Source: Botrimarina mediterranea (GTDB taxonomy: Bacteria; Planctomycetota; Planctomycetia; Pirellulales; Lacipirellulaceae). Taken from it: a stretch of DNA of 64,000 nucleotides. The DNA is taken from contig NZ_CP036349.1 of NCBI RefSeq assembly GCF_007753265.1, positions 2,265,363 to 2,329,362 on the forward strand, in the 5' to 3' direction. The position numbers and the translations under genes were made by a program. Positions 1-64,000 of this stretch are shown one piece after another. Position 1 is the stretch's first letter. Each line of letters starts with the position of its first letter. The notes beneath the pieces are model-generated. The model was not told the origin of the DNA. It did not search any database and saw only the letters and a program-made list of their open reading frames with translations.

Positions 1-156
1 ACCAACGGTGGACCCCACGATGCTTGTGGCGAAGGTGGCGACGATGCAGGAGTACTACTAGCGGTGGACCAGGCCAGCTCTGCCCTCCCCGTCTTAGAGA
101 CGGCAAAAGAGGAGCAGGAGAAAGCGTCTTCATCGACTGAGTTTCCGAGCGCCTAA
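1..156 (+). CDS. C-terminal end of an unidentified protein (partial)
   Basis: Frame 1 is open from the first base for 51 codons to a TAA at 154-156, with mostly G or C in third positions, as in neighbouring genes. The visible tail is hydrophilic and acidic (Gly/Asp/Glu/Ser-rich, ending in PSA), more like a disordered C-terminus than a fold. It converges with the coupling-protein gene across a palindrome. The family cannot be named, and chance openness over 51 codons is possible in high-GC DNA. Confidence 0.4.
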   Translation, partial: TNGGPHDACGEGGDDAGVLLAVDQASSALPVLETAKEEQEKASSSTEFPSA

Positions 157-168
157 GCCGGCCGGCTT
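155..168. terminator. 14-bp palindrome between convergent genes
   Basis: AAGCCGGCCGGCTT is a perfect palindrome that starts within the TAA of the plus-strand gene and lies 16 bases past the stop of the convergent coupling-protein gene. It has no loop spacer and no clear T-run, so a bidirectional terminator role is an inference from position. Confidence 0.35.
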
Positions 169-183
169 CTGACGCCTTGCGGG

Positions 184-1854
184 TCAGTCGGATCGCGACG
201 AGGCAATTGCTTTCGGCAAGGCGTTCTCCTCCAAGCGGGCGACGCCACTCCGCGCGTGGCGTGTCTGGGCCCCCTCCCCACGAAGGTCGCTCCGTTTCCG
301 AAGTCGTAGCCGCTGGCTGCCGGTGTTCTCCCCGGCATTCTCACCCGGCGCCAGCTGTAGCCGGCGACGATCGCCATCCGACCACGGGAAGACCCATTGC
401 TCCGATACGGGGCGCAGCCGAATCGCTTCGGAACACTCCTGTGTCTCCGCAACGACGATCCCCTCCAGTTCCGTCGGAGCAATCCGAGACTTGTGGGCGC
501 CGTGCTCGGCGGTGAGGAAGTAGCCGGTGAGGCCGTGCGAGCGGCTTGTGACGGGGAGCCCGTAGAACTCGCTCGGCAAGACGGCGTCTTTGATCACCCG
601 CTGCTCGCTCCTCCCCTCCCCGCTCCCAAGCCGCGAGTTGTCCGAACGAAAAACTTCGAGGCACTCGTACTGCCCAACGAGCCCCGAGGCCCACTCGGCG
701 GATTCTTTTGACTGGCAGCGAAGGAGGGCCTTGCTCCCGCATTGGGCGATGATTTCGCCTGCGATTTTTGCGCCGGCCGCCTCCTGAAAACCCTCGATGT
801 CCTGGAAGGCGAGCACGAGACACACGCCCCGCGAACGCCCTTTGTCGGCGAGCATTGTGAGCTTGCCACTAGAGAGTATGCACCCTGCGAGCCGAAGCTC
901 ATCGACCCAGACCCAGGTCCGACGGGCGCCCGAGTTGGGCTGCACGTCGATCTGCTCGGCGAGGAACCGAAACATGGTTCGGTTAATGACCTCTAGCGAC
1001 GCCGAGGCCGCCTCGTTGTCTCCGAGGAGCAGCACCGAGTTGTTGGTAAGCCAGTCTTTGAGAGAGAGCCGGCCCGAAACCCGCTGCCACTGGGCGGCGA
1101 CCGCCTCGTAAAAGACCATACTCGCGTAGATGGTCGAGGCCACACAGTGGCCGGTGTTGCTGTCGGGCAAGAATCCTTCCAGGGCGTCCCTCCCAAATTC
1201 GTCGCGGGAGAGCACGGCTTCTAGCCGCTCACGGCTCGTCGTCGCCAGCACCAAATCCGCGAAGGTCCACTCGCCGGGCGAGTGCTTGATGAGGCTGAGG
1301 ATGACGGCGCGGACGACCAGCCGGGCGGCGTTTGAGAAGTAGCGGTTCGTCCCCTCTTCGCCCTCAATAAGGGAACAAGCCAGGTTCAGCGCGTCGGTGG
1401 GGCTTGTGACGTCGGCTGCGATGTCCCACGCCACGGCTTTGGGGCGGTCGTCGCGGCTCTCGAAGGGATTGAGAGAATAGACGGGACCGGCGTAGCCGAT
1501 GTGGGCAAGATAAGCGGCCGAATCCCCTTTGGCGTCGTAGATGAGGACGCGCGCGTCGGGCGTCTCGTGCAACCGGAGGAGCACCTCCTTCATCAATCGT
1601 CGCTGCACGAGCGATTTCCCCGAGCCGGTAGCGCCTGCCGCCAGAAAATGCTGCGTGGCGGCCGATTCTGGTAGCACCATAGTTCCCCAGACGAGGGCGC
1701 CCGGATAGCAGCGATGATTCGCCCCAAGCCGCTTAGGGTTCTTGAGCGTGCGTCCACGGAGGTACCGCCTTGCCCGCACCCAGCGGGCGATCGGTTTGTG
1801 AGTGAGCGCAGCGACAACCAAGATCACGAGCGCCGCGACACGGAGCCCGTCCAT
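184..1854 (-). CDS. Type IV coupling protein, VirD4/TraD-like ATPase
   Basis: This 556-aa protein is a probable conjugative coupling ATPase that delivers the relaxase-DNA complex to a transfer channel at the inner membrane. One hydrophobic segment lies at residues 5-17. Walker A (GATGSGKS) is at 74-81 and a Walker B-like WVWVDEL at about 314-320, followed by the ADKGRSRG and FQDIEGF motifs typical of TraD/VirD4 helicase-like domains. The C-terminal 60 residues are Arg-rich and low complexity. Its start overlaps the relaxase stop (TGATG), so the two are translationally coupled. The single membrane segment and short length resemble coupling proteins of mobilisable plasmids. No mating-pair genes are in the window; they may lie to the left or be supplied in trans. 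Confidence 0.85.
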   Translation of the reverse strand: MDGLRVAALVILVVAALTHKPIARWVRARRYLRGRTLKNPKRLGANHRCYPGALVWGTMVLPESAATQHFLAAGATGSGKSLVQRRLMKEVLLRLHETPDARVLIYDAKGDSAAYLAHIGYAGPVYSLNPFESRDDRPKAVAWDIAADVTSPTDALNLACSLIEGEEGTNRYFSNAARLVVRAVILSLIKHSPGEWTFADLVLATTSRERLEAVLSRDEFGRDALEGFLPDSNTGHCVASTIYASMVFYEAVAAQWQRVSGRLSLKDWLTNNSVLLLGDNEAASASLEVINRTMFRFLAEQIDVQPNSGARRTWVWVDELRLAGCILSSGKLTMLADKGRSRGVCLVLAFQDIEGFQEAAGAKIAGEIIAQCGSKALLRCQSKESAEWASGLVGQYECLEVFRSDNSRLGSGEGRSEQRVIKDAVLPSEFYGLPVTSRSHGLTGYFLTAEHGAHKSRIAPTELEGIVVAETQECSEAIRLRPVSEQWVFPWSDGDRRRLQLAPGENAGENTGSQRLRLRKRSDLRGEGAQTRHARSGVARLEENALPKAIASSRSD

Positions 1855-4331
1855 CAGCGAGTCCCTTCTAGCGTGTGCTGGATCGCCATCTCGTTCGGGC
1901 GGCTTAGGCTCATCATTCCGGCGAGTCCGTCGATGTCGAGAGCGGCCGCTTCGTAGGTGTAGAGATAAGTCGCGTGGCGTGCTCGGCTGGCGGCGACGTA
2001 GCTGAGTTCCCGGTCGGTCGACATCGCCCCGATGTAGTAGAGGGCGTTCTCGCAGGTCGACCCTTGCGATTTATGGACGGTTTGGGCGTAGGCGAGCGTT
2101 AGGTGTGGGAACTCTTCGACGTCGATCTCGACCTCAAACCTGCTGTCGAGCCGCACCGAGAGTCGTGTCCCCCACGCCCCCGTGATTTCCCCAGTCGAGC
2201 CGTTCTCGACCCCCAAGAGCCGGTTGTTACGGGTCAACATCACCCGGTCGCCAAGATGAATACAAAGACCATCGACTTCGACGCCGTAGTCGCCGAGTTG
2301 GCAATGACGACGCATCACGTCCTGGAGGCGGCGGTTGAGCTCTCGGACATCGAGAATGGTCGACGCCATCACGAGCGTGTTGGCGACGCCGCCGCCACTG
2401 AAGGCGATCCTTTCCCACTCCTCACAGAGTCCTTCCAAGGCGTCCTCGCGCTCGGGCTCTATGAAGAGCCGGCGCCGCCGGTCGAGAGCCGAGAGCGCCG
2501 ACGCCGCCTCCCCCGCTCGCAGGTCGAGCACGACCCGCCTCGCCCAGGGTTCTTGCTGGCGGACGATCTGCGTCATCGCCGTGGTGCCGACCAGTTCTGA
2601 GATCTTTCGGAACGGGGCGCCGGCTGCGACCGCTTGCGTCTGCCGCTCGTCCCCGACGAGGACGATCTTGGCGCGAGCCTTCTCGACCCGCTGCAATAGT
2701 GAAGCGAGATGGCGCGTGCCCACCGTCCCTGCTTCGTCGACGACCACGACCGTTTTGTCGTCGAGGGTTCGGTAGCGACGCTCCAGGTCGAGAAACAATT
2801 GGTCGAGATGGGTGGACGGGATGCCGGAGTCGGCTTCGAGCACCTTGGCCGCTTTGGCGGCTAGCGACGTGCCTAGGAGTTTGTAGCCAGAGGCTTCGAG
2901 CAGCTCCTTCGCCACGCCCAGCATGTAGGTCTTGCCCGTCCCAGCAAAACCCGTGATCGAGACGAGGTCGCCTCCGCTAGTGACCTGGCGAACCGCTTCG
3001 CATTGTTCGCTCTTAAGGGTTTTGTGCTGGGAAAGGCATGCCTCGACTTGGGAATGCGACTGAGCGTGGCCGCGTCGACCGGCGAGCCGAGTCGCTCTCT
3101 CGACCGTGGATTGCTCCAAGCGGACCATTTCGCGGGTGGTGTAGCTGGGGACGCGATCTTTATCTTGGAGCCTGACGATTTCCCGGCTAGTTGTGAGTTC
3201 TTGTTCGACCGCATCGGCAACATCGTCGATCCCGATTCCCTGGCATTGAGCTTCGATCGCCGCAAGTTCTAAAAGTTCGTTGCGGGTGAAGCGGGCTTGG
3301 TGATCAAGTAGCATCGAAAGAGACCTGGCAACGGCATTCTTGGATCCGGTTAGCTTTTCGTCGGCCGATAGAGACCGAGCTTCGCCGAACAGCTTGGTTA
3401 CTTCTTGTGCGCCGAATCCCCAGACGCTTGCTTGCTCTCGCCAGGCGACGTCGAGCTCGCGGCGTGTGTGTTTGGTTTTCCCTTGACGCGTCACCAGCGC
3501 CGCCTTCTCGGCGGCCCGGGCGCCAGAGAGGCCGGTTCGGCGAAGCCAGTCCTCGATCTCGGTGCGGCGTTTGCTCATCGCTTTTACGAGCCCCAGCGGA
3601 ACGCCCGTGACCTCCCACCAGCTGACCGGTTCGTCTCGGCCTTCCTTCTGCGGGCGATAAGTTTCAACGCCAAGTTCTTCTCGGAGCAACATCGACGCTT
3701 CGGCACGAAAGAGACTTCCGAGAGCATTCTTCATCCGACGAGCGAAGAGAGGCCTCGCGTCCACCGACCCGCTCGTGCCATCGACGCGTAGCGCCACGTT
3801 TGGCATTACGCAGTGGTAGTGGCGGTTGGCGTCGGGCGCCTCGCCCGGGATGCCGCGCGCCGTGTCGTGGCTGAAGACGGCGAAGAGGATCTTGGCGCTT
3901 TCGGTGACCTGCGACCCCTTCCCACGCCTCGTCTTGCCACAAAGCTCCTCTACCACCCCAAGCGTCCGGAGTATGGCAAGCTCGGCGACAGCGTCCAGCT
4001 TCTTCCGCTCGGCCTCGGATGCCTGACTCCACAACACACTAAAACTCTTCGGGAGTGAGAACGTGAGGTCGAACCCGGCCCGGCGTCCCCGCACGCCCCG
4101 CTGGTTTTGGACCAAGGACTTTGTGCCATCAGGGTTCTTACCTTCCAGAAGATTTCGGAAGACGAGGGGGTCCACGTCGCCGCTGAGGCCAAGCATTTCG
4201 GCGCCGGCGCCGCGCCACCTGCCGGGCCGAGCGCCGTCCTCGCTGTAGTAGTCGGCGCTCTCGGCTTCGCCAAGGTTCGCGTAGTAGGTGAGTTCGTTAT
4301 TGGTGGCGCCCAGTGGTTTGAGGGAGAGCAT
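1854..4331 (-). CDS. MobF-family relaxase-helicase (TrwC/TraI-like)
   Basis: An 825-aa two-domain mobilisation protein that should nick oriT, stay covalently bound to the 5' end and unwind the strand. The N-terminus begins MLSLKPLG, and Tyr16/Tyr17 and Tyr28/Tyr29 are candidates for the catalytic tyrosines. The metal-binding three-histidine signature is spread over residues 155-173 (H155, H171 and H173). The C-terminal half is a RecD/UvrD-type helicase with Walker A GFAGTGKT at 461-468, Walker B VVVVDEA at 528-534 and a UvrD_C_2-like tail containing TVHKSQG. It is shorter than F TraI but close to TrwC size. It lies directly downstream of two small DNA-binding-like genes, as in MOB operons. 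Confidence 0.9.
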   Translation of the reverse strand: MLSLKPLGATNNELTYYANLGEAESADYYSEDGARPGRWRGAGAEMLGLSGDVDPLVFRNLLEGKNPDGTKSLVQNQRGVRGRRAGFDLTFSLPKSFSVLWSQASEAERKKLDAVAELAILRTLGVVEELCGKTRRGKGSQVTESAKILFAVFSHDTARGIPGEAPDANRHYHCVMPNVALRVDGTSGSVDARPLFARRMKNALGSLFRAEASMLLREELGVETYRPQKEGRDEPVSWWEVTGVPLGLVKAMSKRRTEIEDWLRRTGLSGARAAEKAALVTRQGKTKHTRRELDVAWREQASVWGFGAQEVTKLFGEARSLSADEKLTGSKNAVARSLSMLLDHQARFTRNELLELAAIEAQCQGIGIDDVADAVEQELTTSREIVRLQDKDRVPSYTTREMVRLEQSTVERATRLAGRRGHAQSHSQVEACLSQHKTLKSEQCEAVRQVTSGGDLVSITGFAGTGKTYMLGVAKELLEASGYKLLGTSLAAKAAKVLEADSGIPSTHLDQLFLDLERRYRTLDDKTVVVVDEAGTVGTRHLASLLQRVEKARAKIVLVGDERQTQAVAAGAPFRKISELVGTTAMTQIVRQQEPWARRVVLDLRAGEAASALSALDRRRRLFIEPEREDALEGLCEEWERIAFSGGGVANTLVMASTILDVRELNRRLQDVMRRHCQLGDYGVEVDGLCIHLGDRVMLTRNNRLLGVENGSTGEITGAWGTRLSVRLDSRFEVEIDVEEFPHLTLAYAQTVHKSQGSTCENALYYIGAMSTDRELSYVAASRARHATYLYTYEAAALDIDGLAGMMSLSRPNEMAIQHTLEGTR

Positions 4332-4338
4332 CTTCTTC

Positions 4339-4590
4339 TTACTCCCCCTCCACCACGGCGTCGTTAAAGTCGCGGCGGAGCCGGATCGTCTCGTCGACCA
4401 CGAGCTGCATCATGGTTTTGAGGTCGAGGTACTTATGGTCGCTAAACGCGATCCCCGCCATCCGCAGGTACTGCCCAGGGCGCACGCCGCTTTTTAGACA
4501 CTCTTCAGCGATCTTCTCGGCCTGGGGCCTCGCGAAGCGGATGGTGATTTTTTCGCACTGTTCGACGAGGGATTTCGTGGGTCTAGCCAT
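4339..4590 (-). CDS. Small ribbon-helix-helix-like mobilisation accessory protein
   Basis: The start chosen is the ATG at 4590 (MARPTKSLVEQ), which overlaps the end of the preceding gene. The 83-aa product has a beta-strand-like KITIRFARPQAEKIAEEC followed by a helical stretch, a pattern of MobC/TraY-type ribbon-helix-helix relaxosome proteins. The contents SGVRPGQYLRMAGIAF and the position just before the relaxase support an oriT-binding accessory role. The stop is 7 bases before the relaxase start. The family is inferred from pattern and context, not from a search. Confidence 0.6.
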   Translation of the reverse strand: MARPTKSLVEQCEKITIRFARPQAEKIAEECLKSGVRPGQYLRMAGIAFSDHKYLDLKTMMQLVVDETIRLRRDFNDAVVEGE

Positions 4591-4852
4591 GCCGGGCGAC
4601 CTCCCACTCGCGGTCGAGCCGGTCAAGGGCCTCTGCGATCGCCTGCTCGACGAACTTCTTTTTTGGCGTTTTCACGCCGCGCGACTCCATCGTCAGCAGC
4701 GCCAGTTTTAGACGCCAGCAGAGCTGCTTTGGGATATCGACGCTTAGCTTCTCTTCTTCGGTTCCTGACGGCGGGGTTGGGATGACGACCGAAAGCGCGA
4801 CGCTTTGGGCAGTCTTGGTCTTCTTCTTTGTTGGAGGGTTCTTCCGGGTCAT
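4583..4852 (-). CDS. Small basic DNA-binding-like protein, possible RHH
   Basis: Starting at ATG 4852 (MTRKNPPTKKK) it encodes 89 aa: a Lys-rich N-terminal tail, then KLSVDIPKQLCWRLKLALL and a helical C-terminus, consistent with an Omega/ParG-like ribbon-helix-helix fold with a flexible basic arm. Its last codons overlap the start of the next gene (ATGGCTAG), so the two are coupled. It is the first gene of the minus-strand mobilisation operon and sits beside the repeat pair at 4937-5004, which it or its partner could bind. Function is inferred. Confidence 0.5.
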   Translation of the reverse strand: MTRKNPPTKKKTKTAQSVALSVVIPTPPSGTEEEKLSVDIPKQLCWRLKLALLTMESRGVKTPKKKFVEQAIAEALDRLDREWEVARHG

Positions 4853-4936
4853 AGCCGAAAGTGCCACGACTTCGATTCTTAGTCAAAGCCCACGACCGCC
4901 TTTTTCGAGAGGCCCCAACCTTCTTACAAAAGTCGG

Positions 4937-5004
4937 AAAAACCCTCGTTCGCTCAAACGAGCGACATGACCCTCGCCCCCCAAAACCCTCGTTCGAGCGA
5001 ACGA
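4937..5004. promoter_or_regulatory. Candidate oriT or relaxosome operator with paired repeats
   Basis: The 14-mer AAAACCCTCGTTCG occurs at 4938-4951 and 4982-4995, a 44-bp period, about four helical turns. Each copy continues into an inverted repeat: the first into CGCTCAAACGAGCG, the second into the near-perfect palindrome CGTTCGAGCGAACG (4990-5003). The site lies upstream of the divergent mobilisation operon and exonuclease gene, where oriT or an autoregulatory operator is expected. The rest of 4853-5318 shows no gene. Confidence 0.5.
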
Positions 5005-5318
5005 TCTCGCGACAAGTCCCTCTCCCCCTTGAACCCTAGATTCCACACCTGTGCTCCCTTGGAGCGACAAGCTGAAGGCCTCATAGGGCTAGAGCGCGGA
5101 GCGGCGCGGGTTAGAGTGAGACGCCAAGAAATCCAACGATCCCGCTAGTTTGTTGTTGTCGGCAATCTCGGGACGCACTCGCAACTAACGCCGTGATCGT
5201 GAGCGACAAATAGCTTCGCTGTCGGCGTCACGAGCAACTGCCACGAAGAGGCTGCCTAGCGTTCTCTGTCGGCAGTCCCTTATGCGACGCTCCGCGCGTT
5301 CGGCTCCATACCACGAGT

Positions 5319-5936
5319 ATGAAGCAACGTGAGACGCTTATTTTTGTGGACATCGAAACGGCCGGGATCGGACCCAAGGCCCCGATCATCGAGTTGGCGG
5401 CGGTCGCCGTCGAGTCGGGCAGTTATCGCGAGCTCGACGCCCTTGAGATGAAGGTCGCCTTCGAGATGAAGGACGCAAGCCCGCGCTCACTCGGCGTCAC
5501 GAAGTTCTCGCCCTCGGCATGGCAGCGCTACGCGCTGCCGCCCGAGGACGCCGCCGCCAAACTCGCCGTCTTCCTGCATCGACACGCAACCAAGCAAGTG
5601 CTCAGCAAGAAGCCGCCGATGAGCCACCGGGTGGCGAGGTTCGCCGGCTACCACGGGGACTTTGACGCCGTCCGGCTCCGTGACTGGGCGACGCGACTTG
5701 GGGTCTACTTGCCCATACGCAGGAGAACGCTCTGCGTGTTGCAGCGGACGCTCTGGTTCTTTGAAGAGAACCAGGGGCTGGCGCCGCCCGAGGACTTCAA
5801 ACTTGCGACCGTTGCCCAGCATCTGGGCCTTTCGGCGAGGCCGACTCATAGCGCGCTCGACGACGTGCGGGCCACGGTTGAGCTGGCCCGCCGGCTTGCC
5901 GAGTACAACCGAATAACTAACACCCGGACGGCGTAA
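5319..5936 (+). CDS. DEDDh-type 3'-5' exonuclease (DnaQ/RNase T-like)
   Basis: A 205-aa stand-alone exonuclease domain. Motif Exo I is FVDIETAG near residue 10 (Asp/Glu metal ligands), Exo II is GYHGDFD near 110-116, and Exo III is HSALDDVRA near 180, with the His-x4-Asp spacing of DEDDh enzymes. It probably trims single-stranded DNA 3' ends. It is first in a plus-strand run that includes ssb, so a role in plasmid DNA processing is plausible. An insert with basic character (IRRRTLCVLQR) separates Exo II and III. The start is the ATG at 5319; no good alternative is nearby. Confidence 0.8.
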   Translation: MKQRETLIFVDIETAGIGPKAPIIELAAVAVESGSYRELDALEMKVAFEMKDASPRSLGVTKFSPSAWQRYALPPEDAAAKLAVFLHRHATKQVLSKKPPMSHRVARFAGYHGDFDAVRLRDWATRLGVYLPIRRRTLCVLQRTLWFFEENQGLAPPEDFKLATVAQHLGLSARPTHSALDDVRATVELARRLAEYNRITNTRTA

Positions 5937-5970
5937 GCCGACCCGTTTACGAAGAGGAGAAGAGAACAAC

Positions 5971-6312
5971 ATGACCCAACAAAAAACCCCCATCGGTGAG
6001 ATCGCCCTCGTGGGCGCCGTCGCCGTGCAGCTCTACTCACGCGTCTACTACGGACGGATCGAGTACTTTGCGGAGATCGGCAAACCTTGGACCAACCGAC
6101 AGAACGGCGTCACTAAGATCATCCCGCAGATGAAGGGGGCGGCGACCCGCGACTACGTCGCCGCGGCGGAGCTTGCCGCCCAGAAACTTGATGAGCTTCA
6201 ACGCGCCCAGTTCCAGCACGGCGTCTATACCGCTGCGCAGTCGGTGTCGCCGCTGGAGGGCGAGGCGCTACCTTCACCATCGGAAGAACCCCTCAAACTC
6301 AAACTCGCCTAA
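5971..6312 (+). CDS. Hypothetical protein, plasmid accessory
   Basis: The 113-aa product begins MTQQKTPIGEIALVG after a purine-rich ribosome site (GAGGAGAAG). It contains no hydrophobic segment long enough to span a membrane; residues 55-75 look helical (AAAELAAQKLDELQRAQ) and the C-terminus is Pro/Glu/Ser-rich. Position between the exonuclease and ssb suggests a DNA-metabolism accessory role. I do not recognise the family. Confidence 0.6.
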   Translation: MTQQKTPIGEIALVGAVAVQLYSRVYYGRIEYFAEIGKPWTNRQNGVTKIIPQMKGAATRDYVAAAELAAQKLDELQRAQFQHGVYTAAQSVSPLEGEALPSPSEEPLKLKLA

Positions 6313-6326
6313 CCTCGCCTCGGCAT

Positions 6327-6364
6327 GGCTCTCGGAGGCGACCGCCGGGTCGCTTGCGAGAGCC
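6327..6364 (+). terminator. Strong stem-loop upstream of ssb
   Basis: GGCTCTCG (6327-6334) pairs with CGAGAGCC (6357-6364). An inner stem GCGACC/GGTCGC closes a short loop, with 3-nt internal loops between the two stems. It follows the 5971 gene stop by 14 bases and could terminate or attenuate read-through into ssb. A T-rich run lies about 35 bases further on, so classical intrinsic termination is uncertain. Confidence 0.45.
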
Positions 6365-6440
6365 CAGGCAGAGTGCGTCGCTGAAGGTTCAGGGCCTTTC
6401 TTTTTTGTCGTATTTCACGTCAACCAAAGAGAGGTTTCCC

Positions 6441-6818
6441 ATGGCTAGCTTTAACCGTGTGATCCTGCTCGGCAATCTTACCGCCGACCCGGAGCTACGC
6501 TACACCGCTGGCAAGAAAGCGGTCGTCGACGTCGGCATCGCCGTCAACGAGCGCTACAAGAAGGATGACGAGGTCGTCGAGGAGGTGAGCTTCATCGACG
6601 TGACGTTCTTCGGCCGGACGGCGGAGATCGTCAACGAGTTCCTCTCGAAGGGCGCCCCGGCGCTCATCGAGGGACGGTTCCGGCAAGAACGGTGGGAGAA
6701 AGACGGCCATAAGCGTTCGCGCATCAAGGTCATCGCCGATAGGCTCACGCTCGTCGGCCCCCGCCCCCAGCCGGAGGAAGAGGAAGAAACGGTCGCCGCT
6801 GGCGCCGCCGCGTTCTAA
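6441..6818 (+). CDS. ssb: Single-stranded DNA-binding protein
   Basis: The start is ATG 6441 (MASFNRVILLGNLT) after an AGAGAGG ribosome site. The 125-aa protein has the full OB-fold signature: LGNLTADPELRYT, the central FIDVTFFGRTAEIVNEFLSKGAPALIEG and a final strand RSRIKVIADRLTLVG. It should coat single-stranded DNA during plasmid replication or transfer. The C-terminal tail is acidic (EEEEE) but ends in AGAAAF instead of the usual DDDIPF tip, so interaction with host SSB partners may be altered. It is shorter than chromosomal SSBs, as is common for plasmid SSBs. Confidence 0.93.
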   Translation: MASFNRVILLGNLTADPELRYTAGKKAVVDVGIAVNERYKKDDEVVEEVSFIDVTFFGRTAEIVNEFLSKGAPALIEGRFRQERWEKDGHKRSRIKVIADRLTLVGPRPQPEEEEETVAAGAAAF

Positions 6819-6947
6819 GCGAGTCGTTTTCTAACGAAGGTTCCTGCCAAAGCATGCACTCTGCCCAGGGCCTTCTCTCTCTGAGGGGGCCAAGCGGCGT
6901 GCGAATTGGTTTGGCCGTTCGCTCTAAGTCGCGATAGAATTAATGAT

Positions 6948-7283
6948 ATGAAGCTAACGCACACCCAACACATCGCCTTCGACCCGAGTGTCTACGGCGG
7001 CAGGCCTTGCATCGCCGGCACCCGTGTCCGGGTCTGGGATATTTACGTCGCCTCGGAGGTTCGTGGCGAGAGCCCAGACCAGATCGCCGCCCAGTATCCG
7101 GGGTTAACGCTCGCCCAAGTTCACGCGGCGCTTGCTCACTACTGGGATAACCACGACGCGATCGACCGCGAGATGCGTGAGGCGGATGAGTTTGCCGAGA
7201 CGCTCCGCAATACGACTGGGCCGGGCTCTTTGGCGAGAAAGCTCGCCAGCATGGACGAAGGCAGTGATTCGATTTCTTCTTGA
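6948..7283 (+). CDS. DUF433 antitoxin-like protein
   Basis: The start chosen is ATG 6948 (MKLTHTQHIAFDPSVYGGRPCIAGTR). The DPSVYGGRPCIAGTRVRVWDI block and the following helical part (SPDQIAAQYPGLTLAQVHAALAHYWD) are diagnostic of DUF433, a VapB-type antitoxin family paired with DUF5615 PIN-like toxins. The partner's frame begins 20 bases before this gene's stop, the overlap typical of toxin-antitoxin pairs. It would bind and neutralise the toxin and repress the operon. The C-terminal MDEGSDSISS tail overlaps the toxin start. Confidence 0.85.
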   Translation: MKLTHTQHIAFDPSVYGGRPCIAGTRVRVWDIYVASEVRGESPDQIAAQYPGLTLAQVHAALAHYWDNHDAIDREMREADEFAETLRNTTGPGSLARKLASMDEGSDSISS

Positions 7284-7590
7284 CGAGAATGTTCCCCAAG
7301 CCGTCGCCCGCGGGCTGCGGCTCTGCGGCGCTGAGGTTGTGACCACCGCCGACCTCGGGCTGCTCTAGGCCGGGGACGAAGAAATCGACGCCTTCGCGCT
7401 GCGGGAGGGCTTCGTCCTCTTTACCCAAGACGACGACTTCCTACGGCTGTACCAGGCCGGAACGCCACACGGCGGAGTCGTCGACGCCAAACAGGACGCC
7501 CGCACGCTCGGGGAGGTGATCCGCTACCTCGACCTGATACGACAGTGTCTTGAGCCCGAAGAGATGCGAGGGCAAGTCGAGTACCTGTAA
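7264..7590 (+). pseudogene. DUF5615 PIN-like toxin interrupted by an amber codon
   Basis: From GTG 7264 the frame encodes VIRFLLDENVPQAVARGL, the opening of DUF5615 PIN-like RNases, then meets TAG at 7366-7368. The same frame continues for 73 codons to TAA at 7588-7590 with family-typical content (ALREGFVLFTQDDDFLRL, containing the Asp cluster of the PIN active site). One base change (for example CAG to TAG) separates it from an intact 108-aa toxin. The antitoxin is intact. The simplest reading is an inactivated toxin; amber suppression would be an alternative. Confidence 0.75.
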
Positions 7591-7609
7591 AGAAGTGCGA
7601 CGAATGAGG

Positions 7610-8971
7610 TTATGCGGCGGCGCTCGGCTCTCTCTTGGCGTTGATGCGGCGCCAGTGTTCAAAGAGAGCCGCTTCGAGGTAAGTGGCGTAGTGCGGCGAC
7701 GATTCGGCGTCCGCGCTGCGGAGCGACTTGCTATAAGCGGTACTCCTCGCGACCGCCTCTTCGCGGAACCGTGTGTACGCCTCCTCGTCCAAAGACTCCA
7801 TGAAAGCTCGGAACGCGGTTTTTTGCTGCTGGCGTTCTTGCTCATCGCTCGAAGTGAGTTGGGTTGTCCGACGCATGCGCCGTGACTCGGCCGCTTCCGA
7901 GGCTTTTTGTTTGCGGTCTCTTTCCTCCGAGGAGACGTAGTCGTCGCGGAACTTGTAGGGCTTTTCGGTGGTGATGCTGTTGCGGAGCCATCCGGGGCCG
8001 ACCCGTTCACCGCTGTCGCGGCGGTGGTCGTAGTTGGCGATGGCCTGATGGATCTGATCTCGGTTGGTTTTAGTGACTAGTTCTTCGGCGCCGCCAACGC
8101 CGCGGCGGCGTAGTTCGCCAACGAGAGGGTCTCTGTTCTCCCTGACGGTTTCAATCGCGTGGTAGACGACCTCGGCCTCGGGGCCTCGGCCGACGTACTC
8201 TGCGCGGCAGAACCCTTTTTGTTCCAGCTCGGTGTGGGCTTTCTTGAGCGTCGCCTTGATCTGGCCGTTGTGGTTCTTATCGCTGAGGCCGATCTTGTTC
8301 ACCGCGTAGTGCTTGAGACCCATGCGGACGCACTTGGCGTGGTAGAACCGCTTGCCAAGGAATCGGTAGGCCCGCCGCGACACGGCGCTCTCAAGTCCCA
8401 GCAAGAAGTCGTAGTCGAGGTTCCGAAGATTCCTCGCCTCAAAACTCTCCCACATAAAATCTCCCCACACAAAAAATGCTCTCTCGGGGAGCCCTGTGTC
8501 CGGGTCGCGGCCGCTCGACTGCCACCGGTCGAGGATCCCGACCACGTCGCGGACCGGCTTGCGCTTGCCCTTGTGCCAATAGGCGCCCTCGGAAACCACC
8601 GAAAGAGTCGAGTACCGGTCGAGCGCTCGGCGGAGTCGTGCGTAAGCGGGGCCGTCGGTCTTCCAGCGCATCGCCCGAAGAAACGAGGCCGGCTCAAAGT
8701 CCACGCGGCGGCTTACAAAGCCCGCTTCCTTGGTCGCTCTCAGGCAGCCCATCAGCACCTCGTCATCGACCGAAGTGGGGAGCCCGAACGGCGCCTGGCC
8801 GCGGACGGTAATCCGCTGAACAATCCGTTGGCAGGTCTTGGGGTCGGTAGCCTCGTCCTCAAACACCAAGCAATCAACGCCTTCGGGGACCCGTTCGCCG
8901 ATCATGCTGAGCGGGAACTCGGCGAGATTCATCTCGTCAGAAATCATCTGGGGTCTTTTCGTTGGTCGCAC
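7610..8971 (-). CDS. repA: Plasmid replication initiator, RPA family (PF10134-like)
   Basis: A 453-aa initiator that should bind the adjacent iterons and open the plasmid origin. The N-terminal half carries family blocks: DEMNLAEFPLSM, ITVRGQAPFGLPTSVDDEVLMG, then the winged-helix-like region with RLRRALDRYSTLSV and GILDRWQSS. The C-terminal 120 residues are highly charged and probably helical. The start is GTG 8971 preceded by AGGAGG; the next ATG (8947) is too far from that site. The palindromes at 9016-9047 could be an autoregulatory operator. It converges with the toxin remnant. Confidence 0.85.
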   Translation of the reverse strand: MRPTKRPQMISDEMNLAEFPLSMIGERVPEGVDCLVFEDEATDPKTCQRIVQRITVRGQAPFGLPTSVDDEVLMGCLRATKEAGFVSRRVDFEPASFLRAMRWKTDGPAYARLRRALDRYSTLSVVSEGAYWHKGKRKPVRDVVGILDRWQSSGRDPDTGLPERAFFVWGDFMWESFEARNLRNLDYDFLLGLESAVSRRAYRFLGKRFYHAKCVRMGLKHYAVNKIGLSDKNHNGQIKATLKKAHTELEQKGFCRAEYVGRGPEAEVVYHAIETVRENRDPLVGELRRRGVGGAEELVTKTNRDQIHQAIANYDHRRDSGERVGPGWLRNSITTEKPYKFRDDYVSSEERDRKQKASEAAESRRMRRTTQLTSSDEQERQQQKTAFRAFMESLDEEAYTRFREEAVARSTAYSKSLRSADAESSPHYATYLEAALFEHWRRINAKREPSAAA

Positions 8972-9015
8972 ACGCCTCCTTTGTCAAAGCCAAAAAAAGT
9001 TCTTCTACGTCGCGT

Positions 9016-9047
9016 CTAGATATCTAACTTTCTAGATCTCTAGATAA
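9016..9047. promoter_or_regulatory. TCTAGA-type palindromes upstream of repA
   Basis: TCTAGATATCTA (9016-9027) is followed by TCTAGATCTCTAGATA (9032-9047), which contains the palindrome TCTAGATCTCTAGA. These AT-rich repeated half-sites lie 45-76 bp before the repA start, where an operator or promoter for the initiator gene is expected. Binding by RepA is an inference. Confidence 0.45.
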
Positions 9048-9090
9048 GGGGTCTCTAACGGCCTGAAACGACTCGAGAATACGGGCCGTT

Positions 9091-9218
9091 CTGTCGGTCA
9101 GGTAACGACCAACTGTCGGTCGTCCAACGAGCCACTGTCGGTCAAGTAACGAAGCATCCGTCGGCCAGATAACGCTGATTGGCGGCCGTTCAACGCCAGA
9201 ACTGTCGGTCAAATAACG
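9091..9218. repeat. Six iterons of the replication origin (oriV)
   Basis: Six 17-bp units start at 9091, 9113, 9135, 9158, 9179 and 9202, steps of 21-23 bp, so all face one side of the helix. Consensus is CTGTCGGTCARRTAACG. Units 1, 3 and 6 are near identical, 2 and 4 differ at a few bases, and 5 (TTGGCGGCCGTTCAACG) is the most degenerate. They lie 120-247 bp upstream of repA. This is classic iteron-origin architecture. 8972-9500 holds no gene; AT-richer DNA at 9255-9320 could be the melting region. Confidence 0.85.
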
Positions 9219-9411
9219 CCACCTATAGTTCTCGCTGAGCGCCAGAGGCGTCTCTGCTTAAACTCCCTTAAAGCAACCATAGATCGGCTTTGGGTTTCGC
9301 AGCAAGACTTTAATTGTCGTCTCGTCATCGGACTCGCTTGGTGACGGCGACCGACATGCGCCCCTTCCAGTCCGAGCTCGATTCGTGTCGGCAGTCTTCG
9401 CGGGTCTTGGC

Positions 9412-9500
9412 GGTGGCCACGTTTGCTGAAAGGAGGAAGACGACGCCCCAGCCGTAGGGTGAGGGTGTCGTCTTCCTCCTTTCAGCAAACACAAGCCACC
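9412..9500. repeat. Very long hairpin directly before a small gene
   Basis: A perfect 24-bp inverted repeat (9421-9444 with 9467-9490, beginning GTTTGCTGAAAGG) flanks a 22-base loop. A further 6-bp stem, GGTGGC (9412-9417) with GCCACC (9495-9500), extends it, ending exactly at the ATG of the 9501 gene. The 5' arm contains AGGAGG and the 3' arm CCTCCT, so folding would bury the only Shine-Dalgarno-like sequence. It may act in translation control, termination or as a single-strand origin near oriV. Confidence 0.7.
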
Positions 9501-9665
9501 ATGTCTGACCAAGCCCACTCCAACCAGCCGCCAGAACCGAAGGCCGGCGCCGCCGAGCCGGCGGAACGCGTCGAACCGTCTCAGGAAGAACTCCGCAAAC
9601 GCTATCTTGAGCAGCAACGGCGGATGCGGTGCGCCGGATGTGGCGAGAGCGAAGAGTATTTCTAG
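9501..9665 (+). CDS. Small CxxC protein, possibly amber-interrupted
   Basis: ATG 9501 (MSDQAHSNQPPEPK) opens a 54-aa protein with an acidic Pro-rich start, a helical EELRKRYLEQQRRM and a zinc-knuckle-like CAGCGE. It stops at TAG 9663-9665. The frame then continues for 24 codons to TGA 9738-9740 with strongly GC-rich third positions and one more Cys, so the original gene may have been longer. No function can be assigned. It sits between oriV and parA, behind the long hairpin. Confidence 0.45.
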   Translation: MSDQAHSNQPPEPKAGAAEPAERVEPSQEELRKRYLEQQRRMRCAGCGESEEYF

Positions 9666-9822
9666 ACGCCGTCTATCTTCTGCGACGAGATTTCCTTGCG
9701 GCTCATGCCCGATGTCACGCTCGCTCGCCAGATCGACTGAACTCCACTTGACGCCGTAGGAAGCGATTCTCGACCGACCCTTCCTCTCCCCTAGGCCAAC
9801 CCACTATCGTCCCGCTACGGGA

Positions 9823-9848
9823 AAGACAGGGCCCTTCTCGCCTGTCTT
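9823..9848. terminator. Stem-loop before parA
   Basis: AAGACAGG (9823-9830) pairs perfectly with CCTGTCTT (9841-9848) across a 10-base loop, followed by GTGTTT. It lies between the small CxxC gene and parA and could be a terminator. The rest of 9741-10017 shows only two ACTTTGC copies at 9963 and 9987 that might be part of a par operator. Confidence 0.5.
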
Positions 9849-10017
9849 GTGTTTCAAGCAGCGAGCGAGTTTGTCTCGATACCTCCAGTCAACTTGTCGG
9901 CTTCGCGCGTGCGTGCGTGAGTACTCTGGTGACTGATAAAACAAGTCCGTCGCCGGTTGCGAACTTTGCCAATAAAGCTACTTGCCACTTTGCTAGCAGG
10001 CGTGGTAGCGTCGACGT

Positions 10018-10734
10018 GTGAGCAAAGTGATTGAGCCCGGTATCGGGCAAGCCTTCGTGATTGGATTCTGTAACGGCAAAGGGGGACCCGGCAAAACGAC
10101 CCTTGCCCTGAACTCGGCGGTCGAGCTTTTTGACCAGGGCCGCCGCGTCGCCTTCATCGACGGAGAAGAAGGGGGTATCAACGCCGGGGCGCTCAGCCGC
10201 TTTGAGCCGAGGATCGAGACCCGCAAGGCGAAGACCGCCTTCGAGATCGACGACGCCATCCAGGAACTAGGCCAGAATCACGATGTCGTCCTCTTCGACG
10301 CCCCTGGACAGACATCGGGCGAAGAGGTTGCGACCATCTGTTCGGTGGCGGACCTGGTTGTCGTTCCCATCAAGCTCTCGCTGAAAGACGTTCGCGGGAG
10401 CAACTCGGTGCTGCGGATGATCCGGCGACTCCAGCTCCGTCAAAATGGCATGCCCGAATCGGCTATAGTATTCAACGAAGTCCGGCCGCTGGGCGAGGGT
10501 AGGAGGAGCCGAAGCGCTGCGAGCTACCGACGGCAACTCTCGGACGCTGGGTACCAAGTCGCCCGGTCCGAGATCAGGTTCTACGAGTGGCACCGGCTTT
10601 GTGAGTTCGTGACCCGCGACCCGAGCGCCAATCTTCAGAAGAGCAGCGACAAGTGTGCGATGGACATCGCGGCGTTCGTGTATGAGGTCATCTTACGCCG
10701 GCTGCCACAGCTTGAGAGGGCGGCCAATGAGTAA
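10018..10734 (+). CDS. parA: ParA-family partitioning ATPase
   Basis: GTG start at 10018; 238 aa. The deviant Walker A is KGGPGKTT near residues 21-28, followed by FIDGEEGG (the A' region, normally DxDPQ) and VVLFDAPGQ (Walker B/switch). It should form nucleotide-dependent patches that segregate the replicon. The short length and lack of an N-terminal DNA-binding domain place it with type Ib-like or orphan ParA proteins. It overlaps the next gene by 8 bases (ATGAGTAA). The Gly-rich A' motif is unusual for ParA but the fold is clear. Confidence 0.88.
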   Translation: MSKVIEPGIGQAFVIGFCNGKGGPGKTTLALNSAVELFDQGRRVAFIDGEEGGINAGALSRFEPRIETRKAKTAFEIDDAIQELGQNHDVVLFDAPGQTSGEEVATICSVADLVVVPIKLSLKDVRGSNSVLRMIRRLQLRQNGMPESAIVFNEVRPLGEGRRSRSAASYRRQLSDAGYQVARSEIRFYEWHRLCEFVTRDPSANLQKSSDKCAMDIAAFVYEVILRRLPQLERAANE

Positions 10735-11170
10735 GACGGTGGCCTACGACATCTCGGCGGAGATCGACCCGGTCGAAAGGATCGACGAGGTCCAGGCGAA
10801 GCTCGAACGGCGACGCCTCGAACGTCAGCGACAAACAAGCGCCGACAGCATCGACTCGTATCATTCTTCAACAAGGTCAACCTCACGGACAGGCGACGAA
10901 GCTGCTGCGAAGAATCGGGCCGATGCTGCCGCGAAGAAGAAGCGGCAAGACGAAGAACGTCGTCGAGAAGAACGAGCGCTGGAACTCCGCGAGAGCCGCT
11001 GGATCACCGCCGGACACAAGGTCCGCGAAAAAAGGGTCGAGTTTCTTGAGAGGGTCTTCTTTCGGCTTAAAGCGGATGGCGAGTTCCGGGGCACCAAGCA
11101 GGAGTTTTTTGACGAGGGGCTGGCGATGCTAGAAAACAAATACTCTTCGACGGCGAAGCCAGAAAGCTAA
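10727..11170 (+). CDS. Small ParA partner, probable centromere-binding protein
   Basis: ATG 10727 lies within the end of parA, indicating translational coupling. The 147-aa product has a charged Ala/Lys/Arg-rich coiled middle (residues 60-95) and a compact C-terminus with REKRVEFLERVFFRLK and GTKQEFFDEGLAMLE, a pattern seen in small ribbon-helix-helix ParB-type adaptors. It would bind a parS site and stimulate ParA. No ParB-type HTH or CTPase motif is present. The assignment rests on position and general character. Confidence 0.6.
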   Translation: MSKTVAYDISAEIDPVERIDEVQAKLERRRLERQRQTSADSIDSYHSSTRSTSRTGDEAAAKNRADAAAKKKRQDEERRREERALELRESRWITAGHKVREKRVEFLERVFFRLKADGEFRGTKQEFFDEGLAMLENKYSSTAKPES

Positions 11171-11829
11171 ATAAGGCGAAAAAAGCCGCGCCGTCGGCCG
11201 TGTGCTAGCTGGTGGTGCGGCTTCGGGGGTATGCGCGACAGACTACCCCGTTGGCTCCCGACGGTGCTCATGGTTGAGCATGGTTGCCACTCCCCAACGG
11301 TGAGATAAGATCGCTGGAAAGGCCAGTGCGATCGCGCGTCAACTCACATGGCGGTAAGGACTTGGAAGCGGTAGTCGTCGCTCCGTGCGGCTTTAAGGCG
11401 TTTGTTTTTTGACGCCGACCTTCGCTGTGGTGTGGTTCTTCAAGAGGCTGAGAGCCGCTCGCCTCAGAGGCTGAAGTTGGTGTCGGCGTGGCCCTTACGT
11501 ATTCGGGACGGGTCCTCGCCGTCACGTCGAGCTGCCAGTGCAACGAATTCTCGATGCCTTAGTGCCCGCGGACCACCGTGGTGAACTTCTCTCCGCACAG
11601 CCAACGACTCGTGATGTAGTAACGCGTGTCGAAATTCACCAACTGGGGGTGCTAGGCGCCAGTCGGAGCTGGCCCGCTTCGAACGTTCGCCTGTGGCCAG
11701 CGGCAGGGGCCGATGGATCACGAGAAGCTGGCCCAAACATGATATTCGTGCGTTGCAAGGCGGGACCCCCAATCGGGGAGGGCTGGGTTGACTTTGCGGG
11801 CATCGGCCATTTCGGATAATCTGATTGAC
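11171..11829. other. Non-coding junction between plasmid backbone and metal island
   Basis: About 660 bp without a convincing gene. It contains one copy of a dispersed repeat (11231-11319) and otherwise shows only short, non-conserved open frames. It may be a scar of cargo insertion. Confidence 0.5.
11231..11319. repeat. Dispersed repeat, copy A
   Basis: The block running from GACTACCCCGTTGGCTCCCGA to CCAACGGTGAGATAAGATCGC closely matches copy B at 45703-45806, including CGTTGGC/CCAACGG inverted arms and a CATGG-rich centre. Copy A has a shorter centre (one GCTCATGG and one GAGCATGG) than B. Confidence 0.6.
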
Positions 11830-12348
11830 ATGGGGTTGCCGATTTTAACCGCGGTAGAGCCCTTCTTACCCTTTGCTGGCCGTATGCTCCGCATCGCCGA
11901 CAACCTGAAGCACGCGGTCGCCATCGTGGCGGTCTTGCTGTCATTGTCGGCGATGGCCCAGAGCGCTGGGATCTACTGCTACTTCGGGGCTTGCGAAGCC
12001 GGCCCAGCCGCAAGCGAGGCCGCCTCGGGCGGCTGTTGCCATAGCCACACGTGCAAGGCGGACGAGGAGCCGAAGCCACGAGAGGGCGGACGCAGTCAGC
12101 ATCGCCACGAGCCTTGCCCTTGCCCAGACAGTTGCTGGTGCCAGCAGGCGCCGCAGCCTTCTGTGTTGCCGAAGTCGATTGGCGAACCGGTCGAATTGGC
12201 TTTCCTCAGCGTTCTGGCTGTCTGCGACGACGTTGTTGGCGACAGAGAGTCGGATCTTCGGGCGAACATCGCCTGGTCCGTCCCGCCCGGCCTGTCCGAA
12301 CAGTCGGCTGTCGATCGCTGCGCGAAGCTGTGCCGGTTCTTGATCTGA
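11830..12348 (+). CDS. His/Cys-rich exported protein of metal clusters, member 1
   Basis: Starts are possible at 11830 or 11884; the region HAVAIVAVLLSLSAMAQS (after MLRIADNLK) looks like a signal or anchor segment. The mature part has clustered ligands: CCHSHTC, HRHEPCPCPDSCWC. The C-terminus ends in a basic-hydrophobic AKLCRFLI. The same plan (hydrophobic N-terminus, His/Cys-rich middle, conserved-looking hydrophobic C-terminal motif) recurs at 19996 and 32312, each time at metal-export genes. A periplasmic metal-binding or sensing role is likely, but I know no named family. Confidence 0.65.
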   Translation: MGLPILTAVEPFLPFAGRMLRIADNLKHAVAIVAVLLSLSAMAQSAGIYCYFGACEAGPAASEAASGGCCHSHTCKADEEPKPREGGRSQHRHEPCPCPDSCWCQQAPQPSVLPKSIGEPVELAFLSVLAVCDDVVGDRESDLRANIAWSVPPGLSEQSAVDRCAKLCRFLI

Positions 12349-12521
12349 ATTCTCTCGAAGCGCGAGGCCTTCTGCCTCCGCGTACGCGTCTGAGCTGTCG
12401 CTGAGAGGCGACCCGTGTTGCTCAGGCTCACCCAGGTTCCGTTACACGCTGGCAGCCTGCGCGCGGTTGCGCGGTACACAGCGGTAGCAGTCAGGTAGCA
12501 CCCCAAGTGCAAGGAAGAGGT

Positions 12522-13217
12522 ATGCGCACAGCAATATCGAGGCTGATTGTCTTCACGCTCGTCTACGCATCCGCGTCGGCGACAGCTCCCGCCCAGTCGC
12601 CGAACCCGCACGCGGCCGACGCCCAGGTCCAAGTCGCGGCTCCAGAGATGTGCTGCAAGGGCTGCGCTCAGAAGGTGTCCGGACAGCTCTACACACTGAA
12701 AGGAGTCAGGTCGGTAGAGGTGGATATCCCGGCGCGCACCGTGACGGTGACGCTGCCGACCCCAAGCGCCTCGACGCTGGGGAGGGTCTGGCAAGCCACC
12801 GAGCAAGGAGACGGGGGCCCGACGGAGTTGAGCACCGCGACCGCCGCGTATCGGTTGGTTCGACCCGAGAGTGAGCACGAGCTGCGCGCCGTCCAGCAGA
12901 TGGGCTCAACGCAGCACGTCGTGGTCGACAACCTCCACTGCAACGGATGCGCTCAGAAGATCGCCTCCCAGCTATATGCCCTGAGGGGAGTCAGTAAGGT
13001 GAGCGTCGACATGCAGCGTGAGACCTTGATTGTCGAGACGAACGCGAGAGAGCCGGTCTCTCCATGGCTCGTCGTCGAGGCGGTATTGGCAGCGAATGAA
13101 CGCCCCGTCGCGGTTCGTGGCAACTACGGCGCTCTGTCGATTTCCTGGGCGGTCGAAGCCGCTCCGAAGCCCAGCCATCAAGCCCAACAACCTGTACTTG
13201 GAGGATTCCAGAGATGA
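12522..13217 (+). CDS. Exported protein with two HMA metal-binding domains
   Basis: Start ATG 12522 follows AGGAAGAGG. A signal peptide (MRTAISRLIVFTLVYASASATAPAQ) precedes two HMA folds with metal sites MCCKGC (Cys44, 45, 48) and LHCNGC (Cys140, 143), each followed by the HMA helix AQKVSGQLYTLKGV or AQKIASQLYALRGV. It should bind soft metals such as Cu(I) or Zn in the periplasm. CopZ-like HMAs are usually cytoplasmic, so export is notable. It overlaps the next gene by ATGA and heads an operon encoding an ABC-type export complex, so delivering metal to that exporter is a reasonable inference. Confidence 0.8.
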   Translation: MRTAISRLIVFTLVYASASATAPAQSPNPHAADAQVQVAAPEMCCKGCAQKVSGQLYTLKGVRSVEVDIPARTVTVTLPTPSASTLGRVWQATEQGDGGPTELSTATAAYRLVRPESEHELRAVQQMGSTQHVVVDNLHCNGCAQKIASQLYALRGVSKVSVDMQRETLIVETNAREPVSPWLVVEAVLAANERPVAVRGNYGALSISWAVEAAPKPSHQAQQPVLGGFQR

Positions 13218-13738
13218 GGTGGACTTTCCTAGCACTGATCGCGGTCGCGCCGGCTTTGCCTTCACTGACAGGTTGTGGCAGCGCCCCGGCCGCCGAGGCA
13301 ACCGCACCTTCTGGCATAAAGGGGAGTGACTTCCTGCTCAGCGAAGAGCCCGACGGCGCCGTGGGCGTGATCGCTGCACGCGAGGCGGCCGAGGACGGCG
13401 TTCCCCTGGTGCTGGTCGGTCGTGTGGGCGGCTCGGCCAACCCGTGGATCGAGGGCCGCGCCGCCTTCATGGTGCTCGACGCTTCGATGAGCGTCGTCGC
13501 CGAAGGGGAGGAATCGGCCGAGGGCGAGCTCTGCACGGGCGACTGCTGCGCCACCGAACGCCTGGCTTGTACGACGCTGGTGAAGGTCGTGGACGCCAGC
13601 GGGCAAGTGGTTCCGGTCGATACACGGAAGTTGCTCGGATTGAAGGAGTCCGACATGGTCGTCGTCGAGGGCACGGCCAAGAAGGACAAGAGCGGCAACT
13701 TCTCGATGCTGGTCAACCACGTCTTTATTCGCAACTAA
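13214..13738 (+). CDS. Lipoprotein of the ABC metal-export operon
   Basis: The 174-aa product has a lipobox LTGC at residues 18-21. The body has beta-rich segments (VPLVLVGRVGG, MVVVEGTAKKD, FSMLVNHVFI) suggestive of an OB-like fold, and a Cys cluster CTGDCCATERLAC that could bind metal or form disulfides. It starts inside the stop of the HMA gene. It probably sits on the inner or outer membrane near the exporter. I do not recognise a specific family. Confidence 0.7.
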   Translation: MRWTFLALIAVAPALPSLTGCGSAPAAEATAPSGIKGSDFLLSEEPDGAVGVIAAREAAEDGVPLVLVGRVGGSANPWIEGRAAFMVLDASMSVVAEGEESAEGELCTGDCCATERLACTTLVKVVDASGQVVPVDTRKLLGLKESDMVVVEGTAKKDKSGNFSMLVNHVFIRN

Positions 13739-13775
13739 GGGCGTCCGCCGCGCCCGCCACCGGGAGACCATCGCC

Positions 13776-14945
13776 TTGCTCGTAACAAAGCTACTTCCGT
13801 GGGACTACGGCGTGCGGAACTTGCTCCGACGCCCTTCCCGCAGCGTGCTCACATTTGGAGGACTGACGATCGTCGTGTTGCTGGTGCTCGTGGTGGTCGG
13901 GTTCATACGCGGCCTGGAGAAGTCTCTAGCCGCGACCGGCAACCCCAACGTGGTGCTCGTCTACTCACTGTCGTCAGCCGCGGACGTTGAGAACTCGTCG
14001 ATCCCCGGCAGCACCGCTTCGTTGCTGTCGGCGAGTGTGGACGGGGTCCGTGTGGCCAACGGCGTCGAGTACGTCTCGCCGGAGTTGTATCTCGCCACGC
14101 GGATCACCGCGCCCGGCATGAAGGAGCCAGGCATGGGGTTGGTCAGGGGGGTCACGACGAGAGCGCCCCTCGTACGCGACCGCGTGCAGATCGTGGAGGG
14201 CGACTGGCCGCAGGCGGGTGAAGTTTTGGTGGGGCGGCTTGCCCACTCGAAGCTGGGCGCTAACGAAGAGGACCTGGCGATTGGTAGTGAGGTCTCGTTC
14301 GACGGCCGGTCGTGGACCGTTAGCGGGCGGTTTACAGCGGCGGGGTCGGCGTTCGAGTCGGAGGTGTGGGCGCCGCTGGCGGACCTTCAGACGACCCTCA
14401 AGCGCCAAGACCTCAGCTTAGTCGCTGTTGGGATGGATTCGCCCCAGCAGGCCGCCGACGTCGACATGTTCTGCCGAGAACGGGTCGATCTGGAGCTGAG
14501 GGCCGTTTCGGAGAGCGCGTACTACGCCGCGTTGCAGAAGCACTACAAGCCGGTTCGCATGCTGGGCTGGGTTGTAGTCGCCCTGGTGGCCGGTTCCGGG
14601 GTGTTCGCGGGTTTGAACACGATGTACGGCGCTGTGGTCGGCCGCGTGCGAGAGCTGGCGACCCTGCAAGCGATGGGCTACCGACGCCGAGCGATCCTGC
14701 TCACGCTAGTGCAGGAAGCAACCCTGCTCGCCTGCGCCGCCGCCCTCGCGGCGTGCGTTCTAGGGCTCTTGCTGGTCGACGGCGCCGCGGTGCGGTTCAC
14801 GATGGGCGCGTTCATGCTGCGGGTCGACAGCGTCGGTGTTGCGGTCGCTTGCGCGGTCGCAGCGTTGCTGGGAGTCGTGGGGGCCCTCCCCCCGGCGGCG
14901 AAGGCGATGCGACTTCCGGTCGTCGAAGCGATCAAAGCAATCTAG
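13776..14945 (+). CDS. ABC transporter permease, FtsX/MacB-like (first)
   Basis: TTG start at 13776; 389 aa. One membrane helix lies at residues 28-45 (VLTFGGLTIVVLLVLVVVGF), then a periplasmic domain of about 220 residues, then three C-terminal helices: WVVVALVAGSGVFAGLNTMYG, a second around LLACAAALAACVLGLLL, and GVAVACAVAALLGVVGAL. This is the FtsX permease plan. Coupling-helix-like RVRELATLQAMGYRRRAI links to the ATPase encoded at 16622. It should pair with the second permease at 17335 as a heterodimer. Confidence 0.85.
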   Translation: MLVTKLLPWDYGVRNLLRRPSRSVLTFGGLTIVVLLVLVVVGFIRGLEKSLAATGNPNVVLVYSLSSAADVENSSIPGSTASLLSASVDGVRVANGVEYVSPELYLATRITAPGMKEPGMGLVRGVTTRAPLVRDRVQIVEGDWPQAGEVLVGRLAHSKLGANEEDLAIGSEVSFDGRSWTVSGRFTAAGSAFESEVWAPLADLQTTLKRQDLSLVAVGMDSPQQAADVDMFCRERVDLELRAVSESAYYAALQKHYKPVRMLGWVVVALVAGSGVFAGLNTMYGAVVGRVRELATLQAMGYRRRAILLTLVQEATLLACAAALAACVLGLLLVDGAAVRFTMGAFMLRVDSVGVAVACAVAALLGVVGALPPAAKAMRLPVVEAIKAI

Positions 14946-14976
14946 AGGCGTTAGGGAACGATCAGACGGAGACCCG

Positions 14977-16611
14977 ATGTCAGAACAATCACTACAACTC
15001 GATCTCAGCCAGCTGGCCGTCGATCGCGGCGGCGCGAAGGCGGCTCGACTGAAGACGAGACGCCCGTGGCTAACGCGTTACGTTGTGCCGCTGGCGATCA
15101 TTACAGGCTTCATTGGGTTATTCGGCTGGGCGGCTCGTGAGAGTTTCCTCCCGGCGCAGGCCGTCACCGTCACGCCAGTGGTTGTCACCAAGGCGGAGGT
15201 CAAGCAGGAAGGCGCCCCACTGTTCCAAGCCGCCGGTTGGGTCGAGCCGCGCCCAACCCCCGTGCTGGCCTCTTCGCTCGCCCCGGGCGTCATCCGCGAG
15301 TTGCACGTCGTCGAGGGCCAGCGGGTGAAGGAGGGCGAGCCCGTGGCGACGCTGATCGACACCGACGCAAAGCTCGCCCTGGCGGAGGCGGAGGCTCGTC
15401 TCGAGATGCAGAAGGGCGAGCTAGCCCGCGCGGAAGCCGCGCTGGTGGCCGCTCAAACCAACCTCGAGAGGCCCGTTGTCTTGCAAGCGGCGCTAGCCGA
15501 TGCCGACGCGTTGCTCGCCCAGACGAGGCGGGAGCTTGAGAACCTCCCCTTCGCCATCGAGGCGTCAGAGACGCGACGGTCACTGGCCGCCGAGAACTTT
15601 CGGCGCAAAGAATCGGCCGGCGAGGCGGTCACGGGGCGGGTGCTGAGAGAGGCCCGCGCCGAGCTGGCGACGGCCAACAACGCAGTTGAAACCCTTGTCG
15701 CCAAGCGACCGACGCTCGAGTCACAGCTGGAGTCCCTGCAACGCAAGAGGGCCGCGATCGCCGATCAACTGTCCTTGCTTACCGAGGAGAAGCGGGCGGT
15801 GGCCGATGCGAAAGCGATGCTGACCATCATCCACTCCCGCGTCGAACAGAGTCGCCTTGCGGTGGAGGCGGCGCAGCTGCAGCTCGACCGGATGACAGTG
15901 CGGTCGCCCATTGACGGCTGCGTTCTAAGCCTGGAGGCACGACCCGGTCAGTGGCTCTCGGGGATGGGCATGTCCTCGCAGCAGGCGTCGAACGCCGTTG
16001 TGGGGCTCTACGACCCGCAGCGTCTACAGGTGCGGGTCGATGTAAGACTCGAGGATGTTCCCCTGGTGCAGGTCGGCCAGCCGACGCAGATCGCGACCGC
16101 GGCGTTACGCGACCCCATTGCGGGCGAGGTCATCTCGGTCACCACGCAAGCGGACATCCAGAAGAACACGCTGCAGGTCAAGGTGGCTGTGCAGGACCCG
16201 CCCTTGCTGATCAAACCAGAAATGCTCGCGAAAGTCACGTTCGTGGCTCCTCCCTCGCCGGTCGCAACAGAGGGGCCGAGGGATTCGCCGCTTCGGATGT
16301 TTGTTCCCCAGTCCCTCGTCGGCTCCGCGGAGGGCACAGCCACGGTTTGGGTCGCGAACCTGACCACCGGTCTGGCCGAACGGAGGACCATCGAGGTCGG
16401 GCGTGGGGCTACCGAGGGAGGGTTGGTGGAGGTCGTCAGCGGGCTCGTGCCCACGGACAAGCTGGTTGTCGGTGGTCGAGACTCATTGTCCGACGGCATG
16501 CGTGTGAAGGTGACCGGAGAAGACCGGTCCCCGGGTGCCCGGTGGTCGCCGCCCGGCAGCGGCTCTGCGAAAACTGCGCAAGTGGCTGATACAAACGGCT
16601 ATTCGAAGTAG
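14977..16611 (+). CDS. Periplasmic adaptor (membrane fusion protein) of ABC exporter
   Basis: Start ATG 14977 after GGAGACC; 544 aa. A single N-terminal helix ([18 protein letters not shown]) anchors it. The lipoyl half-motif [27 protein letters not shown] is near residues 95-125, a coiled-coil hairpin of about 180 residues follows (rich in Ala/Glu/Arg heptads), then the second lipoyl half [14 protein letters not shown] and beta-barrel segments. It is HlyD/MacA-like and should bridge the two permeases and the TolC-type channel encoded at 18537. A long hairpin suits an outer-membrane-reaching adaptor. Confidence 0.88.
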
Positions 16612-16621
16612 GAGGTACCGT

Positions 16622-17332
16622 ATGTCCCTAGTGGAAGTGACAAATGTCACGAAAGAGTACGCCAACGGCGAAGATACAATCCGTCCGCTGGACGGCGTCA
16701 GCCTGACGGTCGAGCAAGGCGACTACGTGTCTCTGATGGGCGCGAGCGGCTCGGGTAAGAGCACGCTGCTGAACCTGATTGCCGGCATCGATCAGGCGAC
16801 CTCGGGCGAGATCAGCGTGGCGGGCATTGACATCACGAAGTTGTCGCGAGGTAAGCTGGCCGACTGGCGGGCGGCGCACATCGGCTACGTGTTCCAGACG
16901 CACAACCTCATCCCGGTGTTGACGGCGTACGAGAATGTAGAGTTGCCGCTGCTGTTGTTGCCGATGTCGGCGTCAGAGCGGCGCAAGCGCGTCGAAATCG
17001 CCTTGGAGGCCGTCGACCTCACGTCGCGCGCCACCCACTACCCGCGTCAGATGTCGGGCGGGCAGGAGCAACGAGTCGGCATCGCCCGGGCGATCGTAGC
17101 AAACCCGACGGTTGTCGTCGCCGACGAGCCAACCGGCAGCCTCGACGACGAAACCACCGAGCAGATTCTCCAACTGCTCGGACGCGTCAACGACGAGCTC
17201 GGGATGACGCTGCTGATGGTAACACACGACGCCGACGCGGGTGCGCGGGCAAAGCGTCGGATCCGCCTAGAGCGAGGCCGGCTGCTGGAAAACGGGAAGG
17301 AGACGAGATCCACTCACCTGAGGACGGCCTAG
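16622..17332 (+). CDS. ABC transporter ATPase, MacB/LolD family
   Basis: ATG 16622 follows the strong site AGGAGG. The 236-aa protein has Walker [10 protein letters not shown] (40-48), Q-loop YVFQTH (89-94), signature SGGQ (145-148), Walker B VVVADEP (164-170) and an H-loop MVTHDA. All catalytic residues are intact, so it is the likely motor of the surrounding exporter. It is followed after 2 bases by the second permease. Compare the inactivated relative at 30254. Confidence 0.93.
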
Positions 17333-17334
17333 TA

Positions 17335-18477
17335 ATGTTTAGATTCGTTCCCTACGTGCTGAAGAGCCTCTGGCGGCACCGTGCGCGTACGCTGCTAACG
17401 GTGAGCGGCACGACGGTCGCGTTACTGGTGTTCTGCTTCATTGGCTCGGTGCAACAGGGCCTGCTGGCGCTCACCAACGACGCCAGCGCCGACCGTACGC
17501 TGATCGTCTTCCAGGAGAACCGGTTCTGCCCGCAAAGTAGCCGCTTGCCGCAGGACTACAGCGACGTGATCGCCAAGACCCCCGGGGTGCGCGAGGTGGT
17601 GCCGATTAAGGTCTTCACCAACAACTGCCGGGCAAGCCTCGACGCGATCGTCTTCCAAGGGATGCCACCCGAGAAGCTCTCGACGGCCAGGGACCTTTCG
17701 CTTGCCTCGGGGAGCATGCTGGAGTTCACCCAGCAAGACGACGGAGCGCTTGTGGGAGCGGACGTCGCGGCACGTCGGGGGTTGGCCGAGGGGGACAAGT
17801 TCACCATCGGTGACGTTTCGGTCGTCGTGAAGGGCGTCTTTCGGTCGTCCGTCGCCGCCGAAAACAACCTCATCTACACACACCTGGAGTTCCTGCAACG
17901 GGCCCGCGGCGCAAACGACGTAGGCACGGTTACGCAACTTGAGGTCCACCTCACCGACGGGATCGACCCGGATGAGACGGCCGCAAAGATCGACCAAGCG
18001 TTCCGCTCCGGCCCGGTGTCGACGACGACACGGACGAAGGGCATGTTCCAGGCCGACACGCTCGGCGACCTGGCCGAGCTGATTGGGTTTGTTCATTGGC
18101 TTGGATACGCCTGCGTCGGCCTCGTGCTATCACTTGTTGCGACGACAACCGTCATGTCGGTCCAGGACCGCATCAAAGAGCACGCGGTGCTGCAGACACT
18201 CGGTTTGAGACCACTGCGTGTATTTCGCCTCGTGCTGATTGAAAGCGTCGTGCTCAGCACCTTGGGCGGCGTCCTCGGGGTTGCCGGGAGCGTGCTGGTG
18301 CTCTCATCGACGGGAATGTCCGTCGCCGCCGAAGGGGTGACAATCGCGTTCGAGCCCTCTGCAACTCTCGCGGTTCAAGGGGTTGCTGTTTCTATCGTCG
18401 TGGGCATCCTCGCTGGCTTTGCGCCCGGCTGGCACGCCGCTCGGGCCGAAATTGTCCCCGCGTTGCGGCAAGCCTAA
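17335..18477 (+). CDS. ABC transporter permease, FtsX/MacB-like (second)
   Basis: A 380-aa FtsX-type permease: N-terminal helix [21 protein letters not shown], periplasmic domain with two well separated Cys (NRFCPQ and NNCRAS), and three C-terminal helices ([53 protein letters not shown]). [18 protein letters not shown] is the ATPase-contact region. It is only distantly similar to the first permease, so the operon encodes a heteromeric transporter. It is closer in style to DevC/LolC permeases than to full-length MacB, whose ATPase is fused. Confidence 0.87.
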
Positions 18478-18536
18478 TAGGACACGGTGGCCGCAGGGTC
18501 TTGGCGGCGCCGATAACAGAGGTAAGGAGGTCAAGT

Positions 18537-19973
18537 ATGACCAGTCGCCTAATAGCCAGATCGATCTCGACCATGCTGCTGGTTACAGCCGGCTGCGCAT
18601 CCGGGCCTCGCGATTTCGCACGGGGACCCCAGTTCTCCCCACCGCGCGGCGACTCCGAGCGAGTTGTCACCACGGCATATCAAGAGGAGGGCGACGCGCA
18701 GGTAGAGGGCGACAACGTCGATCTCGCGTTGCCACCGAGCCTGGAGGGAGACGCCGCAGCGGCGGAAGAGCTGTCTGCGCCTGCGCCGCTGGCGGAGGGC
18801 GAGGGGCTTAGTCTCGAGACCCTTGAGCAGATGTCCTTGTCCAACAACCCAGCCGTCTCCCAGTCTTCGGCGCGCCTACGCGCCCTACGGGGGAAATGGG
18901 TCCAGGCCGGGCTCCCTCCCAACCCGACCGCCGGCTATACCGCGGGTGAAGTTGGCAATGATGGACGCGGGGGGCAGCAAGGTGGTTACGTCGGGCAAAC
19001 ATTCATTACTGCGGGCAAGTTGAAGCGCGATCGAGCGGTCGTCGCCGCCGAGATCACACGGGCCGAGCAGCAGCTCGTGGCGACGCAGCGACGCGTGCTA
19101 ACCGACACTCGGCATGCGTACTACCAAGCGCTGCTCGCGCAGCGTCGCGTCGAGCTAGCCATGGATTTGTTGCAGGTATCAACCGATGCGGCCGACGCTT
19201 CGAAATCGCTCGTTGATGCGGAGGAGATCCCGGTAGCGGGATTACTACAAACCCAGATCAGGCAAGAAAACTCGCACGTATTCTTGCAAACGGCTAGGAA
19301 CGCTCAGGAACAGGCCTGGCGCCGTCTCTCAGCTGTGGTTGGCGGCCCACAGTTGCCGCAACAGGACCTCGAAGGAGACGTCACCAGACTGCCTACAGAA
19401 CTGAACTGGCAGGAACAGCTCGCAAGGCTGCAAGCTGAGAGCCCAGAGATCGCCAGCGCCCTGGCGGAGATGGAGCGAGCTCGGCGCGCCCTCAATCGGG
19501 CGAGCGTCGAGGCTGTGCCCGACATTAGCACCCAGATCAGCGTGCAGTATGACGCCGCATCGGAGTACACGATCGCGGGTGTGCAGGTTGGCATGCCGAT
19601 CCCGCTATGGAACCGAAACCAGGGGGGGATCCGCCAGGCTCAATCGGAAGTCACCGCGGCCGAGAGGAACATCCAAAGAGTCGAGCAGGATCTAAGTCAA
19701 CGCCTGGCGGACGCCTTCCGCAGCTACGCGGACGCTCAGGTCACCACAGCGAAATACAGCGCCGACATTCTGCCCCGCTCGCAGAGAACACTCGACCTGG
19801 TCCGGAAGGGATACGAGCAGGGGGAAGTGGGCTACCTCGACTTGCTAGCCGCCCAGCAAACGTACTCACAGGCGAACCTCGCCTACTTGGACGCACTGGG
19901 GGAGCTTTGGCAGAGCTACCTACTAATCGACGGGCTGATGCTGGACGGGAGTCTTGCCAACGCCCCCCTGTGA
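18537..19973 (+). CDS. TolC-like outer-membrane efflux lipoprotein
   Basis: Start ATG 18537 after AAGGAGG; 478 aa. A lipobox (LLVTAGC) suggests lipid anchoring as in CusC/OprM. Two repeated OEP segments follow, with ALRGKWVQAGLPPNPTAGY and the second-repeat SPEIASALAEMERARRALN and VGMPIPLWNRNQG, the latter highly typical of outer-membrane efflux proteins. It closes the ABC operon and probably supplies the exit channel, perhaps also for the RND pump just downstream, which lacks its own. Confidence 0.9.
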   Translation: MTSRLIARSISTMLLVTAGCASGPRDFARGPQFSPPRGDSERVVTTAYQEEGDAQVEGDNVDLALPPSLEGDAAAAEELSAPAPLAEGEGLSLETLEQMSLSNNPAVSQSSARLRALRGKWVQAGLPPNPTAGYTAGEVGNDGRGGQQGGYVGQTFITAGKLKRDRAVVAAEITRAEQQLVATQRRVLTDTRHAYYQALLAQRRVELAMDLLQVSTDAADASKSLVDAEEIPVAGLLQTQIRQENSHVFLQTARNAQEQAWRRLSAVVGGPQLPQQDLEGDVTRLPTELNWQEQLARLQAESPEIASALAEMERARRALNRASVEAVPDISTQISVQYDAASEYTIAGVQVGMPIPLWNRNQGGIRQAQSEVTAAERNIQRVEQDLSQRLADAFRSYADAQVTTAKYSADILPRSQRTLDLVRKGYEQGEVGYLDLLAAQQTYSQANLAYLDALGELWQSYLLIDGLMLDGSLANAPL

Positions 19974-19995
19974 CTTCGAGTGACGTTAGGCTGCA

Positions 19996-20568
19996 GTGGC
20001 AAGCCGCAATTGCCCCATATTAAAACACGACGTATACTTCAAAATCTGTTATCCGGCCCATTATTCGGCCATCATTCCTGCGGTCCGCCGCCTCTCTACT
20101 GAGCTTAGCATTCGTCACGTTGTCGCTATCGCCGTCTTGATGCACGCCTTGATGGGATGTTGTGCTCACCATAGGCATGCCGCAGATTCATCGTGCGATC
20201 AGGGCTGCCTTCACGCGAGTTCTGCTGAAGATGGGGCGGCCGCTCACACTCACACTCATGCTCTCGACGACGGTGTCTGCTCAACCGAAGAGAAGGACCC
20301 GACCAGAACCACGGGGGGTGAGGGACGGCACGATTCCGACGTCCCTCGCGATGGGTGCGACGGAGAGCAGTGCAATTGGCTGCCCTCCGAGGCGGGGTTA
20401 GAGCTTGCCGACGTGCCTCAGCCCGGGCTCAACGCTTGGGTGGCGACCTCCGACTTCTTGATCGACTTGAGAGTCCGGCAATGCCATCTTGAATGGCGAT
20501 TCGCCAATTGTGGGCCCCCACCGTTACCGGTGCGCACGCACCTCGCCAAGAGCGTGCTTCTTATCTGA
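19996..20568 (+). CDS. His/Cys-rich exported protein of metal clusters, member 2
   Basis: The frame opens at GTG 19996, but the true start may be internal, near the segment before SIRHVVAIAVLMHALMGCC, a signal or anchor helix. The middle is rich in ligands (CCAHHRHA, SSCDQGC, HTHTHALDDGVC) and the C-terminus ends RTHLAKSVLLI, comparable to AKLCRFLI in member 1. It directly precedes the CusB-like adaptor gene. A small metal-binding periplasmic protein is likely; start and family are uncertain. Confidence 0.6.
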   Translation: MASRNCPILKHDVYFKICYPAHYSAIIPAVRRLSTELSIRHVVAIAVLMHALMGCCAHHRHAADSSCDQGCLHASSAEDGAAAHTHTHALDDGVCSTEEKDPTRTTGGEGRHDSDVPRDGCDGEQCNWLPSEAGLELADVPQPGLNAWVATSDFLIDLRVRQCHLEWRFANCGPPPLPVRTHLAKSVLLI

Positions 20569-20738
20569 GCCCCCTCTACGGGTTCAATGTAGCGGGCGTT
20601 TGCCTGCTTCGTACCACGGGTTCTCGGCGCACAACCCTCGTCAGGTTGTCCGACCGCCGAGGAGAACAGCCCGACCAATGCACCTGTCTGCCCGGCGCGC
20701 ATGCGCCGCTGCGTAGCAGTGCTTCCTGGAGCGCAGTG

Positions 20739-22130
20739 ATGTCGACAAGAAACCACACAAAGCTATGGCTGTATGCCGTCATTGCTGTTGCGGCTTTGGC
20801 GGCAGGAGCGGCGGCCATGTGGACCAAGGACGCCTGGATTTCGCGGCTGAACCCCGTGGAACAAGTGGGTGAAGGCCCTGCGGGATCGCCCGCAGAAGAG
20901 TCCCACGAGGGCCATAACCACGATCATGCCGGGCACAGCGAAGCGTCGTCGATCGAGCTGAGCCCGAGTGGGCTTGAGAACATCGGATTCGAGCCGTTCA
21001 CCGTCGAGCCGTGCGCGTATGCGCGTCGTCTGAACGTTCCGTCCGTGGTGGTCGAAGTGCCGGGCAGGTCGCAGGTCCACATCACGGCGCCCCTGACCGG
21101 GGTAATCGAGGAAGTTTTCGTCTCGCAGGGGGAGGCCGTCGAGGCCGGGCAGAAGTTGTTCCGCATGCGACTCACCCACGAAGAACTCGTCTCGGCGCAG
21201 CGTGAATTCCTCGAAACGCTCTCCAAGCTCGGAGTAGCTGCGCGAGAACTTACACGACTTAGCGCACTCGATAAGGGCGTCGTAGCTGGCAAGCGGATAC
21301 TCGAACAAGAGTACGAGCAAGACCGGCTACAAGTAGCGCTCGACGCTTCTCGCCAAGCCATGCTGCTGCACGGACTCACCGAAGAGCAAGTCGAAGAGGT
21401 CCGTCGCTCCGGGCGGATGTTCCGGGAGATCGTGGTTCGGGCGCCCGCCCATTCGGCGACGGACAAGTCCTGCGAGTCACCCCATCTTTTTACCGTGCAG
21501 AACCTCGGCGTCGCGCTGGGGGAGCATGTCAACCTTGGGCGTGAGCTTGCGTTGCTCAGCGACCACTGCGAGCTTCTGATCGAGGCGTTGGCCTTCGAAG
21601 ACGACGCCGCTTCGATCCGACACGCCGCAGAGGCGGGTCTCCCCGTGGAGGCGAAGCAGCTTGGTCGGACCTCCTCGGGCGACCAACCCACCGGCCTTGA
21701 AATCCTCTACGTCGCTGGGGGGATCGACCTGGAGTCCCGGGCCTTCAAGGTCTACGTCCGGCTGCCGAACCGAATCGCCCTGGACAAGACCGGTCCCCGC
21801 GGGGCGAGGTTCCTCGAATGGGCGTTCAAGCCCGGCCAGAGAATGGAACTCAGCATCCCGGTGGAGACTTGGGAGAACCAGATTGTTGTGCCGACTACGG
21901 CGGTGGTCGACGAGGGCGCTGAAGCCTATGTCTACCGCCAGAACGGCGACCACTTCGAGCGCGTGCCGGTCCACATCCGCTACCGCGATCAGAACGCGGT
22001 GGTGATCGCCAACGACGGGGCGGTGTTCAGTGGTGACGTCATCGCTGGCGATGGCGCCTACCAGATGCACCTCGCGCTCAAGAACAAGTCGGGCGGCGCG
22101 ATCGACCCCCACGCAGGCCACAACCACTGA
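20739..22130 (+). CDS. RND metal-efflux adaptor, CusB/CzcB-like, His-rich
   Basis: The start is set at ATG 20739 (MSTRNHTKLW); the open frame extends upstream without coding character. One N-terminal helix (LYAVIAVAALAAGAAAM), a His-rich linker EGHNHDHAGHSE, then adaptor domains: lipoyl part SQVHITAPLTGVIEEVFVSQGEAVEAGQ, a short helical hairpin, and beta-barrel segments. The C-terminus is again His-rich (DPHAGHNH). The 463-aa product should bind periplasmic divalent metal and pass it to the RND pump 18 bases downstream. Insertions in the central domain resemble planctomycete CusB homologues. Confidence 0.88.
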   Translation: MSTRNHTKLWLYAVIAVAALAAGAAAMWTKDAWISRLNPVEQVGEGPAGSPAEESHEGHNHDHAGHSEASSIELSPSGLENIGFEPFTVEPCAYARRLNVPSVVVEVPGRSQVHITAPLTGVIEEVFVSQGEAVEAGQKLFRMRLTHEELVSAQREFLETLSKLGVAARELTRLSALDKGVVAGKRILEQEYEQDRLQVALDASRQAMLLHGLTEEQVEEVRRSGRMFREIVVRAPAHSATDKSCESPHLFTVQNLGVALGEHVNLGRELALLSDHCELLIEALAFEDDAASIRHAAEAGLPVEAKQLGRTSSGDQPTGLEILYVAGGIDLESRAFKVYVRLPNRIALDKTGPRGARFLEWAFKPGQRMELSIPVETWENQIVVPTTAVVDEGAEAYVYRQNGDHFERVPVHIRYRDQNAVVIANDGAVFSGDVIAGDGAYQMHLALKNKSGGAIDPHAGHNH

Positions 22131-22148
22131 TCGGGAAGGACTACACCC

Positions 22149-25100
22149 GTGCTCAACGCGATTATCAGATTCTCGCTCCACAACCGGGCGCTCGTCGCCG
22201 CGCTGGCGATGTTCCTGGTGGGGTACGGAGCCTGGCAAGCCTCACGGCTGACAATCGATGTCTTCCCCAACCTCAACCGCCCACGGGTCGTGGTCATGGC
22301 CGAGGCGCCAGGTATGGCTCCGGAAGAGGTTGAAACGCTCGTCACTTTCCCAATCGAAACCGTGCTCAACGGTGCGACGGGAGTACAGGCCGTCCGCACG
22401 TCATCCGGCATCGGGCTGTCAGTTATCTACGCCGAGTTTGATTGGGGAACCGACATCTACAACGACCGGCAGATCGTCGCCGAGCGACTGGCGCTCGCTA
22501 ACGACAGGCTACCGCCTAACGTGAAGCCCCAGCTCATGCCCATCTCTTCGATTATGGGCCAAATCATGATACTCGGGATGACCGCCGAGGGAGACACGAG
22601 CCCGCTTGAGCTCCGCACCCTGGCGGACTGGGTGGTCCGGCAGCGGCTCCTGACGATCGAGGGCGTCTCCCAGGTCATCGTGATGGGGGGGGATCGGAAG
22701 CAGTTTCAGGTGTTGGTCAACCCCGACCTCATGCTGCGGTACGGCGTGACGCTCCACGAGGTGAAGCGTGCGCTTCAAGAGAGCAACCAGAACACCGCTG
22801 GCGGCTACCTCGATGAGCAGGGCCCCAACGAGTTTTTGGTCCGGTCGCTCGGACGCGTTAGGACGGTTGAGCAGATCGGGGGCGTGGTCGTCAAACACCG
22901 GGACAACCAATCCGTCACGTTGTCTCAGGTGGCCGACGTTGTCGAAGGCCCGCAGGTCAAGCGGGGAGACAGCGCGGCGTTCCAACGCGACGAGGCCGAC
23001 CAGATGACCGGCGGGCCGGCTGTCGTCCTGACCATCCTCAAGCAGCCCCAGGCGGACACCCGGGTCGTCACGGACAAAGTAACCGAGGCGCTAGCGGAGA
23101 TGGCTCCGTCGCTGCCCAGCGACGTCCGGGTCCTGCCCGGGCTTTACCAACAGAAGGAGTTCATCGATCTGGCCATTGAGAATGTTTTTGAGGCGCTCCG
23201 CGATGGCGGCATCCTGGTCGTGGTCATCCTATTCCTATTTTTGATGAACCTCCGGACCACTCTGATCACTCTCACCGCGATCCCCCTGTCTATCGCCATT
23301 ACGGCGATCGTTTTTGCTGCGTTCGGCCTCTCGGTCAACACGATGACTCTCGGCGGCCTGGCGGTCGCTATCGGTGAACTTGTCGATGACGCGATCGTCG
23401 ACGTCGAGAACATCTTCCGTCGTCTGCGTGAAAACCGGACTTCGCCATCGCCGAAGAACCCGCTCTTGGTGGTGTTTCAGGCGAGCGTCGAGATCCGCAA
23501 CTCGATCGTCTACGGCACATTGATTGTCGTGCTCGTGTTCGTACCGCTCTTCGCGCTCACAGGGATGGAGGGCCAGCTGTTCCGCCCAATGGGTGTTTCT
23601 TACATCGTCTCGCTCGTTTCGTCTCTGCTGGTCTCCCTGACAGTCACCCCGGTCCTTAGCTACTGGCTGCTCCGCGGCGGGAGGGATGCCGCAGAGGAGA
23701 AAGACGGGCTGGTGCTCAGGGGGCTCAAGGCCGTCGCCGACGTCGTCATCCGGGCCAGCCTGCGTCTCTCTTGGCTGGTTCTGGTCCTAGCCGTAGCGGC
23801 GGCTTCGGTCGCAGGCTGGGCGATGTTTCGCTTGGAGAGCGACTTCTTGCCGCCGTTCAATGAAGGGGCGGTGCAGATAAACGTGCTCTTGCCTCCGGGG
23901 ACATCGCTCGCGACGTCGAACCAAGTCGCGACGAAAGTGGAGGAGCGGCTCGCCGATTTCGATGACCTCAAGACGTTTGTACGTAAAACGGGGCGTGCGG
24001 AATTAGACGAGCACGCCGAAGGCGTGAATGTCACGGAAGTGATCGCAACGGTGAGGCCCGACTCAGAGCGGTCGCGAGAGGAGGTCATCGAAGAGGTGAG
24101 CGAAGCGCTAGCGGAGATTCCAGGAATCGTTGTCTCCGTCGAGCAGCCCCTGGCGCACCTAATTTCACACATGCTGTCCGGAGTCAAGGCCCAGGTCGCG
24201 ATCAAGCTATACGGAGACGACTTGGACGAGCTGCGCCGGCAGGCCGAAGGCGTACGCGCCGCCATATCCGGCGTCGATGGCGTCCGCGACCTCCAAGTTG
24301 AGCAGCAGGTCATTATCCCGCAACTCCGCATCGAGGCGGACGGCGAGCGGCTGAAGATGTTCGGCCTGCGGCGTGCGGACGTTAACGAGTTTGTCGAGAC
24401 TGCGATGCAGGGAGAGGTAGTCTCCGAAGTGCTCGACGGCCAACGCACGTTCGACTTGCTGGTGAGGCTAGGCGAAGACTCGCGGGAAGACGTCGAAGCG
24501 TTGAGGCGGCTGCGGATCGAGTTGCCACAGGGCGGCACGGTCAAGCTCGAGGATGTGGCCCGCATCTACAAGGCCGCGGGCCCCAACACTATCAACCGCG
24601 AGCAGGTGCGCCGCCGGATCGTTGTGCAGTGCAATGTCTCGGGACGAGGCCTTGTCGATGTGGTGGGGGATATCCAGCGGGAGCTGCGTCCCATCGTTGC
24701 GGAGCTGCCGACTGGTTACTTCATCGAGTACGGGGGGCAGTTCCAGAGCCAGAAGTCGGCGTCGCGGATGATCGCGGTCCTGTTCGGTGTCTCGCTCGTC
24801 GCAATGTTTCTAGTGCTCTACAAGCTTTTCCACTCCGCCAACCTGGCCCTACAGGTCATGGTGGCCCTTCCGATGGCCTTCATCGGCAGCGTCGCCTCGC
24901 TCTACCTAACCGGCCAGACGCTCACCATCGCCAGTATGGTGGGGTTCATATCGCTGTGCGGTATTGCGTCTCGCAACGGGATCCTGTTGATCAATCACTA
25001 CCTGCACCTGGTGAAATACGAGGGCGAGTCGTGGTCCCGGGATATGGTGGTGCGGGCCGGCAAAGACCGGCTTGCGCCGGTCCTCATGACCGCCCTCACG

Positions 25101-25325
25101 TCGGGCATCGGCCTAATCCCGCTGGCCCTATCGGCGGGCGATCCGGGAAAGGAGATCCTTTATCCCGTCGCGACCGTCATCATCGGCGGGTTGGTCACGA
25201 GCACGCTGCTGGAGTTCTTAGTACGGCCGGCGTTGTTCTGGTCGCTGGGCGTCCGAGCGGCGGAGCGGGTCGTACAAGTCGGCCAGCGGCAAGTCGTGTT
25301 AGCGGTTGAGGAAGAAGAGAACTGA
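22149..25325 (+). CDS. Heavy-metal RND efflux pump, CusA/CzcA family
   Basis: GTG start at 22149; 1058 aa, full length for the HME-RND family. The pump has twelve expected membrane helices, two large periplasmic loops, and the family segment GELVDDAIVDVENIFRRLREN near residues 407-427 carrying the proton-relay acidic residues. The opening NRALVAALAMFLVGYGAWQASRLTIDVFPNL is also typical. It exports Cu, Ag, Zn, Co or Cd by proton antiport; the metal cannot be fixed from sequence, although linkage with an SPC-type P1B ATPase favours Zn/Co/Cd. No channel gene follows, so the TolC at 18537 may be shared. Confidence 0.93.
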   Translation: MLNAIIRFSLHNRALVAALAMFLVGYGAWQASRLTIDVFPNLNRPRVVVMAEAPGMAPEEVETLVTFPIETVLNGATGVQAVRTSSGIGLSVIYAEFDWGTDIYNDRQIVAERLALANDRLPPNVKPQLMPISSIMGQIMILGMTAEGDTSPLELRTLADWVVRQRLLTIEGVSQVIVMGGDRKQFQVLVNPDLMLRYGVTLHEVKRALQESNQNTAGGYLDEQGPNEFLVRSLGRVRTVEQIGGVVVKHRDNQSVTLSQVADVVEGPQVKRGDSAAFQRDEADQMTGGPAVVLTILKQPQADTRVVTDKVTEALAEMAPSLPSDVRVLPGLYQQKEFIDLAIENVFEALRDGGILVVVILFLFLMNLRTTLITLTAIPLSIAITAIVFAAFGLSVNTMTLGGLAVAIGELVDDAIVDVENIFRRLRENRTSPSPKNPLLVVFQASVEIRNSIVYGTLIVVLVFVPLFALTGMEGQLFRPMGVSYIVSLVSSLLVSLTVTPVLSYWLLRGGRDAAEEKDGLVLRGLKAVADVVIRASLRLSWLVLVLAVAAASVAGWAMFRLESDFLPPFNEGAVQINVLLPPGTSLATSNQVATKVEERLADFDDLKTFVRKTGRAELDEHAEGVNVTEVIATVRPDSERSREEVIEEVSEALAEIPGIVVSVEQPLAHLISHMLSGVKAQVAIKLYGDDLDELRRQAEGVRAAISGVDGVRDLQVEQQVIIPQLRIEADGERLKMFGLRRADVNEFVETAMQGEVVSEVLDGQRTFDLLVRLGEDSREDVEALRRLRIELPQGGTVKLEDVARIYKAAGPNTINREQVRRRIVVQCNVSGRGLVDVVGDIQRELRPIVAELPTGYFIEYGGQFQSQKSASRMIAVLFGVSLVAMFLVLYKLFHSANLALQVMVALPMAFIGSVASLYLTGQTLTIASMVGFISLCGIASRNGILLINHYLHLVKYEGESWSRDMVVRAGKDRLAPVLMTALTSGIGLIPLALSAGDPGKEILYPVATVIIGGLVTSTLLEFLVRPALFWSLGVRAAERVVQVGQRQVVLAVEEEEN

Positions 25326-25407
25326 GAGAGAGCCGCCCCTTCAAAGGGTGAGTCCGCGAATCGAACCCCCCTGCTGTTTTCAAAAGTTGTTTTTAAAGGA
25401 AGTCAAC

Positions 25408-25926
25408 ATGAAGATCTGCTCCCAAATATCGGCACAGGCTGCGTACTTAGTACTCGCCTTCTCCGTATCGATTAGCGGGTGCGGCCAAGGCACGAGCGAC
25501 GAGAGTTCGCCGCAAGCCGCCGCCTCGGGCGATTCACACGAGCACCCGAAGGAAGGCCCGCATCACGGGGCTCTTATCGAGCTTGGCGAAGAGGAGTACC
25601 ACGCCGAACTAGTGCACGACGAGCACGCCGGGACGGTCACGGTGTACCTCCTGGACGCAGCTGGAAAAGTGGCCGTACCTACCGACGCCGCCGAGCTGAC
25701 GATCAACCTAAGCCACGACGGGCAATCCGAGCAGTTCGGCCTGCCCGCCAGTCCCGACGCCGGCGATCCCCCCGGGCAATCGTCGCGTTTCGCCTCTGGC
25801 GACCCCGACCTTGCCGAAGAACTCGATCACGAGCACGCCGACGCGCAACTCGTCGTGACGATCGGCGGCAAGCAGTTTCGGGGCGTGGTGGCTCATGACC
25901 ACGACCACGACGATCACGACCACTGA
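25408..25926 (+). CDS. His-rich periplasmic lipoprotein, metal-binding
   Basis: ATG 25408 (MKICSQISAQ). The lipobox SISGC anchors a 172-aa protein with His-rich ends (SHEHPKEGPHHG and HDHDHDDHDH). The core EEYHAELVHDEHAGTVTVYLLDAAGKV also occurs in the protein at 32894, so the two are paralogues. It lies directly after the RND gene and probably buffers periplasmic metal for the pump. The family is common beside CusA genes in planctomycetes, from memory. Confidence 0.75.
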   Translation: MKICSQISAQAAYLVLAFSVSISGCGQGTSDESSPQAAASGDSHEHPKEGPHHGALIELGEEEYHAELVHDEHAGTVTVYLLDAAGKVAVPTDAAELTINLSHDGQSEQFGLPASPDAGDPPGQSSRFASGDPDLAEELDHEHADAQLVVTIGGKQFRGVVAHDHDHDDHDH

Positions 25927-26048
25927 CACGTTGCGTTGGATGCAACCACAAATGCCTCGGGGAAGGCGTGGCAGCGAAGGCCTAGCTTCCACGGTTTTCC
26001 GCAGCCGCCATTTCTACGCCAAAGACCTCAGGAAACGGAGCGTCAGGG

Positions 26049-27512
26049 ATGAATAGAACGACAATAGAAGAGCTTCTCAGGTCTCTCACGGTGGCGGCCG
26101 TGGCCGCGTCGCTCTTGCTGCAACGAGCAACCGCGGAAGAGCCTGCCCGTACTGCCAAGGAGAGCGAGGTCTCTCACGCCAGGGGCTTCTCCCGGGAGAT
26201 CCGTCGCGCCGCAGAGGGGGTCACGCAATCGGTAGTGTTGGTCGAGACCCTGAGGGGGCCGCGTGAAACTCCCCAGTGGCGGAACCTTTCACATCATGGA
26301 GAACGCCCGGACGGCCAGTCCTCGTCCCCGCCGTTCGAGCCGTCATCGGCGCCCCGCGACGAGCGTGGTTCTGGGGTCATCATCGATGGATCGGGGGTGG
26401 TCCTCACTTGCCATCACGTCGTGGCGCGGGCAGATGTCGTTTTCGTCACACTTCCGGACGGGCGTCGCTATGAGCCGCTTGAGATCCGCTCGGACCCCGA
26501 CCGCGACGTAGCGGTTCTCTTGCTTCCTGTGAACACTGATTTACCGGTGGCAAAGCTGGGCGACTCCGATGGGGTGGAGGTGGGAGACTGGGTGGTCTCC
26601 GTCGGGAATCCCTACGGCCTGGAGAGGTCGGTTAGTGTAGGGACAGTCGCTGCGCCTAGGCGGAACACTCCCCTGAACGCCGTCCCGTTGATCCAGAGCG
26701 ACGCCTCATCGAACCCCGGCAGTTCTGGAGGAGCGCTAGCCAATTTACAAGGAGAAGTCGTGGGAATGCTCTCGGGCAGCATCGGTGTCGATGACGGCTT
26801 TCAAGGCGTTGGGTTGGCAATCCCTATCAAGGAAGCACAGCAAGCCGCGGACTATCTGATGAAGGAGGGATCGCGTGAACATTTCGATCTGGGATGTGAC
26901 TTGCAGCCTATCTCGCCCCTCCAAGCAAGCCACCTCAACCTCCCTAAGGCGGGCGGCTTCTACGTGCTCTACGTGGGGGAGGGCACACCGGCTTCGGAGG
27001 CCGGCCTACGGGTGGGTGACTTTATAACGCGCGTAGACGGTCAGCCTATCGATGCGGGCTCGCCTCCACGACAAGTTGTCGAAGGGGTCCTGCCCGGACA
27101 GTCGCGCCAGCTGACCGTCTATCGACAGGGACGACACGAAGACTTGCGGGTGCCCATGAACTCTCCACCGACGGCAAGCGACGCCAAGCGGCTGGAGCGA
27201 AGAGGTCGCGCGTCCCTCCAAGGTTTTTGTGAGCTCCTAGGTATGAGCGTCGGCCCGCTGACGCCCGGCACGGCGAGGCTGTTGGGCTACCCGCCCACGA
27301 CCACCGGGGCGCTCATCACTGAAGTGGAGCTTCGCGGAGTCGCTTACAAGGACGGGATCGCCGCTGGGATGCTAGTTGTCCGCGTCAATGACCACGACAT
27401 TGAGAACCCGGATGACTTCCACCGAACAACCAAGGACCTGCCGCCCGAAAAGCCCGTTCTTATGCTTATCGCATCTCCTGACAGACGCTACCTGACTGTG
27501 CTGGAGCTGTGA
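26049..27512 (+). CDS. HtrA/DegP-like serine protease with PDZ domains
   Basis: The 487-aa protein has an N-terminal hydrophobic segment (LTVAAVAASLLLQRATA) and a trypsin-like domain with the triad His123 (CHHVV), Asp153 (DRDVAVL) and Ser226 (GSSGG, where GNSGG is usual). Two PDZ-like domains follow at about 290-360 and 395-480. It should degrade or refold damaged envelope proteins. Its place inside the metal cluster suggests protection against metal-induced envelope stress. The first 100 residues contain a variable Pro/Ser-rich insert. Confidence 0.87.
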   Translation: MNRTTIEELLRSLTVAAVAASLLLQRATAEEPARTAKESEVSHARGFSREIRRAAEGVTQSVVLVETLRGPRETPQWRNLSHHGERPDGQSSSPPFEPSSAPRDERGSGVIIDGSGVVLTCHHVVARADVVFVTLPDGRRYEPLEIRSDPDRDVAVLLLPVNTDLPVAKLGDSDGVEVGDWVVSVGNPYGLERSVSVGTVAAPRRNTPLNAVPLIQSDASSNPGSSGGALANLQGEVVGMLSGSIGVDDGFQGVGLAIPIKEAQQAADYLMKEGSREHFDLGCDLQPISPLQASHLNLPKAGGFYVLYVGEGTPASEAGLRVGDFITRVDGQPIDAGSPPRQVVEGVLPGQSRQLTVYRQGRHEDLRVPMNSPPTASDAKRLERRGRASLQGFCELLGMSVGPLTPGTARLLGYPPTTTGALITEVELRGVAYKDGIAAGMLVVRVNDHDIENPDDFHRTTKDLPPEKPVLMLIASPDRRYLTVLEL

Positions 27513-27522
27513 CGGGGCTGCG

Positions 27523-27540
27523 GGACCGCTCCTTCGGTCC
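27523..27540 (+). terminator. Stem-loop after the protease gene
   Basis: GGACCG (27523-27528) pairs with CGGTCC (27535-27540) across CTCCTT, 11 bases after the stop and followed by TTGCTTC. A weak intrinsic terminator or attenuator before the P-type ATPase gene is plausible. Confidence 0.5.
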
Positions 27541-27588
27541 TTGCTTCAAGAGACACGATAGGACGATAAGTCACGCAGGAGACGGACG

Positions 27589-30039
27589 ATGCTAGAGAAG
27601 GCCCGGGTCCAGATTCAATTTGCACTGCCGTACGTTCCTGACGACCACGATGCGTGCGTCAGCCGGCTGGTCGAATTGTTAGAAGCCAAGAGGGGAGTGT
27701 CCTCCAGCCATGTTGTCGATTCGCCCGATGGAGCAGGCGGGGAACTCTGCATCCACTACGACCCCCGCGTGCTGTCGCTTGCCGAGGTACGTGAATTCGC
27801 TAATCGGGCTGGGATGCAACTTGGAGAGCGTTTCGGCCATCTTTACCGGCAGTTGAAGCCAATGCACACGCGGCGAGCAAGCGCAATCGAATCGCGATTG
27901 CTGCGCATTGAGGGTGTACTAGAGGCCGCTGTGACCGCGGAAGGCGCTTTGCGTGTCGAGTTCGATCGACAGATCACCGAAGCCCCCGAGATCTTGCAAG
28001 CTCTTGCCGGTTGGTCGGACACGCATACCGCCACGGTTAGGAGACGAGACGGTGAGGCCGACGGCGACGCACACAACCACTCGGAGCACGGCCACGATCA
28101 CAGCGGCCCTTTTGGGCAACAATCCGAGCTGGTGTTCGCGACACTCTGCGGCTTCTTTTTGCTGATTGGCTGGCAGCTTGAGAATACTACGACCGTGGCG
28201 GGATGGGTTTCGGTCAGCACACTGACCGTAGCCTACTTCTTCGGTGGCTTCTTCACCGTGCGGGAAGCCATCGAGAAGATCCGCGCCGGCCGATTCGAAA
28301 TCGATTTCTTGATGTTGATCGCCGCCGCCGGCGCGGCCGTCCTGGGCGCCTGGGCCGAGGGCGCCTTGCTGCTCTTCCTGTTCAGCCTCGGGCACGCGCT
28401 GGAGGGGTACGCCATGGGGCGCGCCAAGCGAGCGATCGAGGCGCTAGCCGAAATCGCCCCAAAAACGGCGCGCGTCCGCCGTGACGGGATCGAGTCGGAA
28501 GTCCAGGTGGAGGAGCTGGTTGTCGGAGACACGGTCGTCGTTAAGCCCGACGAACGCCTGCCCGCAGACGGCTTTGTCGTGGCGGGCGAGTCGAGCATCA
28601 ACCAAGCCCCGATCACTGGCGAGAGTGTGCCCGTCGACAAGCGACCTGTTGCTGACAAGCAGAGAGCTGCGGCCGATCCGGAGTCGTTGCCTCCAGAGCA
28701 CCGTGTGTTCGCGGGCACCATCAATCAGTCTGGCGCTCTCGAAGTCCGGGTTACAAAGGTCGCCGCGGAGAACACGCTCTCTCGTGTCGTGGAGATGGTC
28801 AGTGAGGCTGAGACCCGCGTTTCGCCAACCCAGAGGTTTACAAAGCGGTTCGAGAAGTACTTTGTGCCTTCGGTGGGCGCCTTGGTCCTGCTCTTGATGC
28901 TCGCACCACTGGTGCTGAGTGAAAGCTTCAGCGAATCGTTCTACCGGGCGATGGCGGTGCTGGTGGCCGCTAGCCCGTGCGCTCTCGCTATCGCTACCCC
29001 TAGTGCCGTGCTCAGCGGTGTAGCGAGAGCCGCCCGTGGCGGTGTCTTGGTTAAAGGTGGCGGCCCGCTAGAAAGCCTTGGCGGACTCGCCTCGATCGCC
29101 TTCGACAAGACAGGCACCCTAACCGAGGGGGAACCCAAGGTGACCGACGTCTGCCCCGTCGAAGGCGTGGAAGAGGCCGAGCTCTTGCGGACCGCTGTCG
29201 CGGTGGAGAAGCTGAGCAAGCACCCACTAGCCCGGGCCGTGGTCCGGGATGGGCGCTCCAGGATCGGTGAGTCAGCTATCCCCGACGCCACCGGGTTGCG
29301 GAGCATAACGGGGCGAGGCGTCCAGGCGGACATCGAGGGCGACGCCGTCCATATCGGCAAGGACGACCTGTTTGCCGAGGTCGGAGGGCCGCCGGTTCCA
29401 GACGCGGTACTTCGGTCGGTCGAGTCGCTCGAGAGGGAGGGCCGTACAACCATGGTCGTTCGGCGTGGCGACCGCTACCTAGGCGTAGTCGGCTTGATGG
29501 ACACGCCTCGCGAGGCGTCGAAGCGGACCCTCGCACGGCTGCGGGCACTGGGCATAGAGCGGATGGTCATGCTTTCTGGAGACAACCAACAAGTCGCAGA
29601 TGCGATTGCGAGGGAGGTCGGAATCGACGAAGCACGAGGGGACCTCATGCCGGATGACAAGGTCGCCGAGGTCAAGAAGTTACGCAGCGAAGGGGGCGTA
29701 GCTATGGTGGGAGACGGGGTCAACGACGCTCCCGCCATGGCTTCGGCATCGGTCGGCATCGCCATGGGGGCGGCCGGCAGTGACGTCGCGCTCGAAACCG
29801 CTGATGTCGCCTTGATGGCCGACAACCTGGACCACCTACCGCTAGCGATTGGACTTAGCCGAGCCACGCGCAAAATCATCCGTCAGAACCTCTGGATGAG
29901 CCTTGGCATGGTTGCTTTCCTCGTGCCCGCAACAGTTGTAGGTCTCAATATCGGACCGGCGGTCGCATTGCACGAGGGGAGCACGCTCGTCGTGGTCGTG
30001 AATGCGCTGCGGTTGCTAGCGTACCAGCCCAAGAGCTGA
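27589..30039 (+). CDS. P1B-4-type metal-transporting ATPase
   Basis: The 816-aa P-type ATPase has the membrane motif SPC at residues 462-464, phosphorylation site DKTGT from 506, MVGDGVNDAPA hinge, and HEGST at 795-799 in the last helix. SPC plus HEG(G/S)T defines the P1B-4 group, exporters of Zn, Co, Cd or related ions. The N-terminus carries degenerate HMA-like sequence without CxxC and a His-rich NHSEHGHDHSG linker. It would move cytosolic metal to the periplasm, feeding the RND and ABC pumps. Cu(I) transport is unlikely because CPC is absent. Confidence 0.9.
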   Translation: MLEKARVQIQFALPYVPDDHDACVSRLVELLEAKRGVSSSHVVDSPDGAGGELCIHYDPRVLSLAEVREFANRAGMQLGERFGHLYRQLKPMHTRRASAIESRLLRIEGVLEAAVTAEGALRVEFDRQITEAPEILQALAGWSDTHTATVRRRDGEADGDAHNHSEHGHDHSGPFGQQSELVFATLCGFFLLIGWQLENTTTVAGWVSVSTLTVAYFFGGFFTVREAIEKIRAGRFEIDFLMLIAAAGAAVLGAWAEGALLLFLFSLGHALEGYAMGRAKRAIEALAEIAPKTARVRRDGIESEVQVEELVVGDTVVVKPDERLPADGFVVAGESSINQAPITGESVPVDKRPVADKQRAAADPESLPPEHRVFAGTINQSGALEVRVTKVAAENTLSRVVEMVSEAETRVSPTQRFTKRFEKYFVPSVGALVLLLMLAPLVLSESFSESFYRAMAVLVAASPCALAIATPSAVLSGVARAARGGVLVKGGGPLESLGGLASIAFDKTGTLTEGEPKVTDVCPVEGVEEAELLRTAVAVEKLSKHPLARAVVRDGRSRIGESAIPDATGLRSITGRGVQADIEGDAVHIGKDDLFAEVGGPPVPDAVLRSVESLEREGRTTMVVRRGDRYLGVVGLMDTPREASKRTLARLRALGIERMVMLSGDNQQVADAIAREVGIDEARGDLMPDDKVAEVKKLRSEGGVAMVGDGVNDAPAMASASVGIAMGAAGSDVALETADVALMADNLDHLPLAIGLSRATRKIIRQNLWMSLGMVAFLVPATVVGLNIGPAVALHEGSTLVVVVNALRLLAYQPKS

Positions 30040-30253
30040 ACTCGGAACAGCACCCTGCTGCTACCCATTCATTTACTCCCAATAGCTACCGCAAGCAATT
30101 GTGGAATACGCCTCGCGTAAGACAAAAAACGCCCACTGAGAATCATACTTGTACCTGTCCCGCGGGGTGGACGCAGCACGGACGCCTTCACCTCACCTAG
30201 CTGCGACTAATTGGTTAATTACCATTGCGCCACCATCCCACGGAGACGCTCTT

Positions 30254-30937
30254 ATGCATCAAATACATTTCCTCACACAGGCCTTCGAGCAATCTGGCTC
30301 ATTGACTTGCGAGCTTGTAGGGTTGAGTCTCGATATCGCCTCCAATGAATTCGTGGCCATCCTTGAGCCTAGCGGCACACCAACTACGCTCCTGTTTTCG
30401 ATCCTGGGTGGGGGTTGCGCGCCGACTGCGGGACGAGTCGTGATCGAAGGTGTATCTCTGTACGACGTACCTCACCATAGGCTGCAGCATATTCGCATGA
30501 CGCAGATTGGACGCTTCTCTCACACGATGGGCCTACGTGGAAGCATCTCGGCATGCCGCAGCGTGGAGGCCCCCTTAATCCCACTAGGCATACACGCATG
30601 GGAACGCAGGGCCCTCGCGATAGAGGCGCTGCAGCAAGTTGGAATCTCTTATCACACAGACCACCTAAACTGCGAGCTAAGCTCGGTGCAAAAAATGCAA
30701 GTTGGATTGGCCCGAGCAATCGTGCATAAGCCGCGTCTGCTACTTGTTGAAGTTCCGCACAATGCACTGCCCCCGGATGTACGGCGACAAATGCTCCGCA
30801 TACTAGGCGATCTCCACAAGAAGGGTCACACTGTGGTGATTGTTACCGACAATAGCTCAACTGCAGCAGTCGCGCAGCGGGCGGTCTCGCCGATTAAACG
30901 CCCCAGGCGTGATTTCTTTAGGAGAGCTGCGGCGTAG
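30254..30937 (+). CDS. Degenerate LolD/MacB-like ABC ATPase, catalytically dead
   Basis: Starting at ATG 30254, the 227-aa protein aligns by eye over its whole length with the ATPase at 16622, yet every catalytic motif is altered: EPSGTPTTL in place of the Walker A (no Lys), QIGRFSH in the Q-loop region, LSSVQ for LSGGQ, LLLVEVP for LLLADEP (catalytic Glu lost) and VTDN for the H-loop VTHD. The frame is intact with no stops, so it may be a selected pseudo-ATPase and not a random pseudogene. Codon use is more AT-rich than upstream genes. No permease is adjacent. Confidence 0.7.
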   Translation: MHQIHFLTQAFEQSGSLTCELVGLSLDIASNEFVAILEPSGTPTTLLFSILGGGCAPTAGRVVIEGVSLYDVPHHRLQHIRMTQIGRFSHTMGLRGSISACRSVEAPLIPLGIHAWERRALAIEALQQVGISYHTDHLNCELSSVQKMQVGLARAIVHKPRLLLVEVPHNALPPDVRRQMLRILGDLHKKGHTVVIVTDNSSTAAVAQRAVSPIKRPRRDFFRRAAA

Positions 30938-31006
30938 TTTCGTACCCTAGAGCGATGCTCAGGTGCATGTCCGAGGCAGTTGATACTGACGAGAGTCAGG
31001 AAAGAG

Positions 31007-32095
31007 ATGTATACCCGAAAAACTCTCCCACTTCGTCGCATCCTGCTGTGGACACGGTGGCACCTCGCTTTATTCACTGCATTAGCTTTTGTGCCCGTCG
31101 CTCTGTACGACATCCTTGGGTGCAAGTGGCTTCATGTGCCATGGCTGCCCATTAGCCTCGTGGGCACAGCAGTTGCTTTCATTGTCGGCTTCAAGAACAA
31201 CGCCTCATACGATCGCATGTGGGAAGCCCGTAAGATTTGGGGCGGAATTGTGAATGCATCCCGCTCCTTCACTGTCATGGTCAAGGATTTTGTCAGGCAT
31301 GATGATATCCCGGGCGACAAATTGCTTGACTTGCATCGCGAGCTTGTTTACCGCCACGTCGGTTGGCTCACCGCACTGAGGTATCAGTTGCGTACAGTTC
31401 GCCCCTGGGAAAACAAGCGAGCCTCACCTGGCAACCGCAGATTCCATGGAATGCCCTTCCGTCTGCATGAATCCGAGATTCCAATGGAGTGCGCTGTTGC
31501 CAAATATATACCGACGGATGAACTGGGAGAAATCTTCTCTAAAGCCAATCAAGCGACTCAGATTCTTGGTATACAGTCTCGGCGTTTACGCGAGCTTCGA
31601 AAGGCCGGTCTGCTCGGGGCATACGAGCATGTGGAGATAGAGCGTATGGTTGTCGAGTTGTACGCACTGCAAGGGAAATCCGAGCGTATCAAAAACTTCC
31701 CATACCCCCGTCAGTTTGCAACTTTAAATTACGTGTTCGTCTGGCTATTCATACTTCTTCTCCCGTACGGCGTCATGGAGGAGTTTGAAAGGGTAGGTGA
31801 CCATATTATTGCGGAACACTTAAGCGATAACGCATCGACGGGTGCCCTTGATGCATTTGTGCAATTTGCAGGGTCTCGCTTTGTATGGCTTACGATTCCG
31901 TTCAGCGCAGTGATCACGTGGGTGTTCTATGCACTGGAGATCGTCGGGGAGCTTTCAGAGAATCCATTCGAGGGTGGGCCAAACGATGTGCCGATTACAG
32001 ACTTGTCGCGCAGCATTGAGATTGACATTTGCCAGTTGGTTGACTGCACGGACATCCCGGAGAAGATACTATGGGAAAGCGGCGTTGTTCTTTAG
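31007..32095 (+). CDS. Bestrophin-family channel protein
   Basis: Start chosen at ATG 31007 (MYTRKTLPLRR); 362 aa. It has membrane segments at about 14-32, 40-56 and a C-terminal pair (FATLNYVFVWLFILLLPYGV and WLTIPFSAVITWVFYALEIVGEL). The signatures FKNNASYDRMWEAR, IKNFPYPRQFA and ENPFEGGPNDVPITDLSRSIEID are characteristic of bacterial bestrophins (UPF0187), ion channels of the inner membrane. Bacterial homologues can conduct cations. It lies in the AT-richer block with metal-related genes. Confidence 0.88.
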   Translation: MYTRKTLPLRRILLWTRWHLALFTALAFVPVALYDILGCKWLHVPWLPISLVGTAVAFIVGFKNNASYDRMWEARKIWGGIVNASRSFTVMVKDFVRHDDIPGDKLLDLHRELVYRHVGWLTALRYQLRTVRPWENKRASPGNRRFHGMPFRLHESEIPMECAVAKYIPTDELGEIFSKANQATQILGIQSRRLRELRKAGLLGAYEHVEIERMVVELYALQGKSERIKNFPYPRQFATLNYVFVWLFILLLPYGVMEEFERVGDHIIAEHLSDNASTGALDAFVQFAGSRFVWLTIPFSAVITWVFYALEIVGELSENPFEGGPNDVPITDLSRSIEIDICQLVDCTDIPEKILWESGVVL

Positions 32096-32311
32096 AGGGG
32101 GGGATCGTATCGGACGGCAGAGGCCCACTTGGGTTGGGTTGGTTCTCGCAGGCAACCTTGCCGAGAGATTTAATTTGGATTCACGCGTGCAAATCTTATG
32201 AGCTTCTGCCTTACCAGGCGACTTCCTGCCTCCAGTCATCCTAGTACCGCGATAGGAAGTGTATAAAGTACCGGGCTTGACAGCCCGACTTATTGAGTGA
32301 AGGATATTGAC

Positions 32312-32743
32312 ATGCATATGGCAGCCAGAATCATCCTGATCGTGACGGTGTTGCACCCACAGCTTGCCGTTGACTGCCATTGCGTTCACGGGGGCGCGTC
32401 GGAACAGGCTAGCGCCGGGTGCCGTCACGTCGATGCATTCCCTGGGCATCCGGCTAGGCACCCAGGGCATGGCGGCCTCGATGATGCCATCCATGACCAC
32501 GGGCCGCCGACCTCTAGTCCTTGCAGGCCGTGCGACGGATGCCCGGAGTGTCAAGCGGTAGGTCCGCTATGCCTCCCGGCCAGAGCAAGCTTGCAGGACG
32601 ATCTTGATTGCGCGTGTATCGTGAGGACGCTACTGTTTGGCTGGGCTTATGCTTCGCAGAACCTTCTAATCCCTTGCCAACCATCTGCAGTGTGGGGTGG
32701 TCCGCAGTCACTTCTGGATCGCGGCACGCTCTTGCGCATTTGA
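32312..32743 (+). CDS. His/Cys-rich exported protein of metal clusters, member 3
   Basis: ATG 32312 (MHMAARIILIVTVLHPQLAVDCHC) follows AAGGAT. The short hydrophobic start is a signal-like helix. The mature part has many potential metal ligands: CRHVDAFPGHPARHPGHGG, HDHGP and CRPCDGCPEC. The C-terminus ends LLDRGTLLRI, similar in style to members 1 and 2. It precedes a His-rich exported protein, again a metal-binding context. Function unknown. Confidence 0.6.
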   Translation: MHMAARIILIVTVLHPQLAVDCHCVHGGASEQASAGCRHVDAFPGHPARHPGHGGLDDAIHDHGPPTSSPCRPCDGCPECQAVGPLCLPARASLQDDLDCACIVRTLLFGWAYASQNLLIPCQPSAVWGGPQSLLDRGTLLRI

Positions 32744-32893
32744 AGCGGTTTCCGGGCTCTCTGCCCCAGGGCGTCTTCTGGAGGCGCCTACGTGTAAGCT
32801 ATTTGCCCCGTCAAGTGACGGAGGTGGTTGCTAGGCTTCGCTAGTAACGGCCGTGGCAGCATTATCTCATACTCGATGCACCGGAGGAACGGT

Positions 32894-33382
32894 ATGCGTC
32901 TAATGATTTCCGCTGCGCTGTATGCAGGCTTAGTTGCATGTTACCCACTGGCTACGTCAGCCGCCCCAGCGCTGCACGACGGCCAGAGCCATGAAGCTCA
33001 TGACCACGCGGAGAAGGGCCCGCATGGTGGAACGATTTTCGCGATGGGTGATGAGGACTATCACATAGAGTTGGTTCTCGACGAAAAAAGAGGTCAAGTT
33101 ACGATCGTGCTACTCGATAGCGCTGCTAAGCAATTGGTCGCAATCGAAGAGCCGCATATGCTCGTGAACGTCCGTAGTGATGGGCAGCCACAGCAGTTCA
33201 AGTTGGTTCCACTATATCCTGAGGGGCAAAGTGGTGGACCTGCGGCCATGTACGCAATAGTGAGCCCGGAATTGATGCAAGCCATTCACTCACATAATGC
33301 GGTTGTGAGGGTTGTCGTCAAGATTGCAGGCAAGGCCTACTCGGCGTCGCTCCATCATGATCATGGTGGGCACAGCCATTGA
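32894..33382 (+). CDS. His-rich periplasmic protein, paralogue of the 25408 lipoprotein
   Basis: ATG 32894 (MRLMISAALYAGLVACYP). The signal region includes a possible lipobox (GLVAC). The segment EKGPHGGTIFAMGDEDYHIELVLDEKRGQVTIVLLDSAAK parallels KEGPHHGALIELGEEEYHAELV in the 25408 protein, and both end in a His-rich tail (HHDHGGHSH here). It probably binds periplasmic divalent metal. The two copies differ clearly in base composition, indicating separate acquisition and not a recent local duplication. Confidence 0.75.
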   Translation: MRLMISAALYAGLVACYPLATSAAPALHDGQSHEAHDHAEKGPHGGTIFAMGDEDYHIELVLDEKRGQVTIVLLDSAAKQLVAIEEPHMLVNVRSDGQPQQFKLVPLYPEGQSGGPAAMYAIVSPELMQAIHSHNAVVRVVVKIAGKAYSASLHHDHGGHSH

Positions 33383-33399
33383 TAGTTACACGCCTTCGT

Positions 33400-33436
33400 G
33401 CATGCCAGGCGAGGGGCGGCCCTTCGCCTGGCATGC
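33400..33436 (+). terminator. 13-bp perfect inverted repeat after His-rich gene
   Basis: GCATGCCAGGCGA (33400-33412) is perfectly repeated in inverse at 33424-33436 with an 11-base loop, starting 18 bases after the stop codon. No T-run follows, but stability and position suit transcript 3'-end formation. Confidence 0.6.
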
Positions 33437-33658
33437 GCTGCAGGCTGTGGAGTTAAGTGACTCTGCGAGCATAAGGCGTCCGGATGTGATTTGGACGCGA
33501 CTCTTTGGGTAGACCTAGCTCGTGAAACTACCCATACACGGCGGTATGCTGAGCCCAGCAAAGGCTGTGCATATCACGCCATAGTTCCGAGCAATGCTCT
33601 TATTCAAGAAGCTGGTGGCGGCACCACTCAGCTCCACTTTAAATCCATTCTTTTTAAG

Positions 33659-34396
33659 ATGCTTCATGAAACAATGGCGTCACAGGGGCGCTGGCTTTTT
33701 CGATGGCGGAGCTATCTCCCATTTGTCGCTATTGCGCCATTTGCGTACGACTTGCAATTCTATAGATGGCCGATGTCTAGCCATAGTCTGCAGGTGTTGT
33801 GGGAGTGTGTGTGCATTGCGATTGCGTCCGGCGGCCTAGCCGTGCGTTGCTATGTTGCTGGCCACGCGCCGCATGGCACGTCAGGACGCAATACAAGAGG
33901 CCAGCAAGCAGAGTGTCTAAACACAACAGGGCTATACTCAATAACCAGGAACCCACTGTATCTCGGTAACTATTTTATGTGGCTAGGGATTGTATTGCTC
34001 TGCCCGGCGCTATGTTACATCTTGGCGTTCACTCTCGCGTTTTGGCTCTATTATGAGCGGATAGTGCTGGCTGAAGAGGAGTTCTTGCTGGACAGATTTG
34101 ACGACATCTATCGCGAATGGGCGGGGCGGACGCCTGCTTTCTGGCCGGATTATCGCAGATGGGTCTCGCCAGGTCTGCCCTTCTCTATCAAAGCGATGCT
34201 TCGTAGGGAGTACACTGGAATTTTAGGGATTGGTTGCGGCTGGACGGTTGTGCACACCTATGCGCACTGGGTGGTGGAGAGGCGATTCGTTATTGAGTTG
34301 CGACTTATTCTAGTGTGCTTGGCTAGCTTAAGTGTGTACGTGATGCTGCGAGCGATTAAGAAGCATACCGGAATGCTAGAGGCCCCCGGACGCTAG
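33659..34396 (+). CDS. Membrane methyltransferase, ICMT/PEMT-like
   Basis: The start is uncertain (ATG 33659 or 33674; the frame is open further upstream). The 245-aa protein has several membrane helices and the signature TTGLYSITRNPLYLGNYFMWLG followed by LAFWLYYERIVLAEEEFLLDRFDDIYREW, typical of isoprenylcysteine carboxyl methyltransferase and phospholipid methyltransferase families. It methylates a small lipid or isoprenoid substrate using S-adenosylmethionine. Homologues are often seen next to metal-efflux genes in bacteria (NnrU/ICMT-like); the true substrate is unknown. Confidence 0.75.
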   Translation: MLHETMASQGRWLFRWRSYLPFVAIAPFAYDLQFYRWPMSSHSLQVLWECVCIAIASGGLAVRCYVAGHAPHGTSGRNTRGQQAECLNTTGLYSITRNPLYLGNYFMWLGIVLLCPALCYILAFTLAFWLYYERIVLAEEEFLLDRFDDIYREWAGRTPAFWPDYRRWVSPGLPFSIKAMLRREYTGILGIGCGWTVVHTYAHWVVERRFVIELRLILVCLASLSVYVMLRAIKKHTGMLEAPGR

Positions 34397-34767
34397 CTGC
34401 CTGTGTCGCTACTGAAGGCTGTCTGTGATTAAGGAACGCCCCAAGGTGCTTCATCCCTAGGTCGAACTGGTGCGTCACACCCGTAGATCCTTTGCGCTGC
34501 ACTGGAGGCAGACTGAGCGATTCTTGTGTAGACTAAGGCTAAAGTGTGGCCTATTGTATTAAGCCGACTTTGTGTGCGAGGCATTCATCGCCACTTATGC
34601 ATACAAGCAATCGAAGTGACGGATCGCGATCCTATGAAGGCAGACGCTCCACCGACGGTCGTGCTTCTAGCACTGTGGTTGCAGCTGTCTGGCGACTGTC
34701 TTTGATCGCTGTCAGAAGTGTGGGTGCGTGTGGAACTGGTTTCACCATCGCATGAGGAGCCGCACTC
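34397..34767. other. Intergenic stretch with no clear gene
   Basis: About 370 bp, AT-richer than average. Short open frames here show no recognisable content. Its 3' end may hold the decayed start of the following His/Cys-rich gene. Confidence 0.4.
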
Positions 34768-35220
34768 GTGTGCCGTACGTGTTCCGGGTGCCTTTTACAC
34801 AATCACACCGATCAGCCCGATCCGCACCCCGTCCCTCCAGCGCCTGTGCCGTACGATGGTTGCCCAGATTGCGACACGTCTGTCTCTGCCTGTTCTTCTA
34901 GAGAGAATGATCTCACTTACGGTGTGAATAGTGGGGCGGGTGCTAGGTTCTGCTGCCCAACTGCACCAACGTCGCGTGCTCATATCAGTCTGATCATCCG
35001 TGGGCTAATGCGATGGCGAACCTGCAGTTTCTTTTGGTCTCGGCGGGCGTCTTGCTACGTATATGAATTGCTGCCAGCTAGGGGATCGCTTACTCCTGTG
35101 GCCTTGGTTCCTTATCCGGCGGGAATTACCTCATCGTCTTCAGCGAAGCGTGGCAGAGGCAGCTTGTGCTATTTGCCGCATCACAATCCAGAGGAGAGCC
35201 ATGCTTGCCTGAACTGCTGA
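34768..35220 (+). pseudogene. Possible decayed His/Cys-rich protein, member 4
   Basis: From GTG 34768 the frame encodes CRTCSGCLLHNHTDQPDPHPVP and DGCPDCDTSVSAC, resembling HDHGPP...CRPCDGCPEC of member 3, but there is no signal-like N-terminus. The C-terminal half is Ser/Arg-rich without the hydrophobic ending. It may be a truncated, frameshifted relative. Whether it is expressed cannot be judged. Confidence 0.4.
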
Positions 35221-35414
35221 GCCTGCTGTAGATGCCCGTTGCATCGGGCAGGTCCCTGAGGCAAAGCGTCATGGTGTTGCTACTGCTGTAGTCTCATTTG
35301 TAGGGAAAGCATCTCTGGCGGAGCCTCATTGTCGCGTGCGATCGCTTTCCTCTCCTGCACACATTCAGTCCGCACTGTTATATCTCGCCTAATACCAATT
35401 GCATCGGATATGTC

Positions 35415-36317
35415 ATGAGCGAGGAATGCAGAGGTGCAGAATATGATACGCAAGATGAAGCTAAAGGTCGGTTAGGTGATGGCATCGACTCGCCGACTTC
35501 GATTGGCAGTGCGATAAATTGCTGGACGCTATTTCGTAAAGTTGGCAAGCGGGCCTGCATCCCGATCCTGGCGCTTGTGTTTGTTCCCATTCCCTTCGCC
35601 TGTCTGGTTGTGTTTGGTGTCCTGGACCTCTGTCGGAACCGAAATCTGTCGCGGGGCGTAGTCAATCGGTATTTTTTTGGCAACGGATTGCTTACCTGGA
35701 CGTTGTCGCCTCTCAACGTTGCATTAGATTTACTTTGTCTTCCCTATCGCAACCCAGGTATTTTTACATTTGAACAACTCCCAAAGGCGTATCGCGAGGA
35801 AATCGACTACATTATCGAACATGCATTGCGTGAGGGGCTTGCCGCGCGAGTGTCTGATCTAGTCGGGGAGCAGCAGCGAGGCATGCTTATGTACAGATGG
35901 TACGGCCGTAACTATCCTACGTCACTCCAGTTACCAGCGTATTGCAGGCGGTTTCGGTTTGTTCAGACTATCGGGGTGTCGGTCTTCAACGGCCGACAAT
36001 CGACAAGCTTGCATTTCGGACCATTGAGGGCAACCGTCCGAGTGTTGTATAATATTGGGGATGTCAGTGCTCGCAACGCTTATATTGACGTGGGTCCCAC
36101 ACGGCACTATTGGGCCGACGGTAGGTTGTTCATCTTTGATGACACACTCCAGCACCGCTCTGTGAACGAGGGCGAAGAGTTGCGTTTATGCTTGTTCATG
36201 GATGTCCTTCGTCCATCGATGGCGCCGTTCGTGCTGAGAGTTGCAGTGTGGTGCGTGCGAGTGACCGTCTCGCCGGTACGAAGGATCTTCTATAAGAACT
36301 GGGAGTTCTTGAAATAG
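35415..36317 (+). CDS. Aspartyl/asparaginyl beta-hydroxylase-like, possible LpxO
   Basis: ATG 35415; 300 aa. A membrane segment at about 50-70 (CIPILALVFVPIPFACLVVFGV) precedes a C-terminal dioxygenase domain: SLHFGPLRATVRVLYN, then RHYWADGRLFIFDDTLQHRSVNEG, matching the two His-bearing motifs of the PF05118 Fe(II)/2-oxoglutarate family. The membrane-anchored form resembles LpxO, which hydroxylates lipid A acyl chains. An envelope-modifying function fits the neighbouring methyltransferase and bestrophin. The second iron ligand pattern varies slightly from canonical. Confidence 0.7.
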   Translation: MSEECRGAEYDTQDEAKGRLGDGIDSPTSIGSAINCWTLFRKVGKRACIPILALVFVPIPFACLVVFGVLDLCRNRNLSRGVVNRYFFGNGLLTWTLSPLNVALDLLCLPYRNPGIFTFEQLPKAYREEIDYIIEHALREGLAARVSDLVGEQQRGMLMYRWYGRNYPTSLQLPAYCRRFRFVQTIGVSVFNGRQSTSLHFGPLRATVRVLYNIGDVSARNAYIDVGPTRHYWADGRLFIFDDTLQHRSVNEGEELRLCLFMDVLRPSMAPFVLRVAVWCVRVTVSPVRRIFYKNWEFLK

Positions 36318-36559
36318 CGAAGGCGAGAGTGTCGTCAACCGTGGTGTTCATCAGGATTGTCCGCTGATGTCCTATGCAACATTGGTGGCATCGAAGAACG
36401 ACCGATGAGCAAAGGCTGAATGTTGCTGCAAAGCGTCACTATCAGTGGAGGCGATTGTCACGTAGTTGGGCGTGTCCTGTCAGCAGCGTAAGGCAGTGAA
36501 GAGGGGGGCTGGGATGAAGTCTCTCCTTTGGACTACGGCTTGGCAGGCCGCACCGCGTC

Positions 36560-37200
36560 TGTAGCGTTTAAGAACGCTGCCGAGCCACTCACCGGAGACG
36601 ATTTCTCCCCGCTACTCGGAGGATTGGCGACCTCGGGCGAGACGGCTAGCGTTGGTCTGTTGTCACTCTGCTGACGCGGCGGCGCCCAGTGGTAGTATCC
36701 CTAGTTTGAGTTCGCGAGACGGTTGTGATGCTCGATGCCGAAGGAGAAGAACTGGTTTAGGCACTCGCCACAGCTCTATCCGGTCAAGCGTTCAACGTAC
36801 GCATTCTGGTTCGGTGACCGTGACACTATCGGGTCGACTTAGACGTCGGCGTCCGTAGAGGCCTGGCTGAGCCCCCTGCGGTATTTGAAGTCAAGGTCTC
36901 GAACTAGGTCGACGATCGGAAGCTCGATCCCGTGAATCTGCTATGGCATCAACTCGGTCTGTGCCATAGCCCATTCATCTTTGGGGCTTAAGTGTCGCTA
37001 GAGAAGTAGATGACCGCTACGAATTGAAGTGTTGGAGCGCTAAGATGTACGTCTACCGTTGGACACGTCTCGTGACGAGTGTCTTCGAGAAGAAGCCACA
37101 GTGCCAAAGGGTTGTCGGTGTGGATATGGATGAACTCGGCCCAGGTTTCCTTCGCTTGCGCTGACGAATACTTAGTCGCTCTTACGCGTGGGGATTGAGA
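36560..37200 (-). pseudogene. Decayed copy of the 44493-type insertion sequence
   Basis: Nucleotide blocks across this stretch match the intact IS at 44.5-45.5 kb in order: GAGCCACTCACCGGAGACGA, ATGCCGAAGGAGAAGAACTGG, AAGCGTTCAACGTACGCATTCTGG and GATGAACTCGGCCCAGGT. Multiple stops and frameshifts break the transposase frame. The remaining parts of 36318-37391 show no other gene. The copy lies just upstream of jetA. Confidence 0.75.
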
Positions 37201-37391
37201 AGCTGATGGCACACTTGACCTTCCCCACTCAATCCACTGCCGCATGAGTGAATCGGGTGGTTGGATGCTACTCTGCCTACCAGCCGTGACGGAGTGGCCC
37301 GCCAAGGCCTCCTTAGTAGTTGTTTCCGTGTTGCCTGTGAGTCAGACTGGGTGCGGTCTCTACTTTCAGCCAACTTCGCCGTCGCCTTGTC

Positions 37392-38867
37392 TTGAACGTC
37401 ACCCGCCTAGCAGACCTCAGAGTCTTCTTCGATTCGTCTCCCGCGGTCCGGCTGCTGCGGGCTGGCAACGCGCCCTACGTCGTGGCTTTCCTCGACGAAC
37501 ACTTCAAGCAGGCCGGCCGTGTCGGTTCTCCGTTCTCAGAAGCGCACGCGGCTCTGGCCGACTTCCAACGTGAGCTGCACGAGCAGGACTCGCAGCTGCT
37601 GCCAGGCGTGGCACGTGACTATTTAACCGACTGGTGCTCGCCCGAGACGCACTGGCTCGAACGGCGGATGGAGGCCGGTAGTGGCGAATGGGTCCTGCAG
37701 CTGTCGCCGCACGCCGAACAGGTGCTGCTGTTTCTGCAGCGGAGTCGCGACCGGGAGCTTGGATTCGTCGCCACCGAGTCGCGGTTGCGGATGATCCTCG
37801 ACGCCCTCTGCGACCTGGCGGCGGACGCCTCCCAATCGCCGGAGGAACGCCTGGCTCATCTCCAAGAACAGCGGCAACGCCTCGAGGAGAAGATTTCCCA
37901 GGTCGAGGAAAATGGGGACCTGCCCACCCTTGGGCCAAGGCAGGTCCGCGAGCGTCTCGCCTCGGCGGTGGGGTTGATCAGGGAGTTGCTTAGCGACTTC
38001 CGGTCGGTGGAGGAGTCGTTCCGAGAGATCACCCGCGGCGTGCAGCAACGCGAGGCGGGCCGGCGCCTTTCGCGGGGTGGGATCCTAGAGTTCGTCCTTG
38101 ACTCCGAGGACGAGCTCCGTGAGCAAGACCAGGGCAAGAGTTTTTACGAGTTCTACCGGTTGCTCGTGCTGAGTCCGGCCGAGCAGGACCGATTGCGGAA
38201 CGCGGTCGAGAAGCTCGCCGCCCTGGAAGACCTCGCCTCGATGCCCGATGCGCTCGAGACAGTCCGCCGGCTGGAGGACCAACTCATCGCAGAAGCGGAG
38301 CAGGTGATGGCCACCAACCGTCGACTCTCATCGACGCTGCGTCGGGTGCTCGATACGCGGGCGCGGGAGGAGCGACGACGCGTAGCGGAGCTGCTTACTG
38401 AACTCCGTGGACTAGGCGTGCGGCTCGCGAGCGAGCCTCCCACGCAGGCCGAGGGGCTATTGAGTTCGGCCTCCGTCGCCGCCATCGACTCGCCCTTTCG
38501 TCGCCCGTTTTGGTCAGCGCCGCAGTGTTTCGACCGCATCACGTTGACGCCGGCTGAGATCGACGAAGCGTCGCGGCGAGACGCCATCGAGCAGCTAGCT
38601 GCGCTGGAGCGGATCGATTGGCGCGGCATGCGCGAGCACCTCCGCCGGGTCGTCAGCGACCTCGGCTACGCGACGCTCGCCGACGTGGTGGAGCGCAGGC
38701 CGGTCGAGGCAGGGGTCGTCGAGCTGCTCGGTTACCTACGCCTCGCTAAGGAAGAGGGGCACACGATCGACACCAGCCAGACGCAAGAGATCGCCGTTCG
38801 AGGTCGCGGCGTGGAATCGGAGAAGGTCGTCGTCAGCGTCCCACTCGTCACGTTCCAGTCGTCGTAG
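37392..38867 (+). CDS. jetA: Wadjet subunit JetA (DUF3375, MukF-like kleisin)
   Basis: TTG start at 37392; 491 aa. The opening VFFDSSPAVRLLRAGNAPYVVAFLDEHF and the helical C-terminal half are typical of DUF3375 proteins, the kleisin component of type I Wadjet. JetA links JetC heads and binds JetB. Wadjet is an SMC-like complex that extrudes DNA loops and cuts small circular plasmids. The gene begins the four-gene operon; upstream lies IS debris. The start could be slightly different because no ATG is nearby. Confidence 0.88.
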   Translation: MNVTRLADLRVFFDSSPAVRLLRAGNAPYVVAFLDEHFKQAGRVGSPFSEAHAALADFQRELHEQDSQLLPGVARDYLTDWCSPETHWLERRMEAGSGEWVLQLSPHAEQVLLFLQRSRDRELGFVATESRLRMILDALCDLAADASQSPEERLAHLQEQRQRLEEKISQVEENGDLPTLGPRQVRERLASAVGLIRELLSDFRSVEESFREITRGVQQREAGRRLSRGGILEFVLDSEDELREQDQGKSFYEFYRLLVLSPAEQDRLRNAVEKLAALEDLASMPDALETVRRLEDQLIAEAEQVMATNRRLSSTLRRVLDTRAREERRRVAELLTELRGLGVRLASEPPTQAEGLLSSASVAAIDSPFRRPFWSAPQCFDRITLTPAEIDEASRRDAIEQLAALERIDWRGMREHLRRVVSDLGYATLADVVERRPVEAGVVELLGYLRLAKEEGHTIDTSQTQEIAVRGRGVESEKVVVSVPLVTFQSS

Positions 38868-38931
38868 CGATCCGTCGTTCCGCAACCAGTCGGTCGCCGC
38901 TAGCCGCCACTCCACCGCCGCCTCTAAGACC

Positions 38932-39570
38932 ATGACAGAAGAATTGCCGCCCTTCCGCGAGTGGAGCATCGCAGCGGTGCGGCTCCTGAAGGGGGCCGTC
39001 GAGTTCGACGACCCTGCTACTTGGCAGCTAGTCCTCGGCGCCCGCTCGACGCTTCAGGAGTACTTCGCCCGAATCGGGCTGCGGCTAGTGGTTGACGAGA
39101 CCGACGGCGTGGCGTATCTGCGACAGCTTGAGGAGGACGAGCTAGCCGAGGGTTACGAGCGGCTGCCGAAGCTGATGCACGCGGCGCCTCTTAGCTATGG
39201 GGCGACACTTCTGTGCGTGCTGTTACGCGACTCTCTGCGGCGGTACGAGGAAGAGGACCTGAGGAACGAGCGGTGCGTGATCACCGACGAGGAACTGCAC
39301 GAGGAGTGGGTGGCGTTTTTCCCGCCGGCGAGCGACGAAAAGAAACAACGGCGGTACTACGACCGCGCCGTGAAGGCGATCCGTGACGCGGGGTTCGTCA
39401 AACCGCTGGAGGCCGACGGAATGGACGGGCCGAGCTGGCTGGTCAGCCGGGCGCTGCGCCAGCGGCTGCGGGCAGAGGAACTCGAGACGCTGCGGGATCG
39501 GCTCTCCGAATTCGCCGAGGTCCAGGACGAGGCGTCGCAGTCGACAGGGTCTGGCGAGGAGCGGGCATGA
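38932..39570 (+). CDS. jetB: Wadjet subunit JetB (DUF4194, MukE-like)
   Basis: The 212-aa product begins MTEELPPFREWSIAAVRLLKGAVEFDD. It has winged-helix-like content and the segment MHAAPLSYGATLLCVLLRDSLRRYEEEDLRNERCVITDEELHEEW, which is typical of DUF4194. JetB corresponds to the KITE protein of the complex and modulates loop extrusion. Its stop overlaps the jetC start (ATGA), indicating translational coupling. Confidence 0.88.
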   Translation: MTEELPPFREWSIAAVRLLKGAVEFDDPATWQLVLGARSTLQEYFARIGLRLVVDETDGVAYLRQLEEDELAEGYERLPKLMHAAPLSYGATLLCVLLRDSLRRYEEEDLRNERCVITDEELHEEWVAFFPPASDEKKQRRYYDRAVKAIRDAGFVKPLEADGMDGPSWLVSRALRQRLRAEELETLRDRLSEFAEVQDEASQSTGSGEERA

Positions 39571-42500
39571 ACGGTTACCTCCCGCTCGAACGCTCGCCTC
39601 GACCCGGCTACCGCCTACAAAGGGTGGAGTTGTTCAACTGGGGCTCTTTCGACAGCACCGGGGGCGAGGTGCATGAGCTGCGGCCAGAGGGACGCTCGGC
39701 GTTGATGGTGGGCAAGAACGGTCATGGCAAGTCGACCGTGGTGGACGCCCTGCTGACGCTACTCGTCCGTCCGGGCGTACGCAATTACAACGTCGCCGCC
39801 GGCGCCAAAAAGCGTGAGCGTGACGAACGTTCGTACGTCACCGGCGCGTATGACTTGCAGAGCCGCGAAGGGGAGTCGGCCGAGACGCGGCGGCTGCGCC
39901 CGGGAGCGGGTGGCTTTTCAATTCTATTGGCGACGTTCGCGAACGAGGACGTCGCCGAGGCGTTTACCGTCGCCCAGGTCCTCTACTTGAAGGCCGACCA
40001 GAGCGCCGAGCGGGTCTACTGCTTCGCCGAGGGCGAGCGGTCGGTCCGCGCAGATTTCGCCGACCTTCCGGCGACCGACCGTCTGGTCGCCGAATTGAAA
40101 CGACGGGGGATGCAGGCGACGCGCTCGCACCCCGAGTACGAAAAGTGGCTCGCGGCAAAAACCCGCTGGCGGCCGAAGGCGATGGACGTCTTCAACCAGA
40201 CCGTTGCGGTGCGGGACATCGAAAACCTCAACGACTTCATTCGTAAGCACATGCTCGACGGCAGGTCGTGGAACGACCGGGTGGAGCGGCTGCTTGCTCA
40301 CACCGCCCAGCTGAGCGAGGCGCACCAGACACTGGTTCGCGCACGCCGCCAGAGCGAGTTGCTGGGCCCGGTCGTCGAGGCGGCGAAGAAGCACCAAAAA
40401 CTCTCGGACAAGTTGGCGGCGGCCGACGCGCGTTTGGCGGCTGCCGACGTGTTCTTCCGGCGTCAGACGTTAGAGCTGGTAGGCCCCCGTGTTGAGGAGC
40501 TAAGCCGGGAGATTGAAGGGCTGGACAGCCGAAAGGACCAGCTGGGTCGCCGCCGTCGCGAGCTCGAAGAGCAATGCCGGAAGCTCCGCAACGAGATCGA
40601 CCGAGCGGGCGGGGAGCGGCTCCGCGAACTGCCCGGCCTTGTCGCTATCCAGGAAGAACTCGCCCGCGTGAAGCGGACCGCGAATGAACGGTACGCGGCG
40701 TCGCTTAGGCGCGCTGGGGTCGAAGGCCGGGCGACGGACTCGGAGACGTTCATTGCGTTACGTGAGCGGCTGTCACGTCTCGCGACGGAGACTCGCCGTG
40801 AGGTCGCTGTGGCCGAAGGGCGCCAAGCCGACCTGTTGGTCGAGCGCGCCCGTGTCCATGAGGGGTTGGATCGAGATCGCGGAGAACTCGAGTCGCTCCG
40901 CAAGCGGAAAGGTAACATGCCCCGCAGGCTCGTCGAGCTGCGCGAGCGGATGTGCCGCAACCTGCGTATTGCAACAAGCGAACTGCCGTTCGTGGCGGAG
41001 CTGATCGCCGTTTCGCCGGAGCACCGCGACTGGGAGGCCTCGATCGAAAAAGCCCTCCGCGGCTTCGCCCACAGCATGCTAGCGCCTGGCGACCACTACG
41101 CCCTCGTCAGCCGATACGTGGAAGCGACGCGACTGGAGGACGGCGTCGGGGCGGGACAGCGCCTGACGTACCTGCGAGTTCCGTTATTCACACACGTCCC
41201 GCCGGCGGGTCGAGGCCGGAGCGACTCGCTCGTGACCAAGCTCCGGTTCCGCGAGGGTCGGCCGTTGTCTGAATGGGTTCGGGCTGAACTAGCCGAACGC
41301 CACGACTACCGCTGCTGTGAGACGGTGGAGGAGTTTCAAGAGACGCGCGGGCCGGCAATGACGCGGCAGAGACATCTGAAGTCGGGCGGGGGGAGGCACG
41401 AGAAGGACGACCGTAGCGAGGCGGTCGACCCGAGGCGGTTTGTCCTGGGCTGGGACAACAAGGAGAAGATTGACAGGCTTACGCAAGCGGTCGCCGAGGC
41501 AGAGCGACGCCTCGCCACGGTGGATGCACAGCTACACGAGGTGGACGAAGGACTTAGAGTATCGCGCGGGCGGCTCGCGGCGGCGGACATGGCGCTCGAC
41601 GTGAAGGCGTTCGACGAGGTCGATTGCTTCTTACACGAGCGGCAGGCCGAGACGCTGCGGCGTGAGAAGAGACAACTCGAAGAAGCGGATGACACCGTCT
41701 CTCAGCTCAAGCGTTCGCTCTCCGCGGTCGAACAGGCCGTAGTGGCAGTTGAGGCCCAACGAGACGCCTGCACGTCCCGCCGGGCGCTCGCCGAAAAAGA
41801 ACGCGACGACGCTGTGTCGCTCGTCGAAATAGCCCGGTCTGCTCTTGAGCAACAGAGCAATGAGGCGACGCGTGAGGAGGTGCTCGACGCCATCGCCGCC
41901 GAGCTGGTAGACCCGCCACTGACGGCGGACAACCTCTTTGTGCGGGAGCAGAGTTATCTCAAGCGTCTACGCCACGGCCGAGCGGACCTTGAGGGGCGTG
42001 CTCGTCCCGCTGGGGAACGCCTCGTTCGTGTGATGGGCGACTACTTGAGTGAGTTCCCAGAGGAGAAGGCGGACCTGAGCTGTAGCGTGGAGTACCGGGA
42101 CGAGTTCCTCGCGCGGCGCCAGCGCATCGAAGAAGAAGACCTGCCACGCCATGAGCGCCGGTTCAAGGAGCGGCTCAACGAGAAGGTGACGCAGGACATC
42201 GGTCTGCTGCGGAGCGAGTTCGAAAACGAGAGGCGAGGGATCAAAGGGCGCGTCGAGGAGCTCAACCGCTCGCTCGGCAAGCTGCCGTACCGAGAGGGCA
42301 CGCACATGCGTCTCGAGGCGTCCGACACGCAGAACGCCGAAATCGCACAGTTCCGGGCCGAGCTGCGGGGATGCCTCGACGACGCGCTGGACGACAGCTT
42401 CGAGGCGGCCGAGGCTCGCTTCCTGCGTATCCGTAAGCTGCTGGACCGCCTCCGCGACGAGACGGCGTGGCGGGATAGGGTGACCGATGTCCGCAAATGG

Positions 42501-42962
42501 ATGTCATTCGCCGCCCGCGAGCTGGACGACGCCACCGGCGAAGAACGGGCCTACTACGAGGGCAGCTCCGGCAAGTCGGGCGGCGAAAAGGCGAAGTTGG
42601 CGTTTACGGTGCTGGCGGCGGCGATTTCTTACCAGTTCGACATCGAGCCAGATCGCCCCGTGAGCGACCGGTTTCATTTTTTGGTTGTCGACGAGATGTT
42701 CAAGAACGTCGACGATCAGAACGCCGAATACGCCCTGAACCTGTTCGAGGAGTTCGGACTACAGCTGCTGATTGCGGCGCCGCTGGACGCAAAGGCCCGC
42801 GTCACCGAGCCATACGTCGGGTGCTACCTGCTGGTGAGCAAGGACGAGGCGACGGAAAAATCGGAGGTCTTCCACGTCACCGCCCGAGAACTCCAGGACG
42901 TGGTCCTTGCACAGAAGGGCGGCAACGGTTCATGGGCAGCTAGGCCACCCGCGCCGAAGTGA
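39567..42962 (+). CDS. jetC: Wadjet subunit JetC (MukB/SMC-like ATPase)
   Basis: A 1131-aa SMC-like ATPase. Walker A is GKNGHGKS at 49-56; two long coiled-coil arms with Glu/Arg/Ala heptads span roughly 270-480 and 620-900 around a hinge; the signature SGKSGGEKAKLAF is near 1000 and Walker B FHFLVVDEMF near 1038. It dimerises and powers loop extrusion on circular DNA. Length matches type I JetC. It is 6 bases upstream of jetD. No catalytic residue appears missing. Confidence 0.92.
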   Translation: MNGYLPLERSPRPGYRLQRVELFNWGSFDSTGGEVHELRPEGRSALMVGKNGHGKSTVVDALLTLLVRPGVRNYNVAAGAKKRERDERSYVTGAYDLQSREGESAETRRLRPGAGGFSILLATFANEDVAEAFTVAQVLYLKADQSAERVYCFAEGERSVRADFADLPATDRLVAELKRRGMQATRSHPEYEKWLAAKTRWRPKAMDVFNQTVAVRDIENLNDFIRKHMLDGRSWNDRVERLLAHTAQLSEAHQTLVRARRQSELLGPVVEAAKKHQKLSDKLAAADARLAAADVFFRRQTLELVGPRVEELSREIEGLDSRKDQLGRRRRELEEQCRKLRNEIDRAGGERLRELPGLVAIQEELARVKRTANERYAASLRRAGVEGRATDSETFIALRERLSRLATETRREVAVAEGRQADLLVERARVHEGLDRDRGELESLRKRKGNMPRRLVELRERMCRNLRIATSELPFVAELIAVSPEHRDWEASIEKALRGFAHSMLAPGDHYALVSRYVEATRLEDGVGAGQRLTYLRVPLFTHVPPAGRGRSDSLVTKLRFREGRPLSEWVRAELAERHDYRCCETVEEFQETRGPAMTRQRHLKSGGGRHEKDDRSEAVDPRRFVLGWDNKEKIDRLTQAVAEAERRLATVDAQLHEVDEGLRVSRGRLAAADMALDVKAFDEVDCFLHERQAETLRREKRQLEEADDTVSQLKRSLSAVEQAVVAVEAQRDACTSRRALAEKERDDAVSLVEIARSALEQQSNEATREEVLDAIAAELVDPPLTADNLFVREQSYLKRLRHGRADLEGRARPAGERLVRVMGDYLSEFPEEKADLSCSVEYRDEFLARRQRIEEEDLPRHERRFKERLNEKVTQDIGLLRSEFENERRGIKGRVEELNRSLGKLPYREGTHMRLEASDTQNAEIAQFRAELRGCLDDALDDSFEAAEARFLRIRKLLDRLRDETAWRDRVTDVRKWMSFAARELDDATGEERAYYEGSSGKSGGEKAKLAFTVLAAAISYQFDIEPDRPVSDRFHFLVVDEMFKNVDDQNAEYALNLFEEFGLQLLIAAPLDAKARVTEPYVGCYLLVSKDEATEKSEVFHVTARELQDVVLAQKGGNGSWAARPPAPK

Positions 42963-42968
42963 CGGGCG

Positions 42969-44171
42969 ATGATCTCACCCGAAGAAATACTCCGCAAGGC
43001 AAGCCGCAAGTATCCGGACGTGCTGCGGGACTATGTGGACTGTGGCGACGCCCCTTCATTGCTATTCCCCCTTAGGATGCCCTGCGACCTGAGGCTGTCG
43101 GAAGATCTGGCGACACAGATCGCCGAGGTCGACCGATTGCGAAGCGGCGCAAAGGAGCGGCGCGGCTTCGGCTACTCCGTTGGCTGGCGTCGCGTCAACT
43201 CTCCAATGCGTGGCAAAAACCACATTCCTGCTCGTGTAGAGTTCGAGACTCGCAGCGACCTGCTCCGCTTGATCGGCAAGCAACGAGAATTCGCCCGGTT
43301 CGCCACCGGGGTCGATTCGCTCCGCTTGAAGTTGCCCGAGGTCTTGCCTTGGGTGCGCCATCGCGCGCAGACCTATCTGAAGGTGTGCGAAGAGACTGCG
43401 GGGCTTATCGAAGTCGTGAGCTACCTACGCGAACACCCTCGCCCGGATCGATTCGCACGCGAGTTGCCCCTATCCGTTGACACGAAGTTCATTGAACGCA
43501 ACCAGCCGACGCTCCGTCGGTGGCTGGACCTCTGCTTACCTCCCGAAGCGGTGGACGAGACAGAAGAGGACTTCGCGTTGCGTTTTGGGCTCCGCCGCAA
43601 AGGGACGCTTGTGCTGGTGCGGATGCTGGATGACGCCTTGGTGGCGGAGGCAGGTCTGCCGTGCCGCGAGCTTGCGCTACCGCTCTCGGCAGTAGAGTCG
43701 CTGCAGGTCCGGCCTCGCTGCGTGGTGATTGTCGAAAACGAAGTAAGCCTGTTGACGCTGCCGCCGTGCCCTGGCGTGATGGCGCTGGGAGGTTTGGGAC
43801 ACGCCGTCACGATCCTCAAGGCCGTCCGATGGCTGAACGATGTGTCGCTTATCTACTGGGGCGACATCGACCCGCCTGGCTTCGTGATGCTGTCGAATCT
43901 CCGCCGCTCGTTTCCGCACGTAAGGAGCTTGTTGATGGACGCTTCAACCCTCGATGAGTGGGGGCAAGCCCTGTCCGAGCCGAAGCCTTTTGCAGCAAAC
44001 TCGATCATCTCTAACCTATACCAGGAAGAACTCGCTACACACGACCGCTGCGTGGCGGAAGCGTTTTGGATTGAACAGGAACGTTTCCCATCGCCGGAGG
44101 TCGCCCGCGCCGTGGCGGCAATGGTGGAAGAGATTGGCGAGCCTCGTGGTTCGCAGGGAGGTTGTCAGTAG
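42969..44171 (+). CDS. jetD: Wadjet nuclease subunit JetD (DUF3322/DUF2220)
   Basis: The 400-aa product has an N-terminal DUF3322-type region and a C-terminal Toprim-like DUF2220 domain. The metal-binding residues are visible as VVIVENEVSLL (Glu near 256) and YWGDIDPPGF (Asp-x-Asp near 299-301). JetD is the topoisomerase VI-like endonuclease that cleaves plasmids after JetABC extrusion stalls. With intact active-site motifs in JetC and JetD, the system looks functional. IS remnants start 69 bases after its stop. Confidence 0.9.
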   Translation: MISPEEILRKASRKYPDVLRDYVDCGDAPSLLFPLRMPCDLRLSEDLATQIAEVDRLRSGAKERRGFGYSVGWRRVNSPMRGKNHIPARVEFETRSDLLRLIGKQREFARFATGVDSLRLKLPEVLPWVRHRAQTYLKVCEETAGLIEVVSYLREHPRPDRFARELPLSVDTKFIERNQPTLRRWLDLCLPPEAVDETEEDFALRFGLRRKGTLVLVRMLDDALVAEAGLPCRELALPLSAVESLQVRPRCVVIVENEVSLLTLPPCPGVMALGGLGHAVTILKAVRWLNDVSLIYWGDIDPPGFVMLSNLRRSFPHVRSLLMDASTLDEWGQALSEPKPFAANSIISNLYQEELATHDRCVAEAFWIEQERFPSPEVARAVAAMVEEIGEPRGSQGGCQ

Positions 44172-44240
44172 ATGTCGGCGCCGCGTCGCAGGAGATCGCG
44201 ACGAGAGCGGAGTCGAGTCGATGCGTCGTTCTACGGGGCG

Positions 44241-44305
44241 CTACGCCGCCTTGCGTTCATAATGCTTGAGTACGCCTCCGAGCCACGCACGGCAGACGAC
44301 CTCAT
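44241..44305 (-). pseudogene. 3' end fragment of an insertion sequence
   Basis: On the minus strand this piece encodes DEVVCRAWLGGVLKHYERKAA, nearly identical to the C-terminus EEVVCREWLGGVLKHYERIAA of the complete transposase immediately downstream. It is the tail of another copy of the same or a closely related element, left next to jetD. Confidence 0.75.
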
Positions 44306-44492
44306 CCCCGTCGTTTGGCGTCCTATTCAACAAGGTTGTCCGGTGAAGAACTTCCACAGATGGAAGGTTGAAGCGCCCGTCACTGCGCTCGCGTTCCCAG
44401 GTCGGGTTATCACGAATCACTGCCGTACTGCCAACGGGGCAGGGCTGGAGAATCAGTGACAGGTCCAAGCCGAGCGATTGTCCCGCTTCGCA

Positions 44493-45560
44493 TCAGGCCG
44501 CTATGCGTTCGTAGTGCTTGAGCACGCCGCCAAGCCACTCGCGGCAGACGACCTCTTCGCCACTCTCTGGTGGGTCATCAACTTCAGGCCAGACCCCGGT
44601 CGGCGGCTTGTTCTCCAGGCGTTGGTGTGGGCGACATGCGTGATAGTAGTCCAAGTAGGAAGCAACCAAGTGGTCGAGATGGCCGAGACCGAAGGCGATG
44701 AACCGGTTGAGGCACTCCCCGCGGATCGAGCCGATCCAACGCTCGACGAACGCGTTCTGGTTAGGCGCCCGCGGCGCCGTCGGCTCAACCGAGACGCCCG
44801 CCTCGGCGAAGATCTGGTCGAAGCGGTTTGAATACTTGAAGTCGAGGTCGCGGACCAAGTACCGAACGGGCAACTCCTTTGACCGGGCTTGCTGCAGCAT
44901 CGACTCGGCCTGAGTGGTGACCCACGCGTCGTCCGGCTTGAATGTCGCCGGCGAGCAGATCACCTGCCGCGAGTTGACGTGCAGGAACGCCAGCACATAG
45001 GCCTGCCGGAGGCCGGTGCTCGTCATCACCATCTTGCTAAAAAAATCACATTGCCAGAGTGACTCGGCGTGGATTTTGATGAAGTCGTCCCAGGTCCCCG
45101 GGCCCCGCTTCGGGCCCGGGTGGATGCCCTCTTCTTTGAGGATCGTTCGCACCGTCGTACGGCCAACGCAGCGGATCCGCAGCTTCCGTAGCTCGCCGAC
45201 GATCCGGCCGTAGCCCCACTGATTCTCGCGGGCGAGCCGGACGACGATCTGCCGGATCGTCTCGGAGGTTCCTTTGCGGCCCATTTTTTTCGCGGGCGGC
45301 TTCCCCTGGCTTCTCCGCTCTAGCCAGCGGCGGTAGGTTCGCGGGTGAACAATCGATACCAGCTTCAGTACGTCCGAACCGATGCCGTCCCCCAGCTCCA
45401 GCAGCCGCTGCCGCTCGTCGTCCTTGAGGAAGATCCGGCTCTGCGGGACGCGGGCCCGCGTCATCTCCAGTTCTGCCTTCAGGAAGAGGATTTGCCGACG
45501 GAGCTGTTCTTCACTGGAGCGGGCGAAGAGGAAGAACAGCGGCGAAAACCACGGCGGCAT
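44493..45560 (-). mobile_element. IS transposase, DDE integrase-core (rve) type
   Basis: The 355-aa transposase begins MPPWFSPLFFLFARSSEEQLRRQILFLKAE and has a helix-turn-helix region, then an integrase core with catalytic residues in QCDFFSK (Asp), VRDLDFKYS (Asp) and NAFVERWIG (Glu). It is apparently intact. It resembles integrase-core transposases found in planctomycete genomes. I could not define terminal inverted repeats or a target duplication. Fragments of related copies lie at 36560 and 44241, so this element type has transposed repeatedly around the Wadjet operon. Confidence 0.82.
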
Positions 45561-45702
45561 CGGTGCGGCTTCTTTGCAGGATTATGGGCGATCTTGGAGT
45601 GACAAACTTTCCGCACCCCTGAGTTGCCCCGATTCTCGGAATCTGGCTGCCCGAATCAACCAGATCGTGAAGCGAGAAGGGCCCGCATCGCTCCCACTTT
45701 CC

Positions 45703-45806
45703 CGACTACACCGTTGGCTCCCGAAGAGTGCTCATGGATGCGTATGGGTGATCATGGATGATCATGGTTGTCGTTTGCCAACGGTGTAGTAAGATCGCGG
45801 CAAAGG
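45703..45806. repeat. Dispersed repeat, copy B, with inverted ends
   Basis: ACTACACCGTTGGC at the left is repeated in inverse at the right (GCCAACGGTGTAGT). The centre holds four CATGG/TATGG motifs (GCTCATGG, GTATGG, then GATCATGG twice). The same arrangement in reduced form is copy A at 11231-11319, and both are followed by TAAGATCGC and a purine-rich stretch. It may be a protein-binding array, promoter or recombination site. Confidence 0.6.
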
Positions 45807-45849
45807 CTTGTTTTTAAGCGGTTTCAGCAAGATTCAGGGATGGCTGGTC

Positions 45850-45886
45850 TGTCGCCTCATAACCTCGAGGTCGTCGTTTGGCGACA
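45850..45886. other. Hairpin enclosing a tRNA(CAT)-like 3' segment
   Basis: TGTCGCC (45850-45856) pairs with GGCGACA (45880-45886). The loop and flank read CTCATAACCTCGAGGTCGTCG, which looks like the anticodon loop, stem and variable region of a tRNA with CAT anticodon, but the 5' half and acceptor stem are missing. It may be an attachment-site remnant or coincidence. Confidence 0.35.
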
Positions 45887-45893
45887 AACGGGA

Positions 45894-46860
45894 CCGGAGT
45901 CTGACCGCTCCGGGGACCGGGTTAAACGCCCGGCCATGAAAAGCTCAACTACGAACGGCGCAACCGAACAGGTATGGGAGCGCTTGCCAGTAAGATTTTG
46001 AGGAGACGGAGCCGAATCGCGAATCTCCGTAAGGGGCTCGGTACCCCGAGCTTCTAGTTTCGTAGGGGGAAATCCGACCATTTGGGTTGGGAAAGTAGGA
46101 CTGGCCGGAAGGCTTCACCTACCCTTACGGATCGGGCCGTGACACGCCCTAGCAACGTGACCTCAAAGTCGAAGATCGACGCTAACGCAGGAACCACTGC
46201 GGCCTCCGGGCTTTGGCAAGCTCGGCGCCTCGTTGGGTCAACGAGGTAGAAGTAGCACGGTTGTCGTGCCAAACGCCGTAGTGGGGGAGAGTGGCCTGAG
46301 TAGAAGGAGCGCGGAAGCGCTCGCGGTGTTCTGGGCGAAGGTTCAGACACGATTCTCCGCAGAGAATTGTGCGCGGCAAGGCAGTCGCGACCCGTCGACA
46401 TTGACCTGGGAGTGATGTTCCAGCGAGTCGTAACGAAAGGGCTGAGGGGTAAACAGATCGCCTCGTGCGAACGAAGACCCCGTCAAGAGACGTGCGACCG
46501 GCGTGCTGTTGTGGCATGTCGGTCAACCTGGCTGGCAGTAAGCGGCTAGAGGTGGCTGCTCGGAAGAGCAGCTTCCTCTGGCGGCGGTCTGACGACGGAC
46601 GCTACCCGTGCGTCTTGCGCAAGGGGAAGCGTCCGGCGAAGGTTCTGGGGTGCGGGCACTATGGATTGGGCGTGGTCACTGAGGAAACTAGTGACTGCAA
46701 ACACCCCGAGGGCCCGCACCGGAGGGGATGCTCACGACGCGCTCAGTAGCAACGGCCTTTGTCTGGTCTTGCTGCTGGCAGTCGTGGCGTCCGCTCTACT
46801 GCCAGCAAGGATTTCCGCAAGGAACGGCATTTGTGGGGTTCGCCGAAAACTAACCCCACA
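45894..46860 (+). ncRNA. Candidate large structured non-coding RNA
   Basis: Roughly 970 bases without a gene but with many perfect hairpins: 45894-45913, 45917-45933, 46228-46246, 46255-46269, 46307-46322 (GGAA loop), 46352-46367, 46446-46481 (inner GCGA loop), 46548-46579 (GGAA loop), a 9-bp long-range stem 46649-46657/46712-46720 enclosing 46675-46695, 46768-46809 (one 3-nt bulge), and 46832-46860. Tetraloops of GNRA type recur. This density is unusual for intergenic DNA and resembles large ribozymes or ornate RNAs. It ends 31 bases before a conserved gene. Boundaries and strand are inferred. Confidence 0.5.
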
Positions 46861-46891
46861 CCATTTTGAACCGAAGTACCAGCGGAGGCCC

Positions 46892-47587
46892 ATGCAGTAT
46901 CGGTGCGTCGCAACATCACCCGAGGGACTCGTCCAGCAAGTAGCCGTAAGCTACCTGCGGCACGGGTACTGGTTCTACGTCTCCGGTCGAATCAAGTCAG
47001 GCAAGCAGCCTGAATCGATCGACCGGAAGCTGATTGACAAGTACGGAATCGCGATCAGCGAGCGCGAGCGCACGCGGCGCAAGCGACGTGGCGTCGCCAA
47101 TATGCAGTACATCCGCTTCGGTAGCTGGTTTCTCCTCCTGGCGACCGAGGGTCATCACCCATTCAAGCAACAAGAGCGAAACCAGATCCGCGACTGCCGC
47201 AGGGTTCCTATTCGCTTTGAAGGGTACTCGATCAGCTACCGCCGTAGTGGCGTAACGCCAGCCGGCGGCGGGCAACCTAAGTGGCACGCCTCGGTGCGGA
47301 TCGACAACGACACCTATCGCGACCTGAAAGCATTCTTTCTGGAGCGGGCGTGTCATCGGAGCGTCGAGAACTTAAGAATCGATTTCGCCCGAGTGCCGTA
47401 TGCACGGTATGCGCCGGTCCGGCGGCAGTTATTGATGTTGCTTCGGTTAGTGAACCATGCGCGGGCACGGACCGGATTCGTTGCGGTACCCCACACGGCA
47501 TTACGACTGCGTCGGCAGATCGTCACGCCGTTTGAGACAGCGCAGGTGCAATCCTCCAGAGGTCCAAACATCAAGGAGGTCGCCTGA
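46892..47587 (+). CDS. Conserved protein of unknown function (MQYRC family)
   Basis: The start is ATG 46892 after GCGGAGG; upstream extension of the frame lacks coding character and overlaps the hairpins. The 231-aa product (MQYRCVATSPEGLVQQVAVSYLRHGYWFYVSGRI) is basic, with many Arg and aromatic residues, no membrane segment and no motif of reverse transcriptase, transposase or known nuclease. I recall similar proteins as multicopy hypothetical genes in planctomycetes, which suggests a mobile-element origin. Strong positive charge and the preceding structured RNA suggest nucleic-acid binding. Confidence 0.65.
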   Translation: MQYRCVATSPEGLVQQVAVSYLRHGYWFYVSGRIKSGKQPESIDRKLIDKYGIAISERERTRRKRRGVANMQYIRFGSWFLLLATEGHHPFKQQERNQIRDCRRVPIRFEGYSISYRRSGVTPAGGGQPKWHASVRIDNDTYRDLKAFFLERACHRSVENLRIDFARVPYARYAPVRRQLLMLLRLVNHARARTGFVAVPHTALRLRRQIVTPFETAQVQSSRGPNIKEVA

Positions 47588-47703
47588 TGCCGGCGGCGAT
47601 GTTTCTGTTCTACTTCTTGGTGGTCGGCATTGTGGCAGCGGCTCATCCAGAGCAGGTAGCATGGTTCGTTACGTTGCTGTTGGCTGTCAGGTGGAAAAAG
47701 TGA
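47587..47703 (+). CDS. 38-aa membrane peptide coupled to the 46892 gene
   Basis: ATG 47587 overlaps the TGA of the preceding gene (TGATG). The peptide starts MPAAMFLFYFLVVGIVAAA and ends in AVRWKK: two hydrophobic stretches around a short polar turn, with a basic C-terminus. Such peptides can be membrane anchors or toxins. Tight coupling argues for real translation, but it is short and unverified. An 8-bp inverted repeat (ACTGCACG at 47705 and CGTGCAGT at 47762) follows. Confidence 0.5.
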   Translation: MPAAMFLFYFLVVGIVAAAHPEQVAWFVTLLLAVRWKK

Positions 47704-47777
47704 AACTGCACGCCACTGCCGATCTCCCTAGGCGCGAGGAATCATCAGCACACGGCCCCGACGTGCAGTCGCTTTGG

Positions 47778-48080
47778 CTAAAGCGTCTTGTAGGCCCTCT
47801 GCGGTAGCAGACAGTCCGGAGAGGCATTCGGCTCCGGATCGGCAAAGTCCACCTCCCAGCCCCCTTCGGCCTCCCACTTCCAATACGAGCGGTCCGCCTT
47901 TCCGCCAATGTCCAAGGCTTCGTCTTCCGAGGCGGCTTCCACATAAATGGCATAGTGGACCGTCGATGAAGCCACGACGCGATAGATCGCCTTCGTGGGC
48001 ATCGTGCTTTGCTGCTCGGCGGGAGTCGTTCTGTTCGACTGCTGCTCATGATTTACGGTATTTGTTGGTTTGGCTTTCAT
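47778..48080 (-). CDS. Small hypothetical protein
   Basis: Start set at ATG 48080 (MKAKPTNTVNHEQQ), preceded by AAGGAGG. The 100-aa product has a polar Gln/Asn/Thr-rich N-terminus and a C-terminal domain AIYRVVASSTVHYAIYVEAASEDEALDIGG with alternating hydrophobic residues, similar in style to small beta-alpha domains seen in planctomycete mobile regions. Function unknown. It converges with the MQYRC gene. Confidence 0.6.
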   Translation of the reverse strand: MKAKPTNTVNHEQQSNRTTPAEQQSTMPTKAIYRVVASSTVHYAIYVEAASEDEALDIGGKADRSYWKWEAEGGWEVDFADPEPNASPDCLLPQRAYKTL

Positions 48081-48457
48081 GATTGTGTCCTCCTTGAAGT
48101 ATTGTCTTATTGTACGTGAAGCCGTTCGTTCGACTTCACCTGATGAATAAGCACGCGCGGTCAAGGGGGAGCCTTCGCGCTCGCGCGAAGCAGCAGGCCG
48201 TCCCGGACAGGGGAAAACGGCGGCCGGCCCTTGAACTGCGTGATAGAATCAGGGAATCGGGGAGAGAATTTAGTGCTTGGCGTACTCGCTACCGCGTTAG
48301 GGATTCGCAGGGTGCGCAGCAGTCCGCCGTGGCGGACCGGAGCGGTAGCGTAGTCCGGAGCAGCCCGACCCGCAGGGGAACGCCCTGATTTTCGTCGTAA
48401 GAGAACCGGCGTGGCGAGACAAAGTCGCGAAGGTCTGCGGCGTCGCCGCTCGACGAC
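48081..48457. other. Intergenic region with nested inverted repeats
   Basis: About 380 bp without a gene between two minus-strand genes. It holds a two-level hairpin at 48287-48350 (CGCTACCGC with GCGGTAGCG outside; GTCCGCC with GGCGGAC inside) and further GC-rich stem-like segments. It lies just after the metallopeptidase stop, so it could serve as the terminator of the long defence gene string. Confidence 0.5.
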
Positions 48458-49204
48458 CTAGATCGTCAGACTTGGGCCGATTGCTTCCAATCGCAAACAA
48501 CGGGATACGTGGTCGGGCATCGCGATCGCCAATAAACGCCAGAAGTCTCTGCCGTGCGAGGGGTGCCTCAAGTGGCAAAGTTCGTGGGCGACGACGTACT
48601 CGAAGAGCGGCTTGGGCGCCATCACGATTCGCCAATTGAATCGCAACCGTCCGTCGGCCGACGCGCTGCCCCAACGCGACTTCATTTCTCGCACCTGGAC
48701 CGAGACGGGAGTGACGCCGATCTGCTTGGCGTGCTTCTCGATGCAAGAATCGAGACGCGCCGTGCATCGCTCACGATACCAGGCTTCCAGCGCCTTGCGA
48801 ACGACGCCGGCGCGTTCTGATTTGCCAAGGCTCGAATTGACCTGCGCCAGAAACTTCCCTTGGTAGCAGAGAACGGAGACGGGGTCTGCCGTGGGGGTAA
48901 CCGTCACTTTCAACTGGTACTGCTTGCCGAGGTAAAGCAGTGTCTCGCCGCTCTGGAACTGCCGGCTGGCGTTTCGCTGGCAAGCACTGTTCCGCTCGCG
49001 TTGTTGGACTATCCACGCCGACTTGCCTCGCACCTTCTCAGCGATGCGAGTGCGACGCGTCCCCTTCGGTGCGGCAACAACCACGGACTGGTCCGGCCGG
49101 ACTGTGATGCCGATCGTCTTCCTGCGATTGGTTCGCTCGATGGCGTACTCAATCCGCGTCGTTCCGTACTGCACCCCATCCCGATCCGTCGGTTTTTGGC
49201 TCAT
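48458..49204 (-). CDS. YgjP/DUF45-type zinc metallopeptidase
   Basis: The 248-aa product has MKSRWGSASADGRLRFNWRIVMAP followed by VVAHELCHLRHPSHGRDFW, the HExxH zinc motif and downstream His of the YgjP-like (DUF45/WLM) peptidase family. It starts in the hsdR stop (ATGA), so it belongs to the restriction operon. Members of this family are often found beside type I restriction hsdR genes, where a regulatory or processing role has been supposed but is not established to my knowledge. Confidence 0.85.
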   Translation of the reverse strand: MSQKPTDRDGVQYGTTRIEYAIERTNRRKTIGITVRPDQSVVVAAPKGTRRTRIAEKVRGKSAWIVQQRERNSACQRNASRQFQSGETLLYLGKQYQLKVTVTPTADPVSVLCYQGKFLAQVNSSLGKSERAGVVRKALEAWYRERCTARLDSCIEKHAKQIGVTPVSVQVREMKSRWGSASADGRLRFNWRIVMAPKPLFEYVVAHELCHLRHPSHGRDFWRLLAIAMPDHVSRCLRLEAIGPSLTI

Positions 49205-52188
49205 CCCAGTCTCACCCTCGCGAGGTCCATGATGGCGGTCGTGGCGGTTTCAATTTGTTTCTCCGGGTAGTCCGCGAGTCGTAGTTGTCGTTTTACCTTG
49301 CGCCGCATCTCACGTTGCACGTCTTCTTTCTGGAACCAATCGAGCACCGCTTCTTGCTTGAGCGAATCGAAGACCGCTTCGGCCAATTCGGCTAGCTTTT
49401 CACTAGCGGTCTCGTCACCACTGCCCGCGTTCGCTTGGAGCAAGCCGAAGAATGGCGCCACCGCTTCGGAGATGCCTAACACGGCCGCGTCGTCAGGCCG
49501 GCCGCTTTTCAAATCGTCTCGCACCCGCATCAGAAGCGAAAACTCCTCAGCGTCGTCGATGCGTTGGTCGCGCCGCTCTTGGATAATCCGCTCTAGTCGT
49601 TCCTTGACCGACTCATAAAACACCGGGTCTTCGTGCAGCTTGACCGTGATCGTACGGTTGATGGCGTGTTCCATCCGGCTCGCCTTCGCACGCGGGTCCT
49701 TGAGCTTCTCGACCTCCTCAGAAAATCGTTCCGACATGATCGACACCGGCGCAACGAGCTGTCGGACCTCGTCGCCTTTCACGTGCCTATCGATCAAGGC
49801 TCGAACCTTAGCGCTGCAATCGGGAAGATCGGTGTCCTCTGTCTCGTAGAAGGCTCGTGCCTCACGGCGAACTTTACGCAACCAGGCGAAGTCAGGCAGG
49901 TACTTCAGCGCGCGCGGATCGGGCAGTAATTGCTCCAGCGCCTTGAAGAACGAGCGGTAGCGGGCCTGGAAAATGGCTCGAGTATCCTCCTTCTCCAATG
50001 CCAGTACCCACGGCTCGACACCCGAGCGGTCGAGCCCCTCAATGAACATGGCGAAGACATCGGCGTGACGCTGCTTGAGCGCCTGGCTGGCCGCCTCGTC
50101 GTCGCGGCGTTGCAGCACGTCATCGACCGCCACGTCTTGCGAAAAGACTTCAAGGGCTTTATCCAGGAAGCCCGAGACGCCCCAGTAATCGACGATCAGC
50201 CCCCACTGCTTGTCGCGCTCCGGCAAAGGTCGGTTGACCCGGGCGATAGCTTGAAGCAGGTTGTGGTCCGTAAGCCGCCGGTCGAGGTACAAAGCCCGCT
50301 CGATCGGGGCATCGAAGCCGGTGAGGTACTTGTTGTGGACCACCAGGATCGCCAGTCTATCGACCGGCTCCTCCTTGAATTGGCGGACGACCTCGGGCTC
50401 GTCATCGAACGGCTTTTTCAAAGTCCAAAGTTCGCTGTCTTTTGAGCCGGGATCGGAGATCAACAGCGCCACGCGGTCCGGGAAGTGCTTCGACAGCTCT
50501 TGGTAGTACAGGCCGGCGGCCTTCTGCGAGCACACCGCTACCTGCGCTTTGAAGCCGTCAGGTTCGAAGTTTGCCTTGTAGTGCTCGGCGATGTCGGCGG
50601 CGACCATCTCGACGCGGTCGAGCGACTCGGCGATACGTCGCTCGGTGACCTCGGTCGCTTTGAGCTTCTCGCGCTGTTCTTTTGTCAGGTCCGCGAACTC
50701 GGACTCGAACAGCGGGTCGATCCGCCGCCCCCAGACCGCCAGCTCCGGCAGCCGGCTCTCGTAGAGGATGGGCACGGTTGCGCCGTCGGCGACCGACTGC
50801 GGCATCGTGTACTTGTGGATGTAGTTGCCAAACGTCGCCTGCGTCTTATCGATCGGCGTGCCGGTGAAAGCCAGCCGGCAAGCGCCTGGCAATGCCCGTT
50901 GCAGATGAGCGGCGAACTGGCCGTACTCGCTTCGGTGCGCCTCGTCGATCAGCACGAACACGTTCTGGGCGTCCGACAGCACCGGATGCTTGCTGCCGCG
51001 TGACAGATCGACCTCGTCTCGGAACTTCTGGACGGTGGTCATCACCGTCTGACCCGGCGGGCCGCTGAGCAGTTTCCGTAGCGCCCGTACTCGCGACGCC
51101 CGGACCGGGTTCTCGAAGCCGCAGTTCTGGAAGGTCTGCGTGATCTGGCGGTCTAGGTCGGTCCGGTCGGTCACGACCAGCAACGTGGGATTGTTGAGCG
51201 ACTTCTGACGGCGCAGCTTCAGCCCCAGCCACATCATCGTCAGACTCTTGCCGCTCCCCTGGGTGTGCCAAATGACGCCACCGCGGTCTTTTAGCTCTAG
51301 CGGGCTGGTGGGGTCGATGATCTGCCCAACCGCTTTGTTAACGGCCACAAACTGCTGATAGCGGGCCAGCTTCTTAACGAGCTTCCCGCCGTCGCGGTCG
51401 TACGCCACGAAATTGCGCGTCAGGTCCAACAGATTCCGCTTCGACAGCATACCAGCAACAAGGACGTCTTGCTTCGTCGGCGTACGTCCTAGTCGCTGCT
51501 GCCAATCGTGTTCATCACCTGGATAGAACGTCTTCCACTCGGCGTAGCGATTGAGCATCGTGCCGATCGCTCCGTACTGGGCGCCATACTTCCGCATCGC
51601 GATGCAGAGCTGCACCGTGTGGAACAGCCGCACCACTCCCTTGTCGGGGTCTTGATACGCGAGCAGGTCGCTGACCCCTTTGGCGATGCCGTGGTCGTCG
51701 TCGGGCCGCTTGCACTCGATCGAGGCCAGCGGGATGCCGTTGACGTAGACCACCAGGTCGAGCCGCCGCGTGTACCGCGGTCCCTTTACCGATAGCTCTT
51801 CGACGACCAGGAAGTCGTTATTCTCGGGTTGGTCGTAGTCGACGTAGTAGACGCTCCGCCCGACCGGCTTGCCGCGAACGATCTCTTCGACCGTCACCCA
51901 CCTGCTCAGCAGCCGATGACAGGTTTCGCTGGCGTCGATCAGGTTCGCAGCTAGCGGCTGCCGCAGTGCGGCGACCGCTTGGCGGACGCCGTCGTCGGTC
52001 AGCCCCGGATTGATGTCGCGTAGCTTGCGCTCCAGTCGGCCCAGCAGCAGCACCTCGGTCTCGCTCTCCCGCTCGGCGGCGAAGACTGGGCTGCGACCAT
52101 CGGCGTACTCGTAGCCGAGGTGGTCGCGCAGCAGTTCCCAGGCGGGTTGCTGGACTTCGGAGTGTTCGGGGCCGCGACTGCTTGCCAT
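49201..52188 (-). CDS. hsdR: Type I restriction enzyme R subunit
   Basis: A 995-aa HsdR (ATG 52188; an in-frame GTG lies at 52191). The N-terminal endonuclease carries the D...ECK-type active site (RRLDLVVYVNGIPLASIECKRP). Motor motifs follow: Walker A HTQGSGKS near 309, DEAH box LIDEAHRSEYG near 410 and SF2 motif VI-like AIARVNRP. It translocates DNA and cuts unmethylated DNA when assembled with HsdM and HsdS. The gene directly abuts the CD-NTase stop codon, with no room for an independent promoter, so it is cotranscribed with the CBASS genes. Confidence 0.93.
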   Translation of the reverse strand: MASSRGPEHSEVQQPAWELLRDHLGYEYADGRSPVFAAERESETEVLLLGRLERKLRDINPGLTDDGVRQAVAALRQPLAANLIDASETCHRLLSRWVTVEEIVRGKPVGRSVYYVDYDQPENNDFLVVEELSVKGPRYTRRLDLVVYVNGIPLASIECKRPDDDHGIAKGVSDLLAYQDPDKGVVRLFHTVQLCIAMRKYGAQYGAIGTMLNRYAEWKTFYPGDEHDWQQRLGRTPTKQDVLVAGMLSKRNLLDLTRNFVAYDRDGGKLVKKLARYQQFVAVNKAVGQIIDPTSPLELKDRGGVIWHTQGSGKSLTMMWLGLKLRRQKSLNNPTLLVVTDRTDLDRQITQTFQNCGFENPVRASRVRALRKLLSGPPGQTVMTTVQKFRDEVDLSRGSKHPVLSDAQNVFVLIDEAHRSEYGQFAAHLQRALPGACRLAFTGTPIDKTQATFGNYIHKYTMPQSVADGATVPILYESRLPELAVWGRRIDPLFESEFADLTKEQREKLKATEVTERRIAESLDRVEMVAADIAEHYKANFEPDGFKAQVAVCSQKAAGLYYQELSKHFPDRVALLISDPGSKDSELWTLKKPFDDEPEVVRQFKEEPVDRLAILVVHNKYLTGFDAPIERALYLDRRLTDHNLLQAIARVNRPLPERDKQWGLIVDYWGVSGFLDKALEVFSQDVAVDDVLQRRDDEAASQALKQRHADVFAMFIEGLDRSGVEPWVLALEKEDTRAIFQARYRSFFKALEQLLPDPRALKYLPDFAWLRKVRREARAFYETEDTDLPDCSAKVRALIDRHVKGDEVRQLVAPVSIMSERFSEEVEKLKDPRAKASRMEHAINRTITVKLHEDPVFYESVKERLERIIQERRDQRIDDAEEFSLLMRVRDDLKSGRPDDAAVLGISEAVAPFFGLLQANAGSGDETASEKLAELAEAVFDSLKQEAVLDWFQKEDVQREMRRKVKRQLRLADYPEKQIETATTAIMDLARVRLG

Positions 52189-52191
52189 CAC

Positions 52192-53706
52192 TTACGCCTC
52201 AACTCGAACATACTTACGCCCAGTGCGTGCGACACAGTAGCCGCCTTTTACAAGAAAGGCTTCGACCCAGTGGGCGCCAGCATATGCCGTGTGCTCCCAT
52301 CGGACCCGATCGACAACATGGTCAGCCGGAATGATTTCTCCACGAAGCTCGCCGACGCGTTCCGCTTCGAGGCCCGTATTTACAACTTGCCAATGCAAGT
52401 CGAACGGGGCCGGAGCGTTCGTGGTCAGCTCGAAACGCAGATGAACGCCTTTGGGGACTTCGCGTTCAGTCAGGTCGTGCATTCGAGCACTGTTCTTGGA
52501 GCGATGCACCGTGGCCGATAGCGACGCGTGATATCGCCGGTCCATAGTCCAAGGTGGAAGAGTGCAATGGCGAGTGCTAATCTCGGAGACCGCAGTGGGC
52601 GCTCTGGCAGAGGCTGATGCGCCGGGATGCGATATACCGGCAGACCTCGCTGCGTTCGCCACTGCCCGCTTGCCGAAGGACTCACCGAGTATCTCAAGCA
52701 AGTCGTCGGCGTTCCCCGATTCTAGCGCGGCTGTCAGATCTTCCTCTACTTTTCGCAGCCAAGCACGACACTTGACCTCTCGCTCTGGGTGATCAGCCCA
52801 CTTATCGGCAAAATTCTCATCGTCATTGGTAGGATTCGGCACCCAAGCAACCCGTTTGACTCCCTCCATCCGATATTCGATGTGCTGACCCATCCCTCGG
52901 ACAATCGCCAGGAGTGATTCAATGAGGTCGCCTTGGTTGTTGTACGACTTTGCCGCTAGCGTAGTGATGATTACGGAAATCGGCTTGTCGTCGTAGTCGG
53001 TAGCGAAGTGGACGTCACGGTGACGCTTGAGGATCTGAATCGACCGCTGAAGCGGTGTCTTGACCTTGTACTCGGGCACATCTTCGGCCGACGCTTTGAG
53101 CATGCCTTGTGCAAGCGCGATCCGCCTCTCGCGGAACCGAACTGCCATCCGGCTCTTGAACCACTCGGCATAGCCGATTGGGTTGCTGTGTTGCCAATCA
53201 TGAAGTTTGCGATCGGAAATCAAGATTCTCGATTCGGCGTAATCCCTGAATCTTTGACGCCCGTCGTCATCCGGGATTGCAGGCAAGACGTCCATGTGAA
53301 AGCCATCGTCATAATCTAGGGTCCAGCAGCGACGCCCTTCTTTGAGCGTCGGAACATCGACGTGTGACTTCTCGCAGTCGGCGACGTAGAGCCGTAGGTG
53401 CTTCTGAAGGTCGTCTTTCAGTTCTTGCTGAGAGATACCCGTCTTACGCAGGTCGCGTTCGTAGACCAAGTCGATGTCGTAGCCGGATTCCCTTGAGCAG
53501 GGCCTTACAACAGTTCCAAGACGAAACGACCCCTGCGGGTAAATTGTCGGCTCACGACGTCCGTCGGATTCGTCCTGTTCCTCCAGCCAGTGGCCGATGT
53601 GCTCGTACTTCTCGACGGCCTCTTGATGGACGGCATCGGGGATGTCCAAGGAAGCAGCGACGGCCTCAAGCAACTCGGCGAGCTGGCGTTGTTGAGTGGT
53701 AATCAT
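52192..53706 (-). CDS. CD-NTase with C-terminal AGS-C sensor domain (CBASS)
   Basis: ATG 53706 after GGAGG; 504 aa. The nucleotidyltransferase core shows GSFRLGT (from residue 59), DID at 77-79 and the third Asp at 139 (FHMDV), all catalytic residues present. The helical core continues to about 330. After a Ser/Ala linker, a C-terminal domain at about 395-504 (LRFELTTNAPAPFDLHWQVVNTG, GAHWVEAFLVKGGYCVARTGRKYVRV) matches the AGS-C sensor domain (PF18134) found in such enzymes. It should make a cyclic oligonucleotide on phage sensing and activate the neighbouring phospholipase. It lies between capV and hsdR. Confidence 0.88.
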   Translation of the reverse strand: MITTQQRQLAELLEAVAASLDIPDAVHQEAVEKYEHIGHWLEEQDESDGRREPTIYPQGSFRLGTVVRPCSRESGYDIDLVYERDLRKTGISQQELKDDLQKHLRLYVADCEKSHVDVPTLKEGRRCWTLDYDDGFHMDVLPAIPDDDGRQRFRDYAESRILISDRKLHDWQHSNPIGYAEWFKSRMAVRFRERRIALAQGMLKASAEDVPEYKVKTPLQRSIQILKRHRDVHFATDYDDKPISVIITTLAAKSYNNQGDLIESLLAIVRGMGQHIEYRMEGVKRVAWVPNPTNDDENFADKWADHPEREVKCRAWLRKVEEDLTAALESGNADDLLEILGESFGKRAVANAARSAGISHPGASASARAPTAVSEISTRHCTLPPWTMDRRYHASLSATVHRSKNSARMHDLTEREVPKGVHLRFELTTNAPAPFDLHWQVVNTGLEAERVGELRGEIIPADHVVDRVRWEHTAYAGAHWVEAFLVKGGYCVARTGRKYVRVEA

Positions 53707-53726
53707 TGGAACCTCCGTGTGATCGG

Positions 53727-54725
53727 CTAAATGGAATAGTCAGGAACGGGGTAGCTCGGGTAATACGGCTTCGCGATGTGAGGCCGAAAGACCTCGTTGA
53801 ACCTTGGGCAGAAGTGCAGGCTCTCTCTTGCTGCAATTGCTAGATGCTCATCGGTGTTGCACTTGTCCAATGCAAAGACGCCCATCGGCACGCGTGGGTC
53901 TAATCGGTGGACGCGATCACGCCCGAGCAGAAGCTCGACCATATTGTTTGTACCGACGCTTTGACCTCGCATCGCCACGTTCACGCCCGCAGTACGCCAG
54001 GCAATAAGGCCGCCTGAATCTAGGCGATCCGGGTGCCTCGTAACGTCATCACAAGTTCCGATGCTCAAGATTCGGATTGCGTCCCACGGCACATTCAGCG
54101 TCGAGGTGGCTTCAACCAGTCCGACAAGCGTCGGGTTGTTCGCCCAAACTCCGCCATCTACAAGTCGCGTCTTTTCAATGCCTTTCCACGCGGGGAAATA
54201 AGTGGGCGCCGCAGTTGTTGCCATCGCCACCTTCCAAGCTGGGAATTGCCAGTCACGGCGTAGCCTCGAATGATGCGGGGTTCGGAAAACACGCACTTGA
54301 TCGTGGCCAAGGTCGTATGACGGAATAACGAGCCGCTTGGTGCTCTCGCCGAAAAGACGTTCGCCAATGGCAGTACGCAGAGCGCTCTCCAAGGGCTTAC
54401 TGTCGTAACGATGTCGCCAGAGCGTTCGGTAAAGAAAACGGAGCCATCGTCGCAGACAAATGCCGCTCGATGGAAAAATTGCCGGCCCGTGACCGGTGTA
54501 GAAGTCAACCAATGCTTTGGGGCGCATCCCAAGGCCTAGGCCAATCGCGATTATCCCTCCGGTGGATGTACCAGTGATCAGATCGAAGTGGTCGGTAATC
54601 TGAATCTGCAAGTCTTGTTCGAGGTGAGCGAGCACGGCAGCAGCAAAGAGACCACGAATGCCCCCGCCATCCAGTGACAGGATTCGGAAATCTCCTTCCC
54701 ACGGTGGCACTTGCTCGTCAGGCAC
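53727..54725 (-). CDS. capV: Patatin-like phospholipase effector (CapV-type)
   Basis: GTG start at 54725 overlapping the hsdS stop by 8 bases; 332 aa. The patatin motifs are complete: oxyanion loop DGGGIRG (19-25), nucleophile elbow GTSTGG (Ser54) and catalytic DGG (Asp190). CapV enzymes are activated by a cyclic dinucleotide and degrade the cell's own phospholipids, killing infected cells. With the adjacent CD-NTase it forms a minimal two-gene (type I) CBASS with no ancillary genes visible. Confidence 0.9.
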   Translation of the reverse strand: MPDEQVPPWEGDFRILSLDGGGIRGLFAAAVLAHLEQDLQIQITDHFDLITGTSTGGIIAIGLGLGMRPKALVDFYTGHGPAIFPSSGICLRRWLRFLYRTLWRHRYDSKPLESALRTAIGERLFGESTKRLVIPSYDLGHDQVRVFRTPHHSRLRRDWQFPAWKVAMATTAAPTYFPAWKGIEKTRLVDGGVWANNPTLVGLVEATSTLNVPWDAIRILSIGTCDDVTRHPDRLDSGGLIAWRTAGVNVAMRGQSVGTNNMVELLLGRDRVHRLDPRVPMGVFALDKCNTDEHLAIAARESLHFCPRFNEVFRPHIAKPYYPSYPVPDYSI

Positions 54726-55944
54726 TGGCCACCTCCACGGTCGGGACGCGCACTTGCCCGGTCAGAAGCGCCTGGCTCAGAGCTGACTTCGCTTCGGTAA
54801 GCTGAGTCAACTCATCGCTCTGGCTTGCAATCCTGTAGTCAAGTGTCGCTAACAGTTCCACGATGCGAGCTTGGTCATCGACTGAACGTGGAATGCTGAC
54901 CTTGATCGGAGCAAATTGCTCGAAGTAGAGACGTAGCCGATCTTCCGTCAGTCCTTGCGAGAACAGATGGAACCGGCGGATCGTTGCCGGCAGCTTGAAC
55001 AGGTGTGCCGCGTAGTCGGATCGGAGGCCGCCAGTTGGCTCGACAACGACATAGGCCGGGCTGACTAGGCAATCGAACTCGGCGAGCCCGAACACGCCTT
55101 GCCACATTCGCATCATGTTGTAGGCGATGTCGCCGCTGCGAACGAGCAAGTGCTGGTCGTCGCGGAGGTTGGTCTCCATCCGGCGTTCGATCTCTTCGCG
55201 GTTGACGAGTCCGTTGTGCATCGTCACGGCGACGCGTGGCAGGGCGTCGACACCAGATTCCTTGCGTGGCTGAAATACGTCACCAAGACGAACCTCAACA
55301 AACTCCGTATGCCGCCCAGGTAGACCATCGGTAAGCAGGTTCTGCACCAGGGCCTCCTTCAACTTGCGTGTCTGCTCGATCACATTTTCGGTCAGCTCAA
55401 TCGCGTCATCCACTGCCCCAAGAGCACCGGCAATCAATTTCTGCTCAGGAACTGGCGGAAGCCAAACTTCTGCGGAACGAACGACATCAAGCCCGAGGCC
55501 ATAGCGAGTCACCCCGGCAGCTTTCTTGATGAACTGAGCCCGAAACTCCGGAATTCGGAGTTGGGCGGCCAAAAAAGGTCCGTAGGCCAACTCAGGCGAA
55601 GGACGGAGCAGTCCAAGGTGATACCCAAGGACAACGCCGGCAGCGTCTTGACGAACAACGGACGGTTCTGCGATCTCGTCTTTGGTTTCCGAGTCCTTCG
55701 TAATGAGAACGTCATCCGCCTGAAGCGTGAAACGCTCAATCTCTTCTTCCGTGGCTGTGGCTTCCATGAACGGAAGGCCGTTGTGGATGTACGCGTTCTT
55801 CCATACATCCATATAATTGCACAGGCGTACTGGCGTCTCGTCCGACTTCGTATGCTTGTCGATGCTGCTAAATCGGACGTCGGCGACGTCGCCTAGAGCT
55901 TGCACACGCCACCCTTCAGGCGGGTAGCCATTGCTAGACAACAT
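54718..55944 (-). CDS. hsdS: Type I restriction specificity subunit
   Basis: The start is ATG 55944, inside the end of hsdM (overlap of 11 bases); 408 aa. Two target-recognition domains are visible, each followed by a conserved helical segment: PEQKLIAGALGAVDDAIELTENVIEQTRKLKEALVQNLLTDG in the middle and DDQARIVELLATLDYRIASQSDELTQLTEAKSALSQALLTGQVRV at the C-terminus. This bipartite plan is standard for HsdS. The recognition sequence cannot be read from the protein. Confidence 0.92.
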   Translation of the reverse strand: MLSSNGYPPEGWRVQALGDVADVRFSSIDKHTKSDETPVRLCNYMDVWKNAYIHNGLPFMEATATEEEIERFTLQADDVLITKDSETKDEIAEPSVVRQDAAGVVLGYHLGLLRPSPELAYGPFLAAQLRIPEFRAQFIKKAAGVTRYGLGLDVVRSAEVWLPPVPEQKLIAGALGAVDDAIELTENVIEQTRKLKEALVQNLLTDGLPGRHTEFVEVRLGDVFQPRKESGVDALPRVAVTMHNGLVNREEIERRMETNLRDDQHLLVRSGDIAYNMMRMWQGVFGLAEFDCLVSPAYVVVEPTGGLRSDYAAHLFKLPATIRRFHLFSQGLTEDRLRLYFEQFAPIKVSIPRSVDDQARIVELLATLDYRIASQSDELTQLTEAKSALSQALLTGQVRVPTVEVASA

Positions 55945-57820
55945 ACCCCACCTCCTCAAGCAACCGGTTCATCCGCTGCTCGGCTTCGTTGCGGAGCTGC
56001 TCTAGCTCGCGGAGCTTCACCAGCTCGGCCTGCACGTCGAGCCGCGGCGGTGGCTCCGACGAATCGACGTAGCGGCTGATGTTGAGGTTGTAGTCGTTCT
56101 CTTCGGCGATCTCGGCGAGCGTGGCGACCGTAGCAAACTTCTTCAGCGGCATCCGCTGCATCGCGGGCCCCTCAGTCCCCTCCCGTGTCAGTCCTCCGAG
56201 CCAGTAGCCGACTTGGCGGCGAGCCTCATCCAGCTCGGTGCGTCCACGGGTCGCCTCGTCCCGGATGCGGTCGGCGATCTCTTCCGGCTGACCTTCGGCC
56301 GCGGCGAGCTGGCGAGCCTCGTGAGCGTCGATCGCCGCGAGCCAGCTGTCGGCGGTCGCGTCGGCGGCGCTGGCGACCGATTCTTCTGCGAGCCCGTCCG
56401 CATTCCAGGAATTGAACACGGCCGTGATCCGCAGCAGGTCTTCCTGCCGCAGGTAGTTGCGGTTCTTCCCCTCGTGGTACAGCCCGTCGGGCGACGCGTC
56501 GATAAACAGCACCTTGCCCTGGCGTTCTTTGGGCTTGTTCTTGTTGAGGATCAGCACCGAAGCGGGGATGCCAGTACCGAAGAAGAGTTTCTCGGGCAGG
56601 CCGATGACGGCCTCGAAGAGGTCTTCTTCTAGCAGGGCTTTCCGCACCTTGGCCTCCGACCCACCGCGGAACAGCACGCCGTGCGGCATGACGACGCCGA
56701 CCATGCCATGGTCGCCGGCGACCTCGACCATGTGTTGAAGGAAGGCGGTATCCCCCTTAGTCGTTGGGGGGACGCCCCGGGTAAAGCGGTGGAACGGGTC
56801 GGCCTTGAACTTCTCTTGGACCTCTTTGCTGTCGACCTTGCCAGGCTTGCCGTCTTTGCCTTCCTTGGGCGTGACGCCGTGCCACTCTTTGAGGGAGAAC
56901 GGCGGATTGGCGATGACGCGGTCGAATACGTCGAGCACGCCGGCGGTCTCGAACCGGGGGCGGCCGATGGTGTCGCCGGCGCGGATGTCGGTGTCGGGAA
57001 AGTTGTGCAGCAGCATGTTGAGCTTGGCAATGCTCCACGTGCCGTAGTTCTTCTCCTGGCCTGTCAAGGTAATGTTGCGTGGGTCGCCGCCGTGATCGAC
57101 GACGTAGTGGCCGCACTCGATGAGCATGCCGCCGGACCCGCAAGTCGGGTCGTGGATACGCATCCCCTCGGCCGGCTTGAGCAGCTGAACGATCAGCCGC
57201 ACGACCATCCGCGGTGTGTAGAACTCGCCCCCTTTCTTGCCCGAGCCTTCGGCGAATCGCTCGATGAGGTACTCGTAGGCGTTGCCCAGCACGTCGGGCT
57301 CGGCCAGGTTGCGTGAGCCGAGCGGGATCGACCCGAAGTGGGTCAGCAGCCGCTGCATCATGGCGTCCATTGTCTGGACATCGCCGAAACGGCGCTCGTC
57401 GTTGAACCGCACACCTGCGAGCACCCCTTCGAGGTACTGGGCGTTATGCTCCTCGATGGCGTGCAGCGCCTTGTCGATCGCTTCGGCTCGGTTCTCGCCG
57501 ACCGCCATCAGGTCGTCCCAGCGGGCGCCCTCGGGCAGGTAGTAGCTACCCGAAGTGTACTCGTCAGGGTCTTCGGCGATCTTTTCGGCTTCTTCGCGGG
57601 TTTTGCCGGCGCGGACCCACTCGTCGATGATGTCGCCGCGGCGTTCCTTGAAGACGTCGGATAGACGCTTAAGGAACATCAGGGCGAGGATGTGGTTTTT
57701 GAAGTCACCAGCATCGACGGTGCCTCGCAAGATGTCGGCAGCGCCCCACAGCAGGCGGTTCAGTTCGTCACGCGTGACGATGCGATGGCCGGGCGCGGCT
57801 TTGGTTTTGGGTTCGGGCAT
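55934..57820 (-). CDS. hsdM: Type I restriction N6-adenine methyltransferase subunit
   Basis: A 628-aa HsdM. An N-terminal helical domain (LLWGAADILRGTVDAGDFKNHILALMFLKRLSDVF) precedes the methyltransferase fold with motif I DPTCGSGGM near 225 and motif IV NPPF near 304. The C-terminal region is helical. It methylates host sites to prevent cleavage. It overlaps hsdS and follows the hydrolase gene after 21 bases, so all are likely one transcript. It is longer than the classical enzyme of about 500 aa, as in many environmental systems. Confidence 0.93.
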   Translation of the reverse strand: MPEPKTKAAPGHRIVTRDELNRLLWGAADILRGTVDAGDFKNHILALMFLKRLSDVFKERRGDIIDEWVRAGKTREEAEKIAEDPDEYTSGSYYLPEGARWDDLMAVGENRAEAIDKALHAIEEHNAQYLEGVLAGVRFNDERRFGDVQTMDAMMQRLLTHFGSIPLGSRNLAEPDVLGNAYEYLIERFAEGSGKKGGEFYTPRMVVRLIVQLLKPAEGMRIHDPTCGSGGMLIECGHYVVDHGGDPRNITLTGQEKNYGTWSIAKLNMLLHNFPDTDIRAGDTIGRPRFETAGVLDVFDRVIANPPFSLKEWHGVTPKEGKDGKPGKVDSKEVQEKFKADPFHRFTRGVPPTTKGDTAFLQHMVEVAGDHGMVGVVMPHGVLFRGGSEAKVRKALLEEDLFEAVIGLPEKLFFGTGIPASVLILNKNKPKERQGKVLFIDASPDGLYHEGKNRNYLRQEDLLRITAVFNSWNADGLAEESVASAADATADSWLAAIDAHEARQLAAAEGQPEEIADRIRDEATRGRTELDEARRQVGYWLGGLTREGTEGPAMQRMPLKKFATVATLAEIAEENDYNLNISRYVDSSEPPPRLDVQAELVKLRELEQLRNEAEQRMNRLLEEVGYVV

Positions 57821-57841
57821 GCGGTTTATTGTTCCGGCGGC

Positions 57842-58696
57842 TCAGGTGAGCGAGCGGTTGATGTGGTGGGCGAGGATATCGCGATTGACGCGGAGGTTAT
57901 CAGCTTGAAAGTAAGAGCTGTGTGCGCAGGCTGGGTTGCGAGCGATTGGCTTGCCGAACAGGCGCCGTATCCGCCAAGTCGAGCATCCCGTTGGGACAAG
58001 GTCGAGGTGTTGCTCGACTCCCGCAAACGGTGGTGAGATTGTACCTCCGACAACGTCGCCACCGGCGTCGATGTTGACGATCTGCACGACATGCGCTGGC
58101 AGTCGGCCATCGTTGACCCGGCCAAAGAGGTTCCGTTGCACGGTGCCGATCGACAACGCGCCGCCGAGGGTAAAGAGGTTCGCCACGCGGCCGGTGTAGG
58201 ACTGGTCATCGAGCCGGCGAAGTCCCTCGTAGCTGACCACCGTCCCCCAGCTGTGGGCGATGATGTGCAGCGTGTGACCGTCGGCCAGGAGTGGACGGAC
58301 AACTTCGTCGAAACGTGCAAGGATAGCTTCGCGCGTTGATTCCCAAGCCATGTAGCGGACAAAGTCGTCCATCGCCAAGCCGCTGCCGCCATACATGGCC
58401 GGCGCGTTGGGGGGCCCCGAAGAAGCCAGTGCCCGGACCTGTCCGTTGCGTGCTTTCCGACGATTCAGTTCTTGTTCGAGTTCTTCGCGTAGCCGCTGTT
58501 CTTCTGCCGCCGCTGCGTCGGCTTCGGGGCCAGCATCCCCGTAGGTCATCGCTGCGTTGACGAGATTGCTCCAGAGCACCTCTTGCTTGAGAAGTGGCCG
58601 CGATAGATGCGACCGGAGTGACTCGAACCATGCATCCGAGTATCCATCGTCATGGTCGCTAATGCCGTGAACGTAAACGATTGTGTGCTCAGCCAT
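57842..58696 (-). CDS. Alpha/beta hydrolase in the restriction-CBASS gene string
   Basis: The start is ATG 58696 (MAEHTIVYVHGISDHDD), preceded by AAGGAATC. The 284-aa protein has the early VYVHGI oxyanion segment and a nucleophile elbow IIAHSWGTVVSYEGL near residues 145-160 with Ser as likely nucleophile. It resembles esterase/lipase-type alpha/beta hydrolases; a lipid or ester substrate is plausible. It lies 21 bases upstream of hsdM and 13 bases downstream of an HsdS-like gene. Alpha/beta hydrolases are not standard members of type I restriction operons. Confidence 0.75.
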   Translation of the reverse strand: MAEHTIVYVHGISDHDDGYSDAWFESLRSHLSRPLLKQEVLWSNLVNAAMTYGDAGPEADAAAAEEQRLREELEQELNRRKARNGQVRALASSGPPNAPAMYGGSGLAMDDFVRYMAWESTREAILARFDEVVRPLLADGHTLHIIAHSWGTVVSYEGLRRLDDQSYTGRVANLFTLGGALSIGTVQRNLFGRVNDGRLPAHVVQIVNIDAGGDVVGGTISPPFAGVEQHLDLVPTGCSTWRIRRLFGKPIARNPACAHSSYFQADNLRVNRDILAHHINRSLT

Positions 58697-58709
58697 CGGT
58701 GATTCCTTC

Positions 58710-59309
58710 CTAGCGGAGCTTGTTGGAGACGAGTTGAGCGACAACCTGCCGCCGCGACTCGGCAACGGCTAGTGCGGTGTGGTACGCGGCGTCGGAAGCC
58801 GCCAGCAACTCGACGAGTTCTTCTTGCTCAGCGGGCGACGGAACGGGCACTTCTAGCTTGGCTAGGGCGGACGCGGTCAGGTTCATCTGCACGCTGCCCG
58901 ACTGACAGGTCGCTTCTAGGGCCGCTTGCCCCTCGCTGCTGAGCAGATAGGCCGCGAGAACGGCGGGCGCCAATCGAGGCCGCGAACGGACCCCCAGCAG
59001 GGTCGAGGCGATAACCGCCCCGTCGAGTTCCGGAGGCACGATTGCGACCTTCAAAGACGTGCTGCGAGCGGACAGCAACAGGTCGCCGGCGAGGACCTGG
59101 TATCGGGGCGTCGCCTGCACAGAGAGTTCGGCTGGCAGTGATAGCGACGCTTCGACGCCGCCGCCCTCAATCGATCCGACAGTCAGGACTGGGATGCCCC
59201 TTCCGATGACGACAAGCAGGTCCGACTTCACCGGCATTCCGGAGAAGATCTTCGCGATTTCAGCGAGTTGGCGGCGAGAGACGATCAAGGCAAGTACAGC
59301 CCGAGGCAT
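58710..59309 (-). CDS. HsdS-like single target-recognition domain protein
   Basis: The 199-aa product has IPVLTVGSIEGGGVEASL, VLAGDLLLSARSTSLKVAIVPPELDGAVIASTLLGVR and a C-terminal LEVPVPSPAEQEELVELLAASDAAYHTALAVAESRRQVVAQLVSNKL, which is the target-recognition plus helical spacer organisation of half an HsdS. Its length fits one TRD instead of the two in the downstream HsdS. It is the first gene of the string. It could alter specificity by pairing with HsdM, or belong to a separate function with the hydrolase. Confidence 0.75.
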   Translation of the reverse strand: MPRAVLALIVSRRQLAEIAKIFSGMPVKSDLLVVIGRGIPVLTVGSIEGGGVEASLSLPAELSVQATPRYQVLAGDLLLSARSTSLKVAIVPPELDGAVIASTLLGVRSRPRLAPAVLAAYLLSSEGQAALEATCQSGSVQMNLTASALAKLEVPVPSPAEQEELVELLAASDAAYHTALAVAESRRQVVAQLVSNKLR

Positions 59310-59433
59310 TTGGGATATGCCAGCATTGTAGCGGATCGCCGCCGCAGTACAAGTCGTGAAATTGCGAGTTTCTGTGTTACGAAATCGACTATACGACCTT
59401 TTGGCAGTTAGTTCGTAAGTCGTTGTTGGCTAC

Positions 59434-60471
59434 TCAGATCGAAATCCGCTCGACAATATTGCGCGTCACACACCGGCCGCGGCGGTCGTAGAGCCGAGTG
59501 GTTCGCGGGTCGGCGTGCCCGGCGAGATTCTGCACGTCTTCGAGTGGGACGCCTTGGCTCAGCAGGTCGGTAATCGTTGCCACGCGGAACGAGTGAGCGG
59601 TCAGTCGCCGAGGCAGTCCGGCGTCCTTCAGGCGTCGCCGCACCATGCGACTGACATCGTCTGCTGACATCGGTCGGTCGCTTAATCTGCCGGTACGTCG
59701 AATCGCCGAGGTGAACAAGGGCGAACCGCTACCCGGTGGCCCGCCAAGATTCCCTGCCGAATGCCGGGCTTCGATAAGGCCGGACAGCAATCTCTGCAGA
59801 TCGTGGCGAACAGGGATTTCACGTACCTTCCCTCCTTTCTCCGAGAAACTAAGACAGAACTGATCCCCCATCTCGCAGAAGTCATCGATGCGTAACCGAG
59901 CTACTGCGCCGACGCGAGCGGCCGTGTAGATCAACACGGCGATGGCCGCCCTGTCACGCAGCCCAATGAGCCGGCGATCGTCGATACTCGCTAGCAGTTG
60001 ACGAGCCTGAGCAACCGTTATCTCGGGCGTGCGACCCTCGACCACGCTGTGCCGGTCGCCCCGGACCGACGCGGCCGGATTGAGCGCGACTGCGTGCCGC
60101 TGTACGAGTCGGTCGAACAGGTGACGGATGGCGGCGAGGTAGACCTTCTTGGAAGCAGCCGATCCAGTCAGCCCGTCGAGGTAGTGACCGACGTCGGCGG
60201 GAGTGATTCGGTGGAGTGGTTTTCGCGTTGCATCCGCCCATGTCAGGAAACGCCTTGACGCACGCTCGTAGCTGCGGCGTGTGTGCGGGTTCCGCACCGC
60301 GGCGTACAGAAACTCTTCCCAGGCGAACACTGCTGCGGCGCCAGCCGCGGCAATCAGCGGGGGCGCGTCATCGACGAATCGACTCGTCGTCCTCTCCGCA
60401 GCCGCGATCGGCAAGTTCTTCGGGGGGCTCTCGTCTCTCACTCTTCTCCAAGTTGGGCGGCAGCCACTCAT
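59434..60471 (-). CDS. Tyrosine recombinase/integrase
   Basis: The 345-aa integrase contains an N-terminal SAM-like core-binding domain (FEWEEFLY-like helices to about 130) and a catalytic domain with Arg186 (ARVGAV), a Lys in EKGGK (212-215), His293-x-x-Arg296 (HSFR), His319 and Tyr328. All catalytic residues are present, so it should be active. It lies just upstream of the defence string on the same strand and may have mobilised it. No attachment site pair was identified. The first 30 residues may be dispensable; the exact start is uncertain. Confidence 0.9.
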   Translation of the reverse strand: MSGCRPTWRRVRDESPPKNLPIAAAERTTSRFVDDAPPLIAAAGAAAVFAWEEFLYAAVRNPHTRRSYERASRRFLTWADATRKPLHRITPADVGHYLDGLTGSAASKKVYLAAIRHLFDRLVQRHAVALNPAASVRGDRHSVVEGRTPEITVAQARQLLASIDDRRLIGLRDRAAIAVLIYTAARVGAVARLRIDDFCEMGDQFCLSFSEKGGKVREIPVRHDLQRLLSGLIEARHSAGNLGGPPGSGSPLFTSAIRRTGRLSDRPMSADDVSRMVRRRLKDAGLPRRLTAHSFRVATITDLLSQGVPLEDVQNLAGHADPRTTRLYDRRGRCVTRNIVERISI

Positions 60472-60726
60472 TACTGACGAGCCGACTGCGTAAAGTCTTT
60501 GGCGGTTGCGCCTGCATCGGCTCCGTCAAGACGTTTCTTGCTGGCTTGTTCCGATAGCTGCTCGCTATCCCGAGCAGCTTCATCCCGCAGCGAACCGGTC
60601 AGGAATCGCTGCCCGACTAGTTTTTAAAAGGCCTGACGACCGCTCGCGTTAACGCCTGATTACGTCCTTTATCAGTCACTACCTAACACAGGTTGTTAGA
60701 TTCGGGCAACCAGTTTGAGTCATCAA

Positions 60727-61245
60727 TCAATCACTGGCTCCAGCGAGCAATCGCATGGAAAGGGGGACGGCTCGCTCGTAGTTCGTGCGACTCATTGGCA
60801 CGGTGTTCAGGTCGTGATTCAACTCGGCGAGGTCAATTCCCTTGAGGCCGCCGCGGCTGTTAAGCCAATGGTCGGCCATACGGATCAGCTCGGTGACCGA
60901 CCCGGTCATGCTCCGGTCTACACCCACTGCATAACTGACGTCTCGGCACTGGTCGAAAAGCCCCGTTGCCTGCTCGCTAGCGAAGCCTTCGTCGAGCAGC
61001 AGCCTGAACAGTCCGTCTCGGAAGAGGTCGTCGAGCCGGCGGAGTTCAGCGCGGGTGACGGCCAGCCGCGTGAAGCAGAGCAAAGACTTTTCGGCTGCGA
61101 ACAGGACGCACTTCTTGCGGTCGAAGAAAAACAGGTGGGCGTACCAGTCGCCAAGAAGCGATTTGGCCGCTCCCGTCGTAGCTAGGTCGGCTGGCTTGAG
61201 TCCCATCTCTTTCCGCAGCCTGGCGGTACAGCGAATTAGCGTCAT
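60727..61245 (-). CDS. DUF6933-family protein
   Basis: The 172-aa product begins MTLIRCTARLRKEMGLK and contains SLLGDWYAHLFFFDRKKCVLFAAEKSLLCF, a layout I associate with DUF6933 proteins of unknown function. It overlaps the preceding gene by ATGA, so the two are coupled. 60472-60726 upstream of the integrase holds no gene. Role unknown; such genes occur in mobile and defence-rich regions. Confidence 0.7.
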   Translation of the reverse strand: MTLIRCTARLRKEMGLKPADLATTGAAKSLLGDWYAHLFFFDRKKCVLFAAEKSLLCFTRLAVTRAELRRLDDLFRDGLFRLLLDEGFASEQATGLFDQCRDVSYAVGVDRSMTGSVTELIRMADHWLNSRGGLKGIDLAELNHDLNTVPMSRTNYERAVPLSMRLLAGASD

Positions 61246-61805
61246 CGTTCCAGGGACTCCTTCACTTCCTCAAGCGCCTCGTGCGTGAACATCCAGCGGA
61301 CGATTTCATGGATTTTCGTGCCACTGGGACCGTTGAGCGTATTGCCATACTTGGGGTCGTAGTGCTGGCAGTAGGCCGCCGCCAGCTTGTATCCTTCGGA
61401 GGGATGCGGGCGACGGCTGAGGGCGATCGCAAGCCCCTTTTCAATCAGCAGCAGTTGCCAATTGTTGACGATACGAATGCGACCCCACCGGTCGGTGCGG
61501 TAGTCGTCTTGGTAGGCGACGAGCTTGGCGTGCAGCAGCTCAGCCGCCTCCGCGTTGATCGTCGGTTCCACCCGGTCGAGGTCGGTAAGAAGTGCACGCG
61601 CATCGCGGAAGAGTTTGCCGGCTTCGCCCTTGGTTTTCCCCCTGCGAGACGTCGCCCGGTCGGCGACCCAAATGGCAAATGGTCCCAGGCGCCCGGGCGT
61701 CTCGAACCACTTCTTGAGCACGGTGAGTCGGGTGAGATTGGCGGAGCCGGTCTCGCTGATGTCGTCAGCAATTTTGAGCAGTTTTTCTGGGACTGTCGTT
61801 CGCAT
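61242..61805 (-). CDS. Hypothetical protein coupled to DUF6933 gene
   Basis: The 187-aa product (MRTTVPEKLLKIADDISETG) has a helical N-terminus that reads like a small protein-interaction domain (TRLTVLKKWFETPGRLGPFAIWVADRA) and a basic middle. It has no signal peptide or membrane segment. Coupling to the DUF6933 gene (ATGA overlap) suggests joint function. I do not recognise the family. Confidence 0.65.
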   Translation of the reverse strand: MRTTVPEKLLKIADDISETGSANLTRLTVLKKWFETPGRLGPFAIWVADRATSRRGKTKGEAGKLFRDARALLTDLDRVEPTINAEAAELLHAKLVAYQDDYRTDRWGRIRIVNNWQLLLIEKGLAIALSRRPHPSEGYKLAAAYCQHYDPKYGNTLNGPSGTKIHEIVRWMFTHEALEEVKESLER

Positions 61806-62024
61806 GACAGGGCGGTCGCAAGTTCGTCGCTAGTTTGCAAGGCAATGTATTTATGGGTGTAGTCTACTGACGAGCTGCTTGGTGGAACAAGGCAGACGGT
61901 CTGCTGCTCAGATGAGTTCGCCATGAAGAGAGGCCTGCGACGGCGTAAGAAGGTAAAACCTTCGCAAAACCTCTCCTTGCCCAGAGTGGGCGATCGTCTC
62001 ACCGTGTCAGTTTACAGCGGCGGC

Positions 62025-62291
62025 TCAGAACTCGGTCGCCGCACTGGCCAGTTGCTCGGCAGCGACGCCAAAGATCCAGCTATGCGCCAGGTCGCTGACT
62101 TTCGCCACGAGCGGTAGGTCGTCACGGCCGAAGCTGCCCGAGTCCTTCCACTCCTCGCCCTCCTTGTAGAGACGGCTGAGGGTGACATTGTGTCGGGGGC
62201 CGTTCTGAGTATCGTTCTCCCAGATTGCCGCGCGGACTCGGCCAACACGGACTTCGTGAACCGGACGCATCTTCTTCGCTTGAGTAGCCAT
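62025..62291 (-). CDS. Small conserved hypothetical protein
   Basis: The start is ATG 62291 (MATQAKKMRPVHEVRVGRVRAAIWEND) after the strong site AAGGAGAG. The 88-aa product has a beta-strand-rich core (RHNVTLSRLYKEGEEWKDSGSFGRDDLPLVAKVSDLAHSWI). Similar small proteins with the opening motif PVHEVRVGRVRAAIWEN are, from memory, common in planctomycete plasmids and phage-like islands, often near DUF932 genes as here. Function unknown. Confidence 0.75.
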   Translation of the reverse strand: MATQAKKMRPVHEVRVGRVRAAIWENDTQNGPRHNVTLSRLYKEGEEWKDSGSFGRDDLPLVAKVSDLAHSWIFGVAAEQLASAATEF

Positions 62292-62381
62292 CGCAAAACT
62301 CTCCTTGGTAAAGGAACAGGAAACCATCACGGAGCCGCAACACACGACACCGCGAACACACCACATAGCTCGTCGCGATTA

Positions 62382-63404
62382 TCACGCGGCGAGTGCCAAG
62401 AGCGACGCCGCCTTTGCGTCAATCTCGACCCGGTCGCCCGCGTAGCGGACTTCTTGGGCGAGACGCGTGAGCGCATCGACCAGCGAGAAGATCGAGAACC
62501 GCCCGCTCTGCTGCGCCAGCTCGGTCGCCTTGGCCGCGAGGCCGCGGGGGATTCCTTCGCTGGCCAGTGTCTTCAGAACATCATCGGCTGCGGAGCCGAG
62601 CGTCTGTTGCATGGCGCCGGAGATCACCTTCACGAAGCCGTCGCGACGCTCGTCACGTTTGGCGACCAGCCGCTCGATAAGCCGACGGATCTCCGAAAGC
62701 CCGTCGCCCACTTTGGCGGTGTGCTTGCGGGTGAACTCGACGACCTCGACCGCGTCCCACACGATGTGGTTCTGGCACACGGCCTGGAACCAGAACGTCT
62801 GGATGCCCAAGGACCGTCTGCCAACCTCCGAGTTCCACACAAAGAAACCCGGCGCGAAGGCCTCGCCCTCGATCTCAATCCACCCGGTAGGGTCGATCAA
62901 GAACGCGAACAGGTCCTGCTCGCCGCAGTAGAGCCCGGTCGCGCCGTTCATGCCCACTTGCGGGGGCTCGAAGTCGCTCGCGAACTCACTAACAACTGAC
63001 AACAGGTCGTCGTTCCAGAGCCGCGTGTAGCTGACGCCATGCAGCGAACGAATCGACTTGCCGGTGGCGAGCAGCTGGAGCGGCTTGTCGCTGGCGGGAA
63101 GCGTCTCCCGCAACGCTTGACTCGCCGTCTCTGCCGAGAGTCGATTGATTGTCTCCTTGCTCACGCCGGCGAGCCGGCAGAGCTGGGAGAACGACCAGTC
63201 GCTGAGGCGATGGATGTCGTCGTCCAGGGCGAGGGTCACCTCGCCGCCGACCACCTGCGGTCGCAGCGTTTGCGGCGGTTGCCAGTGGTCCGTCGAGAAT
63301 CGCTTTTCTTGGCCACAGTGGTCGCGCAGCTCGACGAGCGAGCTGAAGCGTTCGTCGGGAGACCGCTCGAACAGTTGCTGGGAAGCTCGGGTAAGGGTAG
63401 CCAT
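62382..63404 (-). CDS. DUF932-family protein
   Basis: The start is ATG 63404 (MATLTRASQQLFERSPDERF), a GTC-ACG upstream extension being unlikely. The 340-aa protein has LCRLAGVSKETINRLSAETASQALRETLP and a central region SIHGVSYTRLWNDDLLSVVSEF-like, matching DUF932 (phage/plasmid-like protein) organisation, then VCQNHIVWDAVEVVEFTRKHTAKVGDGL. Family function is unknown; members are frequent on plasmids and mobile islands. Its presence extends the mobile character of the region to the right edge. Confidence 0.8.
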   Translation of the reverse strand: MATLTRASQQLFERSPDERFSSLVELRDHCGQEKRFSTDHWQPPQTLRPQVVGGEVTLALDDDIHRLSDWSFSQLCRLAGVSKETINRLSAETASQALRETLPASDKPLQLLATGKSIRSLHGVSYTRLWNDDLLSVVSEFASDFEPPQVGMNGATGLYCGEQDLFAFLIDPTGWIEIEGEAFAPGFFVWNSEVGRRSLGIQTFWFQAVCQNHIVWDAVEVVEFTRKHTAKVGDGLSEIRRLIERLVAKRDERRDGFVKVISGAMQQTLGSAADDVLKTLASEGIPRGLAAKATELAQQSGRFSIFSLVDALTRLAQEVRYAGDRVEIDAKAASLLALAA

Positions 63405-63780
63405 CGTGATTACTCCAGGAAAGAATGAAAGGGAAAGAAACAGCCGACACAGGGCTGAGCCGAACGCTGCGGTGACAGGCAACGAACGACTCAACCCCGG
63501 GTCGGCTGCTGGAGTAAGCAATGCTGATGGAGGAGTCGGGACGCACGAACTCGCACGAAATACGCACTCAACAAAACCTGAGTAGTTACGCCGCCGCCTC
63601 CTCCGTGCGCAGCTCGGTGGCTCGTGGGTGAACGAGCCAGGAGCGTCGCAAGGGTCAGGCGACTAGGGTCCCATCTATTCGAAGCGAGAAGGAAGAAAGA
63701 GCGTGGGCTTTGGCCGGTCAGAAAGGCTGCCTGCCAAGTTCCATACCACTCTTATGCCGGAATGTCACGCGGGTGTGCTG
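63405..63780. other. Intergenic region upstream of the DUF932 gene
   Basis: About 375 bp, GC-rich, with no convincing gene. It should contain the DUF932 promoter. No clear repeat was found. Confidence 0.4.
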
Positions 63781-63999
63781 TTAGAAACAAGAAAAGGTGG
63801 GTTCATCGACACGGAACTGGTCGTAGTCCGGCAGGATCGCCCCTGAGTCGAGCGTCGACTCGGTTAGCAGCCACAAGGCCGTCCGCCGTTCTTGGTGGCT
63901 GATAAGCCAGCGAATTGCTTCGGCCTTCTCACACGGCAGCAGCGCCCAGTAACAGGCTTCGTTGCCAGCACGCATCGAAAAACAGCGGCGTAACAGAAA
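63781..63999 (-). CDS. C-terminal part of a small unknown protein (runs off the window)
   Basis: The frame is open from the right window edge to TAA at 63781-63783. It reads MRAGNEACYWALLPCEKAEAIRWLISHQERRTALWLLTEST from ATG 63975 and is open beyond it. GC-rich third positions and a helical, Trp-rich character suggest a real gene continuing past 64000. No family recognised. Confidence 0.45.
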   Translation of the reverse strand, partial: FLLRRCFSMRAGNEACYWALLPCEKAEAIRWLISHQERRTALWLLTESTLDSGAILPDYDQFRVDEPTFSCF

Positions 64000-64000
64000 T

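Follow-up and report, generated by a model that had tools for sequence, protein, structure and literature searches.

A second defense system inside type I restriction-modification (R-M) operons is said to be a general pattern, reportedly laid out in a 2024 preprint by Payne et al. Embedding of such a system between hsdS and hsdR is already published, according to the portions of the papers available to us, for DarTG2 (PMC12255303) and TgvAB (PMC11411939, PMC12409362). The RRDM island of EPEC has the order rptR-hsdM-hsdS-darTG2-hsdR-M48 and, like the operon described below, combines in one island a second defense system exactly between hsdS and hsdR with a metallopeptidase gene downstream. Unlike that operon, its cargo is the DarTG2 toxin-antitoxin system and not CBASS, its first gene encodes the repressor RptR, and the accessible part of the report does not mention a half-HsdS (PMC12255303); judged by its gene labels, our operon starts with a half-HsdS instead of RptR and has a XerC/D-like recombinase upstream. 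In the type I operon of VPI-2 in V. cholerae, the two-gene defense TgvAB likewise lies between hsdS and hsdR, although it is a GmrSD-like type IV restriction system and not a signaling system. In the sections of those papers at hand, the two TgvAB genes by themselves gave 10- to 100-fold less protection than the complete cluster against several phages; context therefore mattered there (PMC11411939, PMC12409362).

PrrC, which stops translation, is a second-line cargo embedded, as here, in a type I locus, that of EcoprrI (PMC2610378, PMC12707154), and the embedding locus is described as type IC (PMC12707154); the available text of these reports has PrrC physically tied to the Hsd complex and silenced by it, unlike our module as it is known. 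A type I-B CBASS of S. schleiferi (CdnE03 plus Cap15) resembles ours in being flanked by type I R-M (PMC10686824, Extended Data Fig. 1 legend), and differs in CD-NTase clade and effector; the portion of the text at hand does not say exactly where it lies with respect to hsdS and hsdR. Type I R-M loci in Pseudomonas GI-Hotspot 7 also often hold a second defense system; that report, in its accessible part, names PrrC and PifA as cargo and does not name CBASS (PMC12629846). In the available portions of the literature matches listed, CBASS is not discussed as a cargo of the hsdS-hsdR position; the main embedding survey lay outside this coverage, and we claim no priority.

Here we analyze a stretch of 64,000 nucleotides (the window) from Botrimarina mediterranea (contig NZ_CP036349.1, positions 2,265,363 to 2,329,362), the genome of which is a single contig of 5.87 Mb, and in which a predicted type I CBASS lies in the hsdS-hsdR position. 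This CBASS is probably an autonomous system, co-expressed with its host operon and held there as an exchangeable cassette.

Gene content and junctions of the operon

Eight minus-strand open reading frames (ORFs) at 48458-59309 overlap one another or are spaced by no more than 21 nt, in the order half-HsdS, putative hydrolase, HsdM, HsdS, CapV, CD-NTase, HsdR and YgjP metallopeptidase. The initial annotation had described such a string, and both the ORFs and family searches bear it out. HsdM, HsdS, HsdR, CapV, CD-NTase and YgjP were matched in Pfam and, YgjP excepted, also in PADLOC and NCBIfam. The first gene (58710..59309, 199 aa), half the size of an hsdS, scored 20.9 bits against a Pfam cut-off of 22 and matched many PADLOC specificity models (best 2.5e-17). 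It is followed by an accessory gene (57842..58765; likely ATG start at 58696, read from the translation) that returned no family match in Pfam, PADLOC or NCBIfam and nothing in a motif search. Seven of the original gene labels were thereby supported, and the eighth, "alpha/beta hydrolase," which derives from an AHSWG stretch picked out by eye, is kept as putative.

The restriction genes are hsdM (55934..57820, 628 aa; HsdM_N plus N6_Mtase), hsdS (54718..55959; two Methylase_S stretches in Pfam), which probably starts at ATG 55944 instead of TTG 55959, and hsdR (49201..52191, 996 aa; TIGR00348, E = 2.9e-143). The last gene of the string (48458..49204; PF01863) encodes the YgjP-like metallopeptidase. 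In the five enzymes examined, the motifs that we take to be catalytic are intact: GS...DID and D139 in the CD-NTase, GGGIRG, GTSTG and DGG in CapV, DPTCGSGG and NPPF in HsdM, IECKR, GSGKS and DEAH in HsdR, and HELCH in YgjP. With HsdM, HsdS and HsdR all present and the motifs of HsdM and HsdR in place, the locus holds a complete type I restriction gene set, as originally proposed. A half-size HsdS-like gene also lies directly 5' of hsdM in L156, L170, L175, L176, L179, L183 and L184, and before hsdM in L014, L114, L115 and, among 20 additional Bacteroidota loci, in 11; L156 has no hydrolase gene at the place held by the window's hydrolase.

The CBASS cassette (52192..54725, minus strand) takes up the 2,526 nt separating hsdS from hsdR. 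Its capV gene (53727..54725, GTG start) encodes a patatin-like phospholipase effector that matched NF041079 (CBASS_lipase) at 275 bits against a cut-off of 200 and whose closest relatives of solved structure are patatins and cGAMP-activated phospholipases. The CD-NTase (52192..53706) matched the PADLOC Cyclase model PDLC00770 (E = 8e-154) and the Pfam families SMODS, DncV-like and AGS_C, the last of which is a C-terminal sensor domain at residues 379-502. Its GS...DxD...D active site is intact, with G59, S60, D77, D79 and D139 invariant across 20 sequences. The fold predicted by AlphaFold2 from a 20-row alignment (mean pLDDT 88, pTM 0.72) had CdnG of Serratia and Bradyrhizobium as its matches 1 to 6, and in sequence the best match among solved structures was 9woo, deposited as a cyclic GMP-AMP synthase, followed by 8hsb (SmCdnG) and 7ljn. 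With CdnG as its nearest solved homologues, the enzyme appears CdnG-like, an assignment made from fold and sequence matches. A Pfam scan of nine window proteins found none of the ancillary CBASS families E1/E2/JAB, HORMA and TRIP13. An intact CD-NTase active site, an adjacent CapV effector and the absence of ancillary genes make this a type I CBASS gene set, a call of the initial annotation that families, motifs and adjacency uphold.

The CBASS genes lie between hsd genes and on their strand, with gaps of -8 nt from hsdS to capV, whose GTG start is inside the hsdS stop region, 20 nt from capV to the CD-NTase gene, and 0 nt to hsdR, which begins right at the CD-NTase stop. The hsdM and hsdS genes overlap, as do hsdR and ygjP, by 4 nt. 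A GGAGG within the hsdS coding sequence (54732..54736, minus strand), 6 nt before the GTG, is the likely ribosome-binding site of capV; another GGAGG (53712..53716, minus strand), 5 nt before the ATG, likely serves the CD-NTase gene, and a GAGG ahead of hsdR sits in the final CD-NTase codons. A consensus promoter scan returned one site, on the plus strand only (shuffles mean 2.2), and a consensus terminator scan returned six terminator-like sites (shuffles mean 10.8), of which the two on the minus strand are within capV. The junctions look like those of coupled translation, and the overlaps and ribosome-binding sites point to probable transcription of the string as one unit from an upstream start, with coupled translation at the junctions. 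A long-shared history could alternatively have produced such seamless joins and the placing of ribosome-binding sites within adjacent genes, which counts against reading the CBASS as a cassette.

The window holds a larger defense island, since a Wadjet-like (Jet) set comprising a DUF3375 protein, an SbcC/RAD50-like ATPase and JetD lies at 37392-44171 on the plus strand. A transposase-like gene with rve domains (44493-45560, minus strand) is found on one side of the hsd-CBASS string, and a XerC/D-like tyrosine recombinase gene (59434-60471, minus strand) just upstream of the half-HsdS gene, with 124 nt between. The region at 30000-37000 is lower in GC (about 0.53-0.55) and contains bestrophin-like, PEMT-like and Asp/Arg hydroxylase genes. 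A repeat search within the operon found few short pairs.

Recurrence of nested CBASS and diversity of cargo

A scan of genome contigs from the CD-NTase side gave 21 loci. Phylum searches with the PADLOC family, centered on phyla picked from those loci and partly repeating them, were run at two thresholds. With E up to 1e-20, matches were obtained in 16 of 392 genomes of Planctomycetota; with the limit at 1e-60, they came from 11 of 398 Pseudomonadota genomes and 7 of 296 Bacteroidota genomes, and the phyla of a Myxococcales MAG and an Acidobacteria MAG contributed 4 of 140 and 2 of 149 genomes, respectively. Neighboring genes were labeled with profiles made for this analysis. A search with the Bacteroidota HsdR of L114, itself from a CBASS-bearing operon, matched 26 of 193 genomes; of the 27 places listed, 20 were opened, G399 and G914 had already been covered, and G842, G940, G893, G953 and the second place of G869 were left out.

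Counting the window, eight hsd operons bear CBASS, the other seven being in Planctomycetota, Gammaproteobacteria and Bacteroidota. The CD-NTase gene is between hsdS and hsdR in five of the eight (the window, L003, L014, L210 and L211), and the four cases outside the window represent three CD-NTase families with CapV or 2TM effectors. Nearest in layout is L003/L110 (Halieaceae), where PsyrTA precedes HsdS-CapV-CD-NTase-HsdR-YgjP; the 19.9 kb read there has no labeled hsdM, so the order of the window is matched only in part. L211 (Bacteroidota) reads HsdS-CapV-CD-NTase-E2-HsdR-YgjP, and L210 (Bacteroidota) has HsdS, an uncharacterized ORF, a CD-NTase, a 2TM effector, Fic and HsdR. These two are the only CBASS found between hsdS and hsdR in the 20 Bacteroidota loci opened in the HsdR-based sampling; a CD-NTase-like ORF upstream of the L222 operon, on the opposite strand, is outside this count. 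L014 (Bacteroidota) carries CD-NTases at two positions (halfS-HsdM-CD-NTase-HsdS-CapV-second CD-NTase-GGDEF-SoFic-HsdR-YgjP). The remaining operons are L002/L040 (HsdR-HsdM-Fic-HsdS-CapV-CD-NTase), L114 (halfS-HsdM-SAVED/HNH-CD-NTase-HsdS-SoFic-HsdR-YgjP) and L115, which resembles L114 with an added E2 gene, a Fic gene between E2 and HsdS, and uncharacterized ORFs before HsdR. The initial annotation had proposed looking for the same nesting elsewhere, and its discovery in four more operons argues that the nesting is more than chance; the occurrence of nested CBASS in other hsd operons rules out a unique accident in the window.

Most other CD-NTase loci have no hsd gene adjoining the cyclase gene. 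In L043 (on the other strand) and plasmid L059, hsd genes are near the CD-NTase gene and not around it, and a plasmid search found CBASS between hsd genes in 0 of 9 records opened out of 156 matching. The GGDEF-domain protein of L014 (10980-11741), beside the CapV/CD-NTase pair, could be part of a nucleotide-signaling defense. In L110, PsyrA (2-1542) is ahead of hsdS, and the small ORF preceding it may be PsyrT. On a Methylomagnum plasmid (L056, 7234-16428), capV and a CD-NTase gene directly follow a DNA methyltransferase gene, and farther upstream, on the same strand as the pair, there is a gene for a restriction endonuclease.

On a 65-row CD-NTase tree, 59 rows are outside any hsd operon, and the other six, which are nested (the window, L002, L003, L014, L114 and L115), need six changes, against a mean of 5.8 for shuffled labels; six is also the minimum forced by the well-supported branches. 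The tree was built quickly and some of its branches are long; counts of this kind do not separate gain from loss. Only cyclases inside an hsd operon were marked as nested, those with hsd genes merely nearby (L009, L011, L016, L043, L052 and L059) being treated as free, and L210 and L211, found later, are absent. Six changes for six rows leave no dedicated lineage apparent, and the idea of a CD-NTase lineage specific to hsd operons was discarded. The placements suggest that CBASS was taken into hsd operons several times, from different lineages.

The contents of the hsdS-hsdR slot were surveyed in Planctomycetota by way of HsdR, so that CBASS content did not steer the selection. HsdR matched in 67 of 294 genomes; 40 places were fetched, and a search within the taxonomic order added three. 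The counts rest on HsdR similarity and profiles made for this analysis. They exclude L198, which is without hsdS, L130, L180 and L193, which have no resolvable hsdS, and L200, from the order search, the contig of which starts within hsdS. In 24 of the 38 resolvable loci other than the window, hsdS and hsdR stand over 600 nt apart; for hsdM and hsdS, with the window counted, this holds in 10 of 35. None of the 38 has a CD-NTase gene in the slot by our profiles.

Of the 24 filled slots, 20 had one or more of their proteins scanned, often not every ORF; the contents of L163, L166 and L194 were assigned by other comparisons, and L161 was left out. PADLOC, applied to 14 slots, gave a defense-family match in 12, three of them weak; the remaining slots were scanned with Pfam only. 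The cargo comprises TIR/ThsB-like genes with a transposase (L156), GmrSD-like HEC-06/Orf5 (L159, L188), PDC-S11 (L160, L164), RhuM (L165) and two ORFs matching it (L166), SIR2-HerA (L167), a KAP NTPase (L171), a deaminase with a RecG-C-like domain (L177), PDC-S54 (L179), AbiJ, weakly matched (L181, L191), Schlafen/AlbA (L182, L189), Abi_2 (L183), a TIR with SLOG (L184) and, by a profile of our own, Fic (L163, L194). PDC-M02A/B fills the slot of the second hsd operon of the window genome (L174), and PARIS AriA/AriB that of a genome of the same family (L199). L168 and L187 gave no PADLOC match. PARIS is, to our knowledge, the sole named cargo family here known for sensing anti-restriction. On the HsdR tree, the distribution of filled and empty slots takes 12 changes, and shuffled labels take a mean of 12.0. 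This variety suggests that the hsdS-hsdR position is a swappable bay for many defense systems.

Differing cargo beside similar hsdM and hsdR

The full-length HsdR closest to that of the window belongs to L156. The two operons are 63% identical in HsdM, 62% in HsdR, 44% in half-HsdS, 43% in YgjP and 26% in HsdS, and their slot genes share no match. L165 and L167 are closer to each other (HsdM 93%, HsdR 88%, HsdS 49% over 156 aa), with RhuM in one slot and SIR2-HerA plus a third gene in the other. Their DNA similarity stops at the hsdM stop and restarts 24 nt into hsdR; between these points only short patches of 43-138 nt are alike, the 138-nt one being in hsdS, and an 87-nt piece (93%) follows hsdS in one locus and precedes hsdR in the other. 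L170, with an empty slot, and L184, with a filled one, are 83% alike in HsdR. The closest HsdR in the order search is encoded in L198, a same-order genome, by a 5'-truncated hsdR (3397-6347; 74% identical to the window's) accompanied by ygjP and without hsdM or hsdS, probably a decayed operon.

GC3 in the window is 0.59-0.65 for HsdS, CapV and the CD-NTase versus 0.84 for HsdM and 0.79 for HsdR. Across operons, GC3 was below the HsdM/HsdR mean for HsdS in 32 of 32 and for cargo in 19 of 23, and the deviations of HsdS and cargo were weakly correlated when flank GC3 was controlled (partial r of 0.37, one-sided permutation p of 0.043). The correlation no more than hints at joint movement of hsdS and cargo, and low GC3 may be intrinsic to HsdS. 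Base composition was considered as a sign that hsdS and CBASS had been imported together and found weak, with HsdS low in all 32 operons and r only 0.37.

A possible back-up defense from a probably exchangeable position

We favor a host operon with the layout halfS-hsdM-hsdS-cargo-hsdR-ygjP, the cargo position of which would have taken up capV and the CdnG-like CD-NTase gene. Restriction would act first, against unmodified phage DNA. Should a phage be modified or block restriction, the CD-NTase, independently triggered by an infection cue, would make a cyclic nucleotide, which would activate CapV and lead to degradation of the membrane, as in known CBASS; CBASS would thus act after restriction and at the cost of the cell. 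To judge from the comparisons between relatives, cargo, and perhaps hsdS too, may be replaced by recombination between conserved hsdM and hsdR. The initial annotation had seen in the operon a link between restriction and abortive infection, and a back-up role for CBASS when restriction fails is plausible by analogy with PrrC and PARIS.

Those same analogies might be taken further, to a dedicated guard in which the CBASS monitors the restriction complex and fires when an anti-restriction protein or DNA mimic disables HsdMSR. PrrC monitors EcoprrI in this way, being silenced by the type I enzyme to which it is linked and switched on by T4 Stp, in the available account (PMC2610378); PARIS, in the slot of a genome of the window's own family, is triggered by Ocr, and the coupling at both CBASS edges is tight. 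The accessible part of the PARIS report, however, has this system working without a type I system and guarding of EcoKI ruled out (PMC9122126). Most CD-NTases of the tree lie outside hsd operons, the nested ones do not group, and nested CBASS employs differing CD-NTase families and effectors, all of which makes a guard unlikely. Scattered nested CD-NTases and unrelated cargo in the slots of relatives are better fitted by exchangeable cargo than by a dedicated CBASS-restriction circuit. A bolder extension, which we hold to be equally doubtful, is that hsdS and the slot form a two-part exchange unit, specificity and back-up killer being replaced together between hsdM and hsdR as on a rotating platform, with the slot CBASS tuned to fire on failure of that restriction complex.

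Turnover at the slot looks high, with as many changes on the HsdR tree as in the shuffles, and this, together with the truncated hsdR remnant of L198 and the transposase and recombinase genes flanking the window operon, would also be expected had CBASS entered by chance or for expression only, with no gain from the pairing. Such neutral hitch-hiking is quite improbable, since the nesting recurs in three phyla, ribosome-binding sites are fitted into neighboring genes and catalytic motifs are intact, and defense families predominate in the slots scanned with PADLOC.

Exchangeable cargo, the reading we prefer, yields a testable rule: in such type I operons, the space separating hsdS from hsdR would be a bay for second-line defenses, CBASS included. 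It opens the direct question of whether restriction and signaling-based suicide cooperate from one operon, and it marks the hsdS-hsdR junction as one position at which unknown defense genes may be found.
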